Shown here: positions 1-64,000 of the stretch, in pieces | Layout: each line of letters starts with the position of its first letter | How positions within the stretch are numbered: the stretch's first letter is position 1 | DNA from: Chitinophagaceae bacterium | GTDB lineage: Bacteria > Bacteroidota > Bacteroidia > Chitinophagales > Chitinophagaceae | Direction: 5' to 3' | DNA: 64,000 bases | NCBI GenBank assembly: GCA_019638615.1 | Contig: JAHBTL010000025.1 | Span: 1 to 64,000 of the forward strand | Notes under the pieces: generated by a model | Told to the model about the DNA's origin: nothing | What the model saw: only the letters and a program-made list of their open reading frames with translations | The model's database searches: none | Made by a program: the position numbers and the translations under genes

Positions 1-1
1 A

Positions 2-1705
2 GTGATTACTTCTACGCTTACAAGTTTATTGGTAGGTTTTACTTTAACACCTTGGTTAGCTTCACGCATCGGGGAAAAAGAAGATTTGCAACCGACTAAT
101 TTCTTCAATCGTTTTTTACTTTGGTTTGAACATCAGTTAGACAAATTTATTAGTTGGTATGGCAAAACGCTAAATTGGGTTTTACATCACAAGCTTATTT
201 TTACAGGATTTGTTTTGCTTCTTTTTGTGGGAACAGCGGTAATGATGAAGCAGGGAATTATTGGGAAAGAACTAATCTCAACAGGCGACCAGGGAAAATT
301 CCGTTTGGCATTAGAATTTGACAAAAGCACTTCCATTCAGCAAAACAATTTGGTTTCCGAAAAAATAGAAAACTATATTTTGAAGCAACACGAAGTTTCA
401 ACTGTTTTCAGTAATGTGGGCGGACCAAGTACAGGCATTGGAAGTTTAGGAGTTGGTTCTGCCAATAAAACTGAATTTACCATTCAGCTAAAATCCAGGA
501 AAGAAACAAATAATCTTTCTACCGAAACCTTTATGCGAAAGTTGAGAACTGATTTACAAAAAGAACATTCGGGCATTAACTTTTCTATGATAGCATTGGG
601 CTTAATTCCACGTTCTGCACCGATAGAAATCACATTGAGCGGAAGCGACCTAAACCAAGTAATGCAAACAAGTAATGATTTGAAATCAGTCATTGAAAAA
701 ATACCCGGAGCAGACAATGTACGGCTTTCGGTAGAAGCAGGAAGCCCTGAATTAAAAGTAATTCCCAACAAAGACAAAATGCAGCGTTTGGGTTTGAATA
801 CGGCTTATGTGGGAATGAATTTGCGTACCGCTTTTACAGGAAATGACGATGCCACTTTAACGGAAAACGGAACAGAATATCCTATACGGATTTGGTTGGA
901 TAAATTCAGCCGTAAAAATTATGATGATGTAAACCAACTCAACATTATAAATCCAATGGGCATTCCGATTGAAGTTTCGCAGTTTGCAACTATTGAAAGA
1001 GATAATTCGCCTTCGCTTTTGGAACGAAAAGACCGACAACCTGCCGTTACATTAACTTCCGATGCACTCGGCAGACCTTCGGGAACAGTAGCAGACGATG
1101 TAGTGGTATATCTCAAAAACAATCCTTTACCCAACGGCATACAAATGACCTGGGGAAGCGATATTAAAAGGCAAAACGACAGTTTCGGGGCTTTGGGTTC
1201 GGTATTGCTGATTTCATTCTTATTGATTTATTTGATTATGGTAGCCTTGTACGACAGTTACATTTATCCTTTTGTTGCCCTGTTTGCCATACCTGTTGCA
1301 GCAATCGGAGCATTTTTAGCATTGAATTTATCACTAAGCAATTTGAGCTTATTTGCCTTGCTCGGCTTGATTATGCTAATGGGATTGGTAACAAAAAATT
1401 CTATCTTGATTGTGGACTTTACCAACCAACTGAAAGCGGAGGGAAAACATTACAAAGAAGCATTGATTACCGCAGGAAAAGAACGTATGCGACCAATCTT
1501 AATGACGACTTTATCAATGGCAATAGGAATGTTGCCCATAGCATTAGCCAGCGGAACAGCAGCCGAATGGAAAAACGGTTTGGCGTGGGTAATTATTGGT
1601 GGTTTGCTTTCCTCATTAGCATTGACGATTTATTTAGTGCCAATGGTATATTACGGAGTAGATAGAATGAAAGAAAAATTGGGCTCAAATAAAAAACAAC
1701 AATAA
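2..1705 (+). CDS. RND family efflux permease, C-terminal part (5' end outside window)
   Basis: Inner-membrane proton-driven RND pump subunit that would work with a periplasmic adaptor and an outer-membrane channel, presumably encoded upstream of the window. About 567 residues are visible, roughly the second half of a family that is usually about 1050 residues. The frame is open to the left edge, so the true start is not seen. Visible hallmarks are a TM segment near the edge containing TLTPWLASR, a large periplasmic portion, then a run of C-terminal helices with the conserved stretches GLVTKNSILIVDF and RMRPILMTTLSMAIGMLPIA. The stop codon touches the ATG of the next gene, so the two are co-transcribed. 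Its position beside RteC/TopB genes suggests it is resistance-type cargo of a conjugative element. Substrate (drug or metal) cannot be told; the motifs look more HAE-like than metal-type. Confidence 0.9.
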   Translation: MITSTLTSLLVGFTLTPWLASRIGEKEDLQPTNFFNRFLLWFEHQLDKFISWYGKTLNWVLHHKLIFTGFVLLLFVGTAVMMKQGIIGKELISTGDQGKFRLALEFDKSTSIQQNNLVSEKIENYILKQHEVSTVFSNVGGPSTGIGSLGVGSANKTEFTIQLKSRKETNNLSTETFMRKLRTDLQKEHSGINFSMIALGLIPRSAPIEITLSGSDLNQVMQTSNDLKSVIEKIPGADNVRLSVEAGSPELKVIPNKDKMQRLGLNTAYVGMNLRTAFTGNDDATLTENGTEYPIRIWLDKFSRKNYDDVNQLNIINPMGIPIEVSQFATIERDNSPSLLERKDRQPAVTLTSDALGRPSGTVADDVVVYLKNNPLPNGIQMTWGSDIKRQNDSFGALGSVLLISFLLIYLIMVALYDSYIYPFVALFAIPVAAIGAFLALNLSLSNLSLFALLGLIMLMGLVTKNSILIVDFTNQLKAEGKHYKEALITAGKERMRPILMTTLSMAIGMLPIALASGTAAEWKNGLAWVIIGGLLSSLALTIYLVPMVYYGVDRMKEKLGSNKKQQ

Positions 1706-2155
1706 ATGAAAGCGCCAATTTTTATTATACTGTCAGTCGGGTTATGTTTTTTTCTCTGTTCGTTTTCGGGAAATCAGGCAGAAATCTGTACATTGACCGT
1801 TAAGGTAGAAAATTTACGAAATTCAAAGGGTGTTGTTCAATTCACCCTTTACAACAAAGACAATTCAATTCCCGATGAAGATTACAAAAAATATTACCGA
1901 TTAGAGAAAGCGAAAATTGTAAATGGCAAAGCAGAAATTACTTTTAAAAACCTGCCCCAAGGGAAATATGCCGTAAATATTTTACACGATGAAAACAATA
2001 ACGGAAAGATTGATAAAGGTTTGCTTTTACCCAAAGAGGGAATTGGATTTTCTAATTGTCAGTCAATAGGTTTACGAAACAGACCTAATTTTTCCAAAGC
2101 AAGTTTTAAATTAAATGCAGACAAAACGATTAGTGTAAGGATAATTTATATGTGA
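1706..2155 (+). CDS. DUF2141 domain exported protein
   Basis: 149-residue protein with an N-terminal signal peptide (hydrophobic stretch at residues 4-20) followed by a compact beta-rich domain. The pattern LTVKVENLRNSKGVVQFTLY, then LPQGKYAVNILHDENNNGKID, is typical of DUF2141, a small exported domain of unknown function common in Bacteroidetes and Proteobacteria. The ATG follows the RND pump stop codon directly, so it is the last gene of the efflux operon. A strong terminator follows at 2177. A periplasmic role linked to the pump is inference only. Confidence 0.85.
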   Translation: MKAPIFIILSVGLCFFLCSFSGNQAEICTLTVKVENLRNSKGVVQFTLYNKDNSIPDEDYKKYYRLEKAKIVNGKAEITFKNLPQGKYAVNILHDENNNGKIDKGLLLPKEGIGFSNCQSIGLRNRPNFSKASFKLNADKTISVRIIYM

Positions 2156-2176
2156 TTTGAAACGTATTGAAAAAGC

Positions 2177-2212
2177 AGTATGATAGCAGTGCTTCTGCTA
2201 TCATACTTTTAG
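2177..2212 (+). terminator. Rho-independent terminator after efflux operon
   Basis: Perfect 13-bp stem (AGTATGATAGCAG at 2177-2189 with its complement at 2195-2207), 5-nt loop, then a short T-run. It separates the efflux operon from the rteC-like gene. Confidence 0.85.
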
Positions 2213-2243
2213 TAAGATTCCATTAAAGAAAGCCTATAGCTAA

Positions 2244-3074
2244 ATGACTGGACATTATAAAAAAGCAATAGATGGCTTAGAAGAAGAAATAAAAGAACTG
2301 ACCTATGAGCAGGGTAATTCTTTAGCGTCCTATGAAAAAGCTGTTGAACTTATCCTGAGTAAGACAGCCAAACTGAAAAATTATGTATTGAAAACAGGGT
2401 TTAAGAATCAGCAAGAGGAAATACACTTTTTTAAACAGATTAAACCCTTATTTATAGCTAAGCTCATTTATTATAATTCGATATACAAAATTGAAACAAA
2501 AAGACCGCATGGCGGTGGCAAAATAATAAAAAAGTATCTCTATAACGAGCTTTCTAAAATCAAGAGATACTTTGACAACAACTTTGAGTTTTACAGGTAT
2601 TATAGAACCAATAGCACCTATCTTGACGATAAATATTTTGCGCGGGGAAAGCATGATATTAAGCTATGCCTGGACACATACTATTTTCAGTCAGACCATA
2701 CTTTTTCCACCTCACACGATTACAAGGTAGCCAAAATAATAGCAAATGATTTGATACAGGTTTATATCGAAGACCAGCTTTATAATAAAATCCCGGAAGA
2801 CAAATCAATAGCACCGCAAAAGCTGAACTGGACGGGCAGCAAAGCCGGATTAATAGAACTGATTTATGCACTGCACTATCAGGGCGTTTTTGATAACGGG
2901 AACAGCGATATTAAAGTCATCGTTAAAACATTTGAAGATATGCTCAATATTAATTTGGGCGATTTTTATCACACCTATTTGGAACTTAGGAGCAGGAAAA
3001 TGAACCGGACGAAGTTCCTCGATGCTTTGCGGGACGAACTTATTAGGAAAATGGATGAGCAGGACGAAAGGTAA
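2244..3074 (+). CDS. RteC domain protein (copy 1)
   Basis: 276-residue RteC-family protein. In CTnDOT, RteC is a DNA-binding regulator that activates excision genes. Family hallmarks here are the N-terminal helix-rich region with IHFFKQIKP and KLIYYNSIYKIE, the central FEFYRYYRTNSTYLDDKYF stretch (a DxxYF signature), and the C-terminal LIELIYALHYQGVF...FEDMLNINLGDFY segment that resembles a winged-helix tail. It stands alone after a terminator and points away from the topB/HTH group on the other strand. A second, divergent RteC gene lies at 8682-9530 in the same element, so the two may have different operators. Regulatory targets are unknown. Confidence 0.88.
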   Translation: MTGHYKKAIDGLEEEIKELTYEQGNSLASYEKAVELILSKTAKLKNYVLKTGFKNQQEEIHFFKQIKPLFIAKLIYYNSIYKIETKRPHGGGKIIKKYLYNELSKIKRYFDNNFEFYRYYRTNSTYLDDKYFARGKHDIKLCLDTYYFQSDHTFSTSHDYKVAKIIANDLIQVYIEDQLYNKIPEDKSIAPQKLNWTGSKAGLIELIYALHYQGVFDNGNSDIKVIVKTFEDMLNINLGDFYHTYLELRSRKMNRTKFLDALRDELIRKMDEQDER

Positions 3075-3212
3075 ACGCAGTTTTATCAGGGCGTGCCACC
3101 GTCTGCATTTTACCTATGCACCAGCACCACCGAAAAAATCCATACGCTGTCGGGCTATCCGCTATATCTTTTGTTCGTTCCTAACAAAAGGATGCCGCTT
3201 CTATCCCTCACG

Positions 3213-4094
3213 CTAAATGCCATTCAGGAAACTAAGCATTTTACCGACCTCTGAATTTATCTTAGAAAAGGCAAACCATTTCTTGCCTAAATCTTTCAAT
3301 GATGCCCCGATGTGGTAAAGCTCCGTGCCGTCAATAATGAGAAAACGGTCATGGGCATAGGCAAATGTGTGAACGTCAATAGGCGGGTACTGGCTGTTGT
3401 AGCGTTGCACATCCAGTTGTAGCTGGCTGCTGATGCTTTTGGTGTAGATAGTGGCAGATACGGACTGCCCACGCTTGCCGAGCAGGGTTAGTACCGTATC
3501 GTCCACGTAATTATCAATAAGGATGATTGACCGCCCGGCGCTTCGCATAATATCGGAAACAAAGGCATAGGCATCAAATATCTGCCCATCGTAAAAAATA
3601 CCTTTTTCGCTATGCAGCTTACCGCTTTCCAGTGCCTTAAATATTTCCTCAAATTTGCCGTCCGCTTCTAACTGTTTGAGTTCGATTTTATCCAACCTTG
3701 AAAACAGTACAGCGTTACTCATTAATATCTTGCGCATCTCTACAAATGCGTTCATAATCTCAATGCTCACTTTTACGGCTGTATCGCTGCGCAATATGGC
3801 TGATAGCATAGCCACGCCTTGTTCCGTAAATGCGTAGGCTAAATAACGCCGTCCACCCCGTCCGGCGTTTGAGGTTCCAATTTGGAACCTCAAAGTTTCG
3901 CTTTCCTCATCGGTCAACTGGAAACAGAATGTATCGGGAAACCGCTCCATATTCCGCTTTACGGCTTTGTTCAGTATTTTTGTTTCTACCTGGTACAATG
4001 CAGCCAGGTCATTATCGAGCATGACCTGTTTGCCCCTTACTGTATAGATAAAGTTTTCTATTTCTTTGCGGATTATAATAGTGTTATCGTTCAT
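3213..4094 (-). CDS. ORF6N domain protein with C-terminal PLD-like region
   Basis: About 293 residues. The N-terminal half is an ORF6N domain (IENFIYTVRGKQVMLDNDLA, ALYQVETKILNKAVKRN, FPDTFCFQL, RYLAYAFTEQGVAMLSAIL), a putative DNA-binding module of phages and mobile elements. The C-terminal half (IFDAYAFVSDIMRSAGRSII, then HDRFLIIDGTELYHIGASLK) resembles a degenerate phospholipase D fold with one HxR/D-type motif, as often seen in Bacteroidetes ORF6N proteins. I chose the ATG at 4094 (MNDNTIIIRKE), which overlaps the end of topB by 11 nt; a longer start at 4127 would overlap more. Codons for LRFQIGTSN form a long perfect palindrome that recurs at 38851. Function unproven. Confidence 0.82.
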   Translation of the reverse strand: MNDNTIIIRKEIENFIYTVRGKQVMLDNDLAALYQVETKILNKAVKRNMERFPDTFCFQLTDEESETLRFQIGTSNAGRGGRRYLAYAFTEQGVAMLSAILRSDTAVKVSIEIMNAFVEMRKILMSNAVLFSRLDKIELKQLEADGKFEEIFKALESGKLHSEKGIFYDGQIFDAYAFVSDIMRSAGRSIILIDNYVDDTVLTLLGKRGQSVSATIYTKSISSQLQLDVQRYNSQYPPIDVHTFAYAHDRFLIIDGTELYHIGASLKDLGKKWFAFSKINSEVGKMLSFLNGI

Positions 4095-6177
4095 CTCTTT
4101 TTGTATGTGTGGGTTTACCAAATTCAAAAGCGGTTTCCCCTTTATCGTTCATGACGATAAAGGCATCGAATTTTTTGCCCGCTTTGCTTTTCATGCCTTT
4201 GATTAGGGATGTTTTGTTTTTGCGGACAAGGTTTTCAACTTCGGTTACACTTATCTGCACCCCGCAGATATTGCGGAACAATAGCCAGTTGCAAGCCTCA
4301 TCCGGGCATTTAACAACCTTATCCCTTATAAGCAGTTTATGGCTTTTGCATTTGGGGCAGGTGAGTTCGGGATGCTTTTCACCCGCAATCGTCCTGCTCA
4401 ACAATTCCTGCGTAATAGATGTAGCATAGCTTTCCATGTCTTTATGGAAAGCCGTTGCATCGGCTTCGCCCGTTTCGATTTTCTGCAAAGCCATTTCCCA
4501 TTCGGCGGTCATGGCTACATCGGCAATCCGTTTATCCTTTACCGATTGGTAAACCTGCAATCCCTTTTCGGTAGGGATAAGGGATTTCTTTTCACGCCTG
4601 ATATAATCCCGCTTAAATAATGTTTCTATTATCGCCGCTCTTGTGGCAGGTGTCCCAATGCCGATGCCTTGCAGGGCTTTCCGTTCGTCTTCGTTCTGTA
4701 TTTCTTTGCCTGCATTTTCCATAGCTGACAATAAGCCCGCTTCGGTATAAAGCACCGGCGGTTTGGTTTTCTTTTCCAGCACTTCGGCATTTTTGATTTT
4801 CAGTTCATCACCTGCCTTTAGTTCCGGTAGTTCCAATATCGGCTCACTGTCTTCCTCTGTAAAATTGCCCCTGATGGCACGCCAGCCGGGTTCCAGGATT
4901 TTGCACCCTTTCAGCGCAAAATCATAATGCAAAACCTGCAAAGCGATGTCGGTTATTTCTTTGGAACAAACTTGTGATATGGCTTCCAGCAGGCGCAGGG
5001 CAATCATATCATATATGGCATCTTCTTTTGCAGGCAATGCAGATGGTATTTTTTCGGTGATGAGCAACCCATGATGGTCTGTTACCTTTACATCATTCAC
5101 GATACGTTTATTGAAACGCCCCCATTTCACTTTGGCAAGGGCTTCCTTGCAGGAGGGTCTTGCATCCATTGCCCTGATAAGCGCAGGAATTTCAGCCCAC
5201 ATATCTTCCGGTATGTACTTGCTTCCGGTGCGGGGATAGGTAATAAACTTCTTTTCATACAGGCTTTGCGCTATGTTCAGCGTTTCTTCGGCAGAAAGCC
5301 CCAACTTTTTGTTTGCTTCCTTTTGCAAGCCTGTCAGGTCAAACAGTAAAGGCGGTTGCTCTGAAACCGTTTTGTTTTCCACCGCCGTAACGGTAGCCGT
5401 TCCGTTTCGCTGTATGGATTTAAGCGTATCGTCAGCAAGTTTCCTATCGTCCCATTTGGTCTTGGAAAGACTTTTAAAATCAATAAACTCCTTACGGTGT
5501 TCTAACTGTATCTGCCAATACTTTTGAACGGTAAAGTTTTGGTTTTCCAGATACCGTTTGCAGACCAGGGTAAGCGTAGGTGTTTGTACCCGACCGAGCG
5601 AATATACGCCCCGCCCTGCGGCAATGCTCAATGCCTGCGAAGCATTGATGCCTACCAGCCAGTCAGCCCGGCTTCGCCCTTGCCCGGCACGATACAGACC
5701 GTCAAAATCGCTTCCGGGTTTCAGGTTGTCAAAACCCTGCTTAATCGCTTTTTCGGTCAGTGAGCTTATCCATAAACGCTGAAAGGGTTTGCCGCATTTC
5801 AGGTACTCATAAATGTACCTGAAGATAAGCTCACCCTCACGCCCGGCATCGGTAGCCACGATAATGCTATCGCAACGGTTGATGACCTGCTCAATAATCT
5901 TCAACTGCTTTACCGCTCCGCTATCGGGAACGTAACTTTTATCCTTTTTTATCTTCCGTACCGTCAGTAAAAAAGGATTGGGCAATATGGGCAGGGCTTC
6001 CCTTTGGAAGCCTGTTAGCCCGTAGTCTTCCGGCATAGCCAACCCGACCAGATGCCCCAACGCCCATGTAACCTGGTAGCCGTTGCCTGTCAGGTAGCCA
6101 TCCTTTTTATCAGTGGCTCCCAACAGGGCGGCTATCTCACGGGCTACGCTTGGTTTTTCGGCAATCACTGCTTTCAT
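4084..6177 (-). CDS. topB: DNA topoisomerase III (type IA), mobile-element type
   Basis: 697-residue type IA topoisomerase that relaxes or decatenates DNA through a 5'-phosphotyrosine. The Toprim domain opens the protein (MKAVIAEKPSVAREIA) and carries the acidic motif DAGREGE at residues 110-116. GRVQTPTL lies near residue 196. The active-site motif FITYPRTGS puts the catalytic Tyr at about residue 314. A C-terminal zinc-finger-like stretch (CPKC...CPDEAC) lies near residue 625. Length and sequence fit the TopB carried by Bacteroidetes conjugative elements, where it sits next to DUF3945 genes as here. The downstream ORF6N gene overlaps its end. Confidence 0.95.
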   Translation of the reverse strand: MKAVIAEKPSVAREIAALLGATDKKDGYLTGNGYQVTWALGHLVGLAMPEDYGLTGFQREALPILPNPFLLTVRKIKKDKSYVPDSGAVKQLKIIEQVINRCDSIIVATDAGREGELIFRYIYEYLKCGKPFQRLWISSLTEKAIKQGFDNLKPGSDFDGLYRAGQGRSRADWLVGINASQALSIAAGRGVYSLGRVQTPTLTLVCKRYLENQNFTVQKYWQIQLEHRKEFIDFKSLSKTKWDDRKLADDTLKSIQRNGTATVTAVENKTVSEQPPLLFDLTGLQKEANKKLGLSAEETLNIAQSLYEKKFITYPRTGSKYIPEDMWAEIPALIRAMDARPSCKEALAKVKWGRFNKRIVNDVKVTDHHGLLITEKIPSALPAKEDAIYDMIALRLLEAISQVCSKEITDIALQVLHYDFALKGCKILEPGWRAIRGNFTEEDSEPILELPELKAGDELKIKNAEVLEKKTKPPVLYTEAGLLSAMENAGKEIQNEDERKALQGIGIGTPATRAAIIETLFKRDYIRREKKSLIPTEKGLQVYQSVKDKRIADVAMTAEWEMALQKIETGEADATAFHKDMESYATSITQELLSRTIAGEKHPELTCPKCKSHKLLIRDKVVKCPDEACNWLLFRNICGVQISVTEVENLVRKNKTSLIKGMKSKAGKKFDAFIVMNDKGETAFEFGKPTHTKRDER

Positions 6178-6201
6178 AATACTTCCTCCTTTTTTTAGTG
6201 A

Positions 6202-7659
6202 TTACCTTTTGATGCCTTTGGGTTTAACCGTAGCTTTCGGCGCACGCTGCTGTTGCTGCTGCTTGTTGTCTTTCGGCGTTTGCTGCTGCGGCTTCAAAGG
6301 CTCTTTGACATTCTTCGTAGCCTCGTTGGTTTTTCCATCGGAATTAACTGCGACCTGCGTTTTATTTGCTTCAGCAGGCTGTATTTTATCTTTCAGCTTA
6401 TTGGGATTGGTGAATGAGAATTGCTCTTTCCCGGTTTGTTTATCAAAGGTGATATAGCCCTGATATTTTTCGCCTTTCCTGTCAATTAAGCCATCAATGT
6501 AAATCGTTAAGCCAGCATTATACTTTTCATATTGCTGGTCGGTCAGTTCCTTACCCCTGTATGTGCGAGGTGCTTCATGCTGCTGTCCCGGCTGCTGGCT
6601 TTGGGTTTGTTTATTCGTATTGCTCCGGTCAAAAAGAAATTCAATAAAACGCTTATCGGCATTGTATTGAATAGGGGCATTGAAAGGTTCTCCTTTTTTG
6701 GAAATCATGCCCTCTAAATGAAGTGGTTTACCATCGAGTAAAGTTTGCTTTTGTTCTGCGTTGAGTATTACGCCTTTAAATTCATTGGGTATTCTCATCC
6801 ATTCCTGCCGTAAGGCAACAACCTCATTTGTCAATCGGTCAATACTGATAATGGACGGTATTTTTTCCCCGGTCTTGGGGTTGGTCAAGTCCACTACACG
6901 CCCCATGTTCCCGGTTTTGAGCAAATTCTCTTTATCCTCTTTGGTAAATTCATGACCGAAGAAAGGCGCATCAAGGTTCGGCTCTTTGCGGATGCCGTGA
7001 ATGGCAACAACTGCACTGCCGTTTTCACCAGGTTGAAGTGAAAGCCTTGCATCCATACGGGTAACTGCCGTACCGAGGTTAAGGCTTATCGGCATTAATA
7101 TATTGGTTTTATACCCTTTTAACAGGGTGTCCATTACGCCTGCTTTTTCAAGCCTTTCTTTGCTCAACCCCAAATTGTTCATGGTTTCCCAATCAATCTG
7201 TTCCACCTTAAAGCGGTATTCGCTTGTTTCCGGTGTTGCTTGTGCTGTTGCCATATCTTTTTTATTTTCCTGTTGCTGTTCTTTTTGCTGTTCTTTGGGT
7301 TCTTTGACCTCATGCTTTGCCAGTACTGCTTCGCCCTCTTTGGTGGGCGCATCAACCTGTTTCTGCATTTCTTTGGCGGTATCAACCGCTTCCGAAGCAG
7401 GCACTTTAAAAAAGTTGAAGTGAGAGGGGTTTTTAAGCTGCCGCCAAAAGTTGGAGAAGAAGTTGGAAAATACATCCCCGCTCTTATCCACCCGCATAAA
7501 CTGGCTTTGGTTCTTTTTGTCGGCATCAACGGTTTGCAGTTCACCGTTTTTGTCTATGCCTGTAACTGCCTGGATTTTCTTTTTGTCTTTATCCAGCACC
7601 AGCAAAATATCCGAAAGCTGTTCGGGTAATTGCGGGTTTTCAATGGTCTGTTCGCTCAT
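6202..7659 (-). CDS. DUF3945 domain protein of conjugative element
   Basis: 485-residue soluble protein. The N-terminal region LPEQLSDILLVLDKDKKKIQ, with VDADKKNQSQFMRVDKSGDV, matches the DUF4099/DUF3945 architecture known from Bacteroidetes conjugative transposons. Two repeated core modules follow (the one with KTNILMPISLNLGTAVTRM and the one with GMISKKGEPFNAPIQYNADK). Low-complexity Q/K-rich linkers sit near residues 115-140 and at the C-terminus. It is the first gene of the DUF3945-topB-ORF6N group on the minus strand, with 24 bp to topB. The family function is unknown; its constant linkage to topB suggests a part in element maintenance or transfer. Confidence 0.85.
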   Translation of the reverse strand: MSEQTIENPQLPEQLSDILLVLDKDKKKIQAVTGIDKNGELQTVDADKKNQSQFMRVDKSGDVFSNFFSNFWRQLKNPSHFNFFKVPASEAVDTAKEMQKQVDAPTKEGEAVLAKHEVKEPKEQQKEQQQENKKDMATAQATPETSEYRFKVEQIDWETMNNLGLSKERLEKAGVMDTLLKGYKTNILMPISLNLGTAVTRMDARLSLQPGENGSAVVAIHGIRKEPNLDAPFFGHEFTKEDKENLLKTGNMGRVVDLTNPKTGEKIPSIISIDRLTNEVVALRQEWMRIPNEFKGVILNAEQKQTLLDGKPLHLEGMISKKGEPFNAPIQYNADKRFIEFLFDRSNTNKQTQSQQPGQQHEAPRTYRGKELTDQQYEKYNAGLTIYIDGLIDRKGEKYQGYITFDKQTGKEQFSFTNPNKLKDKIQPAEANKTQVAVNSDGKTNEATKNVKEPLKPQQQTPKDNKQQQQQRAPKATVKPKGIKR

Positions 7660-7746
7660 AATACTGATTTTTTAATGTTGTTAATTTCCGAAAGTAGGCG
7701 AAGCCTATACGCACTGGCGGTATCTGTCTTCCATTGGCGTAGTTTG

Positions 7747-8055
7747 TCATGTATTGTCCTTTGTACGTTGCAGGGGCGCATTGAAACTTTCCCGGATGAA
7801 CTGATGCACATCGGATAGCTTGTAATACAGCTTGCCGCTAATGGTGTAGTACGGCAGCTTGCCGGACGAGCGGTAACGCTGTAAAGAGCGGTGGCTGATT
7901 TTCAGCATTTGCAGCAAATCCTGATTATCCAGTAATTCTTCACCGTCTATGCTGTTGCGCTGTTTCTGTATATCGCTGATATTGTCGTTCAGTATATCAA
8001 AGCGTTCCATAATGCGCTCCATCCATGCGATAAATTCCATTCTGTCTATGTTCAT
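7747..8055 (-). CDS. Helix-turn-helix (excisionase-like) protein
   Basis: 102-residue protein with a short helical N-terminus and a MerR/Xis-type winged helix: LLDNQDLLQMLKISHRSLQR, then YRSSGKLPYYTISGKLYYKL. This is the HTH_17 type used by Bacteroidetes conjugative elements as recombination directionality factors or regulators. It lies 15 bp downstream of a second HTH gene on the same strand; the pair probably forms one transcript. Exact target unknown. Confidence 0.85.
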   Translation of the reverse strand: MNIDRMEFIAWMERIMERFDILNDNISDIQKQRNSIDGEELLDNQDLLQMLKISHRSLQRYRSSGKLPYYTISGKLYYKLSDVHQFIRESFNAPLQRTKDNT

Positions 8056-8070
8056 ACGGGTACGCTTTAA

Positions 8071-8421
8071 TTATTTTTCAGCCTTTATTTTTCTTCCATT
8101 TTCGATATAGCTTTTACCTTTTGCCATAAGTGCCTGCATATATTCATCGCTGGTTTGTACAGCATGAGCATTAAGCATATCCTTTATGGCTCCAATGGTG
8201 TAATAGTATTGTCCGTACATTTTGGAGTAGGCGATTTGCCCGTTGGTGCGCATACGCCATAGCGTTTTTTCGCTGATGTGGAGATACTGGCAGACTTCGT
8301 GATTATTAAGCCACAGGCTATCATAGCTGGTGTCTTCCAGTTTCAGGATATATTCATTGATGGACTTTATACGCTCGTTGAGCAGCTTCCATGCTTCTTC
8401 TTCTATGGTTATAATATTCAT
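8071..8421 (-). CDS. Helix-turn-helix (excisionase-like) protein
   Basis: About 116 residues from the ATG at 8421 (MNIITIEEEAWKLLNERIKS); the frame is open further upstream, but this start gives the usual family N-terminus. The HTH_17 core is LWLNNHEVCQYLHISEKTLW followed by RMRTNGQIAYSKMYGQYYYT. It is paired with the gene at 7747-8055, as often seen in ICEs where two small Xis-like proteins control excision. Upstream (8422-8627) no other gene is seen. Confidence 0.83.
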   Translation of the reverse strand: MNIITIEEEAWKLLNERIKSINEYILKLEDTSYDSLWLNNHEVCQYLHISEKTLWRMRTNGQIAYSKMYGQYYYTIGAIKDMLNAHAVQTSDEYMQALMAKGKSYIENGRKIKAEK

Positions 8422-8627
8422 TGCACAGCTTCTTAATATTTGCTGTACAAAAGTGGAGCGTTTGGCGGGGTCTGTCGTCCGATACGTGTCTATCAAAAAG
8501 ACAGATTTTTGATTTCTTTTTGATTGGGTTTAACGTGTTGGTTTTATAGCGGTTTTCTCTTTTTTCAAGTATATATCTGGTATCGCAATATGCGATTTGC
8601 CGATAGACACATATAGGCAAACGGGCA

Positions 8628-8664
8628 AAAAAAAGAACAGCACCGATGATGCTGTTCTTTTTTT
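8628..8664 (-). terminator. Bidirectional intrinsic terminator
   Basis: Stem AAAAAAAGAACAGCA (8628-8642) with its complement at 8650-8664 and a 7-nt loop. It is flanked by A-runs and T-runs, so it works on both strands. On the minus strand it closes the rteC-like gene. Confidence 0.85.
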
Positions 8665-8681
8665 GAAAGACAAGACGGAGA

Positions 8682-9530
8682 TTAGTAGCTATCTTCTTTG
8701 TCCATGTATTCCTCTAAACTGGATTTCAGTTGGTCTATAAATAACGTCCGGGAACCGGAGCGGGTCTTCATGCGGTGGAAGCTGTTATGGATGTCGTTGA
8801 GCGAAACCCGAAACAATACCTGAAATACCATGCTTATTTTCCGAATGCCTATTTTCCCGTGTGCAATAGCTCCTGCCGCATAGAGTGCGTAAATCAATTC
8901 AATAAGGGCGTTCTTTGATTGTGTCCAAAAAATATCTTTCGTTTCATCATTTTGTAACAGAATATCCGGGTTTTGTTCGGGATTTATTTTTGTCGTCAGG
9001 TAATTATAGATGAGTTCGTTGCCGATGATTTTTGCCACCTTATAATCGAAATAAGTCGAAAATTTAGGGTCAATCTCAAACACAAAGCTGTTCAGCCCAT
9101 CATAGTAGTTAATGTTTCCCAACATAAAATACTGTTCGTCCCTGTCAATTCTGCCGGAACGGTAGTACCTGTAAAAATCAGAATTGCATATATACTCCGT
9201 GTATTCCTGTTTCAGTTCTTTCAGTTGCAGGGCGAAATAACTTTGGTACAAATTCCCATTATTGGCGGGGCAGGCTGTTTCAATCCGAAATACCTTGTTG
9301 TAGTAAATAAGTTTGCCCAGGATATTAGGCTTTACCTGTCTGAAAAAATGGATTTCATCGTTTTTATCGGAAAAGCCCTCCTTTATCACATCTTCTTTGA
9401 CGGTACGCAGGAGTTCCTGAAGATAAAGCGTCATCTGATACGCCTCGTCAATAACGCTGGATGTTTCGGCAGAAAACTTTCTTTCCTGTTTTTGGATTTC
9501 CGAAACAATTTTGTGTAACGGATGCTTCAT
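8682..9530 (-). CDS. RteC domain protein (copy 2)
   Basis: 282-residue RteC-family regulator with the same hallmarks as the copy at 2244: EIHFFRQVKPNILGKLIYYN, DFYRYYRSGRIDRDEQYF, KVAKIIGNELIYNYL, and a C-terminal LIELIYALYAAGAIAHGKIG wing. The two copies are clearly homologous but divergent, so this is not a recent duplication. It is the last protein gene of the element before the end sequence at 9.68-9.85 kb, and is followed on its own strand by the terminator at 8628. Confidence 0.88.
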   Translation of the reverse strand: MKHPLHKIVSEIQKQERKFSAETSSVIDEAYQMTLYLQELLRTVKEDVIKEGFSDKNDEIHFFRQVKPNILGKLIYYNKVFRIETACPANNGNLYQSYFALQLKELKQEYTEYICNSDFYRYYRSGRIDRDEQYFMLGNINYYDGLNSFVFEIDPKFSTYFDYKVAKIIGNELIYNYLTTKINPEQNPDILLQNDETKDIFWTQSKNALIELIYALYAAGAIAHGKIGIRKISMVFQVLFRVSLNDIHNSFHRMKTRSGSRTLFIDQLKSSLEEYMDKEDSY

Positions 9531-9676
9531 AGTTAAGATTTGTTTTCATTAAGGGTACGATTGCGATTACAAATACAAAGGTTGTCTTTAACTATGAATT
9601 TGTTTCCCAAGTTGAACCCAAGTTGGGGAAGATTTTTTTGATAAAAAGGTACTTTGGGCGTTGGCAGATATTTTTG

Positions 9677-9854
9677 CAAAGAGCAACCCGCATTATCTTA
9701 ATTTTGCTCTTTTTATAGGTCGCAGAGGTTGAGGACTGGTAGGTTTATCAATTTTCGGAGAAGTTGTATCTGTTTGATTTGCAGTATCTTTTAGCTGGTT
9801 TAACCGCCGCAAATCTTCTAATAACGAGTTCGAGTTTTGTACCAATAAGTTCAC
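9677..9854 (+). repeat. Junction R1: element right end joined to tRNA 3'-end-like core (att-like)
   Basis: Right end shared with R4 at 38946-39087. It starts with a GAGCAA...TTGCTC hairpin, then a stretch like TATCTTTTAGCTGGTT, then AAATCTTCTAATAACGAG, and finally the core TTCGAGTTTTGTACCA followed by TTCAC. The core looks like a tRNA T-loop (TTCGAGT) and the last bases like an acceptor 3' strand. A terminator follows directly, as after a tRNA gene. I read it as an attR-type junction of the conjugative element to its left. A small open frame across it is judged non-coding. Confidence 0.65.
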
Positions 9855-9860
9855 AAACAA

Positions 9861-9912
9861 AAGCCAAAAGGCGCCATTTGAATCCAAAGGGTACCTTTTG
9901 GCTTTTTTTGGT
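9861..9912 (+). terminator. Terminator behind junction R1
   Basis: AAGCCAAAAGG (9861-9871) pairs perfectly with 9894-9904 and is followed by a T-run. It begins 7 bp after the tRNA-like core, as expected for the native terminator of a tRNA gene. Confidence 0.75.
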
Positions 9913-10114
9913 ATGAGTATCTTCACTTGTGGTTACCCAGTCGCTTTTGTCAACAACCAACCATTGTTTTATTTCTACCTGATTTGTTAAACAGTCCATA
10001 TGGTTTTTGGGTAAGCTTTTATTTCTTTTCTTTCTATAAGATTCACCTCCAATATTTATTATTAGCTAATTTTCGGTAATAAATTGAATGATACATTATT
10101 GCCGTTTCATCCAC
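9913..10114. other. Intergenic stretch between R1 and the IS
   Basis: No gene recognised. A minus-strand frame starting at 9999 (MDCLTNQVEIKQWLVVDKSD) has a plausible beginning but runs straight into the R1 terminator and core, so if it was ever a gene it is truncated. The 12-mer AATTTTCGGTAA at 10068 recurs inverted at 19949, behind R2. Confidence 0.4.
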
Positions 10115-10122
10115 TAAATACA
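10115..10122. repeat. Left target-site duplication of IS (8 bp)
   Basis: TAAATACA directly before the left inverted repeat. The identical 8-mer follows the right inverted repeat at 11085-11092. ISL3-family elements are known to make 8-bp duplications. Confidence 0.85.
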
Positions 10123-10188
10123 GGATCAAGTTAAAAATTTGGGGGATTTTGTTGGAGTTTAGATTTTTGTGCTTTAAAGACAAATAGA

Positions 10189-10542
10189 TTGGCTGAAGTA
10201 CAAAAAGAACTTATATCTGCATTGTTGCCTGTTGGCATTTTAGATTATTTTGATATTATCCGTGTTGAGGATAGTGATATAGGACTGAACATTTACCTGG
10301 AAGAGAATAATAGTATACCTCAGGAGTTTAAATCGCTCATCTATCATTCCAAGGGTTTCTATCCTGAGATCCGTGTTCAGGATTTTCCCATTCGTGGTAA
10401 AAAAGTATACCTCTGTATTAAGCGACGTCGCTGGGAGAATCAGTTAACTGGTGAGATTATAAGCCGGGACTGGTCTTTAGTTCAGTCCGGAACCCGTATG
10501 ACCGCAGAATTTGCGGCTTTTTTAAAAGAAGTATTTGGATAA
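10189..10542 (+). CDS. IS transposase N-terminal protein (first reading frame)
   Basis: 117 residues starting at a TTG. The sequence (ISALLPVGILDYFDIIRVED, then KKVYLCIKRRRW and GEIISRDWSLVQSGTRMTAE) matches the N-terminal, DNA-binding frame of ISAon1-type transposases. Its end overlaps the second frame by 8 nt, the usual arrangement for programmed frameshifting or translational coupling. This frame appears intact. Confidence 0.8.
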   Translation: MAEVQKELISALLPVGILDYFDIIRVEDSDIGLNIYLEENNSIPQEFKSLIYHSKGFYPEIRVQDFPIRGKKVYLCIKRRRWENQLTGEIISRDWSLVQSGTRMTAEFAAFLKEVFG

Positions 10543-11052
10543 TTACGCTATCAGCAGCCATCAGCTTGGTCATTACTTTCAAGTCGATGGCAAACTGCTT
10601 CAACAACAATACAAAGAACATATAAGCGATTACAGGCAATGGAACCAAAAGGCACATGCCGAACAATGGATGCTTTTCGAACAAAACATCGGTCCATGGA
10701 GCAAAAACAAAGAGCTGATTTATTGTTTACCCGCTATCCTAAATTACAACAGGCTTACTCTTTAGCAAACAGGCTGGGTGAAGTTTACCGGATTTCAACC
10801 AGCAAACAACAAGCGTTTAAAAAACTCGCATTATGGTACAATGATGTAGAGGCGGCTAAAATAGACTCTTTTAAAACAGTAGCTAAATCTATACAGAATC
10901 ACTACTTGGACATACTAAACTTCTTTAACAACAGAAGTACCAATGCTTCTGCTGAATCTTTTAACGCAAAAATAAAGGCCTTCAGAGCTACTGCAAGAGG
11001 TGTCAGAGATATAAACTTCTTCCTGTTTAGGCTAGCAAATATTTATGCATAA
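10535..11052 (+). pseudogene. IS transposase catalytic frame, internal deletion and frameshift
   Basis: The frame starts with DNYAISSHQLGHYFQVDGKL (from 10535) and runs to about 10690, where it breaks. The C-terminal part continues in another frame (LLFTRYPKLQQAYSLANRLG ... NRSTNASAESFNAKIKAFRA) to 11052. Compared with family members I know, about 150 residues holding the first two catalytic Asp residues are missing; the third catalytic Glu (in NASAESFNAK) remains. Dead transposase. Confidence 0.85.
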
Positions 11053-11084
11053 AATATTAATCCCCCAAATTATCAGCATGATCC

Positions 11085-11092
11085 TAAATACA
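11085..11092. repeat. Right target-site duplication of IS (8 bp)
   Basis: TAAATACA, identical to 10115-10122. Confidence 0.85.
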
Positions 11093-11164
11093 TCCTTATA
11101 ATATATATACTACCGACCTTACCAAGAGTCTTGTATTGCTAAAAATAAACCCGCAAAGAATTTA

Positions 11165-11206
11165 GTATAAGTTTATACATTTAATAAGTTGAATATAGTA
11201 TATTTG
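11165..11206 (+). promoter_or_regulatory. Promoter and candidate MarR operator of carotenoid operon
   Basis: TATATTTG at 11199-11206 fits the Bacteroidetes -7 motif TAnnTTTG, 18 bp before the marR ATG. Just upstream, GTATAAGTTTATAC (11165-11178) is a perfect 6-2-6 palindrome near where the -33 region should lie. Its place and symmetry suit autorepression by the MarR-type first gene. No binding data. Confidence 0.55.
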
Positions 11207-11223
11207 TGAACTAATATAATTAT

Positions 11224-11886
11224 ATGAAATATGATATTTTAAAAAATGTTGTCAATCTGCTTGAGGAATTTGAAGAAGATATTCTTCAAGGAAGAACATA
11301 CCCTAATGATATCGAAGGTTTTAAAAGATGGATAGTTGCCAATTATAAAGGTGAAGAAAAAAATAATGAACCTAATTGGGATGGAAAAGAAAAGGGACGT
11401 AGTGCAGAAAGTGTCATTAATACTTTAATTGTCCATATGAACAGATATGCCAAGAGTTATTCCAAGTCCGCCATATTCGGATCGGATTTTTCAACACAGG
11501 AAGATCTTATCTACCTCATTAACCTAAAAGCTTTTGGAGAAATGACCAAAATGGACTTGATAAAAAAGAATGTACATGAAAAACCTGCCGGAATGCAAGT
11601 TATCAACCGGTTGATTGCACAAGGTTGGGTAAATCAAACCGATTCTGAGACCGACAAAAGAAGTAAAGTTTTAAAAATAAGCAATAAGGGAATTCAGGTT
11701 TTAGAAAAGCAAATGGACAAAATCAGAAAAGCAACTGAAATCGTTACAGGAGATTTAACCCATAACGAAAAAATGGAATTGATCAGGTTGCTCAATAAAC
11801 TCAATGATTTTCATCAACAGATCTACGATAAAAATATTGAACCAGAATATTTATTGAATGAAGTTTTAAAAGATAAAAGGCGATGA
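11224..11886 (+). CDS. MarR-family winged-helix regulator of carotenoid operon
   Basis: 220-residue transcription regulator. The winged helix spans about residues 95-165 (QEDLIYLINLKAFGEMTKMD, LIKKNVHEKPAGMQVINRLI, then the wing DSETDKRSKVLKISNKG), with helical N- and C-terminal dimerisation regions. It is the first gene of the photoprotection operon and overlaps crtI by 4 nt, so it is expressed with its likely targets. MarR proteins usually repress their own operon and respond to a ligand or oxidant. A palindrome sits in its promoter at 11165. In other bacteria similar photolyase/SRPBCC/epimerase sets are controlled by the B12-dependent light sensor LitR/CarH; here a MarR protein holds that place. 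Confidence 0.88.
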   Translation: MKYDILKNVVNLLEEFEEDILQGRTYPNDIEGFKRWIVANYKGEEKNNEPNWDGKEKGRSAESVINTLIVHMNRYAKSYSKSAIFGSDFSTQEDLIYLINLKAFGEMTKMDLIKKNVHEKPAGMQVINRLIAQGWVNQTDSETDKRSKVLKISNKGIQVLEKQMDKIRKATEIVTGDLTHNEKMELIRLLNKLNDFHQQIYDKNIEPEYLLNEVLKDKRR

Positions 11887-13364
11887 AGAAAAAAATAGCC
11901 GTTATCGGTTCCGGTTTTTCGGGATTGTCTGCTACAGCTTATTTGGCAAAAGCGGGAAATGAGGTTCACGTATTTGAAAAACACGAGCAGCCAGGTGGAA
12001 GAGCAAGGCAATTTTCTACCCAACAAGGTTACGTATTTGATATGGGACCAAGTTGGTACTGGATGCCTGATATTATTGAAAGTTTTTTTGCTGATTTCGG
12101 CTACAAAATCTCTGATTTCTTCGAGTTGATTTCATTAAACCCACAGTTTGAAATGATTTTTTCACAAGAGAAAATCAGTGTACCTGAAAGTTTAGAGGAA
12201 TTAAAAATCTTGTTCGAACAAATCGAAAAGGGTGCAGGATTACAATTAGAAAAATTTATGCGATCGGCTAAATTCAAATATGAAGTCGGTATGCAGGATT
12301 TCGTGAATAAGCCTTGCCATAATTGGTCAGAATTCATTTCTCCTAAAATAACTAAAAGTGCATTGAGATTGGATTTACTGACGAACTTCAGAACCTATGT
12401 TGCTAAATACTTCAAAAGTGAAAAATTAAGAACATTGATGGAGTTTCCTGTGATTTTTCTGGGTGCTTCGCCAAAAAATATTCCTGCATTGTATAGTTTG
12501 ATGAACTATGGGGGTTATGCCTTAGGAACGCATTATCCTATAGGTGGCTTCTATCAATTGGTATTGGCGATGAAAAAAGTAGCCGAAAACCAAGGTGCAA
12601 CTTTTTATTTTAACAAAACCGTTGAAAGCATAAATACACAAAATGGTAAGGTAAGATCTTTAACTATCAATGGCGAGACCTATGAATTCGATATTGTAAT
12701 TGCTTCTTCCGATTATCATCATACAGAAACGCTTTTAAATAAAGACCTCAGAAATTATTCTGAGGTGTACTGGAAAAGCAGAACGTTTGCACCATCAAGT
12801 TTGATCTATTATTTAGGCATCAATCAAATTATTCCCAACCTAAAACATCATACACTCTTCTTTGAAAATGACTTAGACGAACACATTGATTGTATCTATG
12901 GCGAGAAGAAATGGCCGGAAAAGCCTCTTTTTTATGTTTGTTGCCCATCAAAAACAGATAATGCCGTTGCCCCTAAAGACAAAGAAAACCTGTTTTTGTT
13001 GATGCCTTTGGCAATCGGAATAAACGATGAAGAATTAACACGGGAAAAGTATTTAATGGAAATGCTTTCAAGAATTGAAAGACATACGGGCATAGCCGAT
13101 TTACAGTCAATGATTGAGTACAAAAGAAGCTTCTGTGTCAGCGATTTTATTTCAGATTACAATGCGTACGGTGGCAATGCGTACGGACTGGCAAACACAC
13201 TTGGTCAAACTGCAGTTTTGAAACCTAAAATAATAAATAAAAGATTGAAAAATTTATTCTACACGGGTCAATTGACCGTTCCCGGCCCCGGAGTTCCTCC
13301 GTCCATCCTATCTGGTAAAATTGTAGCAAATGAAATAATCAAACTTAAACAAGAAGGACTATGA
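11883..13364 (+). CDS. crtI: Phytoene desaturase CrtI
   Basis: 493-residue FAD-dependent desaturase that converts phytoene to lycopene at the membrane. It starts with a dinucleotide-binding motif, GSGFSG at residues 9-14, followed by YLAKAGNEVHVFEKHEQPGG. The CrtI C-terminal signature is seen in LKNLFYTGQLTVPGPGVPPS followed by ILSGKIVANEI. Length fits the family (about 490-500). It overlaps both marR and crtB by 4 nt (ATGA), indicating translational coupling. Confidence 0.96.
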   Translation: MKKKIAVIGSGFSGLSATAYLAKAGNEVHVFEKHEQPGGRARQFSTQQGYVFDMGPSWYWMPDIIESFFADFGYKISDFFELISLNPQFEMIFSQEKISVPESLEELKILFEQIEKGAGLQLEKFMRSAKFKYEVGMQDFVNKPCHNWSEFISPKITKSALRLDLLTNFRTYVAKYFKSEKLRTLMEFPVIFLGASPKNIPALYSLMNYGGYALGTHYPIGGFYQLVLAMKKVAENQGATFYFNKTVESINTQNGKVRSLTINGETYEFDIVIASSDYHHTETLLNKDLRNYSEVYWKSRTFAPSSLIYYLGINQIIPNLKHHTLFFENDLDEHIDCIYGEKKWPEKPLFYVCCPSKTDNAVAPKDKENLFLLMPLAIGINDEELTREKYLMEMLSRIERHTGIADLQSMIEYKRSFCVSDFISDYNAYGGNAYGLANTLGQTAVLKPKIINKRLKNLFYTGQLTVPGPGVPPSILSGKIVANEIIKLKQEGL

Positions 13365-14197
13365 AAAAGATCTTTGACGAACTATCGTGCTCGGTAAGCA
13401 AGATTACAACCCAAAAGTATAGTACGAGTTTTTCTCTAGGAATTTTAGCGCTGAAACCGTCTATACGTCCCGCTATCTATGCCATATATGGATATGTGAG
13501 ACTGGCTGATGAAATCGTGGACAGTTTTCACGGGTACGATAAAGAGAAACTATTGAATCGATTAAAAGTAGAAACCGACGATGCATTGCAGGAAGGAATT
13601 TCGCTCAACCCTATTCTACAATCGTTCCAGGAAACAGTAAATCAGTATAAAATTGACAAAAGTCTCATTGAACAGTTTTTACATAGTATGGAAATGGATT
13701 TGCAGAAAATAGATTACAATTCAGAACGATACGAAGAATATATTTTTGGTTCAGCCGAAGTAGTCGGGCTGATGTGTCTACAAGTTTTTACGGATGGGAA
13801 TATGGAAAAATATAGAGAATTGAAACCATATGCAATGAAACTGGGGTCAGCTTTTCAAAAAGTAAACTTTTTAAGGGATTTGAAAGATGATTATCAGATT
13901 TTGGGCAGGACTTATTTCCCGAATATTGATATGTGCATATTTGATAATAGTGTGAAAAGTCAGATTGAAAAGGAAATAGAGGAAGAATTTAAGGAGGCTT
14001 TAATCGGGATTAAGAAGCTACCCAATTCCGCAATGTTTGGGGTGTATTTAGCTTACAAGTACTATTTGTTTTTGTTGCAAAAAATAAAAAGAATATCCTC
14101 CAAAGAGATATTGAATAACAGGATTCGGGTTCCTAATTCTGAAAAGGCATTTGTGGCGTTCAAAAGTTATGTAAGATATAAAACTGCGTTTTTATGA
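13361..14197 (+). CDS. crtB: Phytoene synthase CrtB
   Basis: 278-residue squalene/phytoene synthase joining two geranylgeranyl diphosphates to phytoene. Both Asp-rich motifs are present: YVRLADEIVDSF (DxxxD) and VNFLRDLKDDYQILGRTYFP. The family start TTQKYSTSFSLGI is also seen. It overlaps its neighbours by 4 nt. No GGPP synthase gene is in this operon, so the precursor must come from elsewhere in the genome. Confidence 0.96.
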   Translation: MKKIFDELSCSVSKITTQKYSTSFSLGILALKPSIRPAIYAIYGYVRLADEIVDSFHGYDKEKLLNRLKVETDDALQEGISLNPILQSFQETVNQYKIDKSLIEQFLHSMEMDLQKIDYNSERYEEYIFGSAEVVGLMCLQVFTDGNMEKYRELKPYAMKLGSAFQKVNFLRDLKDDYQILGRTYFPNIDMCIFDNSVKSQIEKEIEEEFKEALIGIKKLPNSAMFGVYLAYKYYLFLLQKIKRISSKEILNNRIRVPNSEKAFVAFKSYVRYKTAFL

Positions 14198-14652
14198 TCA
14201 AAATTCCTGGCTTACTAATATCGGCCATACTCTTTCTTATGAGTTTTAATGCAACAGGTTTGGATGTAGTAAGGGCTAACTACAACAAACTGGTATCAGA
14301 AAAAGAGTTGTGTGGAAAGATAATTGCGGAATTGACAGAAACAAAGAACAATTCAGCTACACATATGGCTTATTTGGTTGGTTTACAAACTATCTGGGCA
14401 AATCACGTCTTTAGTCCGATAAGTAAACTCAATACGTTTAAAGAAGGGAAGAAAAACATCGAGCAGGCAATCAAAAAAGAACCTGAAAATGTGGAATTAA
14501 GGTTTATCCGACTTTCGGTTCAAAAAAATGCTCCGTCTTTTTTAGGATATAAATCAAACATAAATGGGGATGCCAAATTTATTAAGGAAAACCGACACCA
14601 AATCAGGTCGGAGATTTTGCAGAAAAATATAGGAACGCTTTTAAAGGACTAG
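14194..14652 (+). CDS. Exported protein of carotenoid operon, unknown function
   Basis: 152 residues with a signal peptide or N-terminal anchor (residues 4-22, LLISAILFLMSFNATG). The rest is helical and TPR-like (KKNIEQAIKKEPENVELRFI, then RLSVQKNAPSFLGYKSNI). I do not recognise a named family, though similar small proteins occur in Bacteroidetes carotenoid clusters. Coupled to crtB by a 4-nt overlap and followed after 3 nt by an SRPBCC gene. Role unknown. Confidence 0.75.
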   Translation: MIKIPGLLISAILFLMSFNATGLDVVRANYNKLVSEKELCGKIIAELTETKNNSATHMAYLVGLQTIWANHVFSPISKLNTFKEGKKNIEQAIKKEPENVELRFIRLSVQKNAPSFLGYKSNINGDAKFIKENRHQIRSEILQKNIGTLLKD

Positions 14653-14655
14653 ACT

Positions 14656-15123
14656 ATGAAACATCGGTTATACAGGGAGCAACAATTGAATTGCGATATC
14701 GAAGCAGCGTGGGATTTTTTCTCTTCTCCTAAGAACCTTTCGAAGATCACACCCAAAGATATGGGTTTTACGGTGCTGTCGGATTATAACAGCGAACAGA
14801 TTGCTGAAGGAATGGTGATCGATTATATCGTTTCGCCGTTGCTGAAAGTTCCGTTGAAGTGGAGAACGAGAATTACTCATGTGGAATCAAATAAAAGCTT
14901 TACTGATTTTCAGGAGAAAGGACCTTATAAATACTGGAGCCATTTTCACGAATTTATCCCCAATAAAGACGGAGTGCTGATGAAAGATACGGTAGATTAT
15001 GAATTGCCTTTCGGCTTTTTGGGGAAGATGGCACATCTACTTTTTGTGAAAAAGAAATTGGCGTACATCTTTGATTTCCGATACCACGTTTTAGAGAAAC
15101 TTTTTAACCCAATAAAAAACTGA
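14656..15123 (+). CDS. SRPBCC (START-like) family protein
   Basis: 155-residue ligand-binding-fold protein: REQQLNCDIEAAWDFFSSPK, NLSKITPKDMGF, and PYKYWSHFHEFIPNKDGVLM. The helix-grip fold holds hydrophobic ligands. Related genes are found next to photolyase and TIGR01777 genes in light-response clusters, as here. It might carry or sense a carotenoid or isoprenoid; this is inference. It sits between the exported unknown protein and crtZ with 2-3 nt spacing. Confidence 0.82.
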   Translation: MKHRLYREQQLNCDIEAAWDFFSSPKNLSKITPKDMGFTVLSDYNSEQIAEGMVIDYIVSPLLKVPLKWRTRITHVESNKSFTDFQEKGPYKYWSHFHEFIPNKDGVLMKDTVDYELPFGFLGKMAHLLFVKKKLAYIFDFRYHVLEKLFNPIKN

Positions 15124-15124
15124 T

Positions 15125-15583
15125 ATGGCTTTTTTAATCGTATTGCTCACGTTTACATTGATGGAAGGGGCAACCTGGATTATCCATAAATATGTTATGC
15201 ACGGTTTTCTTTGGGTTTTGCACAAAGACCATCATGACCACAGCAATGAGGGCGTTCTTGAAAAGAACGACTATTTTTTTGTCATATTTGCTATACCCAC
15301 GATTGCTTTGATGTATTTCGGTTCGCTTGAAAATTTCAACTATCTGTTTTATATCGGATTGGGCATTATGCTTTACGGAATGGCTTATTTTTTTGTGCAC
15401 GATATTTTTATCCACCAACGGATCAAATTTCTGTCCCAGACCCAAAGTGCCTATTTTTTGGCACTGCGCAGGGCACACAAACAACATCACAAACATATCG
15501 GAAAAGAAAACGGTGAATGTTTCGGGTTTTTATATGTGCCTTTCAAATATTTCAAAATGTATTTTAATTCCGCGAAAAAATGA
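15125..15583 (+). CDS. crtZ: Beta-carotene hydroxylase CrtZ
   Basis: 152-residue membrane-bound di-iron hydroxylase of the fatty-acid-hydroxylase superfamily. Histidine clusters are present in the expected order: HKYVMHGFLWVLHKDHHDHS, HDIFIHQR, and RRAHKQHHKH. It adds the 3 and 3' hydroxyls to beta-carotene, giving zeaxanthin. Four TM segments are apparent. No ketolase (crtW) is present, so zeaxanthin is the predicted product. Overlaps the lycopene cyclase gene by 4 nt. Confidence 0.94.
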   Translation: MAFLIVLLTFTLMEGATWIIHKYVMHGFLWVLHKDHHDHSNEGVLEKNDYFFVIFAIPTIALMYFGSLENFNYLFYIGLGIMLYGMAYFFVHDIFIHQRIKFLSQTQSAYFLALRRAHKQHHKHIGKENGECFGFLYVPFKYFKMYFNSAKK

Positions 15584-16281
15584 TGGCATATACTTATTCA
15601 ATGATATTATTTTTTACGGTCATCATTTGCTTTATCGCATCTTTTGACAGCCGGATTCTCTTTAACCGTTATTTTGGATCGTTTATAAAATCTGCGATTT
15701 TGGTTGCTATACCATTTATTTCTTGGGATATATGGTTTACCGCAAAAGGTGTTTGGTGGTTCAATACAGATTATACACTGGGAATAGTGATAGCGGGTTT
15801 GCCTCTTGAAGAATGGCTTTTCTTTATTTTCATTCCGTTTTCATGCGTGTTTACCTATTTCTGTTTTGATAAGTTTTTCAAGTTAGGATGGCTATCCGCC
15901 TTAAATAACCTGATCGTTTTTGTCAGCGTCATTATCTGTTCGGTTATGGCTTTGTTGCATTATGATAAAATCTATACACTTATGACGGCTATCGCCACTA
16001 TAGCAACTTTAATTTACCTGAATTTCATTGCACAGGTAGATTGGATTGGCAAGGCATCTTTGGTGTTTACTATATTGATGTTAGGTTTTTTTCCTGTAAA
16101 TGGCGTGCTGACGGGGACTGGTATCGAAACACCTATCGTAAATTACAACCCGGGAGATTTTCTGGGTATACGGATACTAACGATACCAATTGAGGATGCC
16201 GTTTATGGATATACGCAGTTTCTTTTGGTGCTTTATTTTTTTAAACGGTTTAAACATATAGATGATGAAAGCAAAAAATAA
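15580..16281 (+). CDS. Lycopene cyclase, CrtYcd-type fused membrane protein
   Basis: 233-residue multi-spanning protein made of two similar halves of the lycopene cyclase domain. Repeated signatures are WDIWFTAKGVWWFN...GLPLEEWLFFIFIPFSCVFTYF in the first half and NGVLTGTGIETPIVNYNPGD...RILTIPIEDAVYGYTQFLL in the second. PLEEWLFF and PIEDAVYG hold the conserved acidic residues. It closes the lycopene ends to beta-rings before CrtZ acts. The start overlaps crtZ, and the end overlaps the lipocalin gene by 20 nt. Confidence 0.92.
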   Translation: MMAYTYSMILFFTVIICFIASFDSRILFNRYFGSFIKSAILVAIPFISWDIWFTAKGVWWFNTDYTLGIVIAGLPLEEWLFFIFIPFSCVFTYFCFDKFFKLGWLSALNNLIVFVSVIICSVMALLHYDKIYTLMTAIATIATLIYLNFIAQVDWIGKASLVFTILMLGFFPVNGVLTGTGIETPIVNYNPGDFLGIRILTIPIEDAVYGYTQFLLVLYFFKRFKHIDDESKK

Positions 16282-16828
16282 AATTTTAACAGTGGCCTTT
16301 TCCATAGCGTTAATTGCTCTTTTAAATTCCTGTGCCTCGATCCCCAAAAAGGCAAAAGCAGTGGAAAACTTTGATGTCGATGAATATTTAGGCACTTGGT
16401 ACGAAATTGCCCGTTTTGATTCTCGTTTTGAAAGGGACTTGGACAATGTTTCCGCTCAATACAGCCTGAATGAAAATGGCAATGTCATCGTCTTGAACAG
16501 TGGCTATAACCATAATAAGCAAGAATGGAAAAAAGCGGACGGTTTAGCAAGGTTCAGAGGAGATAAAAATGTTGCAAAATTGAAAGTAAGTTTTTTCGGT
16601 CCTTTTTATTCTGGTTACAATGTGGTCGCATTGGACGAAAATTACCAGTATGCGCTGGTTGCGGGAAAAAACCTAAAGTATTTATGGATTTTATCGAGAA
16701 CAAAGAACGTTCCCCAAGAGGTTAAAGCAAACTATTTGGGAATTGCAGAAGGGATTGGTTATGATACCTCTAAACTGATCTGGGTAAAGCACGACAGGAA
16801 CGATAATCCATTTTTGAATGAAAAGTAG
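16262..16828 (+). CDS. Lipocalin lipoprotein (Blc-like)
   Basis: 188 residues. A type II signal peptide ends in the lipobox ALLNSC (Cys about residue 24), so it is a lipoprotein. The lipocalin motif DEYLGTWYEIARFDSRFERD (GxW) opens the barrel, and YQYALVAGKNLKYLWILSRT is the second conserved block. Bacterial lipocalins bind lipids in membrane repair. Its place in this operon suggests handling of oxidised lipids or carotenoids under light stress. The gene overlaps both neighbours. Confidence 0.9.
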   Translation: MMKAKNKILTVAFSIALIALLNSCASIPKKAKAVENFDVDEYLGTWYEIARFDSRFERDLDNVSAQYSLNENGNVIVLNSGYNHNKQEWKKADGLARFRGDKNVAKLKVSFFGPFYSGYNVVALDENYQYALVAGKNLKYLWILSRTKNVPQEVKANYLGIAEGIGYDTSKLIWVKHDRNDNPFLNEK

Positions 16829-18125
16829 GGTCTCCGTTTTTTGGTTTCGCAGAGATCTGCGTTTGGAAGACAATGTGGGTTTGTATCAGGCACTTGCTTC
16901 CGAATTACCCGTGTTGCCGGTTTTTATTTTTGATGAGACCATCCTAAATAAATTAGAAGATAAAAAAGACCGAAGGGTTGACTATATCCATCAGGTACTC
17001 TCGGCAATAAATAGCCGATTGAAGACATTCAACGCAAGATTGAATACATTTTATGGAAATCCTTTGGATGTTTTTAAAATGCTTTCCGAAAAATATGCTG
17101 TTCAAGGCGTTTTCTGCAATCGGGATTATGAACCGCAAGCCATTAAACGGGATACGGAGATTTACCAGTTTTTCAACGAACAGAACATTCCTTTTAAGGC
17201 ATTCAAAGACCAGGTCATTTTTGATAAAAACGATGTATTGAAAAATGACGGCACACCCTATACGGTTTATACCCCGTATTCAAAAAAATGGAAAGAGCTA
17301 TTGACAGAAAAAGATTACAAGTCGTATAATCCTGATTGCACTAATTTTTTCAGACAGCGGTTTGCCGAAATTCATTCGTTGAATGAATTCGGTTTTGAAA
17401 AAACAGATATCACTTTTGATCCGCCGAAATTAGATGCAAAAATCATTGACGAATACGACAAATTCAGGGATTATCCTGCAATGCAACGGACAACAGAATT
17501 GAGCATCGCTCTTCGATTTGGCACCATTAGTATTCGTAAATGTGTAGCTTTTGCATGGAACCACAATCAAACGTGGCTGAATGAATTGATCTGGCGAGAG
17601 TTTTTTATGCAGATCTTATATCATTTCCCTAAAGTGGTTAATCAATCTTTTAAATCGAAATACGATAACATCAAATGGCGAAACAATGAATGGGAATTTG
17701 AAAAGTGGTGCGAGGGAAAAACAGGTTATCCGATTGTCGATGCAGGAATGCGACAATTGAACCAAACAGGATCTATGCACAATCGGGTACGGATGATTGC
17801 AGCGAGTTTTTTGTGCAAACATTTACTGATAGATTGGCGTTGGGGTGAAGCCTACTTTGCACAAAAGCTGAACGATTACGATTTATCGGCCAACAATGGA
17901 AACTGGCAATGGGCATCGGGTTCGGGTTGTGATGCTGCACCGTATTTCAGGGTGTTTAACCCAACTGTTCAAACCGATAAGTTTGATAAGAAGTTGGAAT
18001 ATATCAAAAAATGGATTCCCGGATTTGGAACAGATGCTTACCCCCAACAAATAGTAGAACACAGTTTCGCAAGAGACAGAGCGTTGAAAGTATATGGAGA
18101 AGCCGTCAAGGAAAACAATCAATAA
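16818..18125 (+). CDS. phrB: Deoxyribodipyrimidine photolyase / cryptochrome family
   Basis: 435-residue DNA photolyase that repairs UV pyrimidine dimers with blue light. The N-terminal antenna domain starts FWFRRDLRLEDNVGLYQAL. The FAD-binding C-terminal domain has LNELIWREFFMQILYHFP, GYPIVDAGMRQLNQTGSMHN and NDYDLSANNGNWQWASGSGC. The last signatures and the length fit class I CPD photolyases rather than cryptochromes. Its presence with carotenoid genes makes the operon a combined photoprotection and photorepair unit. Confidence 0.93.
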   Translation: MKSRVSVFWFRRDLRLEDNVGLYQALASELPVLPVFIFDETILNKLEDKKDRRVDYIHQVLSAINSRLKTFNARLNTFYGNPLDVFKMLSEKYAVQGVFCNRDYEPQAIKRDTEIYQFFNEQNIPFKAFKDQVIFDKNDVLKNDGTPYTVYTPYSKKWKELLTEKDYKSYNPDCTNFFRQRFAEIHSLNEFGFEKTDITFDPPKLDAKIIDEYDKFRDYPAMQRTTELSIALRFGTISIRKCVAFAWNHNQTWLNELIWREFFMQILYHFPKVVNQSFKSKYDNIKWRNNEWEFEKWCEGKTGYPIVDAGMRQLNQTGSMHNRVRMIAASFLCKHLLIDWRWGEAYFAQKLNDYDLSANNGNWQWASGSGCDAAPYFRVFNPTVQTDKFDKKLEYIKKWIPGFGTDAYPQQIVEHSFARDRALKVYGEAVKENNQ

Positions 18126-18143
18126 CGCTTTAATTAAAGTAAA

Positions 18144-18662
18144 ATGGAGAGAAACAATGTAGTGTTGGTCGATGAAAACGATAATGCCATTGCTGAAATG
18201 GAAAAATTGATGGCCCACGAGCAAGGGCGTCTCCACCGGGCATTTTCGGTATTTATATTTAATGATAAGGGAGAGCTTCTTTTGCAGCAGCGGGCAAGCC
18301 ACAAGTACCACGGAGCAGGGTTATGGACGAACACCTGTTGTTCGCATCCGCAATGGGGAGAAACTGTTGCTTTAAGTGCAGAAGAGCGGTTAATCTATGA
18401 AATGGGACTGAAATGTGATTTAAGATTGGTCTATTCATTTATATACAATGAGCGGGTTGAAAACAATTTGACAGAGCATGAGCTGGATTATGTTTTTGTT
18501 GGTTATTCTGAACAATGTCCTGTTTTAAACAAAGATGAAGTACAGGACTATAAGTGGATGAATGCGGATGAAATTCTATCTGATATAAAAAATAATCCAT
18601 CACATTATACGGTCTGGTTCAGACAGGCCTTTCCGGAGCTGCTTTCAAAAATCAATTCATGA
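18144..18662 (+). CDS. idi: Isopentenyl-diphosphate delta-isomerase, type 1
   Basis: 172-residue Nudix-fold isomerase that interconverts IPP and DMAPP. The catalytic Cys lies in LWTNTCCSHPQWGE and the catalytic Glu in the TEHELDYVF region. RAFSVFIFNDKGELLLQQRA is the Nudix N-terminal block. It supplies the isoprenoid precursors for the crt enzymes. It begins 18 nt after the photolyase gene and overlaps the next gene by 4 nt. Confidence 0.95.
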   Translation: MERNNVVLVDENDNAIAEMEKLMAHEQGRLHRAFSVFIFNDKGELLLQQRASHKYHGAGLWTNTCCSHPQWGETVALSAEERLIYEMGLKCDLRLVYSFIYNERVENNLTEHELDYVFVGYSEQCPVLNKDEVQDYKWMNADEILSDIKNNPSHYTVWFRQAFPELLSKINS

Positions 18663-19561
18663 AAAAGATATTAATCGCCGGAGGTACAGGTTTTGTCGGA
18701 AAAGCATTGATAAAGCACCTAGTAAATTGTGGTTATATGGTCAATGTGTTAACACGGAGGAACAAAATCAGCAGCATGGAGAACATTCGGTATTTTGAAT
18801 GGGATATAAAGAAAGGATTTATTGACGAAAAAGCATTTGAGGGCGTTTCGAAAATCATCAATCTAACAGGCGCAAACATTACCGAAAAGCGTTGGACGGA
18901 AAAAAGGAAAGTTGAAATAATCGAAAGCCGGACCAAGGCAATAGATTTACTTTTTACCTATGTTAAAACAAGGAATTTTAGCATAGATATCTTCATTTCA
19001 TCTTCCGCCATAGGTTATTATGGTGCGATTACTACGGATGAAATATTTACAGAGAAATCCAATAACGGCAGCGAATTTTTGGCTTCGGTTTGCCGGAAAT
19101 GGGAAAAAACAGCACTGCAATTTGACAGTTTGGGTGTTGCTACCGTGATTTTAAGAAAAGGCGTTGTCCTTGGGAGAGATGGTGGTATGTATCAAAAATT
19201 AGCACCTTTGGCGAAGTTGGGCATCAATACATCTTTAGGAAATGGCAGGCAATACTTACCCTGGATTGACATCCGGGATTTAGTCCGGTTGTATGAATTC
19301 ATCTTGAAGACAGATGAACTCAGCGGGGTTTTTAATGCTGTTTCTTCCGAGCACATTATGATGAATGATTTTTCTAAAGCCCTGCTAAGGTCATTCGGAA
19401 AAACGAGTTTTTTGCCCAATGTACCAGCATTTCTGGTAAGGTTATTTTTGGGGGAAATGTCCGTGATGTTGTTAAAGGGTTCTAGGGTCAGCAATTACAA
19501 AATAAAACAAACCGGCTTTAAATTTGAGTATAGCTCGATTGAGAAGACATTTTTTATGTAG
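18659..19561 (+). CDS. TIGR01777 family NAD-dependent epimerase-like protein
   Basis: 300 residues. Extended SDR Rossmann fold with ILIAGGTGFVGKALIKHL at the N-terminus, NLTGANITEKRWTEKRKVEI, SSSAIGYYG, and the C-terminal DUF1731-like region (GEMSVMLLKGSRVSNYKIKQ). This family (E. coli YfcH) often accompanies photolyase genes in light-response clusters. The substrate is unknown. It is the last gene of the operon. No strong terminator is seen between it and R2. Confidence 0.88.
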   Translation: MKKILIAGGTGFVGKALIKHLVNCGYMVNVLTRRNKISSMENIRYFEWDIKKGFIDEKAFEGVSKIINLTGANITEKRWTEKRKVEIIESRTKAIDLLFTYVKTRNFSIDIFISSSAIGYYGAITTDEIFTEKSNNGSEFLASVCRKWEKTALQFDSLGVATVILRKGVVLGRDGGMYQKLAPLAKLGINTSLGNGRQYLPWIDIRDLVRLYEFILKTDELSGVFNAVSSEHIMMNDFSKALLRSFGKTSFLPNVPAFLVRLFLGEMSVMLLKGSRVSNYKIKQTGFKFEYSSIEKTFFM

Positions 19562-19687
19562 TAATAAAGCTGGTTGAAGACTTTAGTATAGCTTTCTTTA
19601 TTGACATTTTTTACAATTTCCGTTTTTCCGTGTTTAAGATAATTTTCGGTTTAGCGGAGCTAACTTTATTTTTATCTAGATCATACT

Positions 19688-19766
19688 TATAAGAGGTGTC
19701 TTTCAATTGGTTCAATCGCCTTAAATCTTCCAATAAAGAGTTCGAGTTTTGTACCAGTGGGTTCAC
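19688..19766 (+). repeat. Junction R2: element end joined to tRNA 3'-end-like core (att-like)
   Basis: Shares with R1 and R4 the stretch TCAATTGGTTCAATCGCC, then TTAAATCTTCCAATAAAGAG and the core TTCGAGTTTTGTACCA. It ends in GTGGGTTCAC, like an acceptor 3' strand. Together with R1 it brackets the photoprotection operon in direct orientation. Confidence 0.65.
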
Positions 19767-19767
19767 G

Positions 19768-19812
19768 AAAAGGGACAAAATGAAATTTTTCATTTTGTCC
19801 CTTTTGTTTTTT
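19768..19812 (+). terminator. Terminator behind junction R2
   Basis: Perfect 18-bp stem (19768-19785 with 19788-19805), a 2-nt loop and a T-rich tail, starting 2 bp after the tRNA-like core. Confidence 0.8.
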
Positions 19813-20104
19813 AGTAAATATCTAATTGCCAGGTATTTTCATATTTACCATTTTCCTTTATCCTGAAAAGTTTTCTAAGGCAATCATTTTATACATCGAA
19901 CCAAAATCTGTAATTGCTAGTTATTTTAATTGACTTAAAATAAGGCTGTTACCGAAAATTTGCGAGATAAAATAACATATTTATGCCCTAGTCCCATAGG
20001 GATGACCTCCTGGGACTCGAACCGCTTAAATCATTAATAAACAATAAGTTTTGACTGAAGTTCAGAGTGGCTTGAATATACATCGAACCGCTTAATTGTA
20101 ATTA
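19813..20104. other. Intergenic DNA between R2 and the serine recombinase, with T-arm-like motif
   Basis: No gene seen. On the minus strand 20005-20025 reads like a tRNA T-arm (GGTTCGAGTCCCAGG). GTCCCATAGGGATGAC at 19991-20006 resembles the GTCCCAGCGGGATCAC of R4. A 13-mer (TCGAACCGCTTAA) occurs twice, at about 20018 and 20083. These could be parts of an attachment site, as the recombinase gene ends just to the right. Confidence 0.4.
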
Positions 20105-21775
20105 TTAATTATAGGCCAGTAAATTCGTATTCTTAAGGATGAATTGACTGTTGTAAAACTCAACTGTGAAGTTCGCTAGATCATATAAGAATGACAGGAT
20201 ATGCTGAATCTGCGAAGCTGAATGATACACTCCTCTTCGTTGTTCTATTTCGATGATCAGCTTATATTCTGGTGACAATTCATCCAGTTCAATAAAATTA
20301 GTTTCATTAGTAACTGGCGTTTTTATGAGATGATTATAAATGACCTTCACACTATCTTCAAGTAAATTTCTAAAGCAGTTCTCATTCCATAATATCGGTT
20401 TTCTAAACAATAAAGCGATCAGCCGTCTTTTCTGATCAATGCTTGCGTTTTCGTACAGGTAATCAAGCGAGGACAGTGTTCCTGACATTCCGTCTAGTCT
20501 TCCCTCCCAAAGTTTAAGGGAAATATAAGCATTGTCGATTTTACGTTTCAATATTTCCGTTTTTATCTGGCACTCCTTTTTGAGTTTATAATATTCCGGT
20601 GCATCAATATCTTTTGAAAGAAGTAACGAACGTGCTGTTATCATATGATCCTCTAACTCTTCAATCTTTTTGACAGTGCGATGCTGATTGATCATGGTTA
20701 AAAAGGAAGAAGTCTTGTAATTTTTTCTAAGGATTGACTGGAATAAAGTATTGTATTCAGTATTTGGTTTTAATGATTTTATTATGTTGATAAAGGAATC
20801 ATGCACTTTTTCAGTTCTTACTCTGAAGCCACAATTACAGTGATAATAAAAATACCAATTCATTCTCCCTTTTGATCTGCTGCCCGTCAATCTTTGAGAA
20901 CAACGAGGGCAATAAAGAAATCCCCTGAAGGGTAGCATTTCATTGGCGATTTTCTTGCTTACATTCGGTATCATCCTTCTTTTGCTTTTAAGTACATTTT
21001 GTACTTTGTCAAAAAGCAGTTGCGAAATGATTTTTGCATGTTTGCCACTTGCCATCTGTGGTATAATCTGTTTTCTATCTATGATGATTTTTCCGCAGTA
21101 GACCGGATTTCGTAGTGCTTGGCAGAAGTTATTTAACGAGCAAACCAGACCCTTTTTTACAGCCATTCGGTGAATTTCACGGATACTAAATAATCCCAGG
21201 CTAACCTGTTCAAATGCTTCCCGCATCAATGTCGCTTCAGGTTCTTGTATCGCTATGTATTTTTCTCCAGTCGCCGATTGCGTGTTTCGATATCCGATAG
21301 GGGCGCTTCCCATCCACCTACCCATCGCACGTGCTTTTTGCATCTTCTCCTTTACATTCAATGAACGTATATCATTTTCTACTTCATGCGTTACCAGGTA
21401 AATTGCCAGGATCATCTTGTTTTCAGGAATACTTATATCCAATGGCTGTTCTATAGCTTGCGGAATGACATTTATATCCTGAAGCTTTTTAATCATCAGG
21501 TAGGCTTCAGCTATATTTCTGCTAAACCTGTCCCATTTAGTGAAAAGAACATAATCTGGTCTATTGGCTTTGCGGGTTTTGTAACTCATCAATAAAGAAG
21601 ACCATGTTGGACGTTTAAAATTTCTGGCGGGAAAATCCTCAAAGTAGATATTTTGAACCTGGATACTATTTACCAGGCAATGTCGTCGCAAGATATCTTC
21701 CTGATATTTTACTGAAAATCCCTTTTCAGCTTGCTCGTCTGTGCTTACGCGAATGTATAAATCTGCGGTCTTCAT
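20105..21775 (-). CDS. Large serine recombinase (integrase)
   Basis: 556-residue site-specific recombinase. The resolvase domain carries the catalytic serine at residue 11 (LYIRVSTDEQAEKGF), with FTKWDRFSRNIAEAYLMIKK and the ARAMGRWMGSAPIGYR hinge. A recombinase domain (residues about 160-260) and a zinc ribbon (CPRCSQRLTGS...HCNCGFRVRT) follow, then a coiled-coil-like C-terminus. It is full length and appears intact. Such enzymes integrate and excise phages and islands without tRNA preference in general. Its place at the left of the defence run makes it the probable integrase of that island. Confidence 0.92.
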   Translation of the reverse strand: MKTADLYIRVSTDEQAEKGFSVKYQEDILRRHCLVNSIQVQNIYFEDFPARNFKRPTWSSLLMSYKTRKANRPDYVLFTKWDRFSRNIAEAYLMIKKLQDINVIPQAIEQPLDISIPENKMILAIYLVTHEVENDIRSLNVKEKMQKARAMGRWMGSAPIGYRNTQSATGEKYIAIQEPEATLMREAFEQVSLGLFSIREIHRMAVKKGLVCSLNNFCQALRNPVYCGKIIIDRKQIIPQMASGKHAKIISQLLFDKVQNVLKSKRRMIPNVSKKIANEMLPFRGFLYCPRCSQRLTGSRSKGRMNWYFYYHCNCGFRVRTEKVHDSFINIIKSLKPNTEYNTLFQSILRKNYKTSSFLTMINQHRTVKKIEELEDHMITARSLLLSKDIDAPEYYKLKKECQIKTEILKRKIDNAYISLKLWEGRLDGMSGTLSSLDYLYENASIDQKRRLIALLFRKPILWNENCFRNLLEDSVKVIYNHLIKTPVTNETNFIELDELSPEYKLIIEIEQRRGVYHSASQIQHILSFLYDLANFTVEFYNSQFILKNTNLLAYN

Positions 21776-21858
21776 TGTGCTATTTTTGACGGCAATTAAT
21801 TTAATCTTGGAATTACTGGATGTAGCTATTATCCTCTTATTGAGCCAATTCTAATTTT

Positions 21859-21914
21859 ATGAGAAATTTTCTCATTTTATAATAAAAATTAGTATTTTTG
21901 AGAAATTTTCTCAA
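21859..21914 (+). promoter_or_regulatory. Promoter of defence operon with two palindromic operator candidates
   Basis: Two near-identical 17-bp palindromes: ATGAGAAATTTTCTCAT at 21859-21875 and TTGAGAAATTTTCTCAA at 21898-21914. Each is 8-1-8 and their centres are 39 bp apart. Between and overlapping the second is TATTTTTG (21893-21900), a match to the -7 motif TAnnTTTG. The second palindrome ends 1 bp before the ATG at 21916. The layout suggests tight repression of the downstream run. Confidence 0.65.
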
Positions 21915-21915
21915 A

Positions 21916-23211
21916 ATGCTAATAGAGTTTTCGCTAGCTAATTATTTGTCATTCAAGGACAAAACGACTTTAAGCCTTCTTTCTACCTCAATTAAAGAGC
22001 ATAAGGATAAAAATATATTTTCCACAGAAAGACATGATCTGCTGAAAGGGGCTGTGCTATATGGAGCCAATGCCAGTGGGAAAAGCAATTTTATCAAGGC
22101 AATGTCCACTATGCGAAGGCTAATTCTTTTGTCTTTTGAAAAATCTTCCACTGAAGAGTTAGGAATCACGCCATTTCTTTTAAACACTGAAACAGAAAAT
22201 GCTCCTTCTTTATTTGAGGTAGTTTTTCTTATTGACAATATCCGTTATCGTTATGGATTTGAAGTAGACGATACGGCTATACATGCCGAGTGGTTATACG
22301 AAGCAATCAAGCAATCAGAAAAACCGCTATTTATTCGCGAAAAGGATGGAATTGAGGTAATGGAAAAATCTTTTCCTGAGGGAAAAGATTTGGAAGAAAG
22401 AACAAGAGATAACGCCCTTTTTTTGGCAGTCATTGATCAATTCAATGGAAAAACAGCAAAGAAAATCATGCAATGGTTTAGCAATTTTATTACAGTATCA
22501 GGGTTAAGTCATGAAGGTTATAAAGCTGTGACTTTTGGGCTGCTAGAGGACAAAAAAAGTAGGCCTCTTCTATTGGATTTTTATAAAAAGCTGGATTTAG
22601 GATTTGATGATATTACAACGGATAAAAAGCCTTTCGACCCAAAGGAATTACCAGAAGATATTCCTGAAAGCCTGGTGAAACAACTCATTACAGATCTTCA
22701 GGATTCTTTCCGAATTGATATCAGGACCATTCATAAAAAATATGATGCAAAGAATAAAATAGCCGGAAAGGTAGAATTTGATATGCGAAGCCAGGAATCT
22801 TCCGGAACCAACAAGCTATTCAATATCTCGGGGCCTGTATTCGATGTATTGAATGATGGGGGCGTTTTAGTTATTGATGAACTAGATGCCAGTTTGCACC
22901 CTTTGCTGACACTTGCTATCACCAGATTATTCAATTCGGCAGAATTCAATCAAAAAAACGCCCAACTGGTTTTTGCTACACATGATACTAATCTTTTGAA
23001 TTATGGAAGTTATCGTAGAGATCAGATATATTTTGTAGAGAAGAATAAATACGGTGCATCCGAAATGTACTCACTGGTTGAATACAAGGAAGAAGGCAAA
23101 ACCATTCGAAAAGACCGTTCTTTTGAGAAAGACTATATCGAAGGTCGTTATGGTGCTATTCCTTTTATTGGAAATCTTTCAAATGTTGTAAAGGAATGGC
23201 AAGAAAGATAA
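21916..23211 (+). CDS. AAA15-family ATPase (RloA/AbiLi-like), defence
   Basis: 431 residues from the ATG at 21916 (MLIEFSLANYLSFKDKTTLS), chosen because the longer frame would start inside the operator palindrome. Walker A is GANASGKS at residues 50-57. Walker B is VLVIDELDASLHP, and a switch His lies in LVFATHDTNLL. This OLD-like ABC ATPase family is encoded with RloB-type proteins in AbiL-like abortive-infection pairs. The next gene overlaps by 16 nt and is RloB. First gene of the defence run. Confidence 0.88.
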   Translation: MLIEFSLANYLSFKDKTTLSLLSTSIKEHKDKNIFSTERHDLLKGAVLYGANASGKSNFIKAMSTMRRLILLSFEKSSTEELGITPFLLNTETENAPSLFEVVFLIDNIRYRYGFEVDDTAIHAEWLYEAIKQSEKPLFIREKDGIEVMEKSFPEGKDLEERTRDNALFLAVIDQFNGKTAKKIMQWFSNFITVSGLSHEGYKAVTFGLLEDKKSRPLLLDFYKKLDLGFDDITTDKKPFDPKELPEDIPESLVKQLITDLQDSFRIDIRTIHKKYDAKNKIAGKVEFDMRSQESSGTNKLFNISGPVFDVLNDGGVLVIDELDASLHPLLTLAITRLFNSAEFNQKNAQLVFATHDTNLLNYGSYRRDQIYFVEKNKYGASEMYSLVEYKEEGKTIRKDRSFEKDYIEGRYGAIPFIGNLSNVVKEWQER

Positions 23212-23891
23212 AGATACCGAATGAACACCTTAAACGCTATGCAAGGAAGGAACAGAAGCGTAAGCTGAATGTTCGTAATAAGCGTATGTATTACTTGATT
23301 GTTTGCGAAGGAGAAGCTACGGAACCTAACTATTTTGAAGGCTTGAAGCAGGATTTGCCTAAAGGTGTGCTCACTGCCTATCAAATAGATATTGAGGGTA
23401 CAGGGCGTAATACGCAATCCCTGGTAAATGAAGCATTGCGCTTAAAAGTTGTGTACGAAAAAAACAGTACACATCCTGTAGACAGGCTTTGGGTGGTTTT
23501 TGACAGAGATAACTTCGCTGCCAACGATTTCAATAATGCTATTAGTAGTTGTGCACAAAGCAACCCTATAATTGGTTGTGCCTGGAGCAATGAGGCTTTT
23601 GAGTTATGGTATTTGCTTCATTTCCATCACTACCAAAACGCAATGAACCGAAAGCAATATCAAGGTTTGATTGAAGATAATCTTCGTCTTTATGTTGGAG
23701 ATGATTATAATTATGAAAAGAACAGTAAGGAGATGTATGCCTTACTAAAAGAGCACGGTAGTATTAAAGATGCCATTCGGAATGCTAAACGGCTTATGGA
23801 AACTTATGAAGATAGGCAGGACTATGCGGAACATAATCCGTGTACGATGGTGTGGATGTTGGTGGAGGAATTAATGAAATTAAATTTTTAA
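23196..23891 (+). CDS. RloB-family protein (AbiLii-like), Toprim-like
   Basis: 231 residues. RloB signatures are YYLIVCEGEATEPNYFEGLK (acidic EGE) and DRLWVVFDRDNFAANDFNNA (DRD), resembling a Toprim-type metal site, plus AWSNEAFELWYLLHF. It is partnered with the ATPase before it (16-nt overlap). By analogy with ATPase/Toprim pairs the ATPase would sense infection and RloB act as nuclease effector; only the family linkage is established, not the mechanism. Confidence 0.88.
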   Translation: MARKIKIPNEHLKRYARKEQKRKLNVRNKRMYYLIVCEGEATEPNYFEGLKQDLPKGVLTAYQIDIEGTGRNTQSLVNEALRLKVVYEKNSTHPVDRLWVVFDRDNFAANDFNNAISSCAQSNPIIGCAWSNEAFELWYLLHFHHYQNAMNRKQYQGLIEDNLRLYVGDDYNYEKNSKEMYALLKEHGSIKDAIRNAKRLMETYEDRQDYAEHNPCTMVWMLVEELMKLNF

Positions 23892-23910
23892 CTGTTTAAA
23901 ATAACTAAAA

Positions 23911-24201
23911 ATGAACACAGACATTATTACAGCCATTCATAATTTAAATGTAATCGAATTCTACTATGAAGGAGAATTAAGGGTAGTTGAACCACATTGC
24001 TATGGTGAAACAACGGCGGGCAATGAAGGTTTGCGCGCTTATCAGATTGACGGCTATAGCTCAACTGGTAAATTCGGATGGAAAATGTATGATTTAGGGA
24101 AAGCCGATGATATTACTATCACTGAGCAAACTTTTGATGGTCCAAGAGAAGGATATAAACGCGGAGATAAAGGCATGTCCCGTATTCACGCTGAACTTTA
24201 A
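23911..24201 (+). CDS. Small WYL-like domain protein
   Basis: 96 residues that look like a free-standing WYL-type domain: AIHNLNVIEFYYEGELRVVE, PHCYG, then GLRAYQIDGYSS...WKMYDLGKADDITI. WYL domains bind ligands, often nucleic acids or nucleotides, and usually sit behind a DNA-binding HTH, which is missing here. Nineteen bp after rloB and 10 bp before the next small gene, so it is inside the defence transcript. It could be a sensor subunit; function unproven. Confidence 0.7.
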   Translation: MNTDIITAIHNLNVIEFYYEGELRVVEPHCYGETTAGNEGLRAYQIDGYSSTGKFGWKMYDLGKADDITITEQTFDGPREGYKRGDKGMSRIHAEL

Positions 24202-24211
24202 ATTTTTAATA

Positions 24212-24430
24212 ATGGAAAGATATAGAAACAGAGCAGGTGATTCAGGAGTATCTGCCTATGAAATAGGTAACGATTATATTAAGATAAAATTCTCAAGTTC
24301 TTTTAGAACTTATACTTATAGCTATCGAAAAGCAGGAAGTTCTCACGTTGAGAATATGAAGCGATTAGCTCAAAGTGGAAGTGGCTTGAATAGTTATATT
24401 AATAGATATGTAAAGCATTTGTACGATTAA
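24212..24430 (+). CDS. KTSC-like small protein
   Basis: 72 residues from the ATG at 24212. The pattern SGVSAYEIGNDYIKIKFSSS, TYTYSYRKAG, and MKRLAQSGSGLNSYINRYV fits the KTSC-like small domain. These proteins are often found near DNA-processing genes. It lies 10 bp after the WYL-like gene and 21 bp before the AAA_13 ATPase. Role in defence unknown. Confidence 0.7.
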   Translation: MERYRNRAGDSGVSAYEIGNDYIKIKFSSSFRTYTYSYRKAGSSHVENMKRLAQSGSGLNSYINRYVKHLYD

Positions 24431-24451
24431 TTGCTATAAATTCTGCCGATA

Positions 24452-26743
24452 ATGATTAAGCGCATTGACCAAATAAGAGATTTTGGCATCTTTAAAAACT
24501 TCAATTGGGGAACTATTTCTGATATTGAAGAATTTAAAGAAAAGAATATCCTATATGGATGGAACTATTCCGGCAAAACAACATTGTCAAGAATTTTCAC
24601 TTCCTTAAGAGATAAAGGAATTCATTCTGGACATAAATCAGGCATAATAAAACTAACCTGTGACAGTGGAGTTTTTGACAATGCAACCCTACCTTCGTTT
24701 CCCTATGAAGTTTTAGTGTTCAATGCGGAATATGTAAAAGATAATCTTCGATGGGAATTTGACGAACACATTCAGGCTATTTATTTTGAAGTAGGAAACA
24801 ACGCTAAAATAGCCGCTGAAATAGAAAGAATTGAAAAGCTTATTGACGCAATCAACGGTACTACCACAGTAAAAGGCAAGAAAGAAAGATATCAGAATGC
24901 AATTGATGAATTCAACAATTTTGAAGCCTTATTTACACAAGAGGCCGGCAGGATTAAAAATGATGCTTTTTCAAGCTTGATAGAATTCAACAAAGGGCAT
25001 CTCAAAAGAATTAAAGACAAGATATTGGATGACTTAGAAGACTTTATTATAGATTCAAAAGAAGAATTGGCTGTACTATCCAAAACTATTAAGATTGAAG
25101 AGCCTAAGCCTCAATTGAAAGATGTTAATATTGAATCCAATATCAAAAAAATAATTGATTCTGCAAATGAGATAGTTCAAAGAGTACCTTCTAAAGAAAA
25201 TATTATTGGTGTTTTAGACAAACACCTGCCTGCTTTTACTTGGGTAAAGTCAGGCGTAGCACTGCACAAAGAAAGTGACAGTTGCCTTTTTTGCGGAAGT
25301 AAAATACCAGATAAACGATTTGCTCAATTAATAAGTTACTTTGAAAATGAATCCTCAAGACTAAAAGATCATATATCCTCCCTTTTAAATTTTATTTCTG
25401 AAGAAGAAAAAAGCATTGATCAGTTAAATATTCCTACAAGTATTAATGACTTTAATGATGGATTTCAGGAAGGCTTTAAAAGCCGAAAGCAAAAAATTGA
25501 AAAGGAAATTGCCAAATGCAAAGCGCAATTAAAAAGTATATCAATAGCATTAAGCAAAAAAGCTACCAATAAAATATATAGTCCGATAGATGTCTCATTT
25601 TCAATAGAAAAGTTCGAACAGCTATTTAATGAAATAAAATTGCTTAACGAGCTAATTAACGAAAACAATCAGTTTACTGAAAACTTCGAAAAAATCATTA
25701 CTGCTGACAGAGACCGATATAAAAATCATCTGGTTGCTTTATTCTTAAAACAATCGAAATATCTTATCAGGCAATCCCAATATGAAAAAGCTCTGGATAA
25801 GATTGAATCCCTTGATGAACAAATTTCAGCTTACAGCAGTGAGATTAGTAGGCTTACAGCACTAAAAGAAAGCGATTCTGAAGGTTGTGCACAATTCAAT
25901 TCGTTTGTTCAAAGTTTTTTAAGCAGAGATGATATCGAAATTAAATTGAACACCTCCACAAAGAAGTTCAATTTGATGAGGGGAGCAGAGTTAGCTCAAA
26001 ATCTCAGTGAGGGAGAGAAAATGGCAATAGCCTTCTCTCACTTTCTAGTAAATCTCAAAAGTATTGAACAAAAGAGTAAACTTAAAGATTACATTATCTA
26101 TATAGATGATCCTATCTCAAGCTTGGATAGCAATCATATTTTTCAGATCAATTCACTTCTTAAAGAAACATTTTTTGAGTTAGTGACAGATCCTGCAAAA
26201 CCTAAAAATCCTTATTGGAAACTGAAGTGTAAACAACTGTTTATCTCTACACATAATTTTGAATTTTTTACGCTCTTAAAGGAGTTACCTAAAAAAGGAC
26301 ACAAAGATTCAAGATATTTTATTGCAAGAAAAGCAACAGAATCAACTATTGAGAAGCTTCCGGCGGTATATAGCAGTTTTGCTTCTGAGTATCACTATTT
26401 ATTTGGAGAAATACTAACGTTTTCAAACGATCCTAACAAGAATACTTCGCCAAAACTTTTATTTATTCCCAATATAGTACGAAGGTTCCTCGAAATGTAT
26501 ACGTTGACCAAATTACCTACTAACGATGAGGTTGATACCCGTGCTGAAAAAATATTTGGTAAAAAAGATGCAAAAAGAATACTAAAGCTACTTCATCATT
26601 TTAGCCACTTTAACAATATTGACCGAATAAGCAAGCATAGTGAATTTGTAGCTGACATAGGACACGCTTGTGATGACTTAATTTATCTGATAAAAACAAA
26701 GGATAAAATGCACTACGATGCTTTGGAAGCATCAGTAACGTAG
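24452..26743 (+). CDS. AAA_13-family ATPase, SMC-like
   Basis: 763 residues. Walker A GWNYSGKTT at residues 36-44, then a long helical/coiled-coil region holding CLFCGSKI (CxxC, zinc-hook-like, near residue 280). The ABC signature LSEGEKMAIAFSHFL and Walker B YIIYIDDPISSLDSNHI follow. The C-terminal tail has LFIPNIVRRFLEMYTLTK and HHFSHFNNIDR. The fold is that of PrrC/RloC ATPase modules, but I do not see a clear anticodon-nuclease tail, so an ATPase subunit is safer. The next gene, a GIY-YIG-like protein, starts 6 bp later; together they look like an ATPase-nuclease pair. Confidence 0.82.
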   Translation: MIKRIDQIRDFGIFKNFNWGTISDIEEFKEKNILYGWNYSGKTTLSRIFTSLRDKGIHSGHKSGIIKLTCDSGVFDNATLPSFPYEVLVFNAEYVKDNLRWEFDEHIQAIYFEVGNNAKIAAEIERIEKLIDAINGTTTVKGKKERYQNAIDEFNNFEALFTQEAGRIKNDAFSSLIEFNKGHLKRIKDKILDDLEDFIIDSKEELAVLSKTIKIEEPKPQLKDVNIESNIKKIIDSANEIVQRVPSKENIIGVLDKHLPAFTWVKSGVALHKESDSCLFCGSKIPDKRFAQLISYFENESSRLKDHISSLLNFISEEEKSIDQLNIPTSINDFNDGFQEGFKSRKQKIEKEIAKCKAQLKSISIALSKKATNKIYSPIDVSFSIEKFEQLFNEIKLLNELINENNQFTENFEKIITADRDRYKNHLVALFLKQSKYLIRQSQYEKALDKIESLDEQISAYSSEISRLTALKESDSEGCAQFNSFVQSFLSRDDIEIKLNTSTKKFNLMRGAELAQNLSEGEKMAIAFSHFLVNLKSIEQKSKLKDYIIYIDDPISSLDSNHIFQINSLLKETFFELVTDPAKPKNPYWKLKCKQLFISTHNFEFFTLLKELPKKGHKDSRYFIARKATESTIEKLPAVYSSFASEYHYLFGEILTFSNDPNKNTSPKLLFIPNIVRRFLEMYTLTKLPTNDEVDTRAEKIFGKKDAKRILKLLHHFSHFNNIDRISKHSEFVADIGHACDDLIYLIKTKDKMHYDALEASVT

Positions 26744-26749
26744 AGATTT

Positions 26750-27220
26750 ATGAGTAACCAAATAGAAAAAAATACGATTGATATATACTTCGACAGCCCC
26801 ATGCAGTTTGAGGCTAAGAATATTAAACCTTTGAGCGGTATTACAGGCTTATATTTCATTTTCAGCTCCACGATTCAAATCCAGTACCCATTTGAAAAAT
26901 CAAGGCTGCTGTACATAGGAATGAGTGAAAGAAGAACGAATAGTATCGGAAGTAGACTAATAGGGCACTTTGAAGGTAAATCAAAAAATGTAGGGTTGGT
27001 CAGTTATAGAAAAATAGAGCCACTTTGGTTTACTTATATCAATATAGAAATGCTTAGAAATATCTGGAGTTTCAGAGTAGAAGATTTGGAAAGTTACTTT
27101 ATCCTAAATTTCGTGGAGCATTTTGGAGTATATCCGATTTGTAATAATAAAACAGGATTTGAGATATTGAACAACACTCTAACAACAGATTTTAAAATTG
27201 ATTGGAATTACTTTAAATAA
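26750..27220 (+). CDS. GIY-YIG-like nuclease domain protein
   Basis: 156 residues. The GIY-YIG elements are GITGLYFIF (GIY strand) and SRLLYIGMSERRTNSIGSRL (YIG strand, with the candidate catalytic Arg in SIGSRL), then the candidate catalytic Glu in VEDLESYFILNF. The spacing is longer than in minimal domains. It lies directly behind the AAA_13 ATPase and may be its effector. Restriction-type GIY-YIG proteins cut DNA; activity here is inference. Confidence 0.68.
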   Translation: MSNQIEKNTIDIYFDSPMQFEAKNIKPLSGITGLYFIFSSTIQIQYPFEKSRLLYIGMSERRTNSIGSRLIGHFEGKSKNVGLVSYRKIEPLWFTYINIEMLRNIWSFRVEDLESYFILNFVEHFGVYPICNNKTGFEILNNTLTTDFKIDWNYFK

Positions 27221-27227
27221 TGTAACA

Positions 27228-27419
27228 ATGGAAGAAAACAAAGTAAAATCAGGCAAAGCAATTTTAGATGATTTTTTCAAAGAGATTTCATCTATTGAAA
27301 AGGTTGATAAAACGATTGCTGACAGTTTAGCAGAATTATACACGAATGGAAAATTAACCGACAAGAATGTGATTAATGAACTTCAAAAAATAAGAACTGA
27401 GAATGGCAACGAAAATTAA
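27228..27419 (+). CDS. Small acidic/helical protein, partner of SbcC-like ATPase
   Basis: 63 residues from the ATG at 27228 (MEENKVKSGKAILDDFFKEI). Helical with no recognised domain. Its 3' end overlaps the next ATPase gene by 17 nt, so the two are translationally coupled. It may be an antitoxin-like or adaptor subunit; unknown. Confidence 0.65.
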   Translation: MEENKVKSGKAILDDFFKEISSIEKVDKTIADSLAELYTNGKLTDKNVINELQKIRTENGNEN

Positions 27420-29832
27420 AAGTATATCAATCACAGGAATTAGGGGAATAAAGGATTTCATTTCATTACCGCTTGATGAAAAATCCGTATTGCTTTATGG
27501 CGATAACGGGACAGGGAAAAGCAGTATTTCTGATGCTATCGAGTGGTTTTATACAGATAAAGTTTCTCACTTGTCAGGTGGTGAAATTGACTTAAAAGAT
27601 GCTTTGCGAAATTCGTATCAGAAGGATACTGATACCGCTTCTATTGCTATTTCATACAATAGAAATGTGATTGGCGCTACAAAGAGTTTGTTTAGCAAAA
27701 GGGGAAAGCTGACATCTGAATTATCTAATTCGTCCGATGATTTTCAGAATTATTATGTCGCTTCTCAAAGTGAAAATCTATTGCTTCGATACCAATTTCT
27801 GCGAGATTTCATTGACCAAACAAAAGGCGACAAACTCAAATATTTGTCGGATATTATCGGATTTTCAGAAGTAACCAAAACAAAAGATGTTTTGAGAAAA
27901 GCGTTTAGCTCAATCAAGTCAGAGATAAAAACACAAAATTTTGAAGCTCAAATCAACAACGAAAAACAAACACTAATTGCAAAAATTGGTGCAGCAGTTA
28001 GCCTAGAAAATAACTTGTTTGAAAAGATAAACGAAATAATTGAGCCTTTAAAAACAGGAATTGCTGTAAATTCTATTGAGGATATCGACAAGGTTTTGAA
28101 CCACATCAAGAAACCTACCAACACAAAACAGATAACAGAACTTCAATTTTTAGAAAACACGAACAAAGCACTTTCAACACTTAGAAGTGAAATTTCATTT
28201 ATTGACGGAGAATATCAAAAATACTTTTCGGAGTTTAATAAGATTGCCGAAGATGTTCAAAGTATAATGCAAACTTTTTTGGCTGAACTATTGAAATCGG
28301 GGGAAACAGTTATTTCAAAGAAATATCACAAAGAGGATAATTGTCCTTTATGTTTGCAACAACTAAATCTTGAAGAATTAAAAACGGATATTCAACGCAG
28401 GTTAAAAGAAATAGAAGAATCCTCTAAAAAGAAAGTTGCTTTTGACTCTGCTAAAAAATCTATTGCCGACATTGTGGCGGAACGCTTGAAACGACTTGAA
28501 CTTACAGCGAATAACGCTTTGCTGAGTGAGCAAGAAAATGAAAGTATCAAAAAGGCAATAAGTAATTTAAACACCAAGCTAACCGAATACCAGAAAGCTG
28601 CTAATGAAAAAGTTACTTCGGGGAATAAACTTCCTGCCAACAATACGTTGATTTTAACTAAAGATGATTTCAAAATTCAAGATCAAATTTCTGTAAGATT
28701 TGAAGCAATACAAGCCACATTAAAAAACGATAAATCAACCGAACTTTACGCAAACATTTCGGCTGCAAAAGATGCTTTTTTGAAAATCAAACGATTTGAA
28801 AAAGACAAAAGCAAGTTAGAGCATCAGAAAAATTCTTTGGAACTAATTTATAACGAGTTTGTAAAACGCCAAAAAGAAGGATTGGAAAGTTTTATAAATA
28901 CGTTTTCTTCATACATAAATGACTTCTATCAATATATGAACCCTGATGAACAATTTCACGAAATCAGGATTGTAACTATTGGAGAGGAAGATGAATTAAA
29001 CGGAATTACGATTGAATACAAATACAATAATCTGTGGGTTTCTCCCCCGCAAAAATATTTTAGTGAATCACATTTAAACTGCTTTGGCATTTCATTTTTC
29101 TTGGCTTCGGTAATTGCATTTAATAAAGAAAATAAGTTTATCATATTAGATGATGTAATTTCAAGTTTTGACTCTACGCACAGAAAACGTTTTGCTGATT
29201 TGTTGTTTGAAAAATTTGCCGATTATCAATTTATTCTCTTGACACACGAAGCAGAATGGTTTAGTTATGTTCAACAATTAGCCAAAAGAAAAGGTTGGAT
29301 AATCGGGGAAATCAAGTGGGCAGAAGCGAAAGGCACACACCTTGAAGAAAAGCCAAATCACCTGAAAGAATTTATAGAACGAGAACTTGCAAATAGCTCG
29401 GTTGAAACGCTTGGAAATCCAATACGAAAATACTTGGAAGCCAAACTGAAAGACATTTGTTTGAATTTAGATGTAAAAGTTAGTTTCAGGCTAAATGACG
29501 TGAATGAAAAGAGAATGCCTGACGAATTATTGAATGAATTGAAATCCAAAATCAATAAAAGTGGCGGACAGGATATAAAAGCAAAAGTTCCCATTATTGA
29601 GCGTATTGCAGGTTCATCTTTGCTTGGAAATTTGCTTTCCCACGATAATCCGTTCAATCCCAAAATTGGAGATTTAAAAGCATTCTGGGCGGACATAAAA
29701 GAACTCGAAACCATATTTTATTGTCAGGAATCAACTTGCACACGACCAAAGGTTTCAATAAAAAACTATGATAATGTTGCGAAGAAAATAAGGTGTGGTT
29801 GTGATACGACAAAATATGATTGGAAAGAATAG
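27403..29832 (+). CDS. SbcC/RecF-like ATPase with zinc hook and C-terminal Cys cluster
   Basis: 809 residues. Walker A GDNGTGKS at residues 33-40, long coiled coils with CPLCLQQL (CxxC zinc hook) near residue 310, and Walker B FIILDDVISSFDSTHRKRFA followed by FILLTHEAEWF. The C-terminal domain ends in a Cys cluster (FYCQESTCTRP...IRCGC), possibly a zinc ribbon. This is an SMC/Rad50-like DNA-binding ATPase without an own nuclease domain that I can see. It is coupled to the small gene before it, and Wadjet JetA starts 5 bp after its stop. Could be a Lamassu-like or new system component. Confidence 0.8.
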   Translation: MATKIKSISITGIRGIKDFISLPLDEKSVLLYGDNGTGKSSISDAIEWFYTDKVSHLSGGEIDLKDALRNSYQKDTDTASIAISYNRNVIGATKSLFSKRGKLTSELSNSSDDFQNYYVASQSENLLLRYQFLRDFIDQTKGDKLKYLSDIIGFSEVTKTKDVLRKAFSSIKSEIKTQNFEAQINNEKQTLIAKIGAAVSLENNLFEKINEIIEPLKTGIAVNSIEDIDKVLNHIKKPTNTKQITELQFLENTNKALSTLRSEISFIDGEYQKYFSEFNKIAEDVQSIMQTFLAELLKSGETVISKKYHKEDNCPLCLQQLNLEELKTDIQRRLKEIEESSKKKVAFDSAKKSIADIVAERLKRLELTANNALLSEQENESIKKAISNLNTKLTEYQKAANEKVTSGNKLPANNTLILTKDDFKIQDQISVRFEAIQATLKNDKSTELYANISAAKDAFLKIKRFEKDKSKLEHQKNSLELIYNEFVKRQKEGLESFINTFSSYINDFYQYMNPDEQFHEIRIVTIGEEDELNGITIEYKYNNLWVSPPQKYFSESHLNCFGISFFLASVIAFNKENKFIILDDVISSFDSTHRKRFADLLFEKFADYQFILLTHEAEWFSYVQQLAKRKGWIIGEIKWAEAKGTHLEEKPNHLKEFIERELANSSVETLGNPIRKYLEAKLKDICLNLDVKVSFRLNDVNEKRMPDELLNELKSKINKSGGQDIKAKVPIIERIAGSSLLGNLLSHDNPFNPKIGDLKAFWADIKELETIFYCQESTCTRPKVSIKNYDNVAKKIRCGCDTTKYDWKE

Positions 29833-29837
29833 ATTTT

Positions 29838-31262
29838 ATGAACTACGAAAAAGCCTTATCCCTTTATCGCAATGACAAAACATTGCAGCTATTGCGGGCG
29901 GAACATTTTCCGCTGCTGGTAGGCTTTTTTCATTTGGCATTCAAGCAGCAAGACAGGATTTCGTATTTGCAGAGTGAATTGCAAAGTCTTTTGGGAGACT
30001 ACATTTATGCACTCCAGCGGCAGGATATCAATGATTACGGAAAATCAGCCGTAGATTATTTGCAAAAATGGGCTGAACAGGGATATCTGCGGAGGTATTA
30101 CGAAAGAGCCGACGAACCCGTGTATGAACTCTCTCCCGCAACAGAGAACGCCTTAAAATGGCTGGAAGACCTGAATAAACAACAATTTGTAGGTACCCAC
30201 AGCCGTCTCATACAGTTCTTTCATTTACTGCAACAGATTGTCAATACAACCTCCGGCCCCTACGAGCGTATCCAGCAGTTACAGGAAGAACGCAATAAAA
30301 TTGACAAAGAAATCGAACAGATCAGACAGGGGAATTTTTCCAGGCCATCCAGTACCCAGGTCAAAGAAAATTATTTTCTGGCAGAAGAAACAGCTAGAAG
30401 GTTGCTGTCCGATTTTCGGCAGGTGGAAGAAAACTTCAGAGAGCTGGATACACAAACCCGGCAAACGATCATCAAAAGCAATCTCGCAAAAGCAGACCTT
30501 TTGGATAATGTATTTCAGCAACAGGATTACCTCTGGAGTACCGACCAGGGAAAAAGCTTTAAAGCTTTCTGGGAGTTTTTGATGAGCGAGCAGATGCAGG
30601 AAGAACTGGAACAACTACTTGAAAGGATCAACAGCATACCTGCAATCTTGGAAATCAAAAAAGAGCAGACTGTAGACAGGATAAAAGCAAATCTCGTGGA
30701 CGCAGGAGATAAAGTAAATCGCAGTAATGATGGTTTGATAGAACAACTCAGAAAGTTTGTGGAACAAAAGAATCTCTCAGAAAGTCGCCATATCCTTCAA
30801 AGCATCGAACAGATAGAAAGTCTTTTGTTGGAACATAAAGAAACGATCGACCAGCAGGCCGTCTGGATGGAAACCGATGGACTTTTTAAACCCTCGTTTA
30901 CAATGGATCGTCCGCTTTTTAATCCTCCGGTAAAAGTTGCTTTTGAAAATACGGCTATCGAAGACGGTCTGGCCGAAGCGGACACAGACATCCTTTTTGA
31001 ACAATTTTATGTGGATATAGACCAGCTGAGAAACAACGTGAGATCCTTATTGAAAAATAGATCCCAGATTGCGCTTTCCGAGTTGTTAAGTTATTACAAA
31101 CCTACCAAAGGTGTTGCCGAGATATTAGGCTATATGCAGATCGCAACAAATGAAGGCAAACACATAGTGAACCGGGAACAACTAGAATATCTGATCATTG
31201 AGAACACGGGCAGTGGGAAAAAGTATCGTATGCGGACACCGGTCATCATTTTTAACCGATAA
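29838..31262 (+). CDS. jetA: Wadjet type I protein JetA (DUF3375)
   Basis: 474 residues from the ATG at 29838 (MNYEKALSLYRNDKTLQLLR); an earlier in-frame start at 29820 would overlap the ATPase gene. DUF3375 features: LRAEHFPLLVGFFHLAFKQQ, helical middle, winged-helix-like ends. JetA is the kleisin-like (MukF-related) subunit of the JetABC SMC complex that recognises circular plasmid DNA. Followed in order by jetB, jetC, jetD, with gaps of 5-9 bp or overlaps. Confidence 0.92.
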   Translation: MNYEKALSLYRNDKTLQLLRAEHFPLLVGFFHLAFKQQDRISYLQSELQSLLGDYIYALQRQDINDYGKSAVDYLQKWAEQGYLRRYYERADEPVYELSPATENALKWLEDLNKQQFVGTHSRLIQFFHLLQQIVNTTSGPYERIQQLQEERNKIDKEIEQIRQGNFSRPSSTQVKENYFLAEETARRLLSDFRQVEENFRELDTQTRQTIIKSNLAKADLLDNVFQQQDYLWSTDQGKSFKAFWEFLMSEQMQEELEQLLERINSIPAILEIKKEQTVDRIKANLVDAGDKVNRSNDGLIEQLRKFVEQKNLSESRHILQSIEQIESLLLEHKETIDQQAVWMETDGLFKPSFTMDRPLFNPPVKVAFENTAIEDGLAEADTDILFEQFYVDIDQLRNNVRSLLKNRSQIALSELLSYYKPTKGVAEILGYMQIATNEGKHIVNREQLEYLIIENTGSGKKYRMRTPVIIFNR

Positions 31263-31267
31263 ACAAT

Positions 31268-31837
31268 ATGGAACAAAAATATTCTTTAAGTCTCATTGCC
31301 TTGCTAAAAGGGATTGTGTACAACCACCAGAAAGAGGTATGGGAAAACTTACTGCATTACGAACCCGATGTTAAAAAATATTTCGTTCCCATCGGTCTTG
31401 AATTGTTTTTGGATAAAAGCGAAGGTTATGCTTTTCTCAGGCAAAAAGAATTGGAAGAAGATGAGTTGCAACTGCCAAAACTGGCGGAAAAACGTCAGCT
31501 CAATTTTATGACTTCGTTGGTATGTGTTGTGTTAAGAAAATATTTGCTTGAACATGATGCCCAGGGAGGATCTGTACGCTCTATTATCAGCGAACAGGAG
31601 ATCATCAACCGGACAAAGGTGTTTTTGCCGAATGCAAGTGATGAAGCCAAACAGCAGGAAAAGATTACAACAACCATAAACCGGGTACTTGAAATAGGTT
31701 TTTTGAGAAAGCTAGAAGATCTGGAAAAAAACTATGAAATACACCGCATTATCAAGGGCTTTGTAAATGCCGATGTGATAGACGATACATTGAAGCGGTT
31801 CCAGGGTTACGCGGCAGAAAAACAGGTAACAGAATAA
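31268..31837 (+). CDS. jetB: Wadjet protein JetB (DUF4194)
   Basis: 189 residues of DUF4194 (MukE/KITE-like). Recognised from LIALLKGIVYNHQKEVWENL, RQLNFMTSLVCVVLRKYL and TTTINRVLEIGFLRKLEDLE (winged helix). It is the accessory subunit that bridges JetA and JetC. Five bp after jetA. Confidence 0.92.
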   Translation: MEQKYSLSLIALLKGIVYNHQKEVWENLLHYEPDVKKYFVPIGLELFLDKSEGYAFLRQKELEEDELQLPKLAEKRQLNFMTSLVCVVLRKYLLEHDAQGGSVRSIISEQEIINRTKVFLPNASDEAKQQEKITTTINRVLEIGFLRKLEDLEKNYEIHRIIKGFVNADVIDDTLKRFQGYAAEKQVTE

Positions 31838-31846
31838 GCATTCACT

Positions 31847-34800
31847 ATGGAAGAAATTTTAAATACCATACCGGAAGAGATCAACCTGTCTGGTTTTCGG
31901 CTTCAATATTTGGAAGTACTCAACTGGGGTACCTTCAACAAAGTGCGCTGGCAGATACAACCCAACGGGCATAACGCTTTGCTGACAGGTGATATCGGTT
32001 CTGGTAAATCTACCTTAGTGGATGCCCTGACCTGTCTTCTGGTACCGCATAATAAGATTGTTTTTAACAAAGCTGCCGGGGCCGAAGGAAAAGAACGCAA
32101 CCTATTGAGCTATGTGAGAGGCGAATATAAAAAGGAAAAAGAAGAGATCACCAAGGTAGCCAAGAAAGTGTATCTCCGGTCGGATGACAATACCTATACC
32201 GTAGTGATCGGAAATTTCCACAATGAGGGCTATAATGAAGATATCTGTCTTGCCCAGTTCTTTTGGATAGGCAAAGAAGGCAAAGTAGAGAAACTGCTTA
32301 TTATAGGAACGGTACCATTAACGATTAAAGATCACTTTGGAAACTTTACAGATATTAATGATCTGAGGAAAAAACTCCGTAATACGGACGGGGTGCAACT
32401 ATTCAACGATAACTTCTCCCAATATAGCGAACATTTTAGACGGCTTTTTGGCATGAATAGCGATAAGGCCATTGACCTGTTTTATCAAACCGTTTCAATG
32501 AAATCCGTGAGCAGTCTTACTGATTTTGTACGGGAACAAATGCTGGAGAAGACCGATGTGAAAGAACAGATCATAGCATTGCTGAAACGGTTTGATGACC
32601 TTAATAAAGCCCATGCCGCTGTGGTACACACCAGGGAGCAATACCTGATATTGAAACCACTGACCGAATCCTGTATCGAATATGGAAAAGTAACCCGGGA
32701 GATAGAGGACATCGAAGCCATGCTGGAAGTAATGCCGGTTTGGTTCGCCGAAAAGAAATGGGGGCTGTTAGAACAGGCTATTGAAGATGCCGGCAATGAG
32801 TTGAAAAAGGTCATGCAGCAACAGCAACGCATGGTTGAGGAACTGGATGGGCTGGAAAATAGAAGGCAGACGATTATACAGGATATTGCCAGCAATGGTG
32901 GAAAAAGAATAGAGCAAATTGCGGGAGAGATCAAAAGGCATGAGCAGGACAAAGAAACCAAGCAGAAAGAATTTGACGATTATGAACGTCTTGCACTGCA
33001 ATCGGGACTTAAAGGTGTACAGAATGAAAGTGAATTTGAGGAAAACATTAAGAAGGCAAAGGAACTTGACGAACAATGTGGACAGCTTGAAGAGCAGCTT
33101 CGTGAGCAGCGGGACAACCAGATAACGGAATTGCGCAAGCAGGAAACAGAATACCGCCTGGAACTAAAAGAGCTTCAATCCCTAAAAGAACGAAAAACAC
33201 AGATACCGGCCTGGCTCGTTGGCTTTCGTTCGCAATTATGTGGTGATTTGCGCATTGATGAAGAAGAGCTGCCTTTCGCAGGGGAACTATTGAAAGTGAA
33301 TGAAGATGAAACTGCATGGGAAGGTGCAATAGAAAAGCTGCTGCATGATGTTGGTATCAGTCTGCTGGTGCCTAAAAATCATTATAGGAGTGTCAGCACT
33401 TATGTAAATAACAACCCGTTAAAAAGTGCTGATGGGCGGGGCATCAAATTCACTTACCTGGAGGCTGATTTGTATAACAGCAACAGCCGCATAATTAAGG
33501 AGCTGGATCAGGATAGTATCGCATATAAAATGGACATCAAGCCTGAAACACCTTTTTACGATTGGTTGGAAGCCTATATACAGCGGAGCTTTGGAGACTA
33601 TATGTGTACCGATGTAACCGGTTTACAACATGTACCTTTTGGTATTACCCAACAAGGTTTGATAAAAAGCGGTCGTATAAGGCATACAAAGGATGACCGT
33701 AAACGTATTGATGACAGACGTAACTATGTGTTGGGATGGAGTAATACGGAGAAAATAAAAGCGCTGGAAACTTCTGTTGATAAACTGGATAAAAAGATAA
33801 ATGAGCTAAGATCGCAACTTAACAGTATTGAAGTTCAAGAGAAGAAAAACAAAGAGCAACAACAACTCTTAGGTTTGTTACTTTATGTCAGGGACTTTTC
33901 CCGTATCAACTGGCGGTATCACGTTGGGAAAATCTACGAGCTGGAGCAGGAACGCAACGAATTGCTTAATAACAATGATATTCTTGCGCAATTACAACGC
34001 AATAAAAGCGATGTTGATCAGCAGATCAGTGAGGCCAAAACAAAAGAAAAACAATTAACGGAAAAAATCGGTGGTGTGAAAACGACCATTAAAAGCTATG
34101 AGGAGCAGCAACAAAGTGCTTATCAGCAAAAGGAACAATTAGCTGTCCACCTAAAAGAAAAATGGTACCCCTTGATTGAACAGAAACTCGTTGAAATAAA
34201 AATCACCCTAAGAGGTATCGACAACAGGCAGGAAGAATTCCGCAAACAGTTTCAGGGCGAAAATGGCGAATTACGGAAACTTCGGGGACGGCAAATGGGC
34301 TATCGGTCTTCGATTGAAAAAAAGATGCGGGAAATCAAGGAACATTCCAGGGCGGAATACAGTGAGATTGCAGAAAGCATAGATTCCCGTGCAGAGTATA
34401 TTAAAAAGTTCGAACAGTTGGTTTCCGAAGATTTAAAGCGTCATGAAGAACGTTTCAAGGAAGAGCTGAACAAGAATGTCATTAACAGTATTGCAGTATT
34501 CGACAGTCAGCTACAGAAACATGAAACGGATATCAAACAAAAAATACGTACCATCAACCAGCATCTTTCCGAAATAGTGTACAATGCTTCGCAGGATACC
34601 TATATCACCATTCTGATGGATGCCACCGCCAATAAGGAAATACGCCTTTTTAGGGAAGAACTAAAGAAATGTTACATCCATTCGTTCAGTAGCAATAACG
34701 ACCTATACACGGAGGAAAAGTACGAACAGGTTAAACGCATTCTGGATCGCTTCGCAAGTATGGAAAATATGGACCGCGACTGGACTTCAACCGTTACCGA

Positions 34801-35254
34801 TGTGCGCCAATGGTTTGAATTTAATGCCAGCGAACGTTTTCGTCTGGATAACAGCGAAAAGGAATTCTACGAGGGTTCTGGCGGAAAGAGCGGCGGTCAG
34901 AAAGAAAAACTAGCCTACACAATTCTTGCTAGCGCATTGGCCTATCAGTTTGGACTACAATTCGGGGAGAGCAAAAGCCGGAGTTTTCGCTTTGTGGTCA
35001 TTGACGAGGCTTTTGGCAGAGGTAGCGATGAAAGTACACGCTATGGGCTCGAACTTTTTAAAAAGCTCAATCTCCAACTGCTTATTGTTACCCCATTGCA
35101 AAAAATACATGTAATAGAAGGTCATGTAAATTCTTTTCACTTTGTCAGCAACAGAGAGGGTAATAATTCGCAAGTCAGTAATTTCACAAAAGAAGAATAT
35201 GAAAGCGAACGCGCTAAGCATAGCGGTATTTTTCAAACTACATCAGATATATGA
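31847..35254 (+). CDS. jetC: Wadjet SMC-like ATPase JetC
   Basis: 1135 residues, the MukB/SbcC-like motor. Walker A GDIGSGKST at residues 48-56. Two long coiled coils (about 290-440 and 640-960) surround a hinge-like region. The C-terminal head has the signature GSGGKSGGQKEKLAYTILAS and Walker B RFVVIDEAFGRGSDESTRYG. Known role: ATP-driven DNA loop extrusion that measures circularity of plasmids. The end overlaps jetD by 4 nt. Confidence 0.94.
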   Translation: MEEILNTIPEEINLSGFRLQYLEVLNWGTFNKVRWQIQPNGHNALLTGDIGSGKSTLVDALTCLLVPHNKIVFNKAAGAEGKERNLLSYVRGEYKKEKEEITKVAKKVYLRSDDNTYTVVIGNFHNEGYNEDICLAQFFWIGKEGKVEKLLIIGTVPLTIKDHFGNFTDINDLRKKLRNTDGVQLFNDNFSQYSEHFRRLFGMNSDKAIDLFYQTVSMKSVSSLTDFVREQMLEKTDVKEQIIALLKRFDDLNKAHAAVVHTREQYLILKPLTESCIEYGKVTREIEDIEAMLEVMPVWFAEKKWGLLEQAIEDAGNELKKVMQQQQRMVEELDGLENRRQTIIQDIASNGGKRIEQIAGEIKRHEQDKETKQKEFDDYERLALQSGLKGVQNESEFEENIKKAKELDEQCGQLEEQLREQRDNQITELRKQETEYRLELKELQSLKERKTQIPAWLVGFRSQLCGDLRIDEEELPFAGELLKVNEDETAWEGAIEKLLHDVGISLLVPKNHYRSVSTYVNNNPLKSADGRGIKFTYLEADLYNSNSRIIKELDQDSIAYKMDIKPETPFYDWLEAYIQRSFGDYMCTDVTGLQHVPFGITQQGLIKSGRIRHTKDDRKRIDDRRNYVLGWSNTEKIKALETSVDKLDKKINELRSQLNSIEVQEKKNKEQQQLLGLLLYVRDFSRINWRYHVGKIYELEQERNELLNNNDILAQLQRNKSDVDQQISEAKTKEKQLTEKIGGVKTTIKSYEEQQQSAYQQKEQLAVHLKEKWYPLIEQKLVEIKITLRGIDNRQEEFRKQFQGENGELRKLRGRQMGYRSSIEKKMREIKEHSRAEYSEIAESIDSRAEYIKKFEQLVSEDLKRHEERFKEELNKNVINSIAVFDSQLQKHETDIKQKIRTINQHLSEIVYNASQDTYITILMDATANKEIRLFREELKKCYIHSFSSNNDLYTEEKYEQVKRILDRFASMENMDRDWTSTVTDVRQWFEFNASERFRLDNSEKEFYEGSGGKSGGQKEKLAYTILASALAYQFGLQFGESKSRSFRFVVIDEAFGRGSDESTRYGLELFKKLNLQLLIVTPLQKIHVIEGHVNSFHFVSNREGNNSQVSNFTKEEYESERAKHSGIFQTTSDI

Positions 35255-36414
35255 TTAACCCTGTTGAAATAAAAAAGCAGGCCTTGAGATGGTGGAAGCC
35301 GCTACTGCAAAGTCGTATTTTGGAGGAGCCATTTTTCCCCAAAAGTATTGATCGTATCGGGAAAGTTAAATCTGGTCATATAACAGCGCGATTTGAAGTG
35401 CTGCAAGGGGAAATAGAAGAACTTTACCGCTACTCCAAAAACCAAACCGGTAAAGGCTATCTTGTTCAGACCACCGGGCGGAATTTTAGACGAACAGGTA
35501 GCCATGAACTGCCGGATACCATTTTTTTTGAAACCATTGACGATTACATCTATTTCATAGGGTATAAAAAGGAATGGAGTATTTTCCTGGAAAATTATAG
35601 CACTATTATAAACAGCGCTCCAAGATTGAAAGACTGGGCTTTGAATAATTGTTTATGGTTAACAGAAAGGAATATAAAGTGGAATGATATAATTAAAGTT
35701 TGTCAATACTTCATTCAAAATCCAAGACCCGATATTTACCTGCGGCAACTACCTATAGAAATCCACACAAAGTTCATTGAGGAAAACAATGCATTAATCC
35801 AATCCTTGCTTGACTTTCTTATTCCCGATCATATACGTTCAATTACCCAAAAGCGCTTCGTAGAACGCTATTTTTTGAAATATGATGAACCGCTTGTCAG
35901 AATACGCATGCTGGACACCGATTTGACCTGCTTTGGTAATTTTTCCGATATTAGTATCCCACTTTCCGATTTTGAAAAACTGGATATACTTGCAAAGAAC
36001 GTATTGATTACAGAGAATAAGATGAACTTTCTCACATTACCGGCCGTGCCTTCTACAGTTGCTGTTTGGAGCGGCGGCGGGTTTAATGTCAGTTACCTCA
36101 AAAATGTTCATTGGCTGACGGAGAAGCACATTTTCTATTGGGGAGATATTGACGAACATGGTTTTCAAATTCTCCACCAACTTAGAAGCTATTATCTAAA
36201 CACGCAAAGCATCATGATGGACTGTAAAACTTTTGAGTATTTTTCGGAATTTGCAGTAACAGGATCACGCAACAAATCTGAACGGCTTTCATTACTAAAT
36301 AATGAAGAACACAACCTTTTTGAAAAATTAAAACAGATAGATAATAACAGGTTGGAGCAGGAAAAAATTTCTCAGAGGTATGTCGAAGAATATTTAAAAA
36401 GCCTTCTGCCATAA
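35251..36414 (+). CDS. jetD: Wadjet nuclease JetD (DUF3322/DUF2220, Toprim)
   Basis: 387 residues. An N-terminal DUF3322 region (WKPLLQSRILEEPFFPKSID) is followed by a C-terminal DUF2220/Toprim-like domain. VLITENKMNFLTLP (Glu255) and FYWGDIDEHGFQIL (Asp299, Asp301) are the metal-binding residues. It is the topoisomerase VI-like nuclease that cuts the plasmid once JetABC stalls. All catalytic acidic residues are present, so the system appears intact. Last gene of the defence run. Confidence 0.93.
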   Translation: MINPVEIKKQALRWWKPLLQSRILEEPFFPKSIDRIGKVKSGHITARFEVLQGEIEELYRYSKNQTGKGYLVQTTGRNFRRTGSHELPDTIFFETIDDYIYFIGYKKEWSIFLENYSTIINSAPRLKDWALNNCLWLTERNIKWNDIIKVCQYFIQNPRPDIYLRQLPIEIHTKFIEENNALIQSLLDFLIPDHIRSITQKRFVERYFLKYDEPLVRIRMLDTDLTCFGNFSDISIPLSDFEKLDILAKNVLITENKMNFLTLPAVPSTVAVWSGGGFNVSYLKNVHWLTEKHIFYWGDIDEHGFQILHQLRSYYLNTQSIMMDCKTFEYFSEFAVTGSRNKSERLSLLNNEEHNLFEKLKQIDNNRLEQEKISQRYVEEYLKSLLP

Positions 36415-36570
36415 AAGGTTCCAGCAGAAATACGGAAGATAATTTCATTGAATAATAATATAATACATTGTTTAATAGAATTAACACGACAACATTTAAT
36501 AATATTATCACGAGTCGCAAAAAAGAATGCTAGTCATGAGTTGTATTGCCCCAGTGAAAATTTATAGCTC
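36415..36570. other. AT-rich spacer after jetD
   Basis: No gene or clear hairpin terminator seen between jetD and junction R3. Confidence 0.4.
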
Positions 36571-36627
36571 ACTTAGCAACTTCAAATCGCTTAAAAAGTG
36601 GTTCGAGTTTTGTACCACAGGGATCAC
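36571..36627 (+). repeat. Junction R3: element end joined to tRNA 3'-end-like core (att-like)
   Basis: ACTTCAAATCGCTTAAAAAG leads into GTGGTTCGAGTTTTGTACCA and CAGGGATCAC. The core TTCGAGTTTTGTACCA is the same as in R1 and R2, but the arm upstream is only weakly similar. The DNA behind it (terminator, small gene, abiE) is homologous to what follows the intact tRNA-Lys at 54726. Confidence 0.65.
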
Positions 36628-36638
36628 GGTGAATTTAG

Positions 36639-36674
36639 AAGCCTTCAAATTCGTTGAGTTTGAAGGCTTTTTTG
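36639..36674 (+). terminator. Terminator behind junction R3
   Basis: AAGCCTTCAAA (36639-36649) pairs with 36659-36669, then T6. Nearly identical to the terminator behind tRNA-Lys at 54811. Confidence 0.8.
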
Positions 36675-36773
36675 TATTCGATCAATAGATGCTCACAAAA
36701 CTGGAAAATCATAATCAACTAATACAGAACTTTTAATGAGTTCGAATACCAAAAGGATTCATTGATAATAAAA

Positions 36774-36974
36774 TTAATCTTCAAAAGCTTTTTTCCCCAG
36801 CCTAAGATACTGGTCAACCGCAATCTTTGATATTTTAGATACGAAGTCTAAAATAATTTCGGCTTCGTCTTCTGTTACAACAGTTCCATGTTTTGCCAAT
36901 GTCTTCATTACCTGAGATGGCGTCATCTCGCCTGCTGTTTCCGGAGCATTATTTCCAATGTTCTTTTTATTCAT
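36774..36974 (-). CDS. Small conserved protein next to AbiE, unknown function
   Basis: 66 residues (MNKKNIGNNAPETAGEMTPS, then AKHGTVVTEDEAEIILDFVS and DQYLRLGKKAFED). Short proteins of this type, with the EAEIILDFVSKI..IAVDQYL helix, occur widely in Bacteroidetes, but I know no function. It is divergent from abiEi, and a frameshifted homologue lies at 54895-55094 next to tRNA-Lys. Conserved linkage suggests it belongs to the islet. Confidence 0.72.
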   Translation of the reverse strand: MNKKNIGNNAPETAGEMTPSQVMKTLAKHGTVVTEDEAEIILDFVSKISKIAVDQYLRLGKKAFED

Positions 36975-37075
36975 AGTTTCTTTTTACAATAAAAATCTGT
37001 GATGTTACTGTTGAATGCAGGTATTGAAATCTTTACGGGTAAGATATAATTATAGCCTACTATATGAGAGTGATT

Positions 37076-37114
37076 TTTTGCAAAAGTTATCAAAAAACGA
37101 TATCTTTCGCAAAA
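37076..37114 (+). promoter_or_regulatory. AbiEi operator candidate overlapping promoter
   Basis: Imperfect inverted repeat with 16-bp arms and 7-bp spacer: TTTTGCAAAAGTTATC (37076-37091) and GATATCTTTCGCAAAA (37099-37114), 14 of 16 positions matching. The right arm holds TATCTTTC, close to the -7 motif. AbiEi antitoxins are known to repress their own operon by binding inverted repeats. Confidence 0.6.
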
Positions 37115-37123
37115 TTTTACTCT

Positions 37124-37933
37124 TTGGAAGTCTATTTATCAATAAGTGATTGGGTAGAAAATTTTGCATCAAAGGGCAGACATTCTTTTAGCCTTAATGA
37201 GGTTAGGAATGCTTTTGCCAATGATACAGAAGCGGCTATTAAACTGAAGCTAACAAGGATGGTGGGGAAAAAGAAAATAATATCCATACATAAAGGCTAT
37301 TATTTAATCATTACTTCTCAATATGCTTCCAGAGGCATCTTACCGCCTGCATTGTTCATTGACGGACTGATGAAATTTTTGGAAAGACCTTACTATGTTG
37401 GTTTATTAAATGCTGCTGCATTTCACGGTGCAGCACATCAGCAACCGCAGGAATACTTTGTATTTACCAATTTTCCTGTATTGCGGCCAACCGGCAAAAA
37501 AGGCATCAAAATAAATTATATCAGCAAAAAGGAAGTACCTGAATTGTATCTGGAAAAAAGAAAAACAGAAACAGGCTCTATCACCATATCTAACCCTGCA
37601 TTGACAGCAATAGATTTGGTACAATTTGATAAGCGGGTTGGCGGACTTGATAGGGCTGCTACTGTTTTAAACGAATTGGCAGAAGCTATAAAGCAAGAAC
37701 AAATAACTGAACAGCTTTTACAAGAAGTACCTGTTGCAGCCATCCAACGGTTAGGCTTTTTATTGGAAGTAATCTTAAAGAAGGATATTGGTAAACATCT
37801 TTACGAAGTAAGCCAAAAAGCGGAGCTTGATTTTTTCCGTACCCCTCTAAAAACATCGGCGGAAAAAAAAGGCTTTCCATCAGATGAACGATGGAAAGTA
37901 ATTGTGAACACAGAAATTGAAATTGACGAATGA
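37124..37933 (+). CDS. abiEi: Type IV antitoxin AbiEi
   Basis: About 269 residues if started at the TTG near 37124 (followed by EVYLSISDWVENFASKGRHS). An ATG at 37064 would lie upstream of the operator, making the whole palindrome coding, so I prefer the downstream start; the exact codon is uncertain. Features: N-terminal winged helix (SLNEVRNAFANDTEAAIKLK...KKKIISIHKGYYLI), and the AbiEi domain with RPYYVGLLNAAAFHG and ISNPALTAIDLVQ. The C-terminal block is ELDFFRTPLKTS...SDERWKVIVNTEIEI. It neutralises AbiEii without direct complex and represses the operon (family knowledge). Overlaps abiEii by 4 nt. Confidence 0.85.
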   Translation: MEVYLSISDWVENFASKGRHSFSLNEVRNAFANDTEAAIKLKLTRMVGKKKIISIHKGYYLIITSQYASRGILPPALFIDGLMKFLERPYYVGLLNAAAFHGAAHQQPQEYFVFTNFPVLRPTGKKGIKINYISKKEVPELYLEKRKTETGSITISNPALTAIDLVQFDKRVGGLDRAATVLNELAEAIKQEQITEQLLQEVPVAAIQRLGFLLEVILKKDIGKHLYEVSQKAELDFFRTPLKTSAEKKGFPSDERWKVIVNTEIEIDE

Positions 37934-38718
37934 TACCACAAAGCGATATTATAGAATGGAGCAATACGGTTGCATGGCAAACCAATGAACAGATCGAACA
38001 GGATTTGGTAATCTGTCGTGCATTGGTTCAGATATTTAATGACGACTATTTAGCCGGGCATTTAGCGTTTCGGGGTGGTACAGCTTTACATAAATTGTAT
38101 TTACAGCCTCAACCTCGTTATTCTGAAGATATAGACCTGGTGCAAATGAAAGCAGAGCCGATAGGCGAAGTATTGGATAGGCTTAGAATTGTACTTGACT
38201 TCATAGGCAAAGCAAAAGTTGAGGTTGGCGATACAATGGCTACGATGAAATTCAGATTTGAATCTGAAATAGCCCCTGTCGTCCCTTTGCGATTAAAAAT
38301 TGAAATAAACTGCCGGGAACATTTTTCCGAACTGGGTTGGGAAAAGAAAAATTTTAGCGTGCAATCGAATTGGTTTGAAGGCTCATGTTCTTTAACCACA
38401 TATAAGCTGGAAGAATTGTTAGGGACAAAAATTCGTGCTTTATATCAGCGGCGTAAAGGGCGTGATTTGTATGACTTGTATCAGGCATTTACTAAAAGAA
38501 AATTGAGTGTAGAGGCTATGCTTGAGTGCTACCAGAAGTATATAAAGTTTAGTGTTGGGGGTGTTCCTTCACAAAAGGAATTTATACAGAACATGGAATT
38601 GAAATTGGAAAATGCGTATTTCGTAGGGGATATTGCTGGATTAATTCGCCCTGATGAAGTGTATGATCACAATGTTGCTTACGAGTTAGTAAAAAAAGAA
38701 TTGCTTGACAAAATGTAA
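37930..38718 (+). CDS. abiEii: Type IV toxin AbiEii, nucleotidyltransferase
   Basis: 262 residues of the AbiEii/DUF1814 nucleotidyltransferase family. The GGTALHKLYLQPQPRYSEDI region, followed by DLV, carries the GG...D.D catalytic motif. The second conserved block YKLEELLGTKIRALYQRRKG, with RDLYDLY, holds the Lys/Asp residues. Known relatives modify tRNA or block growth to abort phage infection. Full length and intact. A hairpin with no clear T-tail (38778-38794) follows. Confidence 0.9.
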   Translation: MIPQSDIIEWSNTVAWQTNEQIEQDLVICRALVQIFNDDYLAGHLAFRGGTALHKLYLQPQPRYSEDIDLVQMKAEPIGEVLDRLRIVLDFIGKAKVEVGDTMATMKFRFESEIAPVVPLRLKIEINCREHFSELGWEKKNFSVQSNWFEGSCSLTTYKLEELLGTKIRALYQRRKGRDLYDLYQAFTKRKLSVEAMLECYQKYIKFSVGGVPSQKEFIQNMELKLENAYFVGDIAGLIRPDEVYDHNVAYELVKKELLDKM

Positions 38719-38777
38719 AGCATCCTATAGCTTACGCTTTTCCGGGTTAAGCCCCATATTTACCTGTTTTTATTTAG

Positions 38778-38794
38778 ACGGCGATAATCGCCGT
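38778..38794 (+). terminator. Hairpin after abiEii
   Basis: ACGGCGAT, one A, ATCGCCGT: a perfect 8-1-8 hairpin without a strong T-run. Possible weak terminator or 3' end stabiliser. Confidence 0.4.
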
Positions 38795-38850
38795 TAAACT
38801 ATTAAAATGTAAATATTTTCTTTGGGGAATACCTTTTGATATGCTTAAAC

Positions 38851-38875
38851 TTGAGGTTCCAAATTGGAACCTCAA
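38851..38875. repeat. 25-bp palindrome identical to one inside the ORF6N gene
   Basis: Arms TTGAGGTTCCAA and TTGGAACCTCAA around a central A. The same sequence occurs within the ORF6N gene at about 3869-3893 (other strand). Here it is intergenic. In one frame it encodes LRFQIGTSK, like the ORF6N protein, so it may be the remnant of such a gene. Confidence 0.7.
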
Positions 38876-38945
38876 AGCTCTTCACCATCAATCAGAGTGA
38901 TAGTAGCAGCATTATCAGCTCACTATTTTCCTTTGTAAAATTGCG

Positions 38946-39087
38946 CAAAGAGCAAACCTCATTATCTTAGGTTTGCTCTTTTATTGGTTGCAGAAGTTGT
39001 ATTGGTTGGATTTTGAATATCTTTTAACTGGTTCAGTCGCCGTAAATCCTCCAACAAAGAGTTCGAGTTTTGTCCCAGCGGGATCAC
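38946..39087 (+). repeat. Junction R4: element right end joined to tRNA 3'-end-like core (att-like)
   Basis: Shares its arm with R1: a hairpin AAGAGCAAACC/GGTTTGCTCTT (38948-38980), then TATCTTTTAACTGGTTCAGT and AATCCTCCAACAAAGAG. The core is TTCGAGTTTTGTCCCA followed by GCGGGATCAC. If TTTGT is taken as element sequence, CCCAG and CGGGATCA read as the T-stem and acceptor 3' strand of a tRNA. It is the rightmost junction; ordinary chromosome genes follow. Confidence 0.65.
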
Positions 39088-39104
39088 AGGAAATAGATAT
39101 AACC

Positions 39105-39136
39105 CTTTGCAGGTTATTTACTTGCAAAGCGTTTTT
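39105..39136 (+). terminator. Terminator behind junction R4
   Basis: CTTTGCA (39105-39111) pairs with TGCAAAG (39123-39129), then CGTTTTT. Confidence 0.6.
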
Positions 39137-39177
39137 CTTTGCAGGTGCAACATAGGTAAAACATAGAAACGGTAATT

Positions 39178-39810
39178 TTAAAAGGTATATGCCAGACCGA
39201 GTGAAAACACGCGCGGTCTCTCGTGCACCCACAGGTAGTCTTCTATGTTATCTATTTTTGCAAAGCTATGCGCGTACCGGAGCTGCGCGCTAAGCTTATC
39301 CGACAATATATATTCCGCACCCAGCGCTCCTGCGAGATCGAATTTTTTAAAATGCGTCCATTCGTCTCTTTCTATATTAGATGAAACGAATACCCCGAAC
39401 TGCGGACCCGCTTCAATAAAAATGTTTTTGGTGACGCTATAACGCAGCAATACCGGCAGCTTTATATATCGCATTGAATAGGGCTCGGTGTGCTCCTCGC
39501 TTTCTCCGCCCCCAACATTCATTATCATCGACTCTTTGAAGCCCTGGCTCGAAAAAAACAACTCAGCCTGAAGAGAAAATTCATCGGAAAGCCCGATGGT
39601 AGCAAAACCGCCCACCTGGTAGCCCAGCCTGGGTTTAATTTTGAGGGAAGAAAAAGCTTCGCTGCTCCCTTTTTGTATGGTACTCAACTGTACGCCTGCT
39701 TTCACGCCATAACGCAGGAGCAGGGATTGTTTCTCCTGGGCCATAATAGTAATGGACAGTATGGTTCCGACAATCGTCCAGGTCATTTTAGCAATCAGAT
39801 TTTTTTTCAT
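39178..39810 (-). CDS. Outer-membrane beta-barrel protein (PorT-like)
   Basis: 210 residues with a signal peptide (TWTIVGTILSITIMAQ) and an alternating amphipathic beta-barrel ending in a C-terminal aromatic (SLGLAYTF). Typical PorT/OMP_b-brl_2 pattern: YGVKAGVQLSTIQ, GYQVGGFATIGLSDEFSLQA, YIKLPVLLRYSV, FIEAGPQFGVFV. Common in Bacteroidetes; no specific substrate known. First chromosome-like gene right of R4. Confidence 0.85.
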   Translation of the reverse strand: MKKNLIAKMTWTIVGTILSITIMAQEKQSLLLRYGVKAGVQLSTIQKGSSEAFSSLKIKPRLGYQVGGFATIGLSDEFSLQAELFFSSQGFKESMIMNVGGGESEEHTEPYSMRYIKLPVLLRYSVTKNIFIEAGPQFGVFVSSNIERDEWTHFKKFDLAGALGAEYILSDKLSAQLRYAHSFAKIDNIEDYLWVHERPRVFSLGLAYTF

Positions 39811-40172
39811 CCTGTTTGGTTTTATAATGGTTTAAAATATTACTTTACCTATACAATCGTATGTAACCACGGAATACCGCATATGCATATCAATATATAT
39901 AGTAATCACCTATAAAAGGTAAACAAGCATACCGGTCACTTCTGAAAAAAAATTTCATCTTCCGGTTTCAAACATATTTTCTCTGGCTATCAAACGAATT
40001 TTCAAGTGGGGGGCAACTACAAATGTCTTAAATCCGTCGGGTAGTTCACGTGGGCACTCGTTGGGGCTGCTTCCGCCACCACAATATGCATTTAATTCAA
40101 TACAGCGGCCTGTGGCGGAATCCTGCCGGCAACTGCACTTTAATGCCCGGACCGGCTTACGTTTGCCGCATT
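39811..40172. other. Intergenic region, possible Cys-rich remnant
   Basis: Holds the upstream region of the beta-barrel gene. A minus-strand frame from TTG at 40176 to about 39955 encodes a Cys-rich 73-residue peptide (SATGRCIELNAYCGGGSSPN, then ECPRELPDG) that overlaps the stop of the next gene. I do not recognise it and cannot say if it is translated. Confidence 0.3.
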
Positions 40173-41906
40173 TCAAAAAACAATACTTACATCTTTTCCA
40201 TTGGTTTTTTTTATATGCAACACGCCGCCTCCATTATCTCCCATTGTTTCCCATACCCATCCCTCAGTATCGCTATCTGTTGTTCGTGGAAGTGCTGCAT
40301 CATTTACTGTAATGCTCTCCGGCTTCCTGACCAGCCTGAATTTTTCAGACGAATGATTATCAAAAGTCGAATATTTGATACGCCCGGGCTCATACTGAAT
40401 ATCAGATACAATAGATGAAGTCCGCAACATATGATCGGCATCCGACGGAGCCAATTGAGGCGCTGCAGCCATAGCCCTTATATAGTGACGGACATAATCT
40501 CCATAACCGTCAGTCAGCCAGTTATCATCTCTCAGATAATAATTTTTACCATCATGATCTACCATATAGGTAGCCCAGTTGAGTTGCCGGATTGCATTCA
40601 CAAGCCGGGTGGTGTCGCCCGTTTTTTCCCAATATCGCAATTCCATGGAAGCCTGCCGGGAAGAATGGCTGTTGCCCGGCGTACGATATATAGTTTGTTC
40701 ATCTGTTGTGATCACTCCATATTTGATAAATTCCAGGTCGTCCAATTTGGAACGTACCCATCTAAAGATCGATTGTACGGTATTTTTCCAATCTGCATCT
40801 GCCCCCTCATGCTCCATTAAGAACATGGCATAGGTAATACCATTGATCTGGCTGTCGGACCAGCCCAGAATATCTTCGAAAAAAGGCCCCCATTTGTTAT
40901 TTTTTGCAGGATAGGTTTTTAACCAGTCAAGGGCAATATTGTACGCATAAGTATACAAGGCTGTATCGCCCCTGCCTAGTTGTTTCAGCTCAGTGAACAA
41001 CTGCAAAGTACCTGTCCAGTTGGTGGTGTAAGAAGATGACTGTACCTGGGTAAACGCTTTGGTTCCGGGTTCAGGGGCATTAATTCTGGGATCGTTAAAA
41101 AGCTTACCCGTTTCCCCGGTAACAGCATGTACTTTAAAAGGCCATGGGGAATTAAACTCATCTCCCGGCTTCACTTTTCCGGCCAAAGTGTTTGCAATTT
41201 TTACTGCAGCATCCAGGTATTTGCTGTCATTTGTTTTCTTATACAAATGCACCAGCTCAAATCCAAAGGATCCTGCTTTATCAGGCTGCAGGTATCCCTT
41301 TCCCAATATCATATCACCATCATAGATACCTGAATGCAATACTGTATTATAAGGATATGGCAGGTCGCTCCATGCTGCATCTGATGCAGACATTCCGTGA
41401 GCCAGGTAATAATCCGCCATGTATTTCATATTATCTGTAATTTCTTTATTCCCTGTATAATTATACAGCAAATCCCACGAAGAAAGCGCCATCATTATCT
41501 GATCTCCTCCCAATCCCCTTTTATCATCTTCCGGTCTCCACACCTGGTGCAGCATATAATACTTCACATTGCCGCTGTCCATCTCCATATTATTCCAAAA
41601 ATTCCAAACTGCAGTAATTACTTTATCGTACGACGCTCCCAGATCAGCCGAATACCAGGGCAGTATGCCTCCATGGTTATCAACACGCACGTTGTGATAG
41701 CTCAGGGAAGAGTCTCTTTTCAGATAAAGCCTGTCTGCTAAAACAGTGTCTGATTGGGCACGTATCAAAGCAGGCTCCAGTCCTTTATAGGGAGCATCCC
41801 GGGGAGCATTACTGCAAGCAATAAAAAAACAAGCAGAGAATAATATCATCAAAGCCTGATACAAGCTGCCTGCTATACTCTTTTTGCAAAGGGATACAAA
41901 GATCAT
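40173..41906 (-). CDS. Six-hairpin-type secreted lipoprotein, probable glycan-active enzyme
   Basis: 577 residues. Lipoprotein signal with lipobox FFIAC near residue 31. The mature part is built of helical hairpins as in (alpha/alpha)6 glycosidases or polysaccharide lyases: YDKVITAVWNFWNNMEMDSG, WRPEDDKRGLGGDQIMMALS, YDGDMILGKGYLQPDKAGSF, HSSRQASMELRYWEKTGDTT, and WATYMVDHDGKNYYLRDDNW. I cannot assign a CAZy family. It stands alone, but near other secreted glycosidases (beta-helix, GH95, GH20). Confidence 0.6.
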   Translation of the reverse strand: MIFVSLCKKSIAGSLYQALMILFSACFFIACSNAPRDAPYKGLEPALIRAQSDTVLADRLYLKRDSSLSYHNVRVDNHGGILPWYSADLGASYDKVITAVWNFWNNMEMDSGNVKYYMLHQVWRPEDDKRGLGGDQIMMALSSWDLLYNYTGNKEITDNMKYMADYYLAHGMSASDAAWSDLPYPYNTVLHSGIYDGDMILGKGYLQPDKAGSFGFELVHLYKKTNDSKYLDAAVKIANTLAGKVKPGDEFNSPWPFKVHAVTGETGKLFNDPRINAPEPGTKAFTQVQSSSYTTNWTGTLQLFTELKQLGRGDTALYTYAYNIALDWLKTYPAKNNKWGPFFEDILGWSDSQINGITYAMFLMEHEGADADWKNTVQSIFRWVRSKLDDLEFIKYGVITTDEQTIYRTPGNSHSSRQASMELRYWEKTGDTTRLVNAIRQLNWATYMVDHDGKNYYLRDDNWLTDGYGDYVRHYIRAMAAAPQLAPSDADHMLRTSSIVSDIQYEPGRIKYSTFDNHSSEKFRLVRKPESITVNDAALPRTTDSDTEGWVWETMGDNGGGVLHIKKTNGKDVSIVF

Positions 41907-42120
41907 TTATTGAGTTTTAAATTTGAGCACTGCAATTAAAGCAAATAATTAATTGTAATCCGGATTTTGAACAAGTAAAGTATTTTATTTATTTCATCTC
42001 TCAAAAAGAGTTGCTTTAACTGCCGTTGTTGGGTGTTGAGCATAGCTTATTGTGCTTGGGCATCACCAACAACAATCCACAACACAGGTTATATTAAGTT
42101 CGTTCCAACGGGGTATTCTC
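41907..42120. other. Intergenic region with long hairpin
   Basis: Between two minus-strand genes. A long imperfect hairpin lies at about 42026-42076 (GTTGTTGGGTG near its start, ATCACCAACAACAA near its end). No gene seen. Confidence 0.4.
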
Positions 42121-42192
42121 CGGCGAATTACTCAGCCCCCGGGTCTCATGGCTGCCCGCAATAGCTTTAAATGAAGACCCCGGTACGACTTA
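42121..42192 (+). repeat. 72-bp intergenic repeat, copy 1
   Basis: Begins CGGCGAAT and ends AAATGAAGACCCCGGTACGA. About 60 of 72 positions match the copy at 50887-50958. It holds GGGTCTCAT and ATGAAGACCC as near-inverted repeats, so the transcript would fold. Both copies are intergenic. Confidence 0.75.
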
Positions 42193-42279
42193 ATTTGAGA
42201 TGCTTATGATTTCGGGTTTATGATTGATGGTTCTAAGAACCATAAACAACAAACTATAAACCCGAAACCGGTTTGCATC

Positions 42280-42930
42280 CTACTCCGGAATGACCACTTT
42301 CGGCCCAAGGAATCTTGGCTTTTGGCCCAACAGGTAATCTATAAATACTTTTACTCTTGCCAGTTTCTCGCGAAACTGTACTTTAAGTCCTGTAGAGCGG
42401 CTCACGTCTGCCGCATTGAAACCTATCGCTTCTATATTTTCTTTAGCGGCAATAAAAATGGCTCTCTGATTGTGAAAGGGTTGTGATATAATGGTTAAGG
42501 CCTGTTGGTCAAAAATTTCCCTGGCCCTTATAACAGAATCAAAAGTGCGAAATCCCGCATGGTCCAGGAATATAACGGTGGAATCCATACCCGCGTCTAT
42601 CAGATCACTGCGCATAAGAGAAGGCTCGTCGTAGTCTTTCCGGCTGTTATCGCCACTGATGATGAGGAATTTTATTTTACCCGACCGCAAAAGATCTCTC
42701 GCCGCCTCTATCCTGAAACGATAGTAAGGATTGATGCTGCCATTCGTTAAAAATTTTCCCGTTCCCAGCAATAAGCCGGTTTTGGTATAAGGGATCGCGC
42801 TGATATCGGAATACAGTTTCCCTTCAGCGGCATCGTTTATTTTTTTATTGCAGAAATATATAACAGCGGCTGTTGCCACTATTACCAGCAGGATGATGTA
42901 TCGCTTCTTTTTGAGCATATTACTTTTCAT
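42280..42930 (-). CDS. sanA: SanA/YdcF-family membrane protein (DUF218)
   Basis: 216 residues with one N-terminal TM segment (RYIILLVIVATAAVIYFC) and a DUF218 domain: TGLLLGTGKFLTNGSINPYY, FLIISGDNSRKDYDEPSLM, DHAGFRTFDSVIRA, and IISQPFHNQRAIFIA. E. coli SanA affects envelope barrier function at high temperature and vancomycin resistance. Its ATG overlaps the stop of a truncated cytochrome-c remnant (42927-42996). A truncated sanA copy lies at 45033-45135. Confidence 0.88.
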   Translation of the reverse strand: MKSNMLKKKRYIILLVIVATAAVIYFCNKKINDAAEGKLYSDISAIPYTKTGLLLGTGKFLTNGSINPYYRFRIEAARDLLRSGKIKFLIISGDNSRKDYDEPSLMRSDLIDAGMDSTVIFLDHAGFRTFDSVIRAREIFDQQALTIISQPFHNQRAIFIAAKENIEAIGFNAADVSRSTGLKVQFREKLARVKVFIDYLLGQKPRFLGPKVVIPE

Positions 42931-42996
42931 CTGAGATATTCAATTAATGCCGCCGGTTCATTAGCGGTATATTTAAAATGATGGCTCCGGTTAACA
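42927..42996 (-). pseudogene. C-terminal remnant of cytochrome c gene
   Basis: Encodes NRSHHFKYTANEPAALIEYL then Arg-stop, matching the end of the intact cytochrome c (GNSHNFNYTANELAALIEYL). Its stop overlaps the sanA ATG. The rest of the gene is missing; the beta-helix gene ends 17 bp to the right. Confidence 0.75.
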
Positions 42997-43012
42997 CTCA
43001 TTTTATTGAGAC

Positions 43013-45028
43013 TTATTCTATCCACTTATTATGGTGTGGGCCGATTTTCTGCAAAGGGATGGACTTTAAACCATATTTTTTCAACACTTTAACAGAACAG
43101 AAATATTCAATACTTTTCCCGTTGGACCGAACAGAAGTATTGTTTTCTTTCACCAGTTTCTCATGATCTCTTATAAAATCCTTTTCACAATCCACGATAA
43201 GGTTGTCTTTAATCGTATTTACATCTGCATTCTCCCGGATATTTTTCAGTTCCGGGTATTTGTTTTGATAGAGGTCAGAGCGGATATCCACGTCCTCGTA
43301 TATTTTCTTTTGAATAGCAGGAGACTCCAATTGTTCTATCCAGCGTTTTTCGCCCCACGGAGAGAAGCTGAATGCCGCAAGACAATCGAAAAAGAGATTG
43401 TTGCTAACGAGATTATCTTTACCTCCATGTATTTGTACGCCGCCGAAATGCACGGCTCCGCATCGTTCAAAAACATTTCCGAAAATGGCGACACCTGAAA
43501 TCATATCGTCGAGCCGTATGCCCGCGGCGCCGTGGAGCGTGCCGCCTTTTATATCAGACCAACGGTTATAGCGAATGACATTACCACGGTACGATGGGTT
43601 ATACCAGATATCCACCGCTCCCTGGTCGTCGGATTCATTCACCACATGGCTGACTTCATTATACTCCACTATAAAATCGTTCCCTTCAAACCGCATAGCC
43701 GATGAGGAAGAATAGCGGAAACGATTGTTCCTGACACTGATGCCACAACCATCCATATGAACTGCCGGTTCATAAGTCCGTTTGAATAATGAGAAATGTT
43801 CGACAACGGTATTTTCTATAACATGCTCAGCGGGGGTCAACGTTTTTCTATCGCCCCCTTTTATTTTAATACCGCCACAACCAAACGTGCGAAGCAGGCT
43901 GCCTGAAATGCCATGCGCTCTGCCGCCCATAATATGTATACCATCTTTGCCAAAACGTTCTATCCTGCAATTGGAAATAAGGCAGTGGTTCCCTTCGGTG
44001 ACCGATATGGCGCTTCCCCTGCCTTCCTCGAAACCAAGCCCGTTTAAAGTAAGGTTCGAGCAATTTTTCATTTCAATCATAAAAGGCGCGTCAAAAACAG
44101 AAAGTGTAACCTTCGCGTTGCCCGGTGCAACTCCTTCGGGAGGGAACCAATACAACAAACCATCCGTGCGATCCAGGTACCATTCGCCGGGAACATCTAT
44201 TTCCCTGAACAGGTTCAAGCCAAAATACCGGAGGCTGTCTTTGTAACCGTAATGATGATATGGCTTACCGAGATACATTATTTTGCTCCGGGCATCTATC
44301 TTCTCCACTTTCTGAAATTCATCGCTCCAGTCCCAGTACCAGTAGCCGCCCAGTCGCACGTCATTTTCTGCCGCCCAGCGATCCTGCCGTTCATCTATAT
44401 ACTCAAATACACCCTCTACCGTTCCGTGTTTTTTGATATAGGTTAGAGGCAATTCCGTTTCGCCTTTCACCAGTCCGGCATTTACAAATCCTGTATTGGG
44501 CCAACGCGCCAGCATTTGCAATTGTCCGTTGCAAAACAATTCCGGGCGCTTTCCCGTTTCAGTAGGATCGCCGAAATTGCTGATGCCCGCGGCTTTTACA
44601 TCGCATACATAAATTTTTTCTTTTAGTCCGGGAGACAGCAGCTCTAATTTTCCGGGATCATCAAGCAATCGCCAGTTTTTCAATTCGCGGCTACCGGTAA
44701 AAACCGGTTTCTCTCCATCAACAGCCTTGTAAGCTACCGGATGACCTTCCTCCCCTGAATCTTCAGAAGTAAAAACAACCGGTGCATCTAAATAATAAAT
44801 ACCGCCTTTTATATTAACGAAAATTGATTTTCCGGGAGTTTCCCGCAGCCGCGACCTTACCGCTGTTTTCGCTTTTTCGAGACTTTGAAAAGGAGCGGAT
44901 TCAGTCCCCGGGTTAAGATCGTTTCCGCCAGGCGATACGAAAAATTCTACCGCCTTTCGTTGACCGTACGACGAAACGGTAAGGAAGAGAAGGGATATTA
45001 TTGCGATTATGATATACTTAATTTTCAT
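43013..45028 (-). CDS. Secreted right-handed parallel beta-helix enzyme (GH141-like)
   Basis: 671 residues with a signal peptide (IIAIISLLFLTVSSYG). The N-terminus FFVSPGGNDLNPGTESAPFQ, with SLEKAKTAVRSRL, is typical of secreted beta-helix glycosidases or lyases. Repeated helix turns follow at about 320-560 (NCSNLTLNGLGFEEGRGSAI, DGIHIMGGRAHGISGSLLRT, NDFIVEYNEVSHVVNESDDQ). Domain order and length resemble GH141, a family with alpha-L-fucosidase and xylanase members; GH141 is a guess. It is inserted between duplicated pieces of a cytC-sanA operon. Confidence 0.7.
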   Translation of the reverse strand: MKIKYIIIAIISLLFLTVSSYGQRKAVEFFVSPGGNDLNPGTESAPFQSLEKAKTAVRSRLRETPGKSIFVNIKGGIYYLDAPVVFTSEDSGEEGHPVAYKAVDGEKPVFTGSRELKNWRLLDDPGKLELLSPGLKEKIYVCDVKAAGISNFGDPTETGKRPELFCNGQLQMLARWPNTGFVNAGLVKGETELPLTYIKKHGTVEGVFEYIDERQDRWAAENDVRLGGYWYWDWSDEFQKVEKIDARSKIMYLGKPYHHYGYKDSLRYFGLNLFREIDVPGEWYLDRTDGLLYWFPPEGVAPGNAKVTLSVFDAPFMIEMKNCSNLTLNGLGFEEGRGSAISVTEGNHCLISNCRIERFGKDGIHIMGGRAHGISGSLLRTFGCGGIKIKGGDRKTLTPAEHVIENTVVEHFSLFKRTYEPAVHMDGCGISVRNNRFRYSSSSAMRFEGNDFIVEYNEVSHVVNESDDQGAVDIWYNPSYRGNVIRYNRWSDIKGGTLHGAAGIRLDDMISGVAIFGNVFERCGAVHFGGVQIHGGKDNLVSNNLFFDCLAAFSFSPWGEKRWIEQLESPAIQKKIYEDVDIRSDLYQNKYPELKNIRENADVNTIKDNLIVDCEKDFIRDHEKLVKENNTSVRSNGKSIEYFCSVKVLKKYGLKSIPLQKIGPHHNKWIE

Positions 45029-45032
45029 GGCT

Positions 45033-45135
45033 ATTTAAAAATTTCCCCGTTCCCGGCAATAAACCGGCAGCAATATACAACAGCAACTGTTGCCATCACT
45101 ACCAGCAGGCTCATATATCGTTTCTCTTTAAGCAT
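45033..45135 (-). pseudogene. Truncated sanA remnant
   Basis: Starts like SanA (MLKEKRYMSLLVVMATVAVV), then lacks about 70 bp compared with the intact gene and ends after a piece matching LLLGTGKFL in another frame. It directly follows the intact cytochrome c gene, as the intact sanA follows the cytochrome remnant at 42927. Confidence 0.75.
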
Positions 45136-45141
45136 ACTATT

Positions 45142-45549
45142 TTATCTGAGGTATTCAATTAATGCCGCCAGTTCATTAGCTGTATAATTAAAATTATGGC
45201 TGTTGCCCATATTACCCCACACTTCTTTCAATTGTAACGCGTAGGTATCCCCGGACTGAACCAATGAATCCTGCTTTGTTATATATAACTTCAAATAGTC
45301 TTCCCCTACCCTGTCTACCACCCCCTCGAGATGATTGTGCAACCGTTTTTTGGTAACATGACACACCGAACAGTCCGAAATGAAAATTCTTTCTCCATAT
45401 TCAAAAGCAGGGTCACCCTGTACAATTGAATATTTTGGAAATGTAGCCGCCGGTTTTCTTACAAAATATATTGCTCCCGCCACCAATACTAAAAACAGTA
45501 TAAGGGCAACCCATAACAGCAACCTGATTGTAGTACTTAGGTGCTCCAT
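45142..45549 (-). CDS. Membrane-anchored c-type cytochrome
   Basis: 135 residues. N-terminal TM anchor (RLLLWVALILFLVLVAGAIY) and a small cytochrome c domain with the haem motif CSVCH near residues 58-62 and a C-terminal helix (ELAALIEYL). A likely axial Met lies in VWGNMGNSHNF. It could carry electrons at the periplasmic side. A PQQ dehydrogenase with its own cytochrome domain is encoded 10 kb away; a link is only a guess. Confidence 0.85.
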   Translation of the reverse strand: MEHLSTTIRLLLWVALILFLVLVAGAIYFVRKPAATFPKYSIVQGDPAFEYGERIFISDCSVCHVTKKRLHNHLEGVVDRVGEDYLKLYITKQDSLVQSGDTYALQLKEVWGNMGNSHNFNYTANELAALIEYLR

Positions 45550-45635
45550 ACATCCATCTTTACAAAACTAAGGAGCAACCTGTTTTGCCAGCTTGCCACG
45601 CTATATATCATAGTGATTTTTTACAACCTGCTTCC

Positions 45636-45846
45636 TTATTCCCGGACTGCTAAGGAAGTCATTATTTTATCAGCTACTTTTTCCCATTTCGTTGTGAGCT
45701 TTTCAGCACAATTAAAGCTGAGCAACAAAACCTTGCCATCTAAATGGGTAAAGATAAAATAGTTGTATACCTGCATATCCCTGGCCGGCGTCATCGCCTT
45801 AATAAAAGCAACTTTTTTCCCATTAACAGTTGTTAATACACCCTGA
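45636..45846 (-). pseudogene. C-terminal fragment of a lost gene
   Basis: Directly after the GH95 stop codon, the minus strand stays readable: GVLTTVNGKKVAFIKAMTPA, MQVYNYFIFTHLDGKVLLLS, KLTTKWEKVADKIMTSLAV, then stop. This looks like the end of a small secreted protein (PsbP/DcrB-like). No start codon or 5' part is seen, so it is a fragment. Not translated unless by read-through. Confidence 0.6.
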
Positions 45847-48255
45847 CTATTTCAGCAGCTCGCCCAGCTCATAGCTTTTCCCTGCTTCTGTTACAATGCT
45901 TATCTCTTTTTGCCCGTAACGCAGCCTGCAGACACCACCTTTTTTAGAGCGCAGCGACGCGCTGAGCAATTTTCCTTCCTTCCATTTCATATCAAGCTCA
46001 AAGCCTCCCCTGGCGCATAGTCCTTTTACTTCTCCCTCTTTCCACGAGGCAGGCAATGCGGGTAACAATTCAATGAACGCTTCATGACTCTGCAATAACA
46101 TTTCCGCTATACCGGCGGTCCCGCCAAAATTCCCGTCTATCTGGAAAGGTGGGTGCGCACAAAACAGGTTGTCGTAGGTTCCGCCGCTATTGGTCATTTC
46201 CACATCACTGGATTGTACCGGATGCAGCAGCCGGTTCAACAGCTTCAACGCGTGATCCCCGTCGTGCAGCCTGGCCCAAAAGCTTATTTTCATAGCCAGC
46301 GACCATCCCGTTCCGCCATCGCCCCGTACTTCGAGCGATTTACGTGCCGCGGCGGCCAAAGCAGGCGTTTGATAATACGATACCTGGCTGCCGGGGTATA
46401 GCGCGAACAGGTGCGATACATGCCTGTGCTGCGGTTCTTTTTCCGGGAACTCGTACGCCCATTCCATCAGCCGGCCATCGCTGCCTATGGACGGATCAGG
46501 CAACTGCGATCTCGCGGAAGCAATTTTCGAGATCGTTTCATTTTGTATATCCAATGCTTCCGCCGCCAGCAGCGTATTGGTAAACAGGTTATAGATCACC
46601 TGGTGATCATGTGCCGGTCCCATGCTGATGCTGCCGGTGCTGCCATCCGGCACTTCAAAAGTATTTTCCGGCGACGCCGCGGGACCGGAAATAAGCTTGC
46701 CCGTCGAGGGATCTTTTACCAGCCAGTCGAGGTAAAAAGTGGCAGCGCCCTGCAGCGCAGGGAACACGCGGCGCAGGTAGTCTTTATCTAACGTAAATGC
46801 GTAATGCTCCCACAAATGCTGGCTCAACCACGCGCTGGCACCCACATGCAAGCCCCAGCTCGGATGCTCACCCGGTGCTGTAAATCCCCACACATTGGTA
46901 ATAGGATGCATTACCCACCCGCCTGCATGATAATGCGTAGCCGCTGTTTTTTCGCCGGGCGCTTTCAGCGATTCTATCAGGTCTGTCAGTTGCAGATGAC
47001 TTTCCGATAAATTGCCTACCTCTACCGGCCAATAGTTCATCTGCACATTTACATCGGTATGATAATCGCAATTCCAGGGCGTTTGTATTTTATTGGCCCA
47101 CATACCCTGCAGGTTGGCGGGTAAGCTTCCCTTTCTTGAAGAAGAGAGCAATAAATAGCGTCCATACTGAAAATACAGGGCATACAAATATTGTTCGTTC
47201 TGTGATCGTTTGTTCAGTGCCAGCAATTCATCGGTAGGTGTTTGGGCTTGCGCGTGATCGCCCAAACGCAGCGTTACCCTCTTCATGAAAGATGAAAAGT
47301 CAGCTACGTGATCTTTCCGTAATTGCGCATACGGCTTACCGGTAGCGGCAGCCAGCGTATTTGCCAGCTCAGTTTTATACCCGGGATTAACGTAATCGGG
47401 ATAATGCAGCCGGTAGTTGGTAGCAGAACTGATGATCAGCGTTACTTCATCCGCCTTATTCACCTGCAGCGTATTGCCCTTTACAGAGAGCTTTCCTCCT
47501 TTCAGTACAGGTACCGCCTCCACCGTATACTGCATGCCATCGCCACCGGCGCCATTGTTCATTACACCGCTCATGCTTACCCTGTTTGTAAGCGCAGTGG
47601 TGGTAAATCTTTCGGGACGATCCATGCCCATGGTAAACGAAATGCTGCCGGGTTTGGAAGCCGAGAGACGCATGACCAGCACCTTATCCGGGTAACTGGC
47701 GAATATTTCGCGCTTATAGCTCACTCCGTCCTGCTCGTAACTTACAGTAGCTACCCCATTGATAAGATCAAGATCTCGGTAATAGTTTTTATATCCTGTT
47801 GTTTTATTGAAATCGATCCACAGATCGCCCAGTGTTTGAAAACAGCCAAAAGGAACGGTACTTCCATTGCCATGCCCCGATCCCGCGCCTTTGCATACCT
47901 GCGTTTTGTAGGTAAGCGCTGTAGCCTCCTTGTATTTACCGGCAAACAGCAGGCTCCTGATCTCATTGAGCGATGCAAAAGCGTCAGGATTGTCATTATC
48001 AGCCACACTGCCGCTCCACAAGGTTTTATCATTTAACTGCAGCCGTTCCTTATTTACGTCGCCAAATACCATAGCGCCCGTAAACCCGTTGCCCACCGGC
48101 AAAGCGCGCAGCCATTCAGGATCATTCTTCCAGCCCTCGCTCACGTCTTTAACTGCTGCATTGGCCGGTTGCTTATACCAGAGCCTGAAATCGTTGTTTT
48201 GAGCAGAAGCGGTAAGCGACAAACATATACAGAGCAGGGAAATCCATTTTTTCAT
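45847..48255 (-). CDS. Glycoside hydrolase family 95 enzyme
   Basis: 802 residues with a signal peptide (ISLLCICLSLTASAQ). GH95 pattern: LPVGNGFTGAMVFGDVNKER, LQLNDKTLWSG, the (alpha/alpha)6 catalytic core with LQGMWANKIQTPWNCDYHTD, VNVQMNYWPVEVGNLSESH, WGLHVGASAWLSQHLWEHYA, and QIDGNFGGTAGIAEMLLQSH. GH95 enzymes remove alpha-1,2-L-fucose or alpha-L-galactose from glycans. Exported to the periplasm or cell surface. Neighbouring secreted glycosidases suggest joint work on fucosylated, HexNAc-containing glycans. Confidence 0.92.
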   Translation of the reverse strand: MKKWISLLCICLSLTASAQNNDFRLWYKQPANAAVKDVSEGWKNDPEWLRALPVGNGFTGAMVFGDVNKERLQLNDKTLWSGSVADNDNPDAFASLNEIRSLLFAGKYKEATALTYKTQVCKGAGSGHGNGSTVPFGCFQTLGDLWIDFNKTTGYKNYYRDLDLINGVATVSYEQDGVSYKREIFASYPDKVLVMRLSASKPGSISFTMGMDRPERFTTTALTNRVSMSGVMNNGAGGDGMQYTVEAVPVLKGGKLSVKGNTLQVNKADEVTLIISSATNYRLHYPDYVNPGYKTELANTLAAATGKPYAQLRKDHVADFSSFMKRVTLRLGDHAQAQTPTDELLALNKRSQNEQYLYALYFQYGRYLLLSSSRKGSLPANLQGMWANKIQTPWNCDYHTDVNVQMNYWPVEVGNLSESHLQLTDLIESLKAPGEKTAATHYHAGGWVMHPITNVWGFTAPGEHPSWGLHVGASAWLSQHLWEHYAFTLDKDYLRRVFPALQGAATFYLDWLVKDPSTGKLISGPAASPENTFEVPDGSTGSISMGPAHDHQVIYNLFTNTLLAAEALDIQNETISKIASARSQLPDPSIGSDGRLMEWAYEFPEKEPQHRHVSHLFALYPGSQVSYYQTPALAAAARKSLEVRGDGGTGWSLAMKISFWARLHDGDHALKLLNRLLHPVQSSDVEMTNSGGTYDNLFCAHPPFQIDGNFGGTAGIAEMLLQSHEAFIELLPALPASWKEGEVKGLCARGGFELDMKWKEGKLLSASLRSKKGGVCRLRYGQKEISIVTEAGKSYELGELLK

Positions 48256-48421
48256 AACGGTTTTTTTTTAGCGCTATTTATTATTTATGTCCAAATATAT
48301 TGATAGTATTGGTACATTGCTGCAATCTGCTTAAAGCTTATCTTAGTAACAGAACAATGCCGGTACGCTGTCTGCGAGAACAGGCGTATGTATATCTTGC
48401 CATAAAACCTACATTTATACA

Positions 48422-50479
48422 ATGATCTGGCCACGAATAATAAGTACAGGTGAAATAAAAAGATTGCTGTTTGCAGCGGCACTGGTATTGGTACACCTGT
48501 TTGCCTATGCACATACAAATCAAAATGAAGGAGCATATCCTGCGCTTATCCCTATGCCACAGTCAGTAAAATGGAAGCAGGGGTTTTTTGACCTGTCACG
48601 GTGCAAAGGCATTGTGATAAAAGGGGACCTTACAAAAGAAACAGCCTACTTACAAAATGAATGGAAGCAATCCAAGATCGTGTTGCCTGTTCTTCAGAAA
48701 TATGCTGCTGCTTCGGATATTATAATACTTGAATTAATCCCGGCAGTAACAGGGGCGAATGAAGAAGCATATCATCTTACCGTTAATAAGAATAGTATCC
48801 GGCTCAGGGCTCATACAGCACATGGCATTTTTAATGGCATACAAACCATGCTGCAACTGGCTGCGAATAAAAAATCAGTACAGGGCTGCGAAATCCATGA
48901 TCATCCTGCATACCGGTGGAGAGGCTATATGGTGGATGTCGGCAGGAATTTTCAATCGGTACAGCAACTGAAGCAGCAGGTAGATGTGATGGCGCGTTAC
49001 AAGCTTACTATTTTTCATTTTCATGTAACAGAAGATATTGCATGGAGGTTACAGATAAAGCAATACCCGCAACTGACAGCACCGGAAGCGATGGAACGGA
49101 ACAAAGGAAAATTTTACAGCATAGCTGAGATGAAAGAGCTGATCGCCTATTGCAGGGACAGGCATATTACGCTGGTGCCTGAAATAGACGTGCCCGGGCA
49201 TAGCAAAGCGTTTACCCGGGCGATGGGCATGGATATGCAGAGCGAAAAAGGAACAGCCATTGTAAAAAATATTTTCGAAGAAATATGTACTACTTATGAT
49301 ATTCCTTATCTGCATATTGGGGCGGATGAAGTAAGGATCACCAACCCTTTGTTCATTCCTGCAATCACGGATATCATTAAGAAGCACAACAAACAGGTGG
49401 TAGCCTGGGCGCCGGGTGGCAATTATGACGAAACCATCATCAGGCAGTTGTGGAAAGAGGAAGGAGACAAAGAGCTTACCCAGCACAACATCAGGTATAT
49501 AGATTCTAAATTTCTATACATCAGTGATTTTGACCCGTTAAACAGCGTAGTTACCATTTTCAACAGGCAATTGGGCGGAAAACCCAAAGGAGACTCCGGC
49601 TTATTGGGTGCCGAGTTCTGCTTATGGAATGACCGGGCTGTTTCAGATGAGACAGACCTTATCAGTAAAAATCCTGCTTATCCCGCGATGCTCGCGTTTT
49701 CGGAAAGAAGCTGGCGCGGGAACGGATACCCCGGTGTTCAGTTTTTTATCGGTAACGATGATGAACAAAGAGCTAAGGACTTTAAAGCGTTTGAAACAAG
49801 ATTACTGGTACATAAAGAAAAATACTTTCCGCAATTACCTTTTGTATACGTAAAGCAAAGCAATTTCAAGTGGAAGCTTTTTGGTTCTTTTGAGAACAAC
49901 GGCGATCTGGATGCTTCCTTTTGGCCGGAAAATAAAAAGGTGAACCTTGCAGATTCCAATGCAAATGTTCTGGCAACCGGCGGAACCATCTGGTTGCGGC
50001 ATACGCATTGGCCCACAGTAAGCGCATGGCTTTCCTCGCCCAAAGAAAATACTACCTGGTATGCCTATACGCGGTTTTGGAGCAACAGCGATTCATCCAT
50101 ACAAATGTGGATAGATCTTAAAGACCTGTCACGGTCGGGCGCCGACGCTACGCCCCCAGCCGGTGAATGGGACTATATGCACAGCAAAGTATGGATCAAC
50201 AACAACCCTGTTCTGCCGCCGGTGTGGAAATATCCTGGCAGGGCTTCCGGCAAACTATCAGAACCCATGGCAGATGAAACGTTTTATTACCGCCCTCCTT
50301 TTACTGTTACAACAAAAAAAGGCTGGAATGAAATATTATTGAAGCTGCCTATGAGCACTTTTGACCCGTTGCTCGACTGGCAGGTGCCCCCAAAATGGAT
50401 GTTTACGATCGTGCCTGTTCGCAAAGGAAGCGGCATAAACCTGGAAGCTGATGACATTGTATTTGAACCGGGCAAATAA
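48422..50479 (+). CDS. Glycoside hydrolase family 20 beta-N-acetylhexosaminidase
   Basis: 685 residues with an N-terminal signal/anchor (LLFAAALVLVHLFAYA). GH20b-like domain first (LIPMPQSVKWKQGFFDLSRC), then the catalytic barrel: YRWRGYMVDVGRNFQSVQQL, FHFHVTEDIAWRLQIKQYPQ, LVPEIDVPGHSKAF, and the catalytic pair Asp302-Glu303 in LHIGADEV. The C-terminal 200 residues form an extra beta domain. Cleaves terminal GlcNAc/GalNAc by substrate-assisted catalysis. Divergent from GH95. Confidence 0.92.
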   Translation: MIWPRIISTGEIKRLLFAAALVLVHLFAYAHTNQNEGAYPALIPMPQSVKWKQGFFDLSRCKGIVIKGDLTKETAYLQNEWKQSKIVLPVLQKYAAASDIIILELIPAVTGANEEAYHLTVNKNSIRLRAHTAHGIFNGIQTMLQLAANKKSVQGCEIHDHPAYRWRGYMVDVGRNFQSVQQLKQQVDVMARYKLTIFHFHVTEDIAWRLQIKQYPQLTAPEAMERNKGKFYSIAEMKELIAYCRDRHITLVPEIDVPGHSKAFTRAMGMDMQSEKGTAIVKNIFEEICTTYDIPYLHIGADEVRITNPLFIPAITDIIKKHNKQVVAWAPGGNYDETIIRQLWKEEGDKELTQHNIRYIDSKFLYISDFDPLNSVVTIFNRQLGGKPKGDSGLLGAEFCLWNDRAVSDETDLISKNPAYPAMLAFSERSWRGNGYPGVQFFIGNDDEQRAKDFKAFETRLLVHKEKYFPQLPFVYVKQSNFKWKLFGSFENNGDLDASFWPENKKVNLADSNANVLATGGTIWLRHTHWPTVSAWLSSPKENTTWYAYTRFWSNSDSSIQMWIDLKDLSRSGADATPPAGEWDYMHSKVWINNNPVLPPVWKYPGRASGKLSEPMADETFYYRPPFTVTTKKGWNEILLKLPMSTFDPLLDWQVPPKWMFTIVPVRKGSGINLEADDIVFEPGK

Positions 50480-50886
50480 ACAGTTGATACAATGCATTTA
50501 ATATCCCATATAACACATCCATCATCGCTCCAGATCAGCCGGGCAGGCTTATCCGTAAAACATGGATATACCTATGGGGTGTACCGAGAGAAATGAACTC
50601 TTGGTAAACCTGAATGATCACGAAGGTTACAAAATCATCAACCACGTGTACGTATTGCGATCCCAATCGCCCCGACTTTCGGGGGGAGAAGCAATCCTCA
50701 CAGAAAAAGAAGCAGTTGTCCTACTGCCAGGACTGCTTCACCCAACCGAAGGTCGGGTTCGCAGTGAGTAAGAGTTTGATTTTTTACTGACAGCACTCAG
50801 AAAAAGTTCGGATTTTACTCAACTACTTGCTCATTTGTGTCTCGCAGGGGTCTTCATAGCCAGGTAATTGTGTGAAGGGTGAGACC
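50480..50886. other. Intergenic region, no recognised gene
   Basis: An open frame (50562-50771) encodes 69 residues with HVYVLRSQSPRLSGG, which I do not recognise; it spans a CCCCGACTTTCGGGGG hairpin and is probably not a real gene. GGGGTCTTCAT at about 50848 is the inverted partner of ATGAAGACCCC in the repeat that follows. Confidence 0.35.
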
Positions 50887-50958
50887 CGGCGAATCCCTCA
50901 GCATCAGGGTCTCATGACTGCCCGCAATAGTTTGAAATGAAGACCCCGGTGCGACTTA
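50887..50958 (+). repeat. 72-bp intergenic repeat, copy 2
   Basis: Matches 42121-42192 at about 60 of 72 positions in the same orientation. With GGGGTCTTCAT about 85 bp upstream it can form a long hairpin. Confidence 0.75.
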
Positions 50959-51144
50959 TGTACCCCGCAATACTTTTAGTCAGTCTCTCCACTATATAAA
51001 ATGCCGATGGATATACCAGATTTGCCGTGCCATCTGCACAACCCGTTCGTATGCAAAGAGGGTAATTTACAATTATGCGCCATAGGCGCTACCCTGGTTA
51101 TATAATGCATGGGGCTGCCTGTTAAAATTACTTTAATGTAAAAA

Positions 51145-51152
51145 TAACTTTG
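51145..51152 (+). promoter_or_regulatory. Promoter -7 motif of DUF2490 gene
   Basis: TAACTTTG fits TAnnTTTG, 45 bp before the ATG. The -33 element is not clear. Confidence 0.45.
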
Positions 51153-51196
51153 CGAAAAAATTGATAATATGCATACACTAAAACAGTAACCCCTTC

Positions 51197-51919
51197 ATGA
51201 AGCTTTTTATTTTTTCTTTATTGCTGATGATACCGGCGTTGCAAAGCTTTTCGCAGGCTCAGTTTAACGGGTGGCTCGCCAGTTTTTACACAGTCAGGCT
51301 AAAGAACAATTTCAGCATACAGTCAGACGTACAATTGAGAAGCAGTGACCAGGTGGAGCATGTACAAACATTGCTGTTGCGTGCCGGGATCAATTACAAT
51401 ACTTCTAAAAATTTAATGCTTACGACAGGATACGCCTATATCGACAACCTGCGTACGTTGTCGGATCAAAAAGGATATGTTTCAGAGCACCGGGTATGGC
51501 AGCAGCTTTTGATTTCACAAAAAGTTGCCGGGTTCATTCCTGTTTCACACAGGTTCAGGCTGGAACAACGTTTTATCGGCAAACCTGTGCTTGCAGACGA
51601 TAATGTAAAAAAAGACGGTCACGCTTATGCGAACAGAACAAGGTATTTTTTACGGGGGATCATCCCTTTCAACGGGCAAAAAAAATTTTCCAAAGGCATG
51701 TTTGGCGCGGCTCAGAATGAAATTTTCGTTCAATTCGGGAATACGCGCAATGTGAATGGCAAAACCTTCGATCAAAACCGCGCTTACCTGGCACTCGGAT
51801 ACCGCTTCAGCCCGCGCCTGGACACCGAAGCGGGATATATGAACCAATACATTTCCGGGAGAAACGAGGCTTTCACCAACAACCATATATTACAGGTAGT
51901 GGGGTATCTGAAACTATAA
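51197..51919 (+). CDS. DUF2490 outer-membrane protein
   Basis: 240 residues with a signal peptide (LLLMIPALQSFSQA). The rest is an alternating beta-barrel pattern of DUF2490: FNGWLASFYTVRLKNNFSIQ, LLLRAGINYNTSKNLMLTTG, RFRLEQRFIG, ANRTRYFLRG, and AYLALGYRFSPRLDTEAGYM. Probably a small outer-membrane protein of unknown role. Single gene, convergent with mutS. Confidence 0.85.
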   Translation: MKLFIFSLLLMIPALQSFSQAQFNGWLASFYTVRLKNNFSIQSDVQLRSSDQVEHVQTLLLRAGINYNTSKNLMLTTGYAYIDNLRTLSDQKGYVSEHRVWQQLLISQKVAGFIPVSHRFRLEQRFIGKPVLADDNVKKDGHAYANRTRYFLRGIIPFNGQKKFSKGMFGAAQNEIFVQFGNTRNVNGKTFDQNRAYLALGYRFSPRLDTEAGYMNQYISGRNEAFTNNHILQVVGYLKL

Positions 51920-51989
51920 CAATAAAACCTGGCTGCAGGCTTGTCCGCCGCAGATGCGCAGATTAAATCTTGGGGTGAAAATTTGAATT

Positions 51990-54593
51990 CTATTTCAGCA
52001 AATTCTTTACTTCATTCAGTTTCAGTAAAGCCTCTACAGGAGTAAGCCGGTTGATGTCTGTATTCTCCAGCAGCTTCCTTATTTCATCAAAGGTTTCGCT
52101 GTGCGCATCAAAAATAGAAAGCTGCATTTGCGGTATTGCCAGTTGTTTAACCGCGGTGCTGATAGGATCGTTTCCACCGGGATTCTTTTCTTCGAGTTGT
52201 TTTAAAACGGCATTGGCCCGGTTGATCAGCGCGGGAGGCATACCAGCCATTTTTGCAACATGTATACCAAAGCTGTGTGTGCTGCCGCCGGGCGCCAGCT
52301 TGCGCAGGAAAATAATTTTATTACCGGCTTCTTTATTGGTAACATGATAGTTTTTAATACGCGGCAACTTGTTTTCCAGTTCGTTCAATTCATGGTAATG
52401 CGTGGCAAACAAGGTTTTGGGACGATGGGGCGAATCGTGTAAAAATTCCGCTATGCTCCATGCAATGGAAATACCATCATAAGTAGAAGTGCCCCGTCCT
52501 ATCTCATCCAGCAGAATAAGACTGCCCGCGGATATATTGTTGATGATGCTGGCGGTTTCGTTCATCTCTACCATAAAAGTAGATTCTCCCCCGCTCAGAT
52601 TATCCGACGCTCCTACTCTTGTAAATATTTTATCGGTCACCGGGATAGATGCAGAGGTGGCGGGAACAAAGCTGCCTGTATGCGCCATCAGGGTGATCAG
52701 CGCGGTTTGCCGCAGCAAGGCGCTTTTACCGCTCATATTGGGCCCGGTAAGTATGATGATCTGCTGACCGGAAGGATCGAGCAATATATCATTGGCTACA
52801 TACTGTTCGCCTGCCGGTAAATACCGCTCAATTACAGGATGCCTGCTTTCTTTTAATTCCAGCGCCGTTCCTTCGTGCAATTGTGGCTTTTTATAGTTGA
52901 ACTGCAGGGCATTGTTCGCAAAACAAATCAGGCAGTCCAGTATGGCAAGCACATTGCCGTTTACCTGCATCGGGGCAATATAGTCCTGCAATTCCAGTAA
53001 CAGCTTATCATACAATTCCAGCTCTATCTGGAAAATTTTATCTTCGGCGCCGGTAATTTTCTCTTCGTAATGTTTGAGCTCCGGTGTAATATAACGTTCC
53101 GCATTCGTCAGTGTTTGTTTCCTGATCCATGACTCAGGCACTTTGCTTTTCTGCGAATTGGTTACTTCAAGATAGTAGCCGAATACATTATTGAATGCTA
53201 CTTTGAGCGTGGAAATACCGGTAGCCTGTATTTCCTTCTGCTGCAGCTCCAGCAGGTATTCCTTTCCGCCGGAAGCAATGCCTCTCAGCTCATCCAGCTC
53301 TGCGTGTACGCCTTTGCAAATGATCCCCCCTTTGTTCGCAAGCGCAGGCGGATTGTCCACAACCTCTTTGTTGATCTTTTCGGCAATATAGTGACAGGGG
53401 TTCAACGCATCGGCTAATCTTTTAAGGTAATCATTGCTGCTGTTGATGCACAACTTCCTGATCTCTTCTATATGCTGCAACCCTTTAGCCAGTTGTTTTA
53501 TTTCCCGCGGGTTTATTTTTTTGAGCGGAATCTTGCTTACCAGCCTTTCAATATCGCCGCACTGCTTAATGTGATGCGCTATTTTATTCCGGTCGTCCAC
53601 TTCTTTTATAAGAAATTCCACCAGGTTCAGCCGCTCGTTGATCCTTGCGATGTCCTTTAACGGCAAAACAAGCCATCTCTTCAGCAAACGGGCGCCCATT
53701 GGCGAAACTGTGTTATCCATCACTTTCTGTAATGTGTTACCGGTATCTGTTCCCATGCCCAGCAGCTCCAGGTTCCGGATGGTGAACCTGTCCATCCACA
53801 GATGGTCGTCTTTGTCGATGCGCTGAATAGAGGTGATGTGCTGGAGATTAGGATGCTCCGTATCCCTGAGGTAATGCAATACCGCGCCGGCAGCAATAAT
53901 ACCGGCAGGCATGTTCTCTATGCCAAACCCTTTAAGCGAATGGGTGCCGAAATGTTTCAGCAGGCTTTCGGTAGCGTACCCTTCTTCAAACAACCAGCTT
54001 TCAAGTGTATAAGTATAAAATTTAGGCCCGAATGTTTCTTTGAACAGCTTCTGAAAGCTGCGCTGAAAAACCACCTCCGCCGGTTTCAGTCCCTGTAATA
54101 GTTTATCGGCGTATTCGGTAGTGCCCTCTGCTACAAAAAACTCCCCGGTAGAAATATCCAAAAACGCAGTACCTACAATATTGTCCCCAAAATAAACCCC
54201 GGCCAAAAAGTTATTGCTGTTGTGCTCAAGCAATTTATCGTTGGTAGCAACGCCGGGAGTAACCATTTCCGTTACTCCCCTTTTCACAATTCCTTTCGCC
54301 TGTTTGGGATCTTCCAACTGATCACAGATGGCAACCCGGTACCCTGCCTTTACCAGCTTATGCAGGTAGGTATCCAATGCATGGTGAGGAAAACCGGCCA
54401 GCTCGGAAGACGACGCCGCGCCATTGTTCCGTTTGGTAAGGGTAATGCCCAGCACCTGCGATGTAATAATGGCATCTTCACCAAATGTCTCGTAAAAATC
54501 TCCCACCCTGAAAAGCAGGATCGCATCGGGGTATTTTTGCTTGATAGCCCGGTGTTGCTGCATTAAGGGAGTATCGGAACTTGCTTTAGCCAT
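51990..54593 (-). CDS. mutS: DNA mismatch repair protein MutS
   Basis: 867 residues from the ATG at 54593 (MAKASSDTPLMQQHRAIKQK). The frame is open upstream across the tRNA, but that extension is not part of the gene. Mismatch-reading motif FYE in FRVGDFYETFGEDA, Walker A GPNMSGKSALLRQ, signature region TRVGASDNLSGGESTFMVEM, and Walker B LILLDEIGRGTSTYDG. Full-length MutS I with C-terminal tail. Housekeeping gene, transcribed away from tRNA-Lys. Confidence 0.97.
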   Translation of the reverse strand: MAKASSDTPLMQQHRAIKQKYPDAILLFRVGDFYETFGEDAIITSQVLGITLTKRNNGAASSSELAGFPHHALDTYLHKLVKAGYRVAICDQLEDPKQAKGIVKRGVTEMVTPGVATNDKLLEHNSNNFLAGVYFGDNIVGTAFLDISTGEFFVAEGTTEYADKLLQGLKPAEVVFQRSFQKLFKETFGPKFYTYTLESWLFEEGYATESLLKHFGTHSLKGFGIENMPAGIIAAGAVLHYLRDTEHPNLQHITSIQRIDKDDHLWMDRFTIRNLELLGMGTDTGNTLQKVMDNTVSPMGARLLKRWLVLPLKDIARINERLNLVEFLIKEVDDRNKIAHHIKQCGDIERLVSKIPLKKINPREIKQLAKGLQHIEEIRKLCINSSNDYLKRLADALNPCHYIAEKINKEVVDNPPALANKGGIICKGVHAELDELRGIASGGKEYLLELQQKEIQATGISTLKVAFNNVFGYYLEVTNSQKSKVPESWIRKQTLTNAERYITPELKHYEEKITGAEDKIFQIELELYDKLLLELQDYIAPMQVNGNVLAILDCLICFANNALQFNYKKPQLHEGTALELKESRHPVIERYLPAGEQYVANDILLDPSGQQIIILTGPNMSGKSALLRQTALITLMAHTGSFVPATSASIPVTDKIFTRVGASDNLSGGESTFMVEMNETASIINNISAGSLILLDEIGRGTSTYDGISIAWSIAEFLHDSPHRPKTLFATHYHELNELENKLPRIKNYHVTNKEAGNKIIFLRKLAPGGSTHSFGIHVAKMAGMPPALINRANAVLKQLEEKNPGGNDPISTAVKQLAIPQMQLSIFDAHSETFDEIRKLLENTDINRLTPVEALLKLNEVKNLLK

Positions 54594-54725
54594 ACAGGAG
54601 CGCAAAAATAAGGAAAGCGTGGTAAGGCAGGGCTGTTTAAATACACCAGTTTCACACAAGGCATGGAATCCTTTTACATCAAACGGGCATGCTGATTCAA
54701 ACAAAAGCCTTACTTTTGCACCCCT

Positions 54726-54798
<73 letters not shown>

Positions 54799-54810
54799 CA
54801 GAAAATTAAG

Positions 54811-54846
54811 AAGCCTTCAAATTCTTTGAGTTTGAAGGCTTTTTTG
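54811..54846 (+). terminator. tRNA-Lys terminator
   Basis: AAGCCTTCAAA pairs with TTTGAAGGCTT, followed by T6. Homologous to the terminator at 36639. Confidence 0.85.
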
Positions 54847-54894
54847 TGTTCGCTCAATAGATGCTCGCAAATACCAAAAGGATTGATAATAAAA

Positions 54895-55094
54895 CTAATC
54901 TTCAAAAGCTTTTTCCCCAACCTACGATACTGGTGAACTGAAATTCTTGACATCTTAGATACGAAGTCTAAAATAATTTCAGCTTCATCTTTTGTTACAA
55001 TGGTTCCATGCTTTTCCAATATATTTATTACCTGAGATGGCGTCACTTCACCTGCTGTTTCCCGGGCATTATTCCCAATATTCTTTTTATTCAT
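54895..55094 (-). pseudogene. Frameshifted copy of the small AbiE-linked gene
   Basis: Starts as MNKKNIGNNARETAGEVTPS and follows the protein at 36774-36974 closely up to RLGKK. One T of a T-run is missing there (TTTTT against TTTTTT), so the frame shifts and reads on through the tRNA towards mutS. A broken copy. Confidence 0.85.
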
Positions 55095-55105
55095 AGTTTC
55101 TTTGC

Positions 55106-55217
55106 GGAACTTGACTTTTTTCGTATTCCTTTGAAAACATCAGCCATAAAAAAAGGCTATCCATCCGATGAACGATGGAAAGTTATAGTGAACACAGAAA
55201 TTGAAACCGACTTTTGA
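55106..55217 (+). pseudogene. C-terminal remnant of abiEi
   Basis: Encodes AELDFFRIPLKTSAIKKGYP, then SDERWKVIVNTEIETDF and stop, matching the last 37 residues of AbiEi at 37124-37933. The first 230 codons are missing. Confidence 0.88.
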
Positions 55218-55250
55218 CCAATAAGCATTTTTCAATTCAAAAGTCGGTTC
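55204..55250. repeat. Hairpin within insertion in the abiE remnant
   Basis: ACCGACTTTTGA (55206-55217) and TCAAAAGTCGGT (55237-55248) are perfect inverted repeats. They lie in about 80 bp that have no counterpart at the abiEi/abiEii junction of the intact locus. Confidence 0.7.
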
Positions 55251-55295
55251 ATTGAGACCATATAAAAAATAACAACAACCGAAATAAATTGACGA

Positions 55296-55340
55296 ATGAT
55301 ACTACAAAGCGATATTATAGAATGGAGAAATACAACACAA
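55296..55340 (+). pseudogene. N-terminal remnant of abiEii
   Basis: Encodes MILQSDIIEWRNT, matching the start of AbiEii (MIPQSDIIEWSNT), then similarity stops. The PQQ dehydrogenase gene ends about 40 bp further on, on the other strand. Confidence 0.8.
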
Positions 55341-55381
55341 AGAGTATGTACAGGAGTTTGAAGAAACCATGGAGAAATTGC

Positions 55382-57547
55382 TCAGGGAATCGTGAATGCT
55401 ACGTAGGCATCGCCTTGTTGCCCACCGGCTTTGAAGCCACCACAGGCAATGACCACGAATTGCCGGCCATGCACGGCGTATACTGAAGGAGTGGCCACTC
55501 CCGAGGCGGGCAGGTCGGTTTCAAAAAGTATTTCACCGGTTCGCTTGTTGATGGCCCTGAATTTCCTGTCCGTAGTAGCCGCCACAAACAGCAGTCCCCC
55601 GGCAGTTACTACCGGGGCGCCATAATTTTCGCGTCCCGTGGTGGGTATGCCTTTTTCTTTCAGCGCTTCGTATTCGCCGAAAGGAATCTGCCAGCGGTAT
55701 TCGCCGGTATTCAGGTCGATGGCGCTTAAAGTGCCCCAGGGCGGACTGATAGCAGGATACCCTTCGTCGGTCAGGAATTTATTATAACCGGTAAAGCCGA
55801 AGCTTGATTTGTTGTTGGAAGGTTGCACGGTAACTTTGCCTTTGTATTTTTTGGTCTGCTCAGGCCGTATGTCGAGAATAAAGGAAGCGATGGCTTCTTT
55901 TTCTTCGGCGCCCAGGTGGTTGAACCCGGGCATCATCCGGCGACCGGTCGAGAGCAATTCGTTGAAAGCGGCGGGTGTGATCCTCTTTTCCACCCCAAGT
56001 AACGAAGGGTAGTCGCCGCTGCCAAATCGTTCAGGGCCATGGCACCCCATACAATGCAGGTTGTATAAGCTTTTTCCGGCTTCCAGCTTGTTGTTGAACG
56101 ACAGTGTGCCCGGCTTGTTCTCCACGATATTGAGTATCCAGGCCATTTCATTGCCATTTACATACAGCATTTGAGTAACAGGGTCGAACGAAGGGCCGCC
56201 CCATTCACCGCCGCCGTCGTAGCCCGGAAAAATCAACGTGCCTTCTGTGGTGGGTGGCGTATAAATGCCTTCATACCTGGTTGCCAGAAAACGTTTCCTG
56301 ATCCTGGCGGTATCGGGTACAAACGGATTCAGGTCGCTCACGGTGATGGACTGTCGCGCAAAGGGGCGTGGCTGTACCGGAAAGGGCTGCGTGGGCGACA
56401 GCTTCTCGTCGGGTAGCGGGCTAAGCGTAGGCGCCGGTCTTTCTTCTATGGGGAAAAGCGGCTGGCCGTTTTCCCGGTCAAATACATATGTGTAACCTGT
56501 TTTGGTGGTTTGCGCTACGGCGTCTATTTTTTTCCCGTTGCGGTTGAGGGTAACGAGTATCGGCGGTGTGGGCAGATCCATATCCCACACATCATGGCGT
56601 ACGATCTGGTAATGCCAGATAAGCTTACCTGTTGACGCGTTGATGGCAAGCACGCAATTGCCGTACAGTCCGTCACCGCGTCGCTGACCCCCGTAAAAAT
56701 CATTGCTGGGATTACCCGTGCCGGCAAAAAGAATACCCCGGTCTTCGTCGAGGCTGAAGCCCGACCAGCTATTGGTAGATCCCATATGTTTATAGGCGGT
56801 CGTGTCTTCCCAAGTTTCATAGCCCGGTTCGCCCGGCCAGGGGATGGTATGAAAGATCCATTGCTGCTTGCCGGTTTTGACGTCGAAAGCGCGGATATGC
56901 CCGGGCGTTTCATCGCCCGCCAGCCCGCTGACGATGAACAGGTTTTTGTACACCATTACAGGCGAGGTAGGGGTGATCGACATTTTCTCTTCCGCTCTTC
57001 CCAGCCCTTTGGCCAGGTTAACACCGCCTTCCTCGCCAAAGCCGGGCACCAGCTTTCCCGTGCCGGCATCCACCGCAAAAGCGATGGGCCCTACGGTGAA
57101 TAGAATGCGCCTATCATCGCCTTCCTGCCAGTACGCAACTCCCCGGTTCATATTTACGCTGCTCCTGTGCCATTTTTTGTTTTGAAGAGAATCGGCGGGA
57201 TCAAAAACCCATTTTTCTTTTCCGGTGGCCGCATCGAGGGCAAACAGCTTCATTTTCGGTGATACACCGTACAAAACACTGTCTATGATGATGGCATTGG
57301 TCTCGATGGCCCCAAACCTGGTGCTGTCTCCATGCTCAGCCCGGTATACCCACGCGATGGCCAGCTTCGACACATTACCGGTATCAATCTGCGACAAGGC
57401 GGAGTATTTTATATTGGCACTGCTGCCGCCATACACTTTCCAATCCGTATACTTTTCACCGGCAGGCGTTTTGCAGCCCGCAAATGCCAATACAAAAATG
57501 GCAGCAAGGATCAGTTGGGTAGGAAGATGATCGTGTTTGTGTGTCAT
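55382..57547 (-). CDS. PQQ-dependent dehydrogenase with inserted cytochrome c domain (lipoprotein)
   Basis: 721 residues. Lipobox LAFAGC near residue 25. Quinoprotein propeller repeats are present: WKVYGGSSANIKYSALSQID, MKLFALDAATGKEKWVFDPA, IRAFDVKTGKQQWIFHTIPW, IDLNTGEYRWQIPFGEYE. A cytochrome c domain with CMGCH near residue 500 is inserted before the last blades. It would oxidise a sugar or alcohol in the periplasm and pass electrons to the respiratory chain. Substrate unknown. It follows the VCBS gene after 32 bp, so it is probably in the SusCD operon. Confidence 0.9.
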   Translation of the reverse strand: MTHKHDHLPTQLILAAIFVLAFAGCKTPAGEKYTDWKVYGGSSANIKYSALSQIDTGNVSKLAIAWVYRAEHGDSTRFGAIETNAIIIDSVLYGVSPKMKLFALDAATGKEKWVFDPADSLQNKKWHRSSVNMNRGVAYWQEGDDRRILFTVGPIAFAVDAGTGKLVPGFGEEGGVNLAKGLGRAEEKMSITPTSPVMVYKNLFIVSGLAGDETPGHIRAFDVKTGKQQWIFHTIPWPGEPGYETWEDTTAYKHMGSTNSWSGFSLDEDRGILFAGTGNPSNDFYGGQRRGDGLYGNCVLAINASTGKLIWHYQIVRHDVWDMDLPTPPILVTLNRNGKKIDAVAQTTKTGYTYVFDRENGQPLFPIEERPAPTLSPLPDEKLSPTQPFPVQPRPFARQSITVSDLNPFVPDTARIRKRFLATRYEGIYTPPTTEGTLIFPGYDGGGEWGGPSFDPVTQMLYVNGNEMAWILNIVENKPGTLSFNNKLEAGKSLYNLHCMGCHGPERFGSGDYPSLLGVEKRITPAAFNELLSTGRRMMPGFNHLGAEEKEAIASFILDIRPEQTKKYKGKVTVQPSNNKSSFGFTGYNKFLTDEGYPAISPPWGTLSAIDLNTGEYRWQIPFGEYEALKEKGIPTTGRENYGAPVVTAGGLLFVAATTDRKFRAINKRTGEILFETDLPASGVATPSVYAVHGRQFVVIACGGFKAGGQQGDAYVAFTIP

Positions 57548-57579
57548 AGAACACTTTTAGGTACCGGTTAATGAAAATT

Positions 57580-60500
57580 TTATTTTTTACCTGGCTGCCG
57601 GGTCGGGCGCTGTGGCGCTATTGCCTGCCGTTTACCGAAGAGCAATAAGGGGCCGTTGTTCTGGGAGGCGGCCAGGGTATAGCCGGCCGCGGTTTGCAGT
57701 TTGATGAGCGCCCGGCCATCGCCGGGAATATAGAGGCCGCTTTCTGCCATTGGCATGGGGGTGAAGCCCTGCCGCCCGTTGCCGAGCAGGAGCAACCCGT
57801 TGAGGGCGTCGTACCGGCCGTTGGTGACCTCGTTGCCGAAATCATTGCCGTTCAGTGCGAGGTCCGGCAATCCGTCGTCGTTAAAATCACCTACCACCAC
57901 CCCATGCACGGGCGCCACCTGCGCTTCCACGGGCAGCGCATGAATACTGAACCGGCCGCCACCCCTGTTTTCAACCAGGGCCGTTTGCAGGTAGTTTGCC
58001 TTAAGCGTTACCGCCGCCTGCAGGTCGGCGGCCGGGAACAGATCGGCAACCGTGGCTTTGCCGAATGCTTCGTAGGTGGGGAATTTTTTCTTCAGGGCCG
58101 GTACCTGGTTCACATATTCGTCGCGCGTTTGGGCAGGATATTCATGGCGTTGACCGCCGGCATCGGGCAGGTATAACGAGGTAATGAGATCGAGTGAATA
58201 ATTGTTGTCGAAATCTTTCGCATAGATACGCAGCGGGTATTGGTGGCTGCCACGGTAAAAGGAATTGCTGCCCAGGTTACCCGCTATATAGTCGATATCC
58301 CCATCATTGTCGAAGTCGCCCGCGGTAATACTGTTCCACCAACCCATTTGCTGGGCAATGCCGGTGCCGGCGCTCACATTCACCAGCCTGCCGCCGGTGT
58401 TTTTGAAAAACTGCAGGGGCATCCATTCGCCGGCCAGCACCAGGTCGGGGCGGTTGTCGTTGTCGAAATCGGTCCACAGGGCGTCGGTGATCAGCCCGAT
58501 GTCGTGCAGCGCCGGCGCCCATTCGGCGGTAACGTCGGTAAACTGCACTTTCCCGTTATGGCTGTCGTTCCTGTAAATGAAGCTGCTGGCGGGCAGGGGG
58601 TATTTGCCGGGTACCAGCCGGCCGCCGATGAAGAGATCGAGATCGCCGTCGTTGTCGATATCCGCGGCTTTTACACAGCTCTTGCTGGCCAGGTTTTCGG
58701 GCAGCGCCGTGGCATTGTATTCGAAGTGCGCCCGCCCATCGTTGATCAGCAGCCAGTCCTGGTAGTTTTTTGAACCGGCGGGATATTCATTGCTGCCGTT
58801 AGCAAAATACAGGTCCAGATCGCCGTCGTTATCGGCATCAAACAGCAGGATGTCCAGGTTCTCAGCCGATAGACCGGCGGGTATGTTGGTGGTCGGCAGC
58901 GGCTGGTCGCTGAAACGACCGTCGCGCTGCTGCAGCAACAGGTGCGCCTGTTCGCCTGCGCTGCCGCCGATAACGATATCATCCAGCCCGTCGCCATTGA
59001 GATCGCCGCTGGCCAGCGGTGGGCCATCATCCGACAACTTGTGCGGCAACAGGCGCTGGTCGTTGAAGTCGATATAATCGGGTTCCGTATGCCGGTAGTG
59101 AACGCCGAGACGCTCGGTGATATCAGTAAACAGCCGCCGGTTGCCGGCAACCTGTTCGCCGGCAGCCGGCGGGTACGCTGCCGCCATATCGACCACCAGC
59201 GTCTGGTTGACGTTGACAGCCGTGATGACCTGCTGCAGGCCGCCCGGCCATTGCACCAGCACCGTGTCGATGATGCCTACAGTATCCAGCCCGAAAAAAG
59301 CCTTCGTATCAACGGTCGACAGATAACCCCGGTAGGGTGCGTTTTCATACCGCTGCATCCGGCCCTGATAGCGAAGGGTAACGATGGCGCCGATGCCTTT
59401 GCGGTTCCGGTCGCCGCCATGAAACCGCACTGCCAGGTAATTTCGGTTAGGCGTATCCGTTGTATTCAATGTGTTTTCGTATACAAATGCCGGGTCGTTG
59501 ATATTATTGATCACATAGTCGAGATCGCCGTCGTTGTCGAGGTCAACGTACACCGCGCCGTTCGAAAAAGCGGGCGTGGCCAGGCCCCAGGCATCAGTGC
59601 ATTTCTCAAACGACAGGTTGCCGCGGTTCCGGAAAGCAAAATTGGCGATCTTGATCCGGGGCAATTGGGCGAGCAGTGTTTCTTTAGAAGCGATATTGCG
59701 CGAATTGTTCCGGAAGACGATGAAGTCGTGATCGGTAACGTCTTTAGGATAGCCATTGGTAACAATGATGTCTTTGTACCCGTCGTTGTCGAAATCGGCG
59801 AGCGAGGGTGTCCAGCTCCAGTCGGTCTCCGCCACACCGGCCAGGAAGCCGATGTCGCTGAATACCGGGTCGCCGGTGCTGTCGCCCGGCACCGGCCCCT
59901 GGTTCAGTTGCAGGGTATTGCGTACATATTGCAGCGCATACAGACCATTGATCATGCTCTGGTACACGGAATAGTTGCTGCCGTTCATGTTTTTCTTCTT
60001 CCTGAAATTGTCTTCCGGGTTCATGTCCAGTGAAAAAATGTCGGGCAGCCCATCGTTATTGATATCGGCTATATCCACGCCCATGGCGTTCTGCGAGCTG
60101 TGCTTCAGCAGGCTGGTCATCTTGTCGGTGAAAGTGCCGCTCCGGTTATTGATGTAGAGGTGATCGTTGCTGTAAAAATCATTGGTCACATAAATGTCTT
60201 TCCAGCCGTCGCTGTTGAGATCGGCGATGGCTACGCCCAGGCCGAAGCCTGGAGCGACAATGCCTGCCGCAGCCGACACATCTTCAAATACCGGGTGCCC
60301 GAGCGAATCGTTCCAGGTGTTGCGAAAAAGCTTGTCGCGATCAATGCCTGCGCCAGCCGGTGCGGTAATGGTAGTGAAACGTGCTGCATCGCGACGGGTG
60401 GGCTGGGTGGTGACGAGATAGAGGTCGAGGTCGCCGTCGTTGTCGTAGTCGAAGAAGGCGGCATGGACCGAATAGCTGGTATCAGCCAGTCCGTAGGCAC

Positions 60501-60996
60501 CGGCCATTTCTTTAAACCGGGGAACACCATCGCTGCCAGGGCCCTGGTTCATATAGAGCAGGTTCTGTCGCCGCGCGCCGGGCTGCCGTAGGGTAGTACA
60601 CACATAAATATCGTCCAGTCCGTCGTTGTTGATGTCTACCACCGAGGCGGCATTGGACCATTGACCCTGGCCATCCACGCCTGCGGCTACAGTGATATCG
60701 GTAAACCGGAGACCACCATTGTTCAGGTACAGGTGGTTGGCAGTGGTGCTGGCAGTAAAATAGAGATCGGGTAATTGATCATTGTTGAAATCGCCCACAG
60801 CCACGCCGCCACCGTTGTACAGGAACTCCATATCGAACGGGTTGATCGAATCGTTCTCGGTGATGAGGTTGTTGAAAAGGATTCCCGATGTTTCGGGCGG
60901 CATCTGTCGGAAAAGCGTTAGCCTGCTGTGGCTACCCGTTATACAGGCGAATGGCAAAATGCCGAGACAACAGATGAGTAGGTATTTATTTTTCAT
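57580..60996 (-). CDS. Giant VCBS/FG-GAP repeat protein with ASPIC/UnbV domain (CRTAC1-like)
   Basis: 1138 residues, lipoprotein signal (LPFAC near residue 18). Many Ca-binding FG-GAP/VCBS blades of the form DxNxDGxxD: VGDFNNDQLPDLYFTAS, VVDINNDGLDDIYVCT, YDNDGDLDLYLVTT, DLDNDGDLDYVIN. A UnbV/ASPIC segment at about 540-610 (GIGAIVTLRYQGRMQRYENA ... VLVQWPGGLQQVI) separates two propellers. Surface-exposed beta-propeller likely to bind glycans or proteins. Such genes often accompany SusC/SusD in Bacteroidetes. Very GC-rich compared with the left half. Confidence 0.88.
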   Translation of the reverse strand: MKNKYLLICCLGILPFACITGSHSRLTLFRQMPPETSGILFNNLITENDSINPFDMEFLYNGGGVAVGDFNNDQLPDLYFTASTTANHLYLNNGGLRFTDITVAAGVDGQGQWSNAASVVDINNDGLDDIYVCTTLRQPGARRQNLLYMNQGPGSDGVPRFKEMAGAYGLADTSYSVHAAFFDYDNDGDLDLYLVTTQPTRRDAARFTTITAPAGAGIDRDKLFRNTWNDSLGHPVFEDVSAAAGIVAPGFGLGVAIADLNSDGWKDIYVTNDFYSNDHLYINNRSGTFTDKMTSLLKHSSQNAMGVDIADINNDGLPDIFSLDMNPEDNFRKKKNMNGSNYSVYQSMINGLYALQYVRNTLQLNQGPVPGDSTGDPVFSDIGFLAGVAETDWSWTPSLADFDNDGYKDIIVTNGYPKDVTDHDFIVFRNNSRNIASKETLLAQLPRIKIANFAFRNRGNLSFEKCTDAWGLATPAFSNGAVYVDLDNDGDLDYVINNINDPAFVYENTLNTTDTPNRNYLAVRFHGGDRNRKGIGAIVTLRYQGRMQRYENAPYRGYLSTVDTKAFFGLDTVGIIDTVLVQWPGGLQQVITAVNVNQTLVVDMAAAYPPAAGEQVAGNRRLFTDITERLGVHYRHTEPDYIDFNDQRLLPHKLSDDGPPLASGDLNGDGLDDIVIGGSAGEQAHLLLQQRDGRFSDQPLPTTNIPAGLSAENLDILLFDADNDGDLDLYFANGSNEYPAGSKNYQDWLLINDGRAHFEYNATALPENLASKSCVKAADIDNDGDLDLFIGGRLVPGKYPLPASSFIYRNDSHNGKVQFTDVTAEWAPALHDIGLITDALWTDFDNDNRPDLVLAGEWMPLQFFKNTGGRLVNVSAGTGIAQQMGWWNSITAGDFDNDGDIDYIAGNLGSNSFYRGSHQYPLRIYAKDFDNNYSLDLITSLYLPDAGGQRHEYPAQTRDEYVNQVPALKKKFPTYEAFGKATVADLFPAADLQAAVTLKANYLQTALVENRGGGRFSIHALPVEAQVAPVHGVVVGDFNDDGLPDLALNGNDFGNEVTNGRYDALNGLLLLGNGRQGFTPMPMAESGLYIPGDGRALIKLQTAAGYTLAASQNNGPLLLFGKRQAIAPQRPTRQPGKK

Positions 60997-61071
60997 ATCG
61001 GCGGCAGGGAAAAAGAGGTGCCCCCGTTAACAGAGGCACCTGATAAACCATAAATATATATACTGCTTGCT

Positions 61072-62793
61072 TTAATATCCGGAGTTTTGGGTAAGGGTCG
61101 GTTTTCCGTCGATGGCGCTATTCACAATTTCCGATTCGGGGATCGGCAGGTATTCGTTTTTGTTGGCCTGGAACGAAGCGCTTTGCAATTGCGGCCGGAA
61201 TGATTTTTCGCCGGCGATATACGTATTGATATACTGGTCGGCCACCTGCCAGCGAACGAGGTCATAAAAGCGATGCCCTTCCAGCGCCAGCTCCAGGCGG
61301 CGTTCAAAGCGGACCGCTTTGCGTGCGGTGGCCTGGTCGGTCCAGGCGCTGGCATAAGGGTTGATGAGGTAGTTGGCAGCGGGGCTTCCGTTATCCATTT
61401 CTACCTGGCAGCTGCTCTTCGCGCGGCTGCGGATGCGGTTTACGTATTCTCTTGCTTTATCGAGCGATCCCGCTTCCACTTCGGCTTCTGCCGCCCAGAG
61501 CAACACATCGGCGAAGCGTATGATCGTATAATTATACGCGGTAGCGCCTGTTGCCCAGCTCTGCTGGGCTCCGTATTTTTCACCCTGCGCATTGGTGCGG
61601 GTATATTTCTTGCCGGTATAAGGGCCGCCTTCTTCTGTATTGGCATCGCGCATGTCTTTGCCGGGCCAGGGGCCATAGTCGAGAAAGGGAATGCCTCTGC
61701 GTCCCAATGTCCAGTCGAGCCGTGGGTCCAACGTACCTGTTTCGGGTGTAAAAGGATCGGAAGATTTTAAACCGATATCGTTTTTCAACGGATGTTCATT
61801 CCAGGTGTCGAGCAGGGGCAGGCCGCTGGCATCGGTACGGTAAGCATTGGCCAGGTTGCGCGAAGGGCGGAAGAAATGACAGCAGGAATAATCGTTCAGC
61901 GCCCAGAACCAGCTGCCGTTGTAATCGTTCTCGATGCTTTTGCTAACTGCCATTTGCACGGCAAATACCGATTCTTTGCCGTTTTCGTGCTCTACGTCAA
62001 ACGCATTCCTGAAACAGTCTTCCAGCCCGTAGGCCAGTCCGCCGGTCGTTTTACCACTCACCAGCACTTCATCCAGCACTGCTTTTGCTTCAGCGAACTT
62101 GCGTTGGAACAGGTATGTTTTGGCGAGATAGCATTTGGCGGCCCATTTATTGATGCGGCCTACCTGCGCAAATGTTTCAGGCAGATTATCGGCCGCATAG
62201 GTAAAATCGGCTTCGATATTGGGCCAGATGTCGACATCGTTGGGAAGCCGGCTTTCCACGACATTTTCGTCTACGTACGGCACCTGGTTCCATATTTTTT
62301 TCAGCTCCAGGTAAAAATGCCCGCGTAGGGCCCGTGCCTGGGCAATGGCTGTTGTTTTTTCTTCGTCGGTCATATCAGAGGCGGCTGCGGTAGCACGTAA
62401 AGCATCATTGCAGCGAGAGGCGCCGTCGTATAAGGCCTGCCATTTGGGGGTAAGCATCGGGTTGGTGGACGTGATCTTGAAGTTCTCAAAGAAATTCAGG
62501 TCGGCCTGGTCGTTGTCGAGATCGCCCTTGTAGGCATCGCCCGAGGCGATATCGCCGAAGAACCAGTTGGAGACATCCGATTTCCAGTCGATCGAATAAG
62601 GATCAACGGCGCCGATCAGGTCAAGTGATGAGTAAGCGCCGATCAGCAGCTTATCCACGCCGACCTTGTTGTTCAGTTGTGCGCCGCTGATGGAGCCGAG
62701 CGGCGGCGTATCGAAGAAACTTTTCTTGCAGGCGATCAGCACGCCGGCAGAAACGATGGCGATCAGTGCGAACGACTTTATAGTATGTTTCAT
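61072..62793 (-). CDS. SusD/RagB family nutrient-binding outer-membrane lipoprotein
   Basis: 573 residues. Lipobox VLIACKKSFFDTPPLG. SusD features: N-terminal TPR-like helices (GAYSSLDLIGAVDPYSIDWK, RCNDALRATAAASD, AQARALRGHFYLELKKIW) and the C-terminal RFERRLELALEGHRFYDLVR. It caps the SusC channel and binds the substrate. It lies 17 bp after susC in the same operon. Confidence 0.94.
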   Translation of the reverse strand: MKHTIKSFALIAIVSAGVLIACKKSFFDTPPLGSISGAQLNNKVGVDKLLIGAYSSLDLIGAVDPYSIDWKSDVSNWFFGDIASGDAYKGDLDNDQADLNFFENFKITSTNPMLTPKWQALYDGASRCNDALRATAAASDMTDEEKTTAIAQARALRGHFYLELKKIWNQVPYVDENVVESRLPNDVDIWPNIEADFTYAADNLPETFAQVGRINKWAAKCYLAKTYLFQRKFAEAKAVLDEVLVSGKTTGGLAYGLEDCFRNAFDVEHENGKESVFAVQMAVSKSIENDYNGSWFWALNDYSCCHFFRPSRNLANAYRTDASGLPLLDTWNEHPLKNDIGLKSSDPFTPETGTLDPRLDWTLGRRGIPFLDYGPWPGKDMRDANTEEGGPYTGKKYTRTNAQGEKYGAQQSWATGATAYNYTIIRFADVLLWAAEAEVEAGSLDKAREYVNRIRSRAKSSCQVEMDNGSPAANYLINPYASAWTDQATARKAVRFERRLELALEGHRFYDLVRWQVADQYINTYIAGEKSFRPQLQSASFQANKNEYLPIPESEIVNSAIDGKPTLTQNSGY

Positions 62794-62810
62794 GTTTTCG
62801 TTTTGAGGTA

Positions 62811-64000
62811 TTAGAATCCGATTTGCAAACCAACCGTGAAGGCGCGGGTGAAAGGATAGATGCCTTTGTCGACCCCGTACCGCAGATCGGCGCCGGCGCC
62901 GGGGTTTTGAACCGGCACTTCAGGATCGATACCCTTATACCTGGTGATGGTGAACAGGTTGGTGCCCTGCACGTAGAAACGGGCATTGGTCGATTTTATA
63001 CGCGACAGCAACCGGGTGGGCAGGGTATAACCCAGCGACAACATCTTGCCGCGCAGGTATGAACCATCTTCCACATAATAGCTGTTTGCCTGCGATTCGA
63101 AGCTGGCGGCCGCCGAGTTGGTCTTCGGAAGGATCGCCCCGGTATTGGAGGGCGTCCATGAATCGAGCATTCGCACGCTGGGGCTGGTATTGAAGGGGAA
63201 GAAGTCGGTAAATGCTTTAAAGAAATTGAAGATCTTATTGCCATAGCTGCCTTGTATGAACATCGACAGGTCAAAGCCCTTGTACTGCAGATTGATGTTC
63301 AGCCCATAGGTGAATTTCGGGTGCGGGCTGCCGATAAAGGTGCGGTCGAGCGGATTCACCACGGTGTCGCCATTGGTATTGCGGAATATGAAACGTCCAG
63401 GCTGGTTAAACAGGCTGCGGTCGCCGTTCTGGGTGGGGTAGGCGTCGGCTTTTGCATTGTCCTGGAATATGCCGTCGTTGATATAACCCCAGAACATACC
63501 GATGGGCTGGCCCTGCTGTGTGCGTGACAGGGTGCTCACCCGCTGGTCGTCGAACTGGATGAAGCCATCAGCGCCGTTATAGAGTTTGGTCACTTTATTG
63601 CGATAGGCTGACCAGTTGCCGCTCACCTGGTATTTGAAATCTTTACCCGAGCCGCCGTTATAGCTCAGCGAGAGATCGATCCCTTTGTTTTCCATGGCGC
63701 CCACATTGGTCGCGGGCTGGATGTTGACGCCGCCTGTTGAGGCAACGGGCACTACCAGCAGCAGCTTGCGGGTTTCTCTTTTATATACATCGGCACTGAA
63801 ATACAGGCGGCTTTTGAACAGCGCAATATCGATACCGACATTGGTCATGGCCTGCTCTTCCCATTGCGCGTGGGGGTTGCCAATCCGAGAAGCCTGGAAG
63901 CCCTGCACGATAGTGCTGTTGGTGCCCCCTATATCATAGTACGACAAAATGGGGCTGCTGCTAAAAGTAGTGTACTGGTTATTCGGATCGATGTCCTGAT
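62811..64000 (-). CDS. SusC/RagA TonB-dependent transporter, C-terminal part (5' end outside window)
   Basis: The last about 396 codons of a SusC-type outer-membrane transporter; full proteins have about 1000 residues. The frame is open to the right edge. Beta-barrel pattern with IDIALFKSRLYFSADVYKRE, TNVGAMENKGIDLSLSYNGG, GSYLRGKMLSLGYTLPTRLL and terminal AFTVGLQIGF. FIQGSYGNKIFNFFKAF is a typical SusC block. It imports glycan fragments bound by SusD. The operon continues to susD, the VCBS protein and the PQQ dehydrogenase. Confidence 0.93.
   Translation of the reverse strand, partial: QDIDPNNQYTTFSSSPILSYYDIGGTNSTIVQGFQASRIGNPHAQWEEQAMTNVGIDIALFKSRLYFSADVYKRETRKLLLVVPVASTGGVNIQPATNVGAMENKGIDLSLSYNGGSGKDFKYQVSGNWSAYRNKVTKLYNGADGFIQFDDQRVSTLSRTQQGQPIGMFWGYINDGIFQDNAKADAYPTQNGDRSLFNQPGRFIFRNTNGDTVVNPLDRTFIGSPHPKFTYGLNINLQYKGFDLSMFIQGSYGNKIFNFFKAFTDFFPFNTSPSVRMLDSWTPSNTGAILPKTNSAAASFESQANSYYVEDGSYLRGKMLSLGYTLPTRLLSRIKSTNARFYVQGTNLFTITRYKGIDPEVPVQNPGAGADLRYGVDKGIYPFTRAFTVGLQIGF

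Follow-up and report, generated by a model that had tools for sequence, protein, structure and literature searches.

Background

Mobile DNA that carries defence genes has been described in several forms. In the SCC design, Ccr serine recombinases are combined with tandem cassettes and direct att repeats, and the SCC att site lies at rlmH. Pseudomonas islands (PMC12629846) hold variable defence modules at fixed places within mobile islands. The pEFER BREX-BrxU island (PMC8565348; PMC9122601) gathers several defence systems in one cluster under the control of BrxR, which acts through inverted repeats; BrxR there is a separate repressor of the HTH-WYL type, and several promoters serve the island. 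Co-expression of separate defence systems is poorly understood. A literature search, in which subscription journals were thinly covered, yielded no description of the element reported here or of a palindrome before RloA.

A run of twelve genes

The window, which is the whole 64,000-nucleotide stretch of Chitinophagaceae DNA that was analysed, contains twelve genes between positions 21916 and 36414 of the + strand, each of which starts with ATG:

21916..23211, +, RloA / AbiLi ATPase (Pfam AAA_21, 4e-40; PADLOC AbiLi, 2e-96)
23196..23891, +, RloB / AbiLii (RloB, 3e-47; AbiLii, 1.8e-31)
23911..24201, +, 96-aa protein without family match; 77%-identical copy in locus L070
24212..24430, +, 72-aa protein without family match
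24452..26743, +, AAA_13 ATPase, RloC/PrrC-like (AAA_13, 2.5e-112; PDC-S06, 9e-139; PrrC, 9e-12)
26750..27220, +, GIY-YIG-like nuclease, gene 1 of a trio (Pfam, 0.022, below cut-off; plasmid counterpart)
27228..27419, +, 63-aa protein, middle gene of the trio (plasmid counterpart; similar position in L005 and L006)
27403..29832, +, SMC/LmuB-like ATPase of the trio (SMC_N, 6e-13; LmuB, 1e-27)
29838..31262, +, JetA (JetA1, 1e-153)
31268..31837, +, JetB (JetB1, 3e-65)
31847..35254, +, JetC (JetC1, E 0, 1280 bits; solved JetC 8dk2, 1e-62)
35251..36414, +, JetD (JetD_C, 3e-46)

The successive junctions measure -16, 19, 10, 21, 6, 7, -17, 5, 5, 9 and -4 bp, which confirms the unbroken one-strand run described in the original prediction, with limits of -17 and +21 bp. 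The 5-bp spacing claimed between an SMC-like ATPase and Wadjet is also correct, since the LmuB-like stop lies 5 bp from the JetA start at ATG 29838 (a TTG at 29820 falls upstream of JetA), and family scans bear out the claim of four P-loop ATPases (RloA, the AAA_13 protein, the SMC/LmuB-like protein and JetC). Of the label "AAA15 ATPase/RloB", RloB holds; the ATPase is of the AAA_21/AbiLi type rather than AAA_15. The names WYL-like (96 aa) and KTSC-like (72 aa) gained no support, as both small proteins lack an NCBIfam match and a relevant Pfam match (E <=0.1), the KTSC open reading frame having entered the Pfam scan with too early a start. A KTSC match is present for the small gene of the relative L072.

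The first two genes, an AbiLi-type ATPase followed by RloB, constitute an AbiL / RloAB pair, and the last four, jetA, jetB, jetC and jetD, all present and in order, a type I Wadjet. RloA also matches AriA (2e-37), more weakly than it matches AbiLi. RloB has no sequence match to AriB, and a fold search with its model (pLDDT 79.9) returned nothing significant (best E 0.023; AriB absent among the best 50 listed). The fifth gene supplies the AAA_13 ATPase by which RloC / PrrC is recognized, with the PrrC profile covering only residues 456-653; residues seen by eye may be those of a C-terminal anticodon nuclease. According to PMC12409363, AriB of PARIS cuts tRNA-Lys(UUU), as does PrrC. An element at tRNA-Lys that perhaps carries tRNases would be a curious match, a thought tempered by the absence of an AriB match for RloB.

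The three genes for the GIY-YIG-like nuclease, the 63-aa protein and the ATPase form a separate unit. Three adjoining genes of an Aliiroseovarius plasmid match them at 39%, 25% (over 56 aa) and 30% identity, respectively, the GIY-YIG gene being on the opposite strand, and these genes adjoin TniQ, TniB and Mu-type transposase genes. The 39%-identical counterpart is annotated GIY-YIG.

A site-specific mobile element

The sequence shows the twelve-gene run to be cargo: it lies within one site-specific mobile element, which extends from about 19740 to 36627 and is bounded as follows:

19740..19766, +, left att copy, resembling the 3' end of tRNA-Lys
20105..21775, -, large serine recombinase, 556 aa (Pfam Resolvase, 3e-19; Recombinase, 3e-7)
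36601..36627, +, right att copy, the same core repeated

The order is thus an att copy, the leftward recombinase, the rightward run and the second att copy. The recombinase, whose zinc ribbon match (1.3e-4) is below its cut-off, is present as a single copy in the genome; from its position, it would act on these att sites. The 27-bp att core occurs four times in the window (9828, 19740, 36601 and 39061; <=3 mismatches), with none expected by chance. When compared with tRNA-Lys genes (window 54726-54799; L066, L072, L082 and L175), the core resembles their 3' end but has five extra bases. As these repeats indicate, the element sits within a tandem array, and the att copies of the array's cassettes are similar to the 3' end of tRNA-Lys. 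An empty site is present in G396, a genome of the same genus: contig C18 equals window 3931-19771 at 99.97-100% and then runs into DNA homologous to window 36628 onward, the joined flanks aligning over 557 bp at 96% without a gap. Recombinase, two att copies and empty site together identify a site-specific serine-recombinase element, and the recombinase and att repeats, absent from the original prediction, explain the run.

Both ends of the element are seen in the window, L065, L066 and L082, and also in L171, there with other cargo. A matching core follows JetD in L064, L065 and L082, and the tRNA-Lys end is repeated after JetD in L066. A divergent recombinase, whole or in pieces, adjoins the head gene in L065, L066, L080, L069, L171 and L175. 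In plasmid and phage records, relatives of the recombinase were found only at <60% identity.

Window 1-3000 is 100% identical to G396 C18, and the array as a whole 99.97-100%, versus 89-96% between window 45-48 kb and G396; thus, either the array moved recently or contigs have been mis-binned. Both G000 and G396 appear to be drafts, so that the array contig could have been placed in the wrong bin.

Other features surround the element. An att-bounded neighbour cassette (window 9828-19740; eight open reading frames scanned) carries carotenoid-type genes and a DNA photolyase and is nearly identical in G396, while a small att-bounded cassette (36627-39061) carries an AbiEi/AbiEii pair. To the left of the array, window 1-9530 contains an RND-type pump gene, two RteC genes and a topoisomerase gene, and resembles a portion of a conjugative element. 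On the left side of every att core, for example at 19699-19739, the reverse strand can be read as a short peptide that is conserved between copies despite many silent changes. A reading of the att core itself as such a coding repeat was dropped, given its resemblance to tRNA-Lys 3' ends.

Among 20 more distant relatives of the recombinase (35-43% identity; L213-L232), which mostly have other cargo, a tRNA gene overlaps or abuts the 3' end of the recombinase gene in 15 (Met 4, Arg 3, Pro 2, Leu 2, and one each of Glu, Lys, Phe and Val). The pattern suggests a family of serine recombinases that target tRNA genes.

Constant ends and an exchanged middle

Eighty JetA loci were listed and 21 annotated, together with further RloA and recombinase loci. 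L066, L072 and L080 were taken, from matching layouts, as the G674, G403 and G396 loci, each counted once; L081, whose JetA is truncated, was left out. The annotated gene orders show that relatives retain the end genes and trade complete predicted defence modules between them:

Window: RloAB first, Jet last; RloC-like gene and GIY-YIG/LmuB-like trio between
L065: RloA(B) first, Jet last; QatABCD and DUF6904 between
L066: RloA(B) first, Jet last; a 115-aa gene between
L072: RloA(B) first, Jet last; SIR2-HerA, KTSC and a 346-aa gene between
L080 (G396): RloA first, Jet last; middle empty, RloB also gone
L082: RloA(B) first, Jet last; Avs3a and a 267-aa gene between
L068, L071: SbcCD first, Jet last; Gabija between
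L069: SbcCD first, Jet last; AAA_13 and SymE, behind a divergent recombinase
L070: SbcCD first, Jet last; "WYL", OLD-like and 121-aa genes between
L064: Jet last; HTH gene and QatABCD ahead
L175: RloAB without Wadjet; Avs3a, then an MksE-like gene
L177, L180: RloAB without Wadjet; five genes of like sizes
L178: RloAB without Wadjet; pAgo and a nuclease
L179: RloAB without Wadjet; KAP and QatABCD
L181: RloAB without Wadjet; close cargo absent
L171 (G399): recombinase at 91%; SbcCD, ABC three-component genes, nSTAND3 and a helicase

Wadjet is present in half of the 12 RloAB loci with annotated downstream genes and absent from the other 6. A search for the same gene order elsewhere, which had been proposed as a check, gives a divided answer: the full twelve-gene order is in none of the other annotated loci, while the frame RloA(B)...JetABCD recurs. 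Two loci have an extra gene between JetB and JetC (RhuM-like in L080, a DUF1016 stub in L072). At G396, the junction retains sequence similar to the final 50 bp of the LmuB-like gene, a leftover that indicates a deletion at this locus. Of 11 other genomes of the genus that were searched, only G396 and G403 contained a close JetC (77%), and none of 43 pattern matches for JetA in viral contigs was a relative.

Identities to the window differ between the two ends. L072 is closer at the head (RloA 95%, RloB 91%, JetA 79%, JetC 75%) and L065 at the tail (RloA 81%, RloB 72%, JetA 94%, JetC 95%); L064 has JetA at 98%, JetC at 95% and JetD at 79%. Because the RloA and Jet identities cross, the two ends have different histories, that is, they have reassorted; identity steps are also visible along the DNA.

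Co-directional genes upstream of Wadjet are no clear mark of Bacteroidota (11/20 loci versus 13/30 others). For this comparison, 56 of the 80 JetA loci were entered, and 6 non-Bacteroidota loci were dropped when the ORF picker missed JetA. Within the Bacteroidota set, at a 150-bp limit, such a gene is present in 11/12 loci with JetA at >=78% identity and 0/8 otherwise, a split chosen after the data had been seen; co-directional cargo stands at 167 bp in L078 and at 282 bp in L079. G000:C10 (L047), G396:C36 (L048), G399:C22 (L049) and G402:C22 (L050) each contain a second, distant Wadjet (JetC 31-32%), in which one or two additional genes separate JetC from JetD.

Transcription signals along the run

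Past the end of the run, just outside the element, lies a candidate terminator:

36637..36671, +, terminator-like hairpin with the longest stem found (16 pairs), about 220 bp past JetD

The scan that detected it gave 18 terminator-like matches in all, versus 13.4 expected, including seven weaker + strand matches inside the run, all within genes. The Bacteroidota-type promoter consensus, TTG-N17-23-TAnnTTTG, had no match in 21701-36700, the run's head included (1.2 expected), and σ70-like promoter matches were at chance level (51 versus 55.7 expected). The tight junctions, the palindrome pair at the head (see below) and the terminator at the end support the predicted single transcription unit; the missing promoter consensus at the head counts against it.

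The run might instead be an ordinary defence island in a mobile element, composed of abutting independent operons with weak promoters of their own, the head palindromes serving RloAB alone. In L064, L065 and L066, some genes of the corresponding runs are separated by 103-174 bp, which leaves room for internal promoters and counts against a single unit; promoter-like matches at 9 of 12 positions stand near the starts of the WYL, KTSC and small genes; and in relatives such as L067, L074 and L075, Wadjet occurs without upstream cargo. However, the window junctions are all <=21 bp, several of them overlaps, and the promoter-like matches are no more frequent than chance provides. Independent operons are thus unlikely, although they are the strongest of the alternatives.

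A palindrome ahead of RloA

A predicted operator and promoter lie just ahead of the run:

21860-21874 and 21899-21913, no strand assigned, two 15-bp palindromes TGAGAAATTTTCTCA around TATTTTTG, which lies at 21893

The two copies begin 56 and 17 bp ahead of RloA and flank the TATTTTTG box. With <=2 mismatches allowed within 160 bp and 300 shuffles per locus, the 15-bp palindrome TGAGAAANTTTCTCA was found ahead of close RloA (identity >=61%) in 13/13 loci, each match being equalled in 0 of 300 shuffles, and two copies were found in 10 of the 13. (L153 entered the motif analysis alone; the motif test did not include L158 or L166, the latter being the same gene as L182.) At the same threshold, none of 14 loci with distant RloA (31-44%) has the motif; four have a 3-mismatch site, a level reached by 1-6 of 300 shuffles, which counts against specificity.

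Exact sites number 16 in 294 genomes of the family. Nine, in 7 genomes, lie shortly before RloA, and these are all of the exact sites (9/9) in genomes with close RloA; G601, G453 and G581, which also have close RloA, contain near versions only. The other 7 sites, to be set against 9 sites in 9 genomes for a control pattern, count against the link with RloA: each is in a different genome that lacks RloA at E 1e-60, and no RloA or RloB was found within the 2-3 kb read around them. Since RloA and RloB are the common element of the palindrome sites, one of them would be the binder. That the palindrome pair is an operator for the RloA or RloB product, with RloAB setting all downstream expression, Wadjet included, is a serious possibility at somewhat less than even chance. 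The motif, specific to the head gene pair, lends partial support to the joint regulation at which the original prediction had hinted.

Alternatively, the palindromes could be a nucleic-acid signal for RloAB, either a hairpin in the leader RNA or a DNA site sensed by RloA. They overlap the likely message start and accompany close RloA, as such a signal would. However, TAnnTTTG begins exactly 6 bp before a palindrome copy in 11/13 loci, and overlap with a promoter fits an operator better; a signal of this kind is improbable, slightly more so than independent operons.

A probable modular run behind one promoter

The locus is probably a defence-cargo element with an exchangeable middle, its genes forming one read-through run behind a head promoter. 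Modules would have been built into this unit while the recombinase faces away from it. The palindrome pair would serve as operator, through which the RloA or RloB product would control everything downstream, including Wadjet. The modules would be expected to work separately, with activities taken from the named families: an abortive ATPase/nuclease pair (RloAB), a tRNase (the RloC-like protein), a DNA sensor plus nuclease (the GIY-YIG/LmuB-like trio) and a system against plasmids (Wadjet). A further idea, less probable than the operator itself, is that RloAB is both a defence pair and a master switch, whose product would bind the paired palindrome over the promoter and restrain the run of interchangeable defences; infection or entry into a new cell would then release RloAB, the exchanged modules and Wadjet together. 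If so, the element would be a chassis that takes defence modules behind one sensor-controlled promoter.

A fused machine in which the four ATPases cooperate, as the tight layout and the SMC/Rad50-like character of three of them (AAA_13, LmuB-like and JetC) might suggest, is very improbable, given that relatives exchange the middle modules or do without them (as L080/G396 does), that Wadjet without RloAB and RloAB without Wadjet both exist, and that a plasmid carries the GIY-YIG trio by itself; the fixed fusion of systems in the original prediction thus fails, and its single transcription unit is supported by sequence.

With constant ends, one predicted operator and varied inserts, the element and its relatives provide a natural series suited to tests of joint regulation and module exchange. 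Places to seek new defence genes are the intervals between RloAB (or SbcCD) and Wadjet and between tRNA-Lys-like att copies.

Comparison with known systems

Within this run, type I Wadjet is the last module of a longer series, and AbiL / RloAB opens a long run and is preceded by a conserved palindrome. The trio resembles Lamassu and ABC three-component systems in its LmuB-matching ATPase and in its layout of effector, small middle protein and ATPase. However, its effector is GIY-YIG-like and its 63-aa middle protein has no family match; among the PADLOC matches listed, the trio has none to LmuA (effector P0006) or LmuC, and neither P0006 nor P0007 has a Pfam match to an ABC three-component middle component or effector domain. 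The ABC three-component gene set was found in the relative L171.

Like SCC-type cassettes, the element has a serine recombinase, tandem cassettes and direct att repeats. However, its recombinase scores far below the Ccr NCBIfam cut-offs (89.9 versus 900 bits), and its att resembles tRNA-Lys. Like the pEFER island, it clusters multiple defence systems with inverted repeats, here a predicted operator; unlike that island, it has no recognized HTH gene in the window run, its motif accompanies RloA, and its modules are swapped between fixed ends within a serine-recombinase element. In contrast to the Pseudomonas hotspots, swapping occurs inside one same-strand run. Thus, the parts are ordinary and the build is unusual: a serine-recombinase element that carries one modular defence run, with recurring ends and a motif at its head gene.
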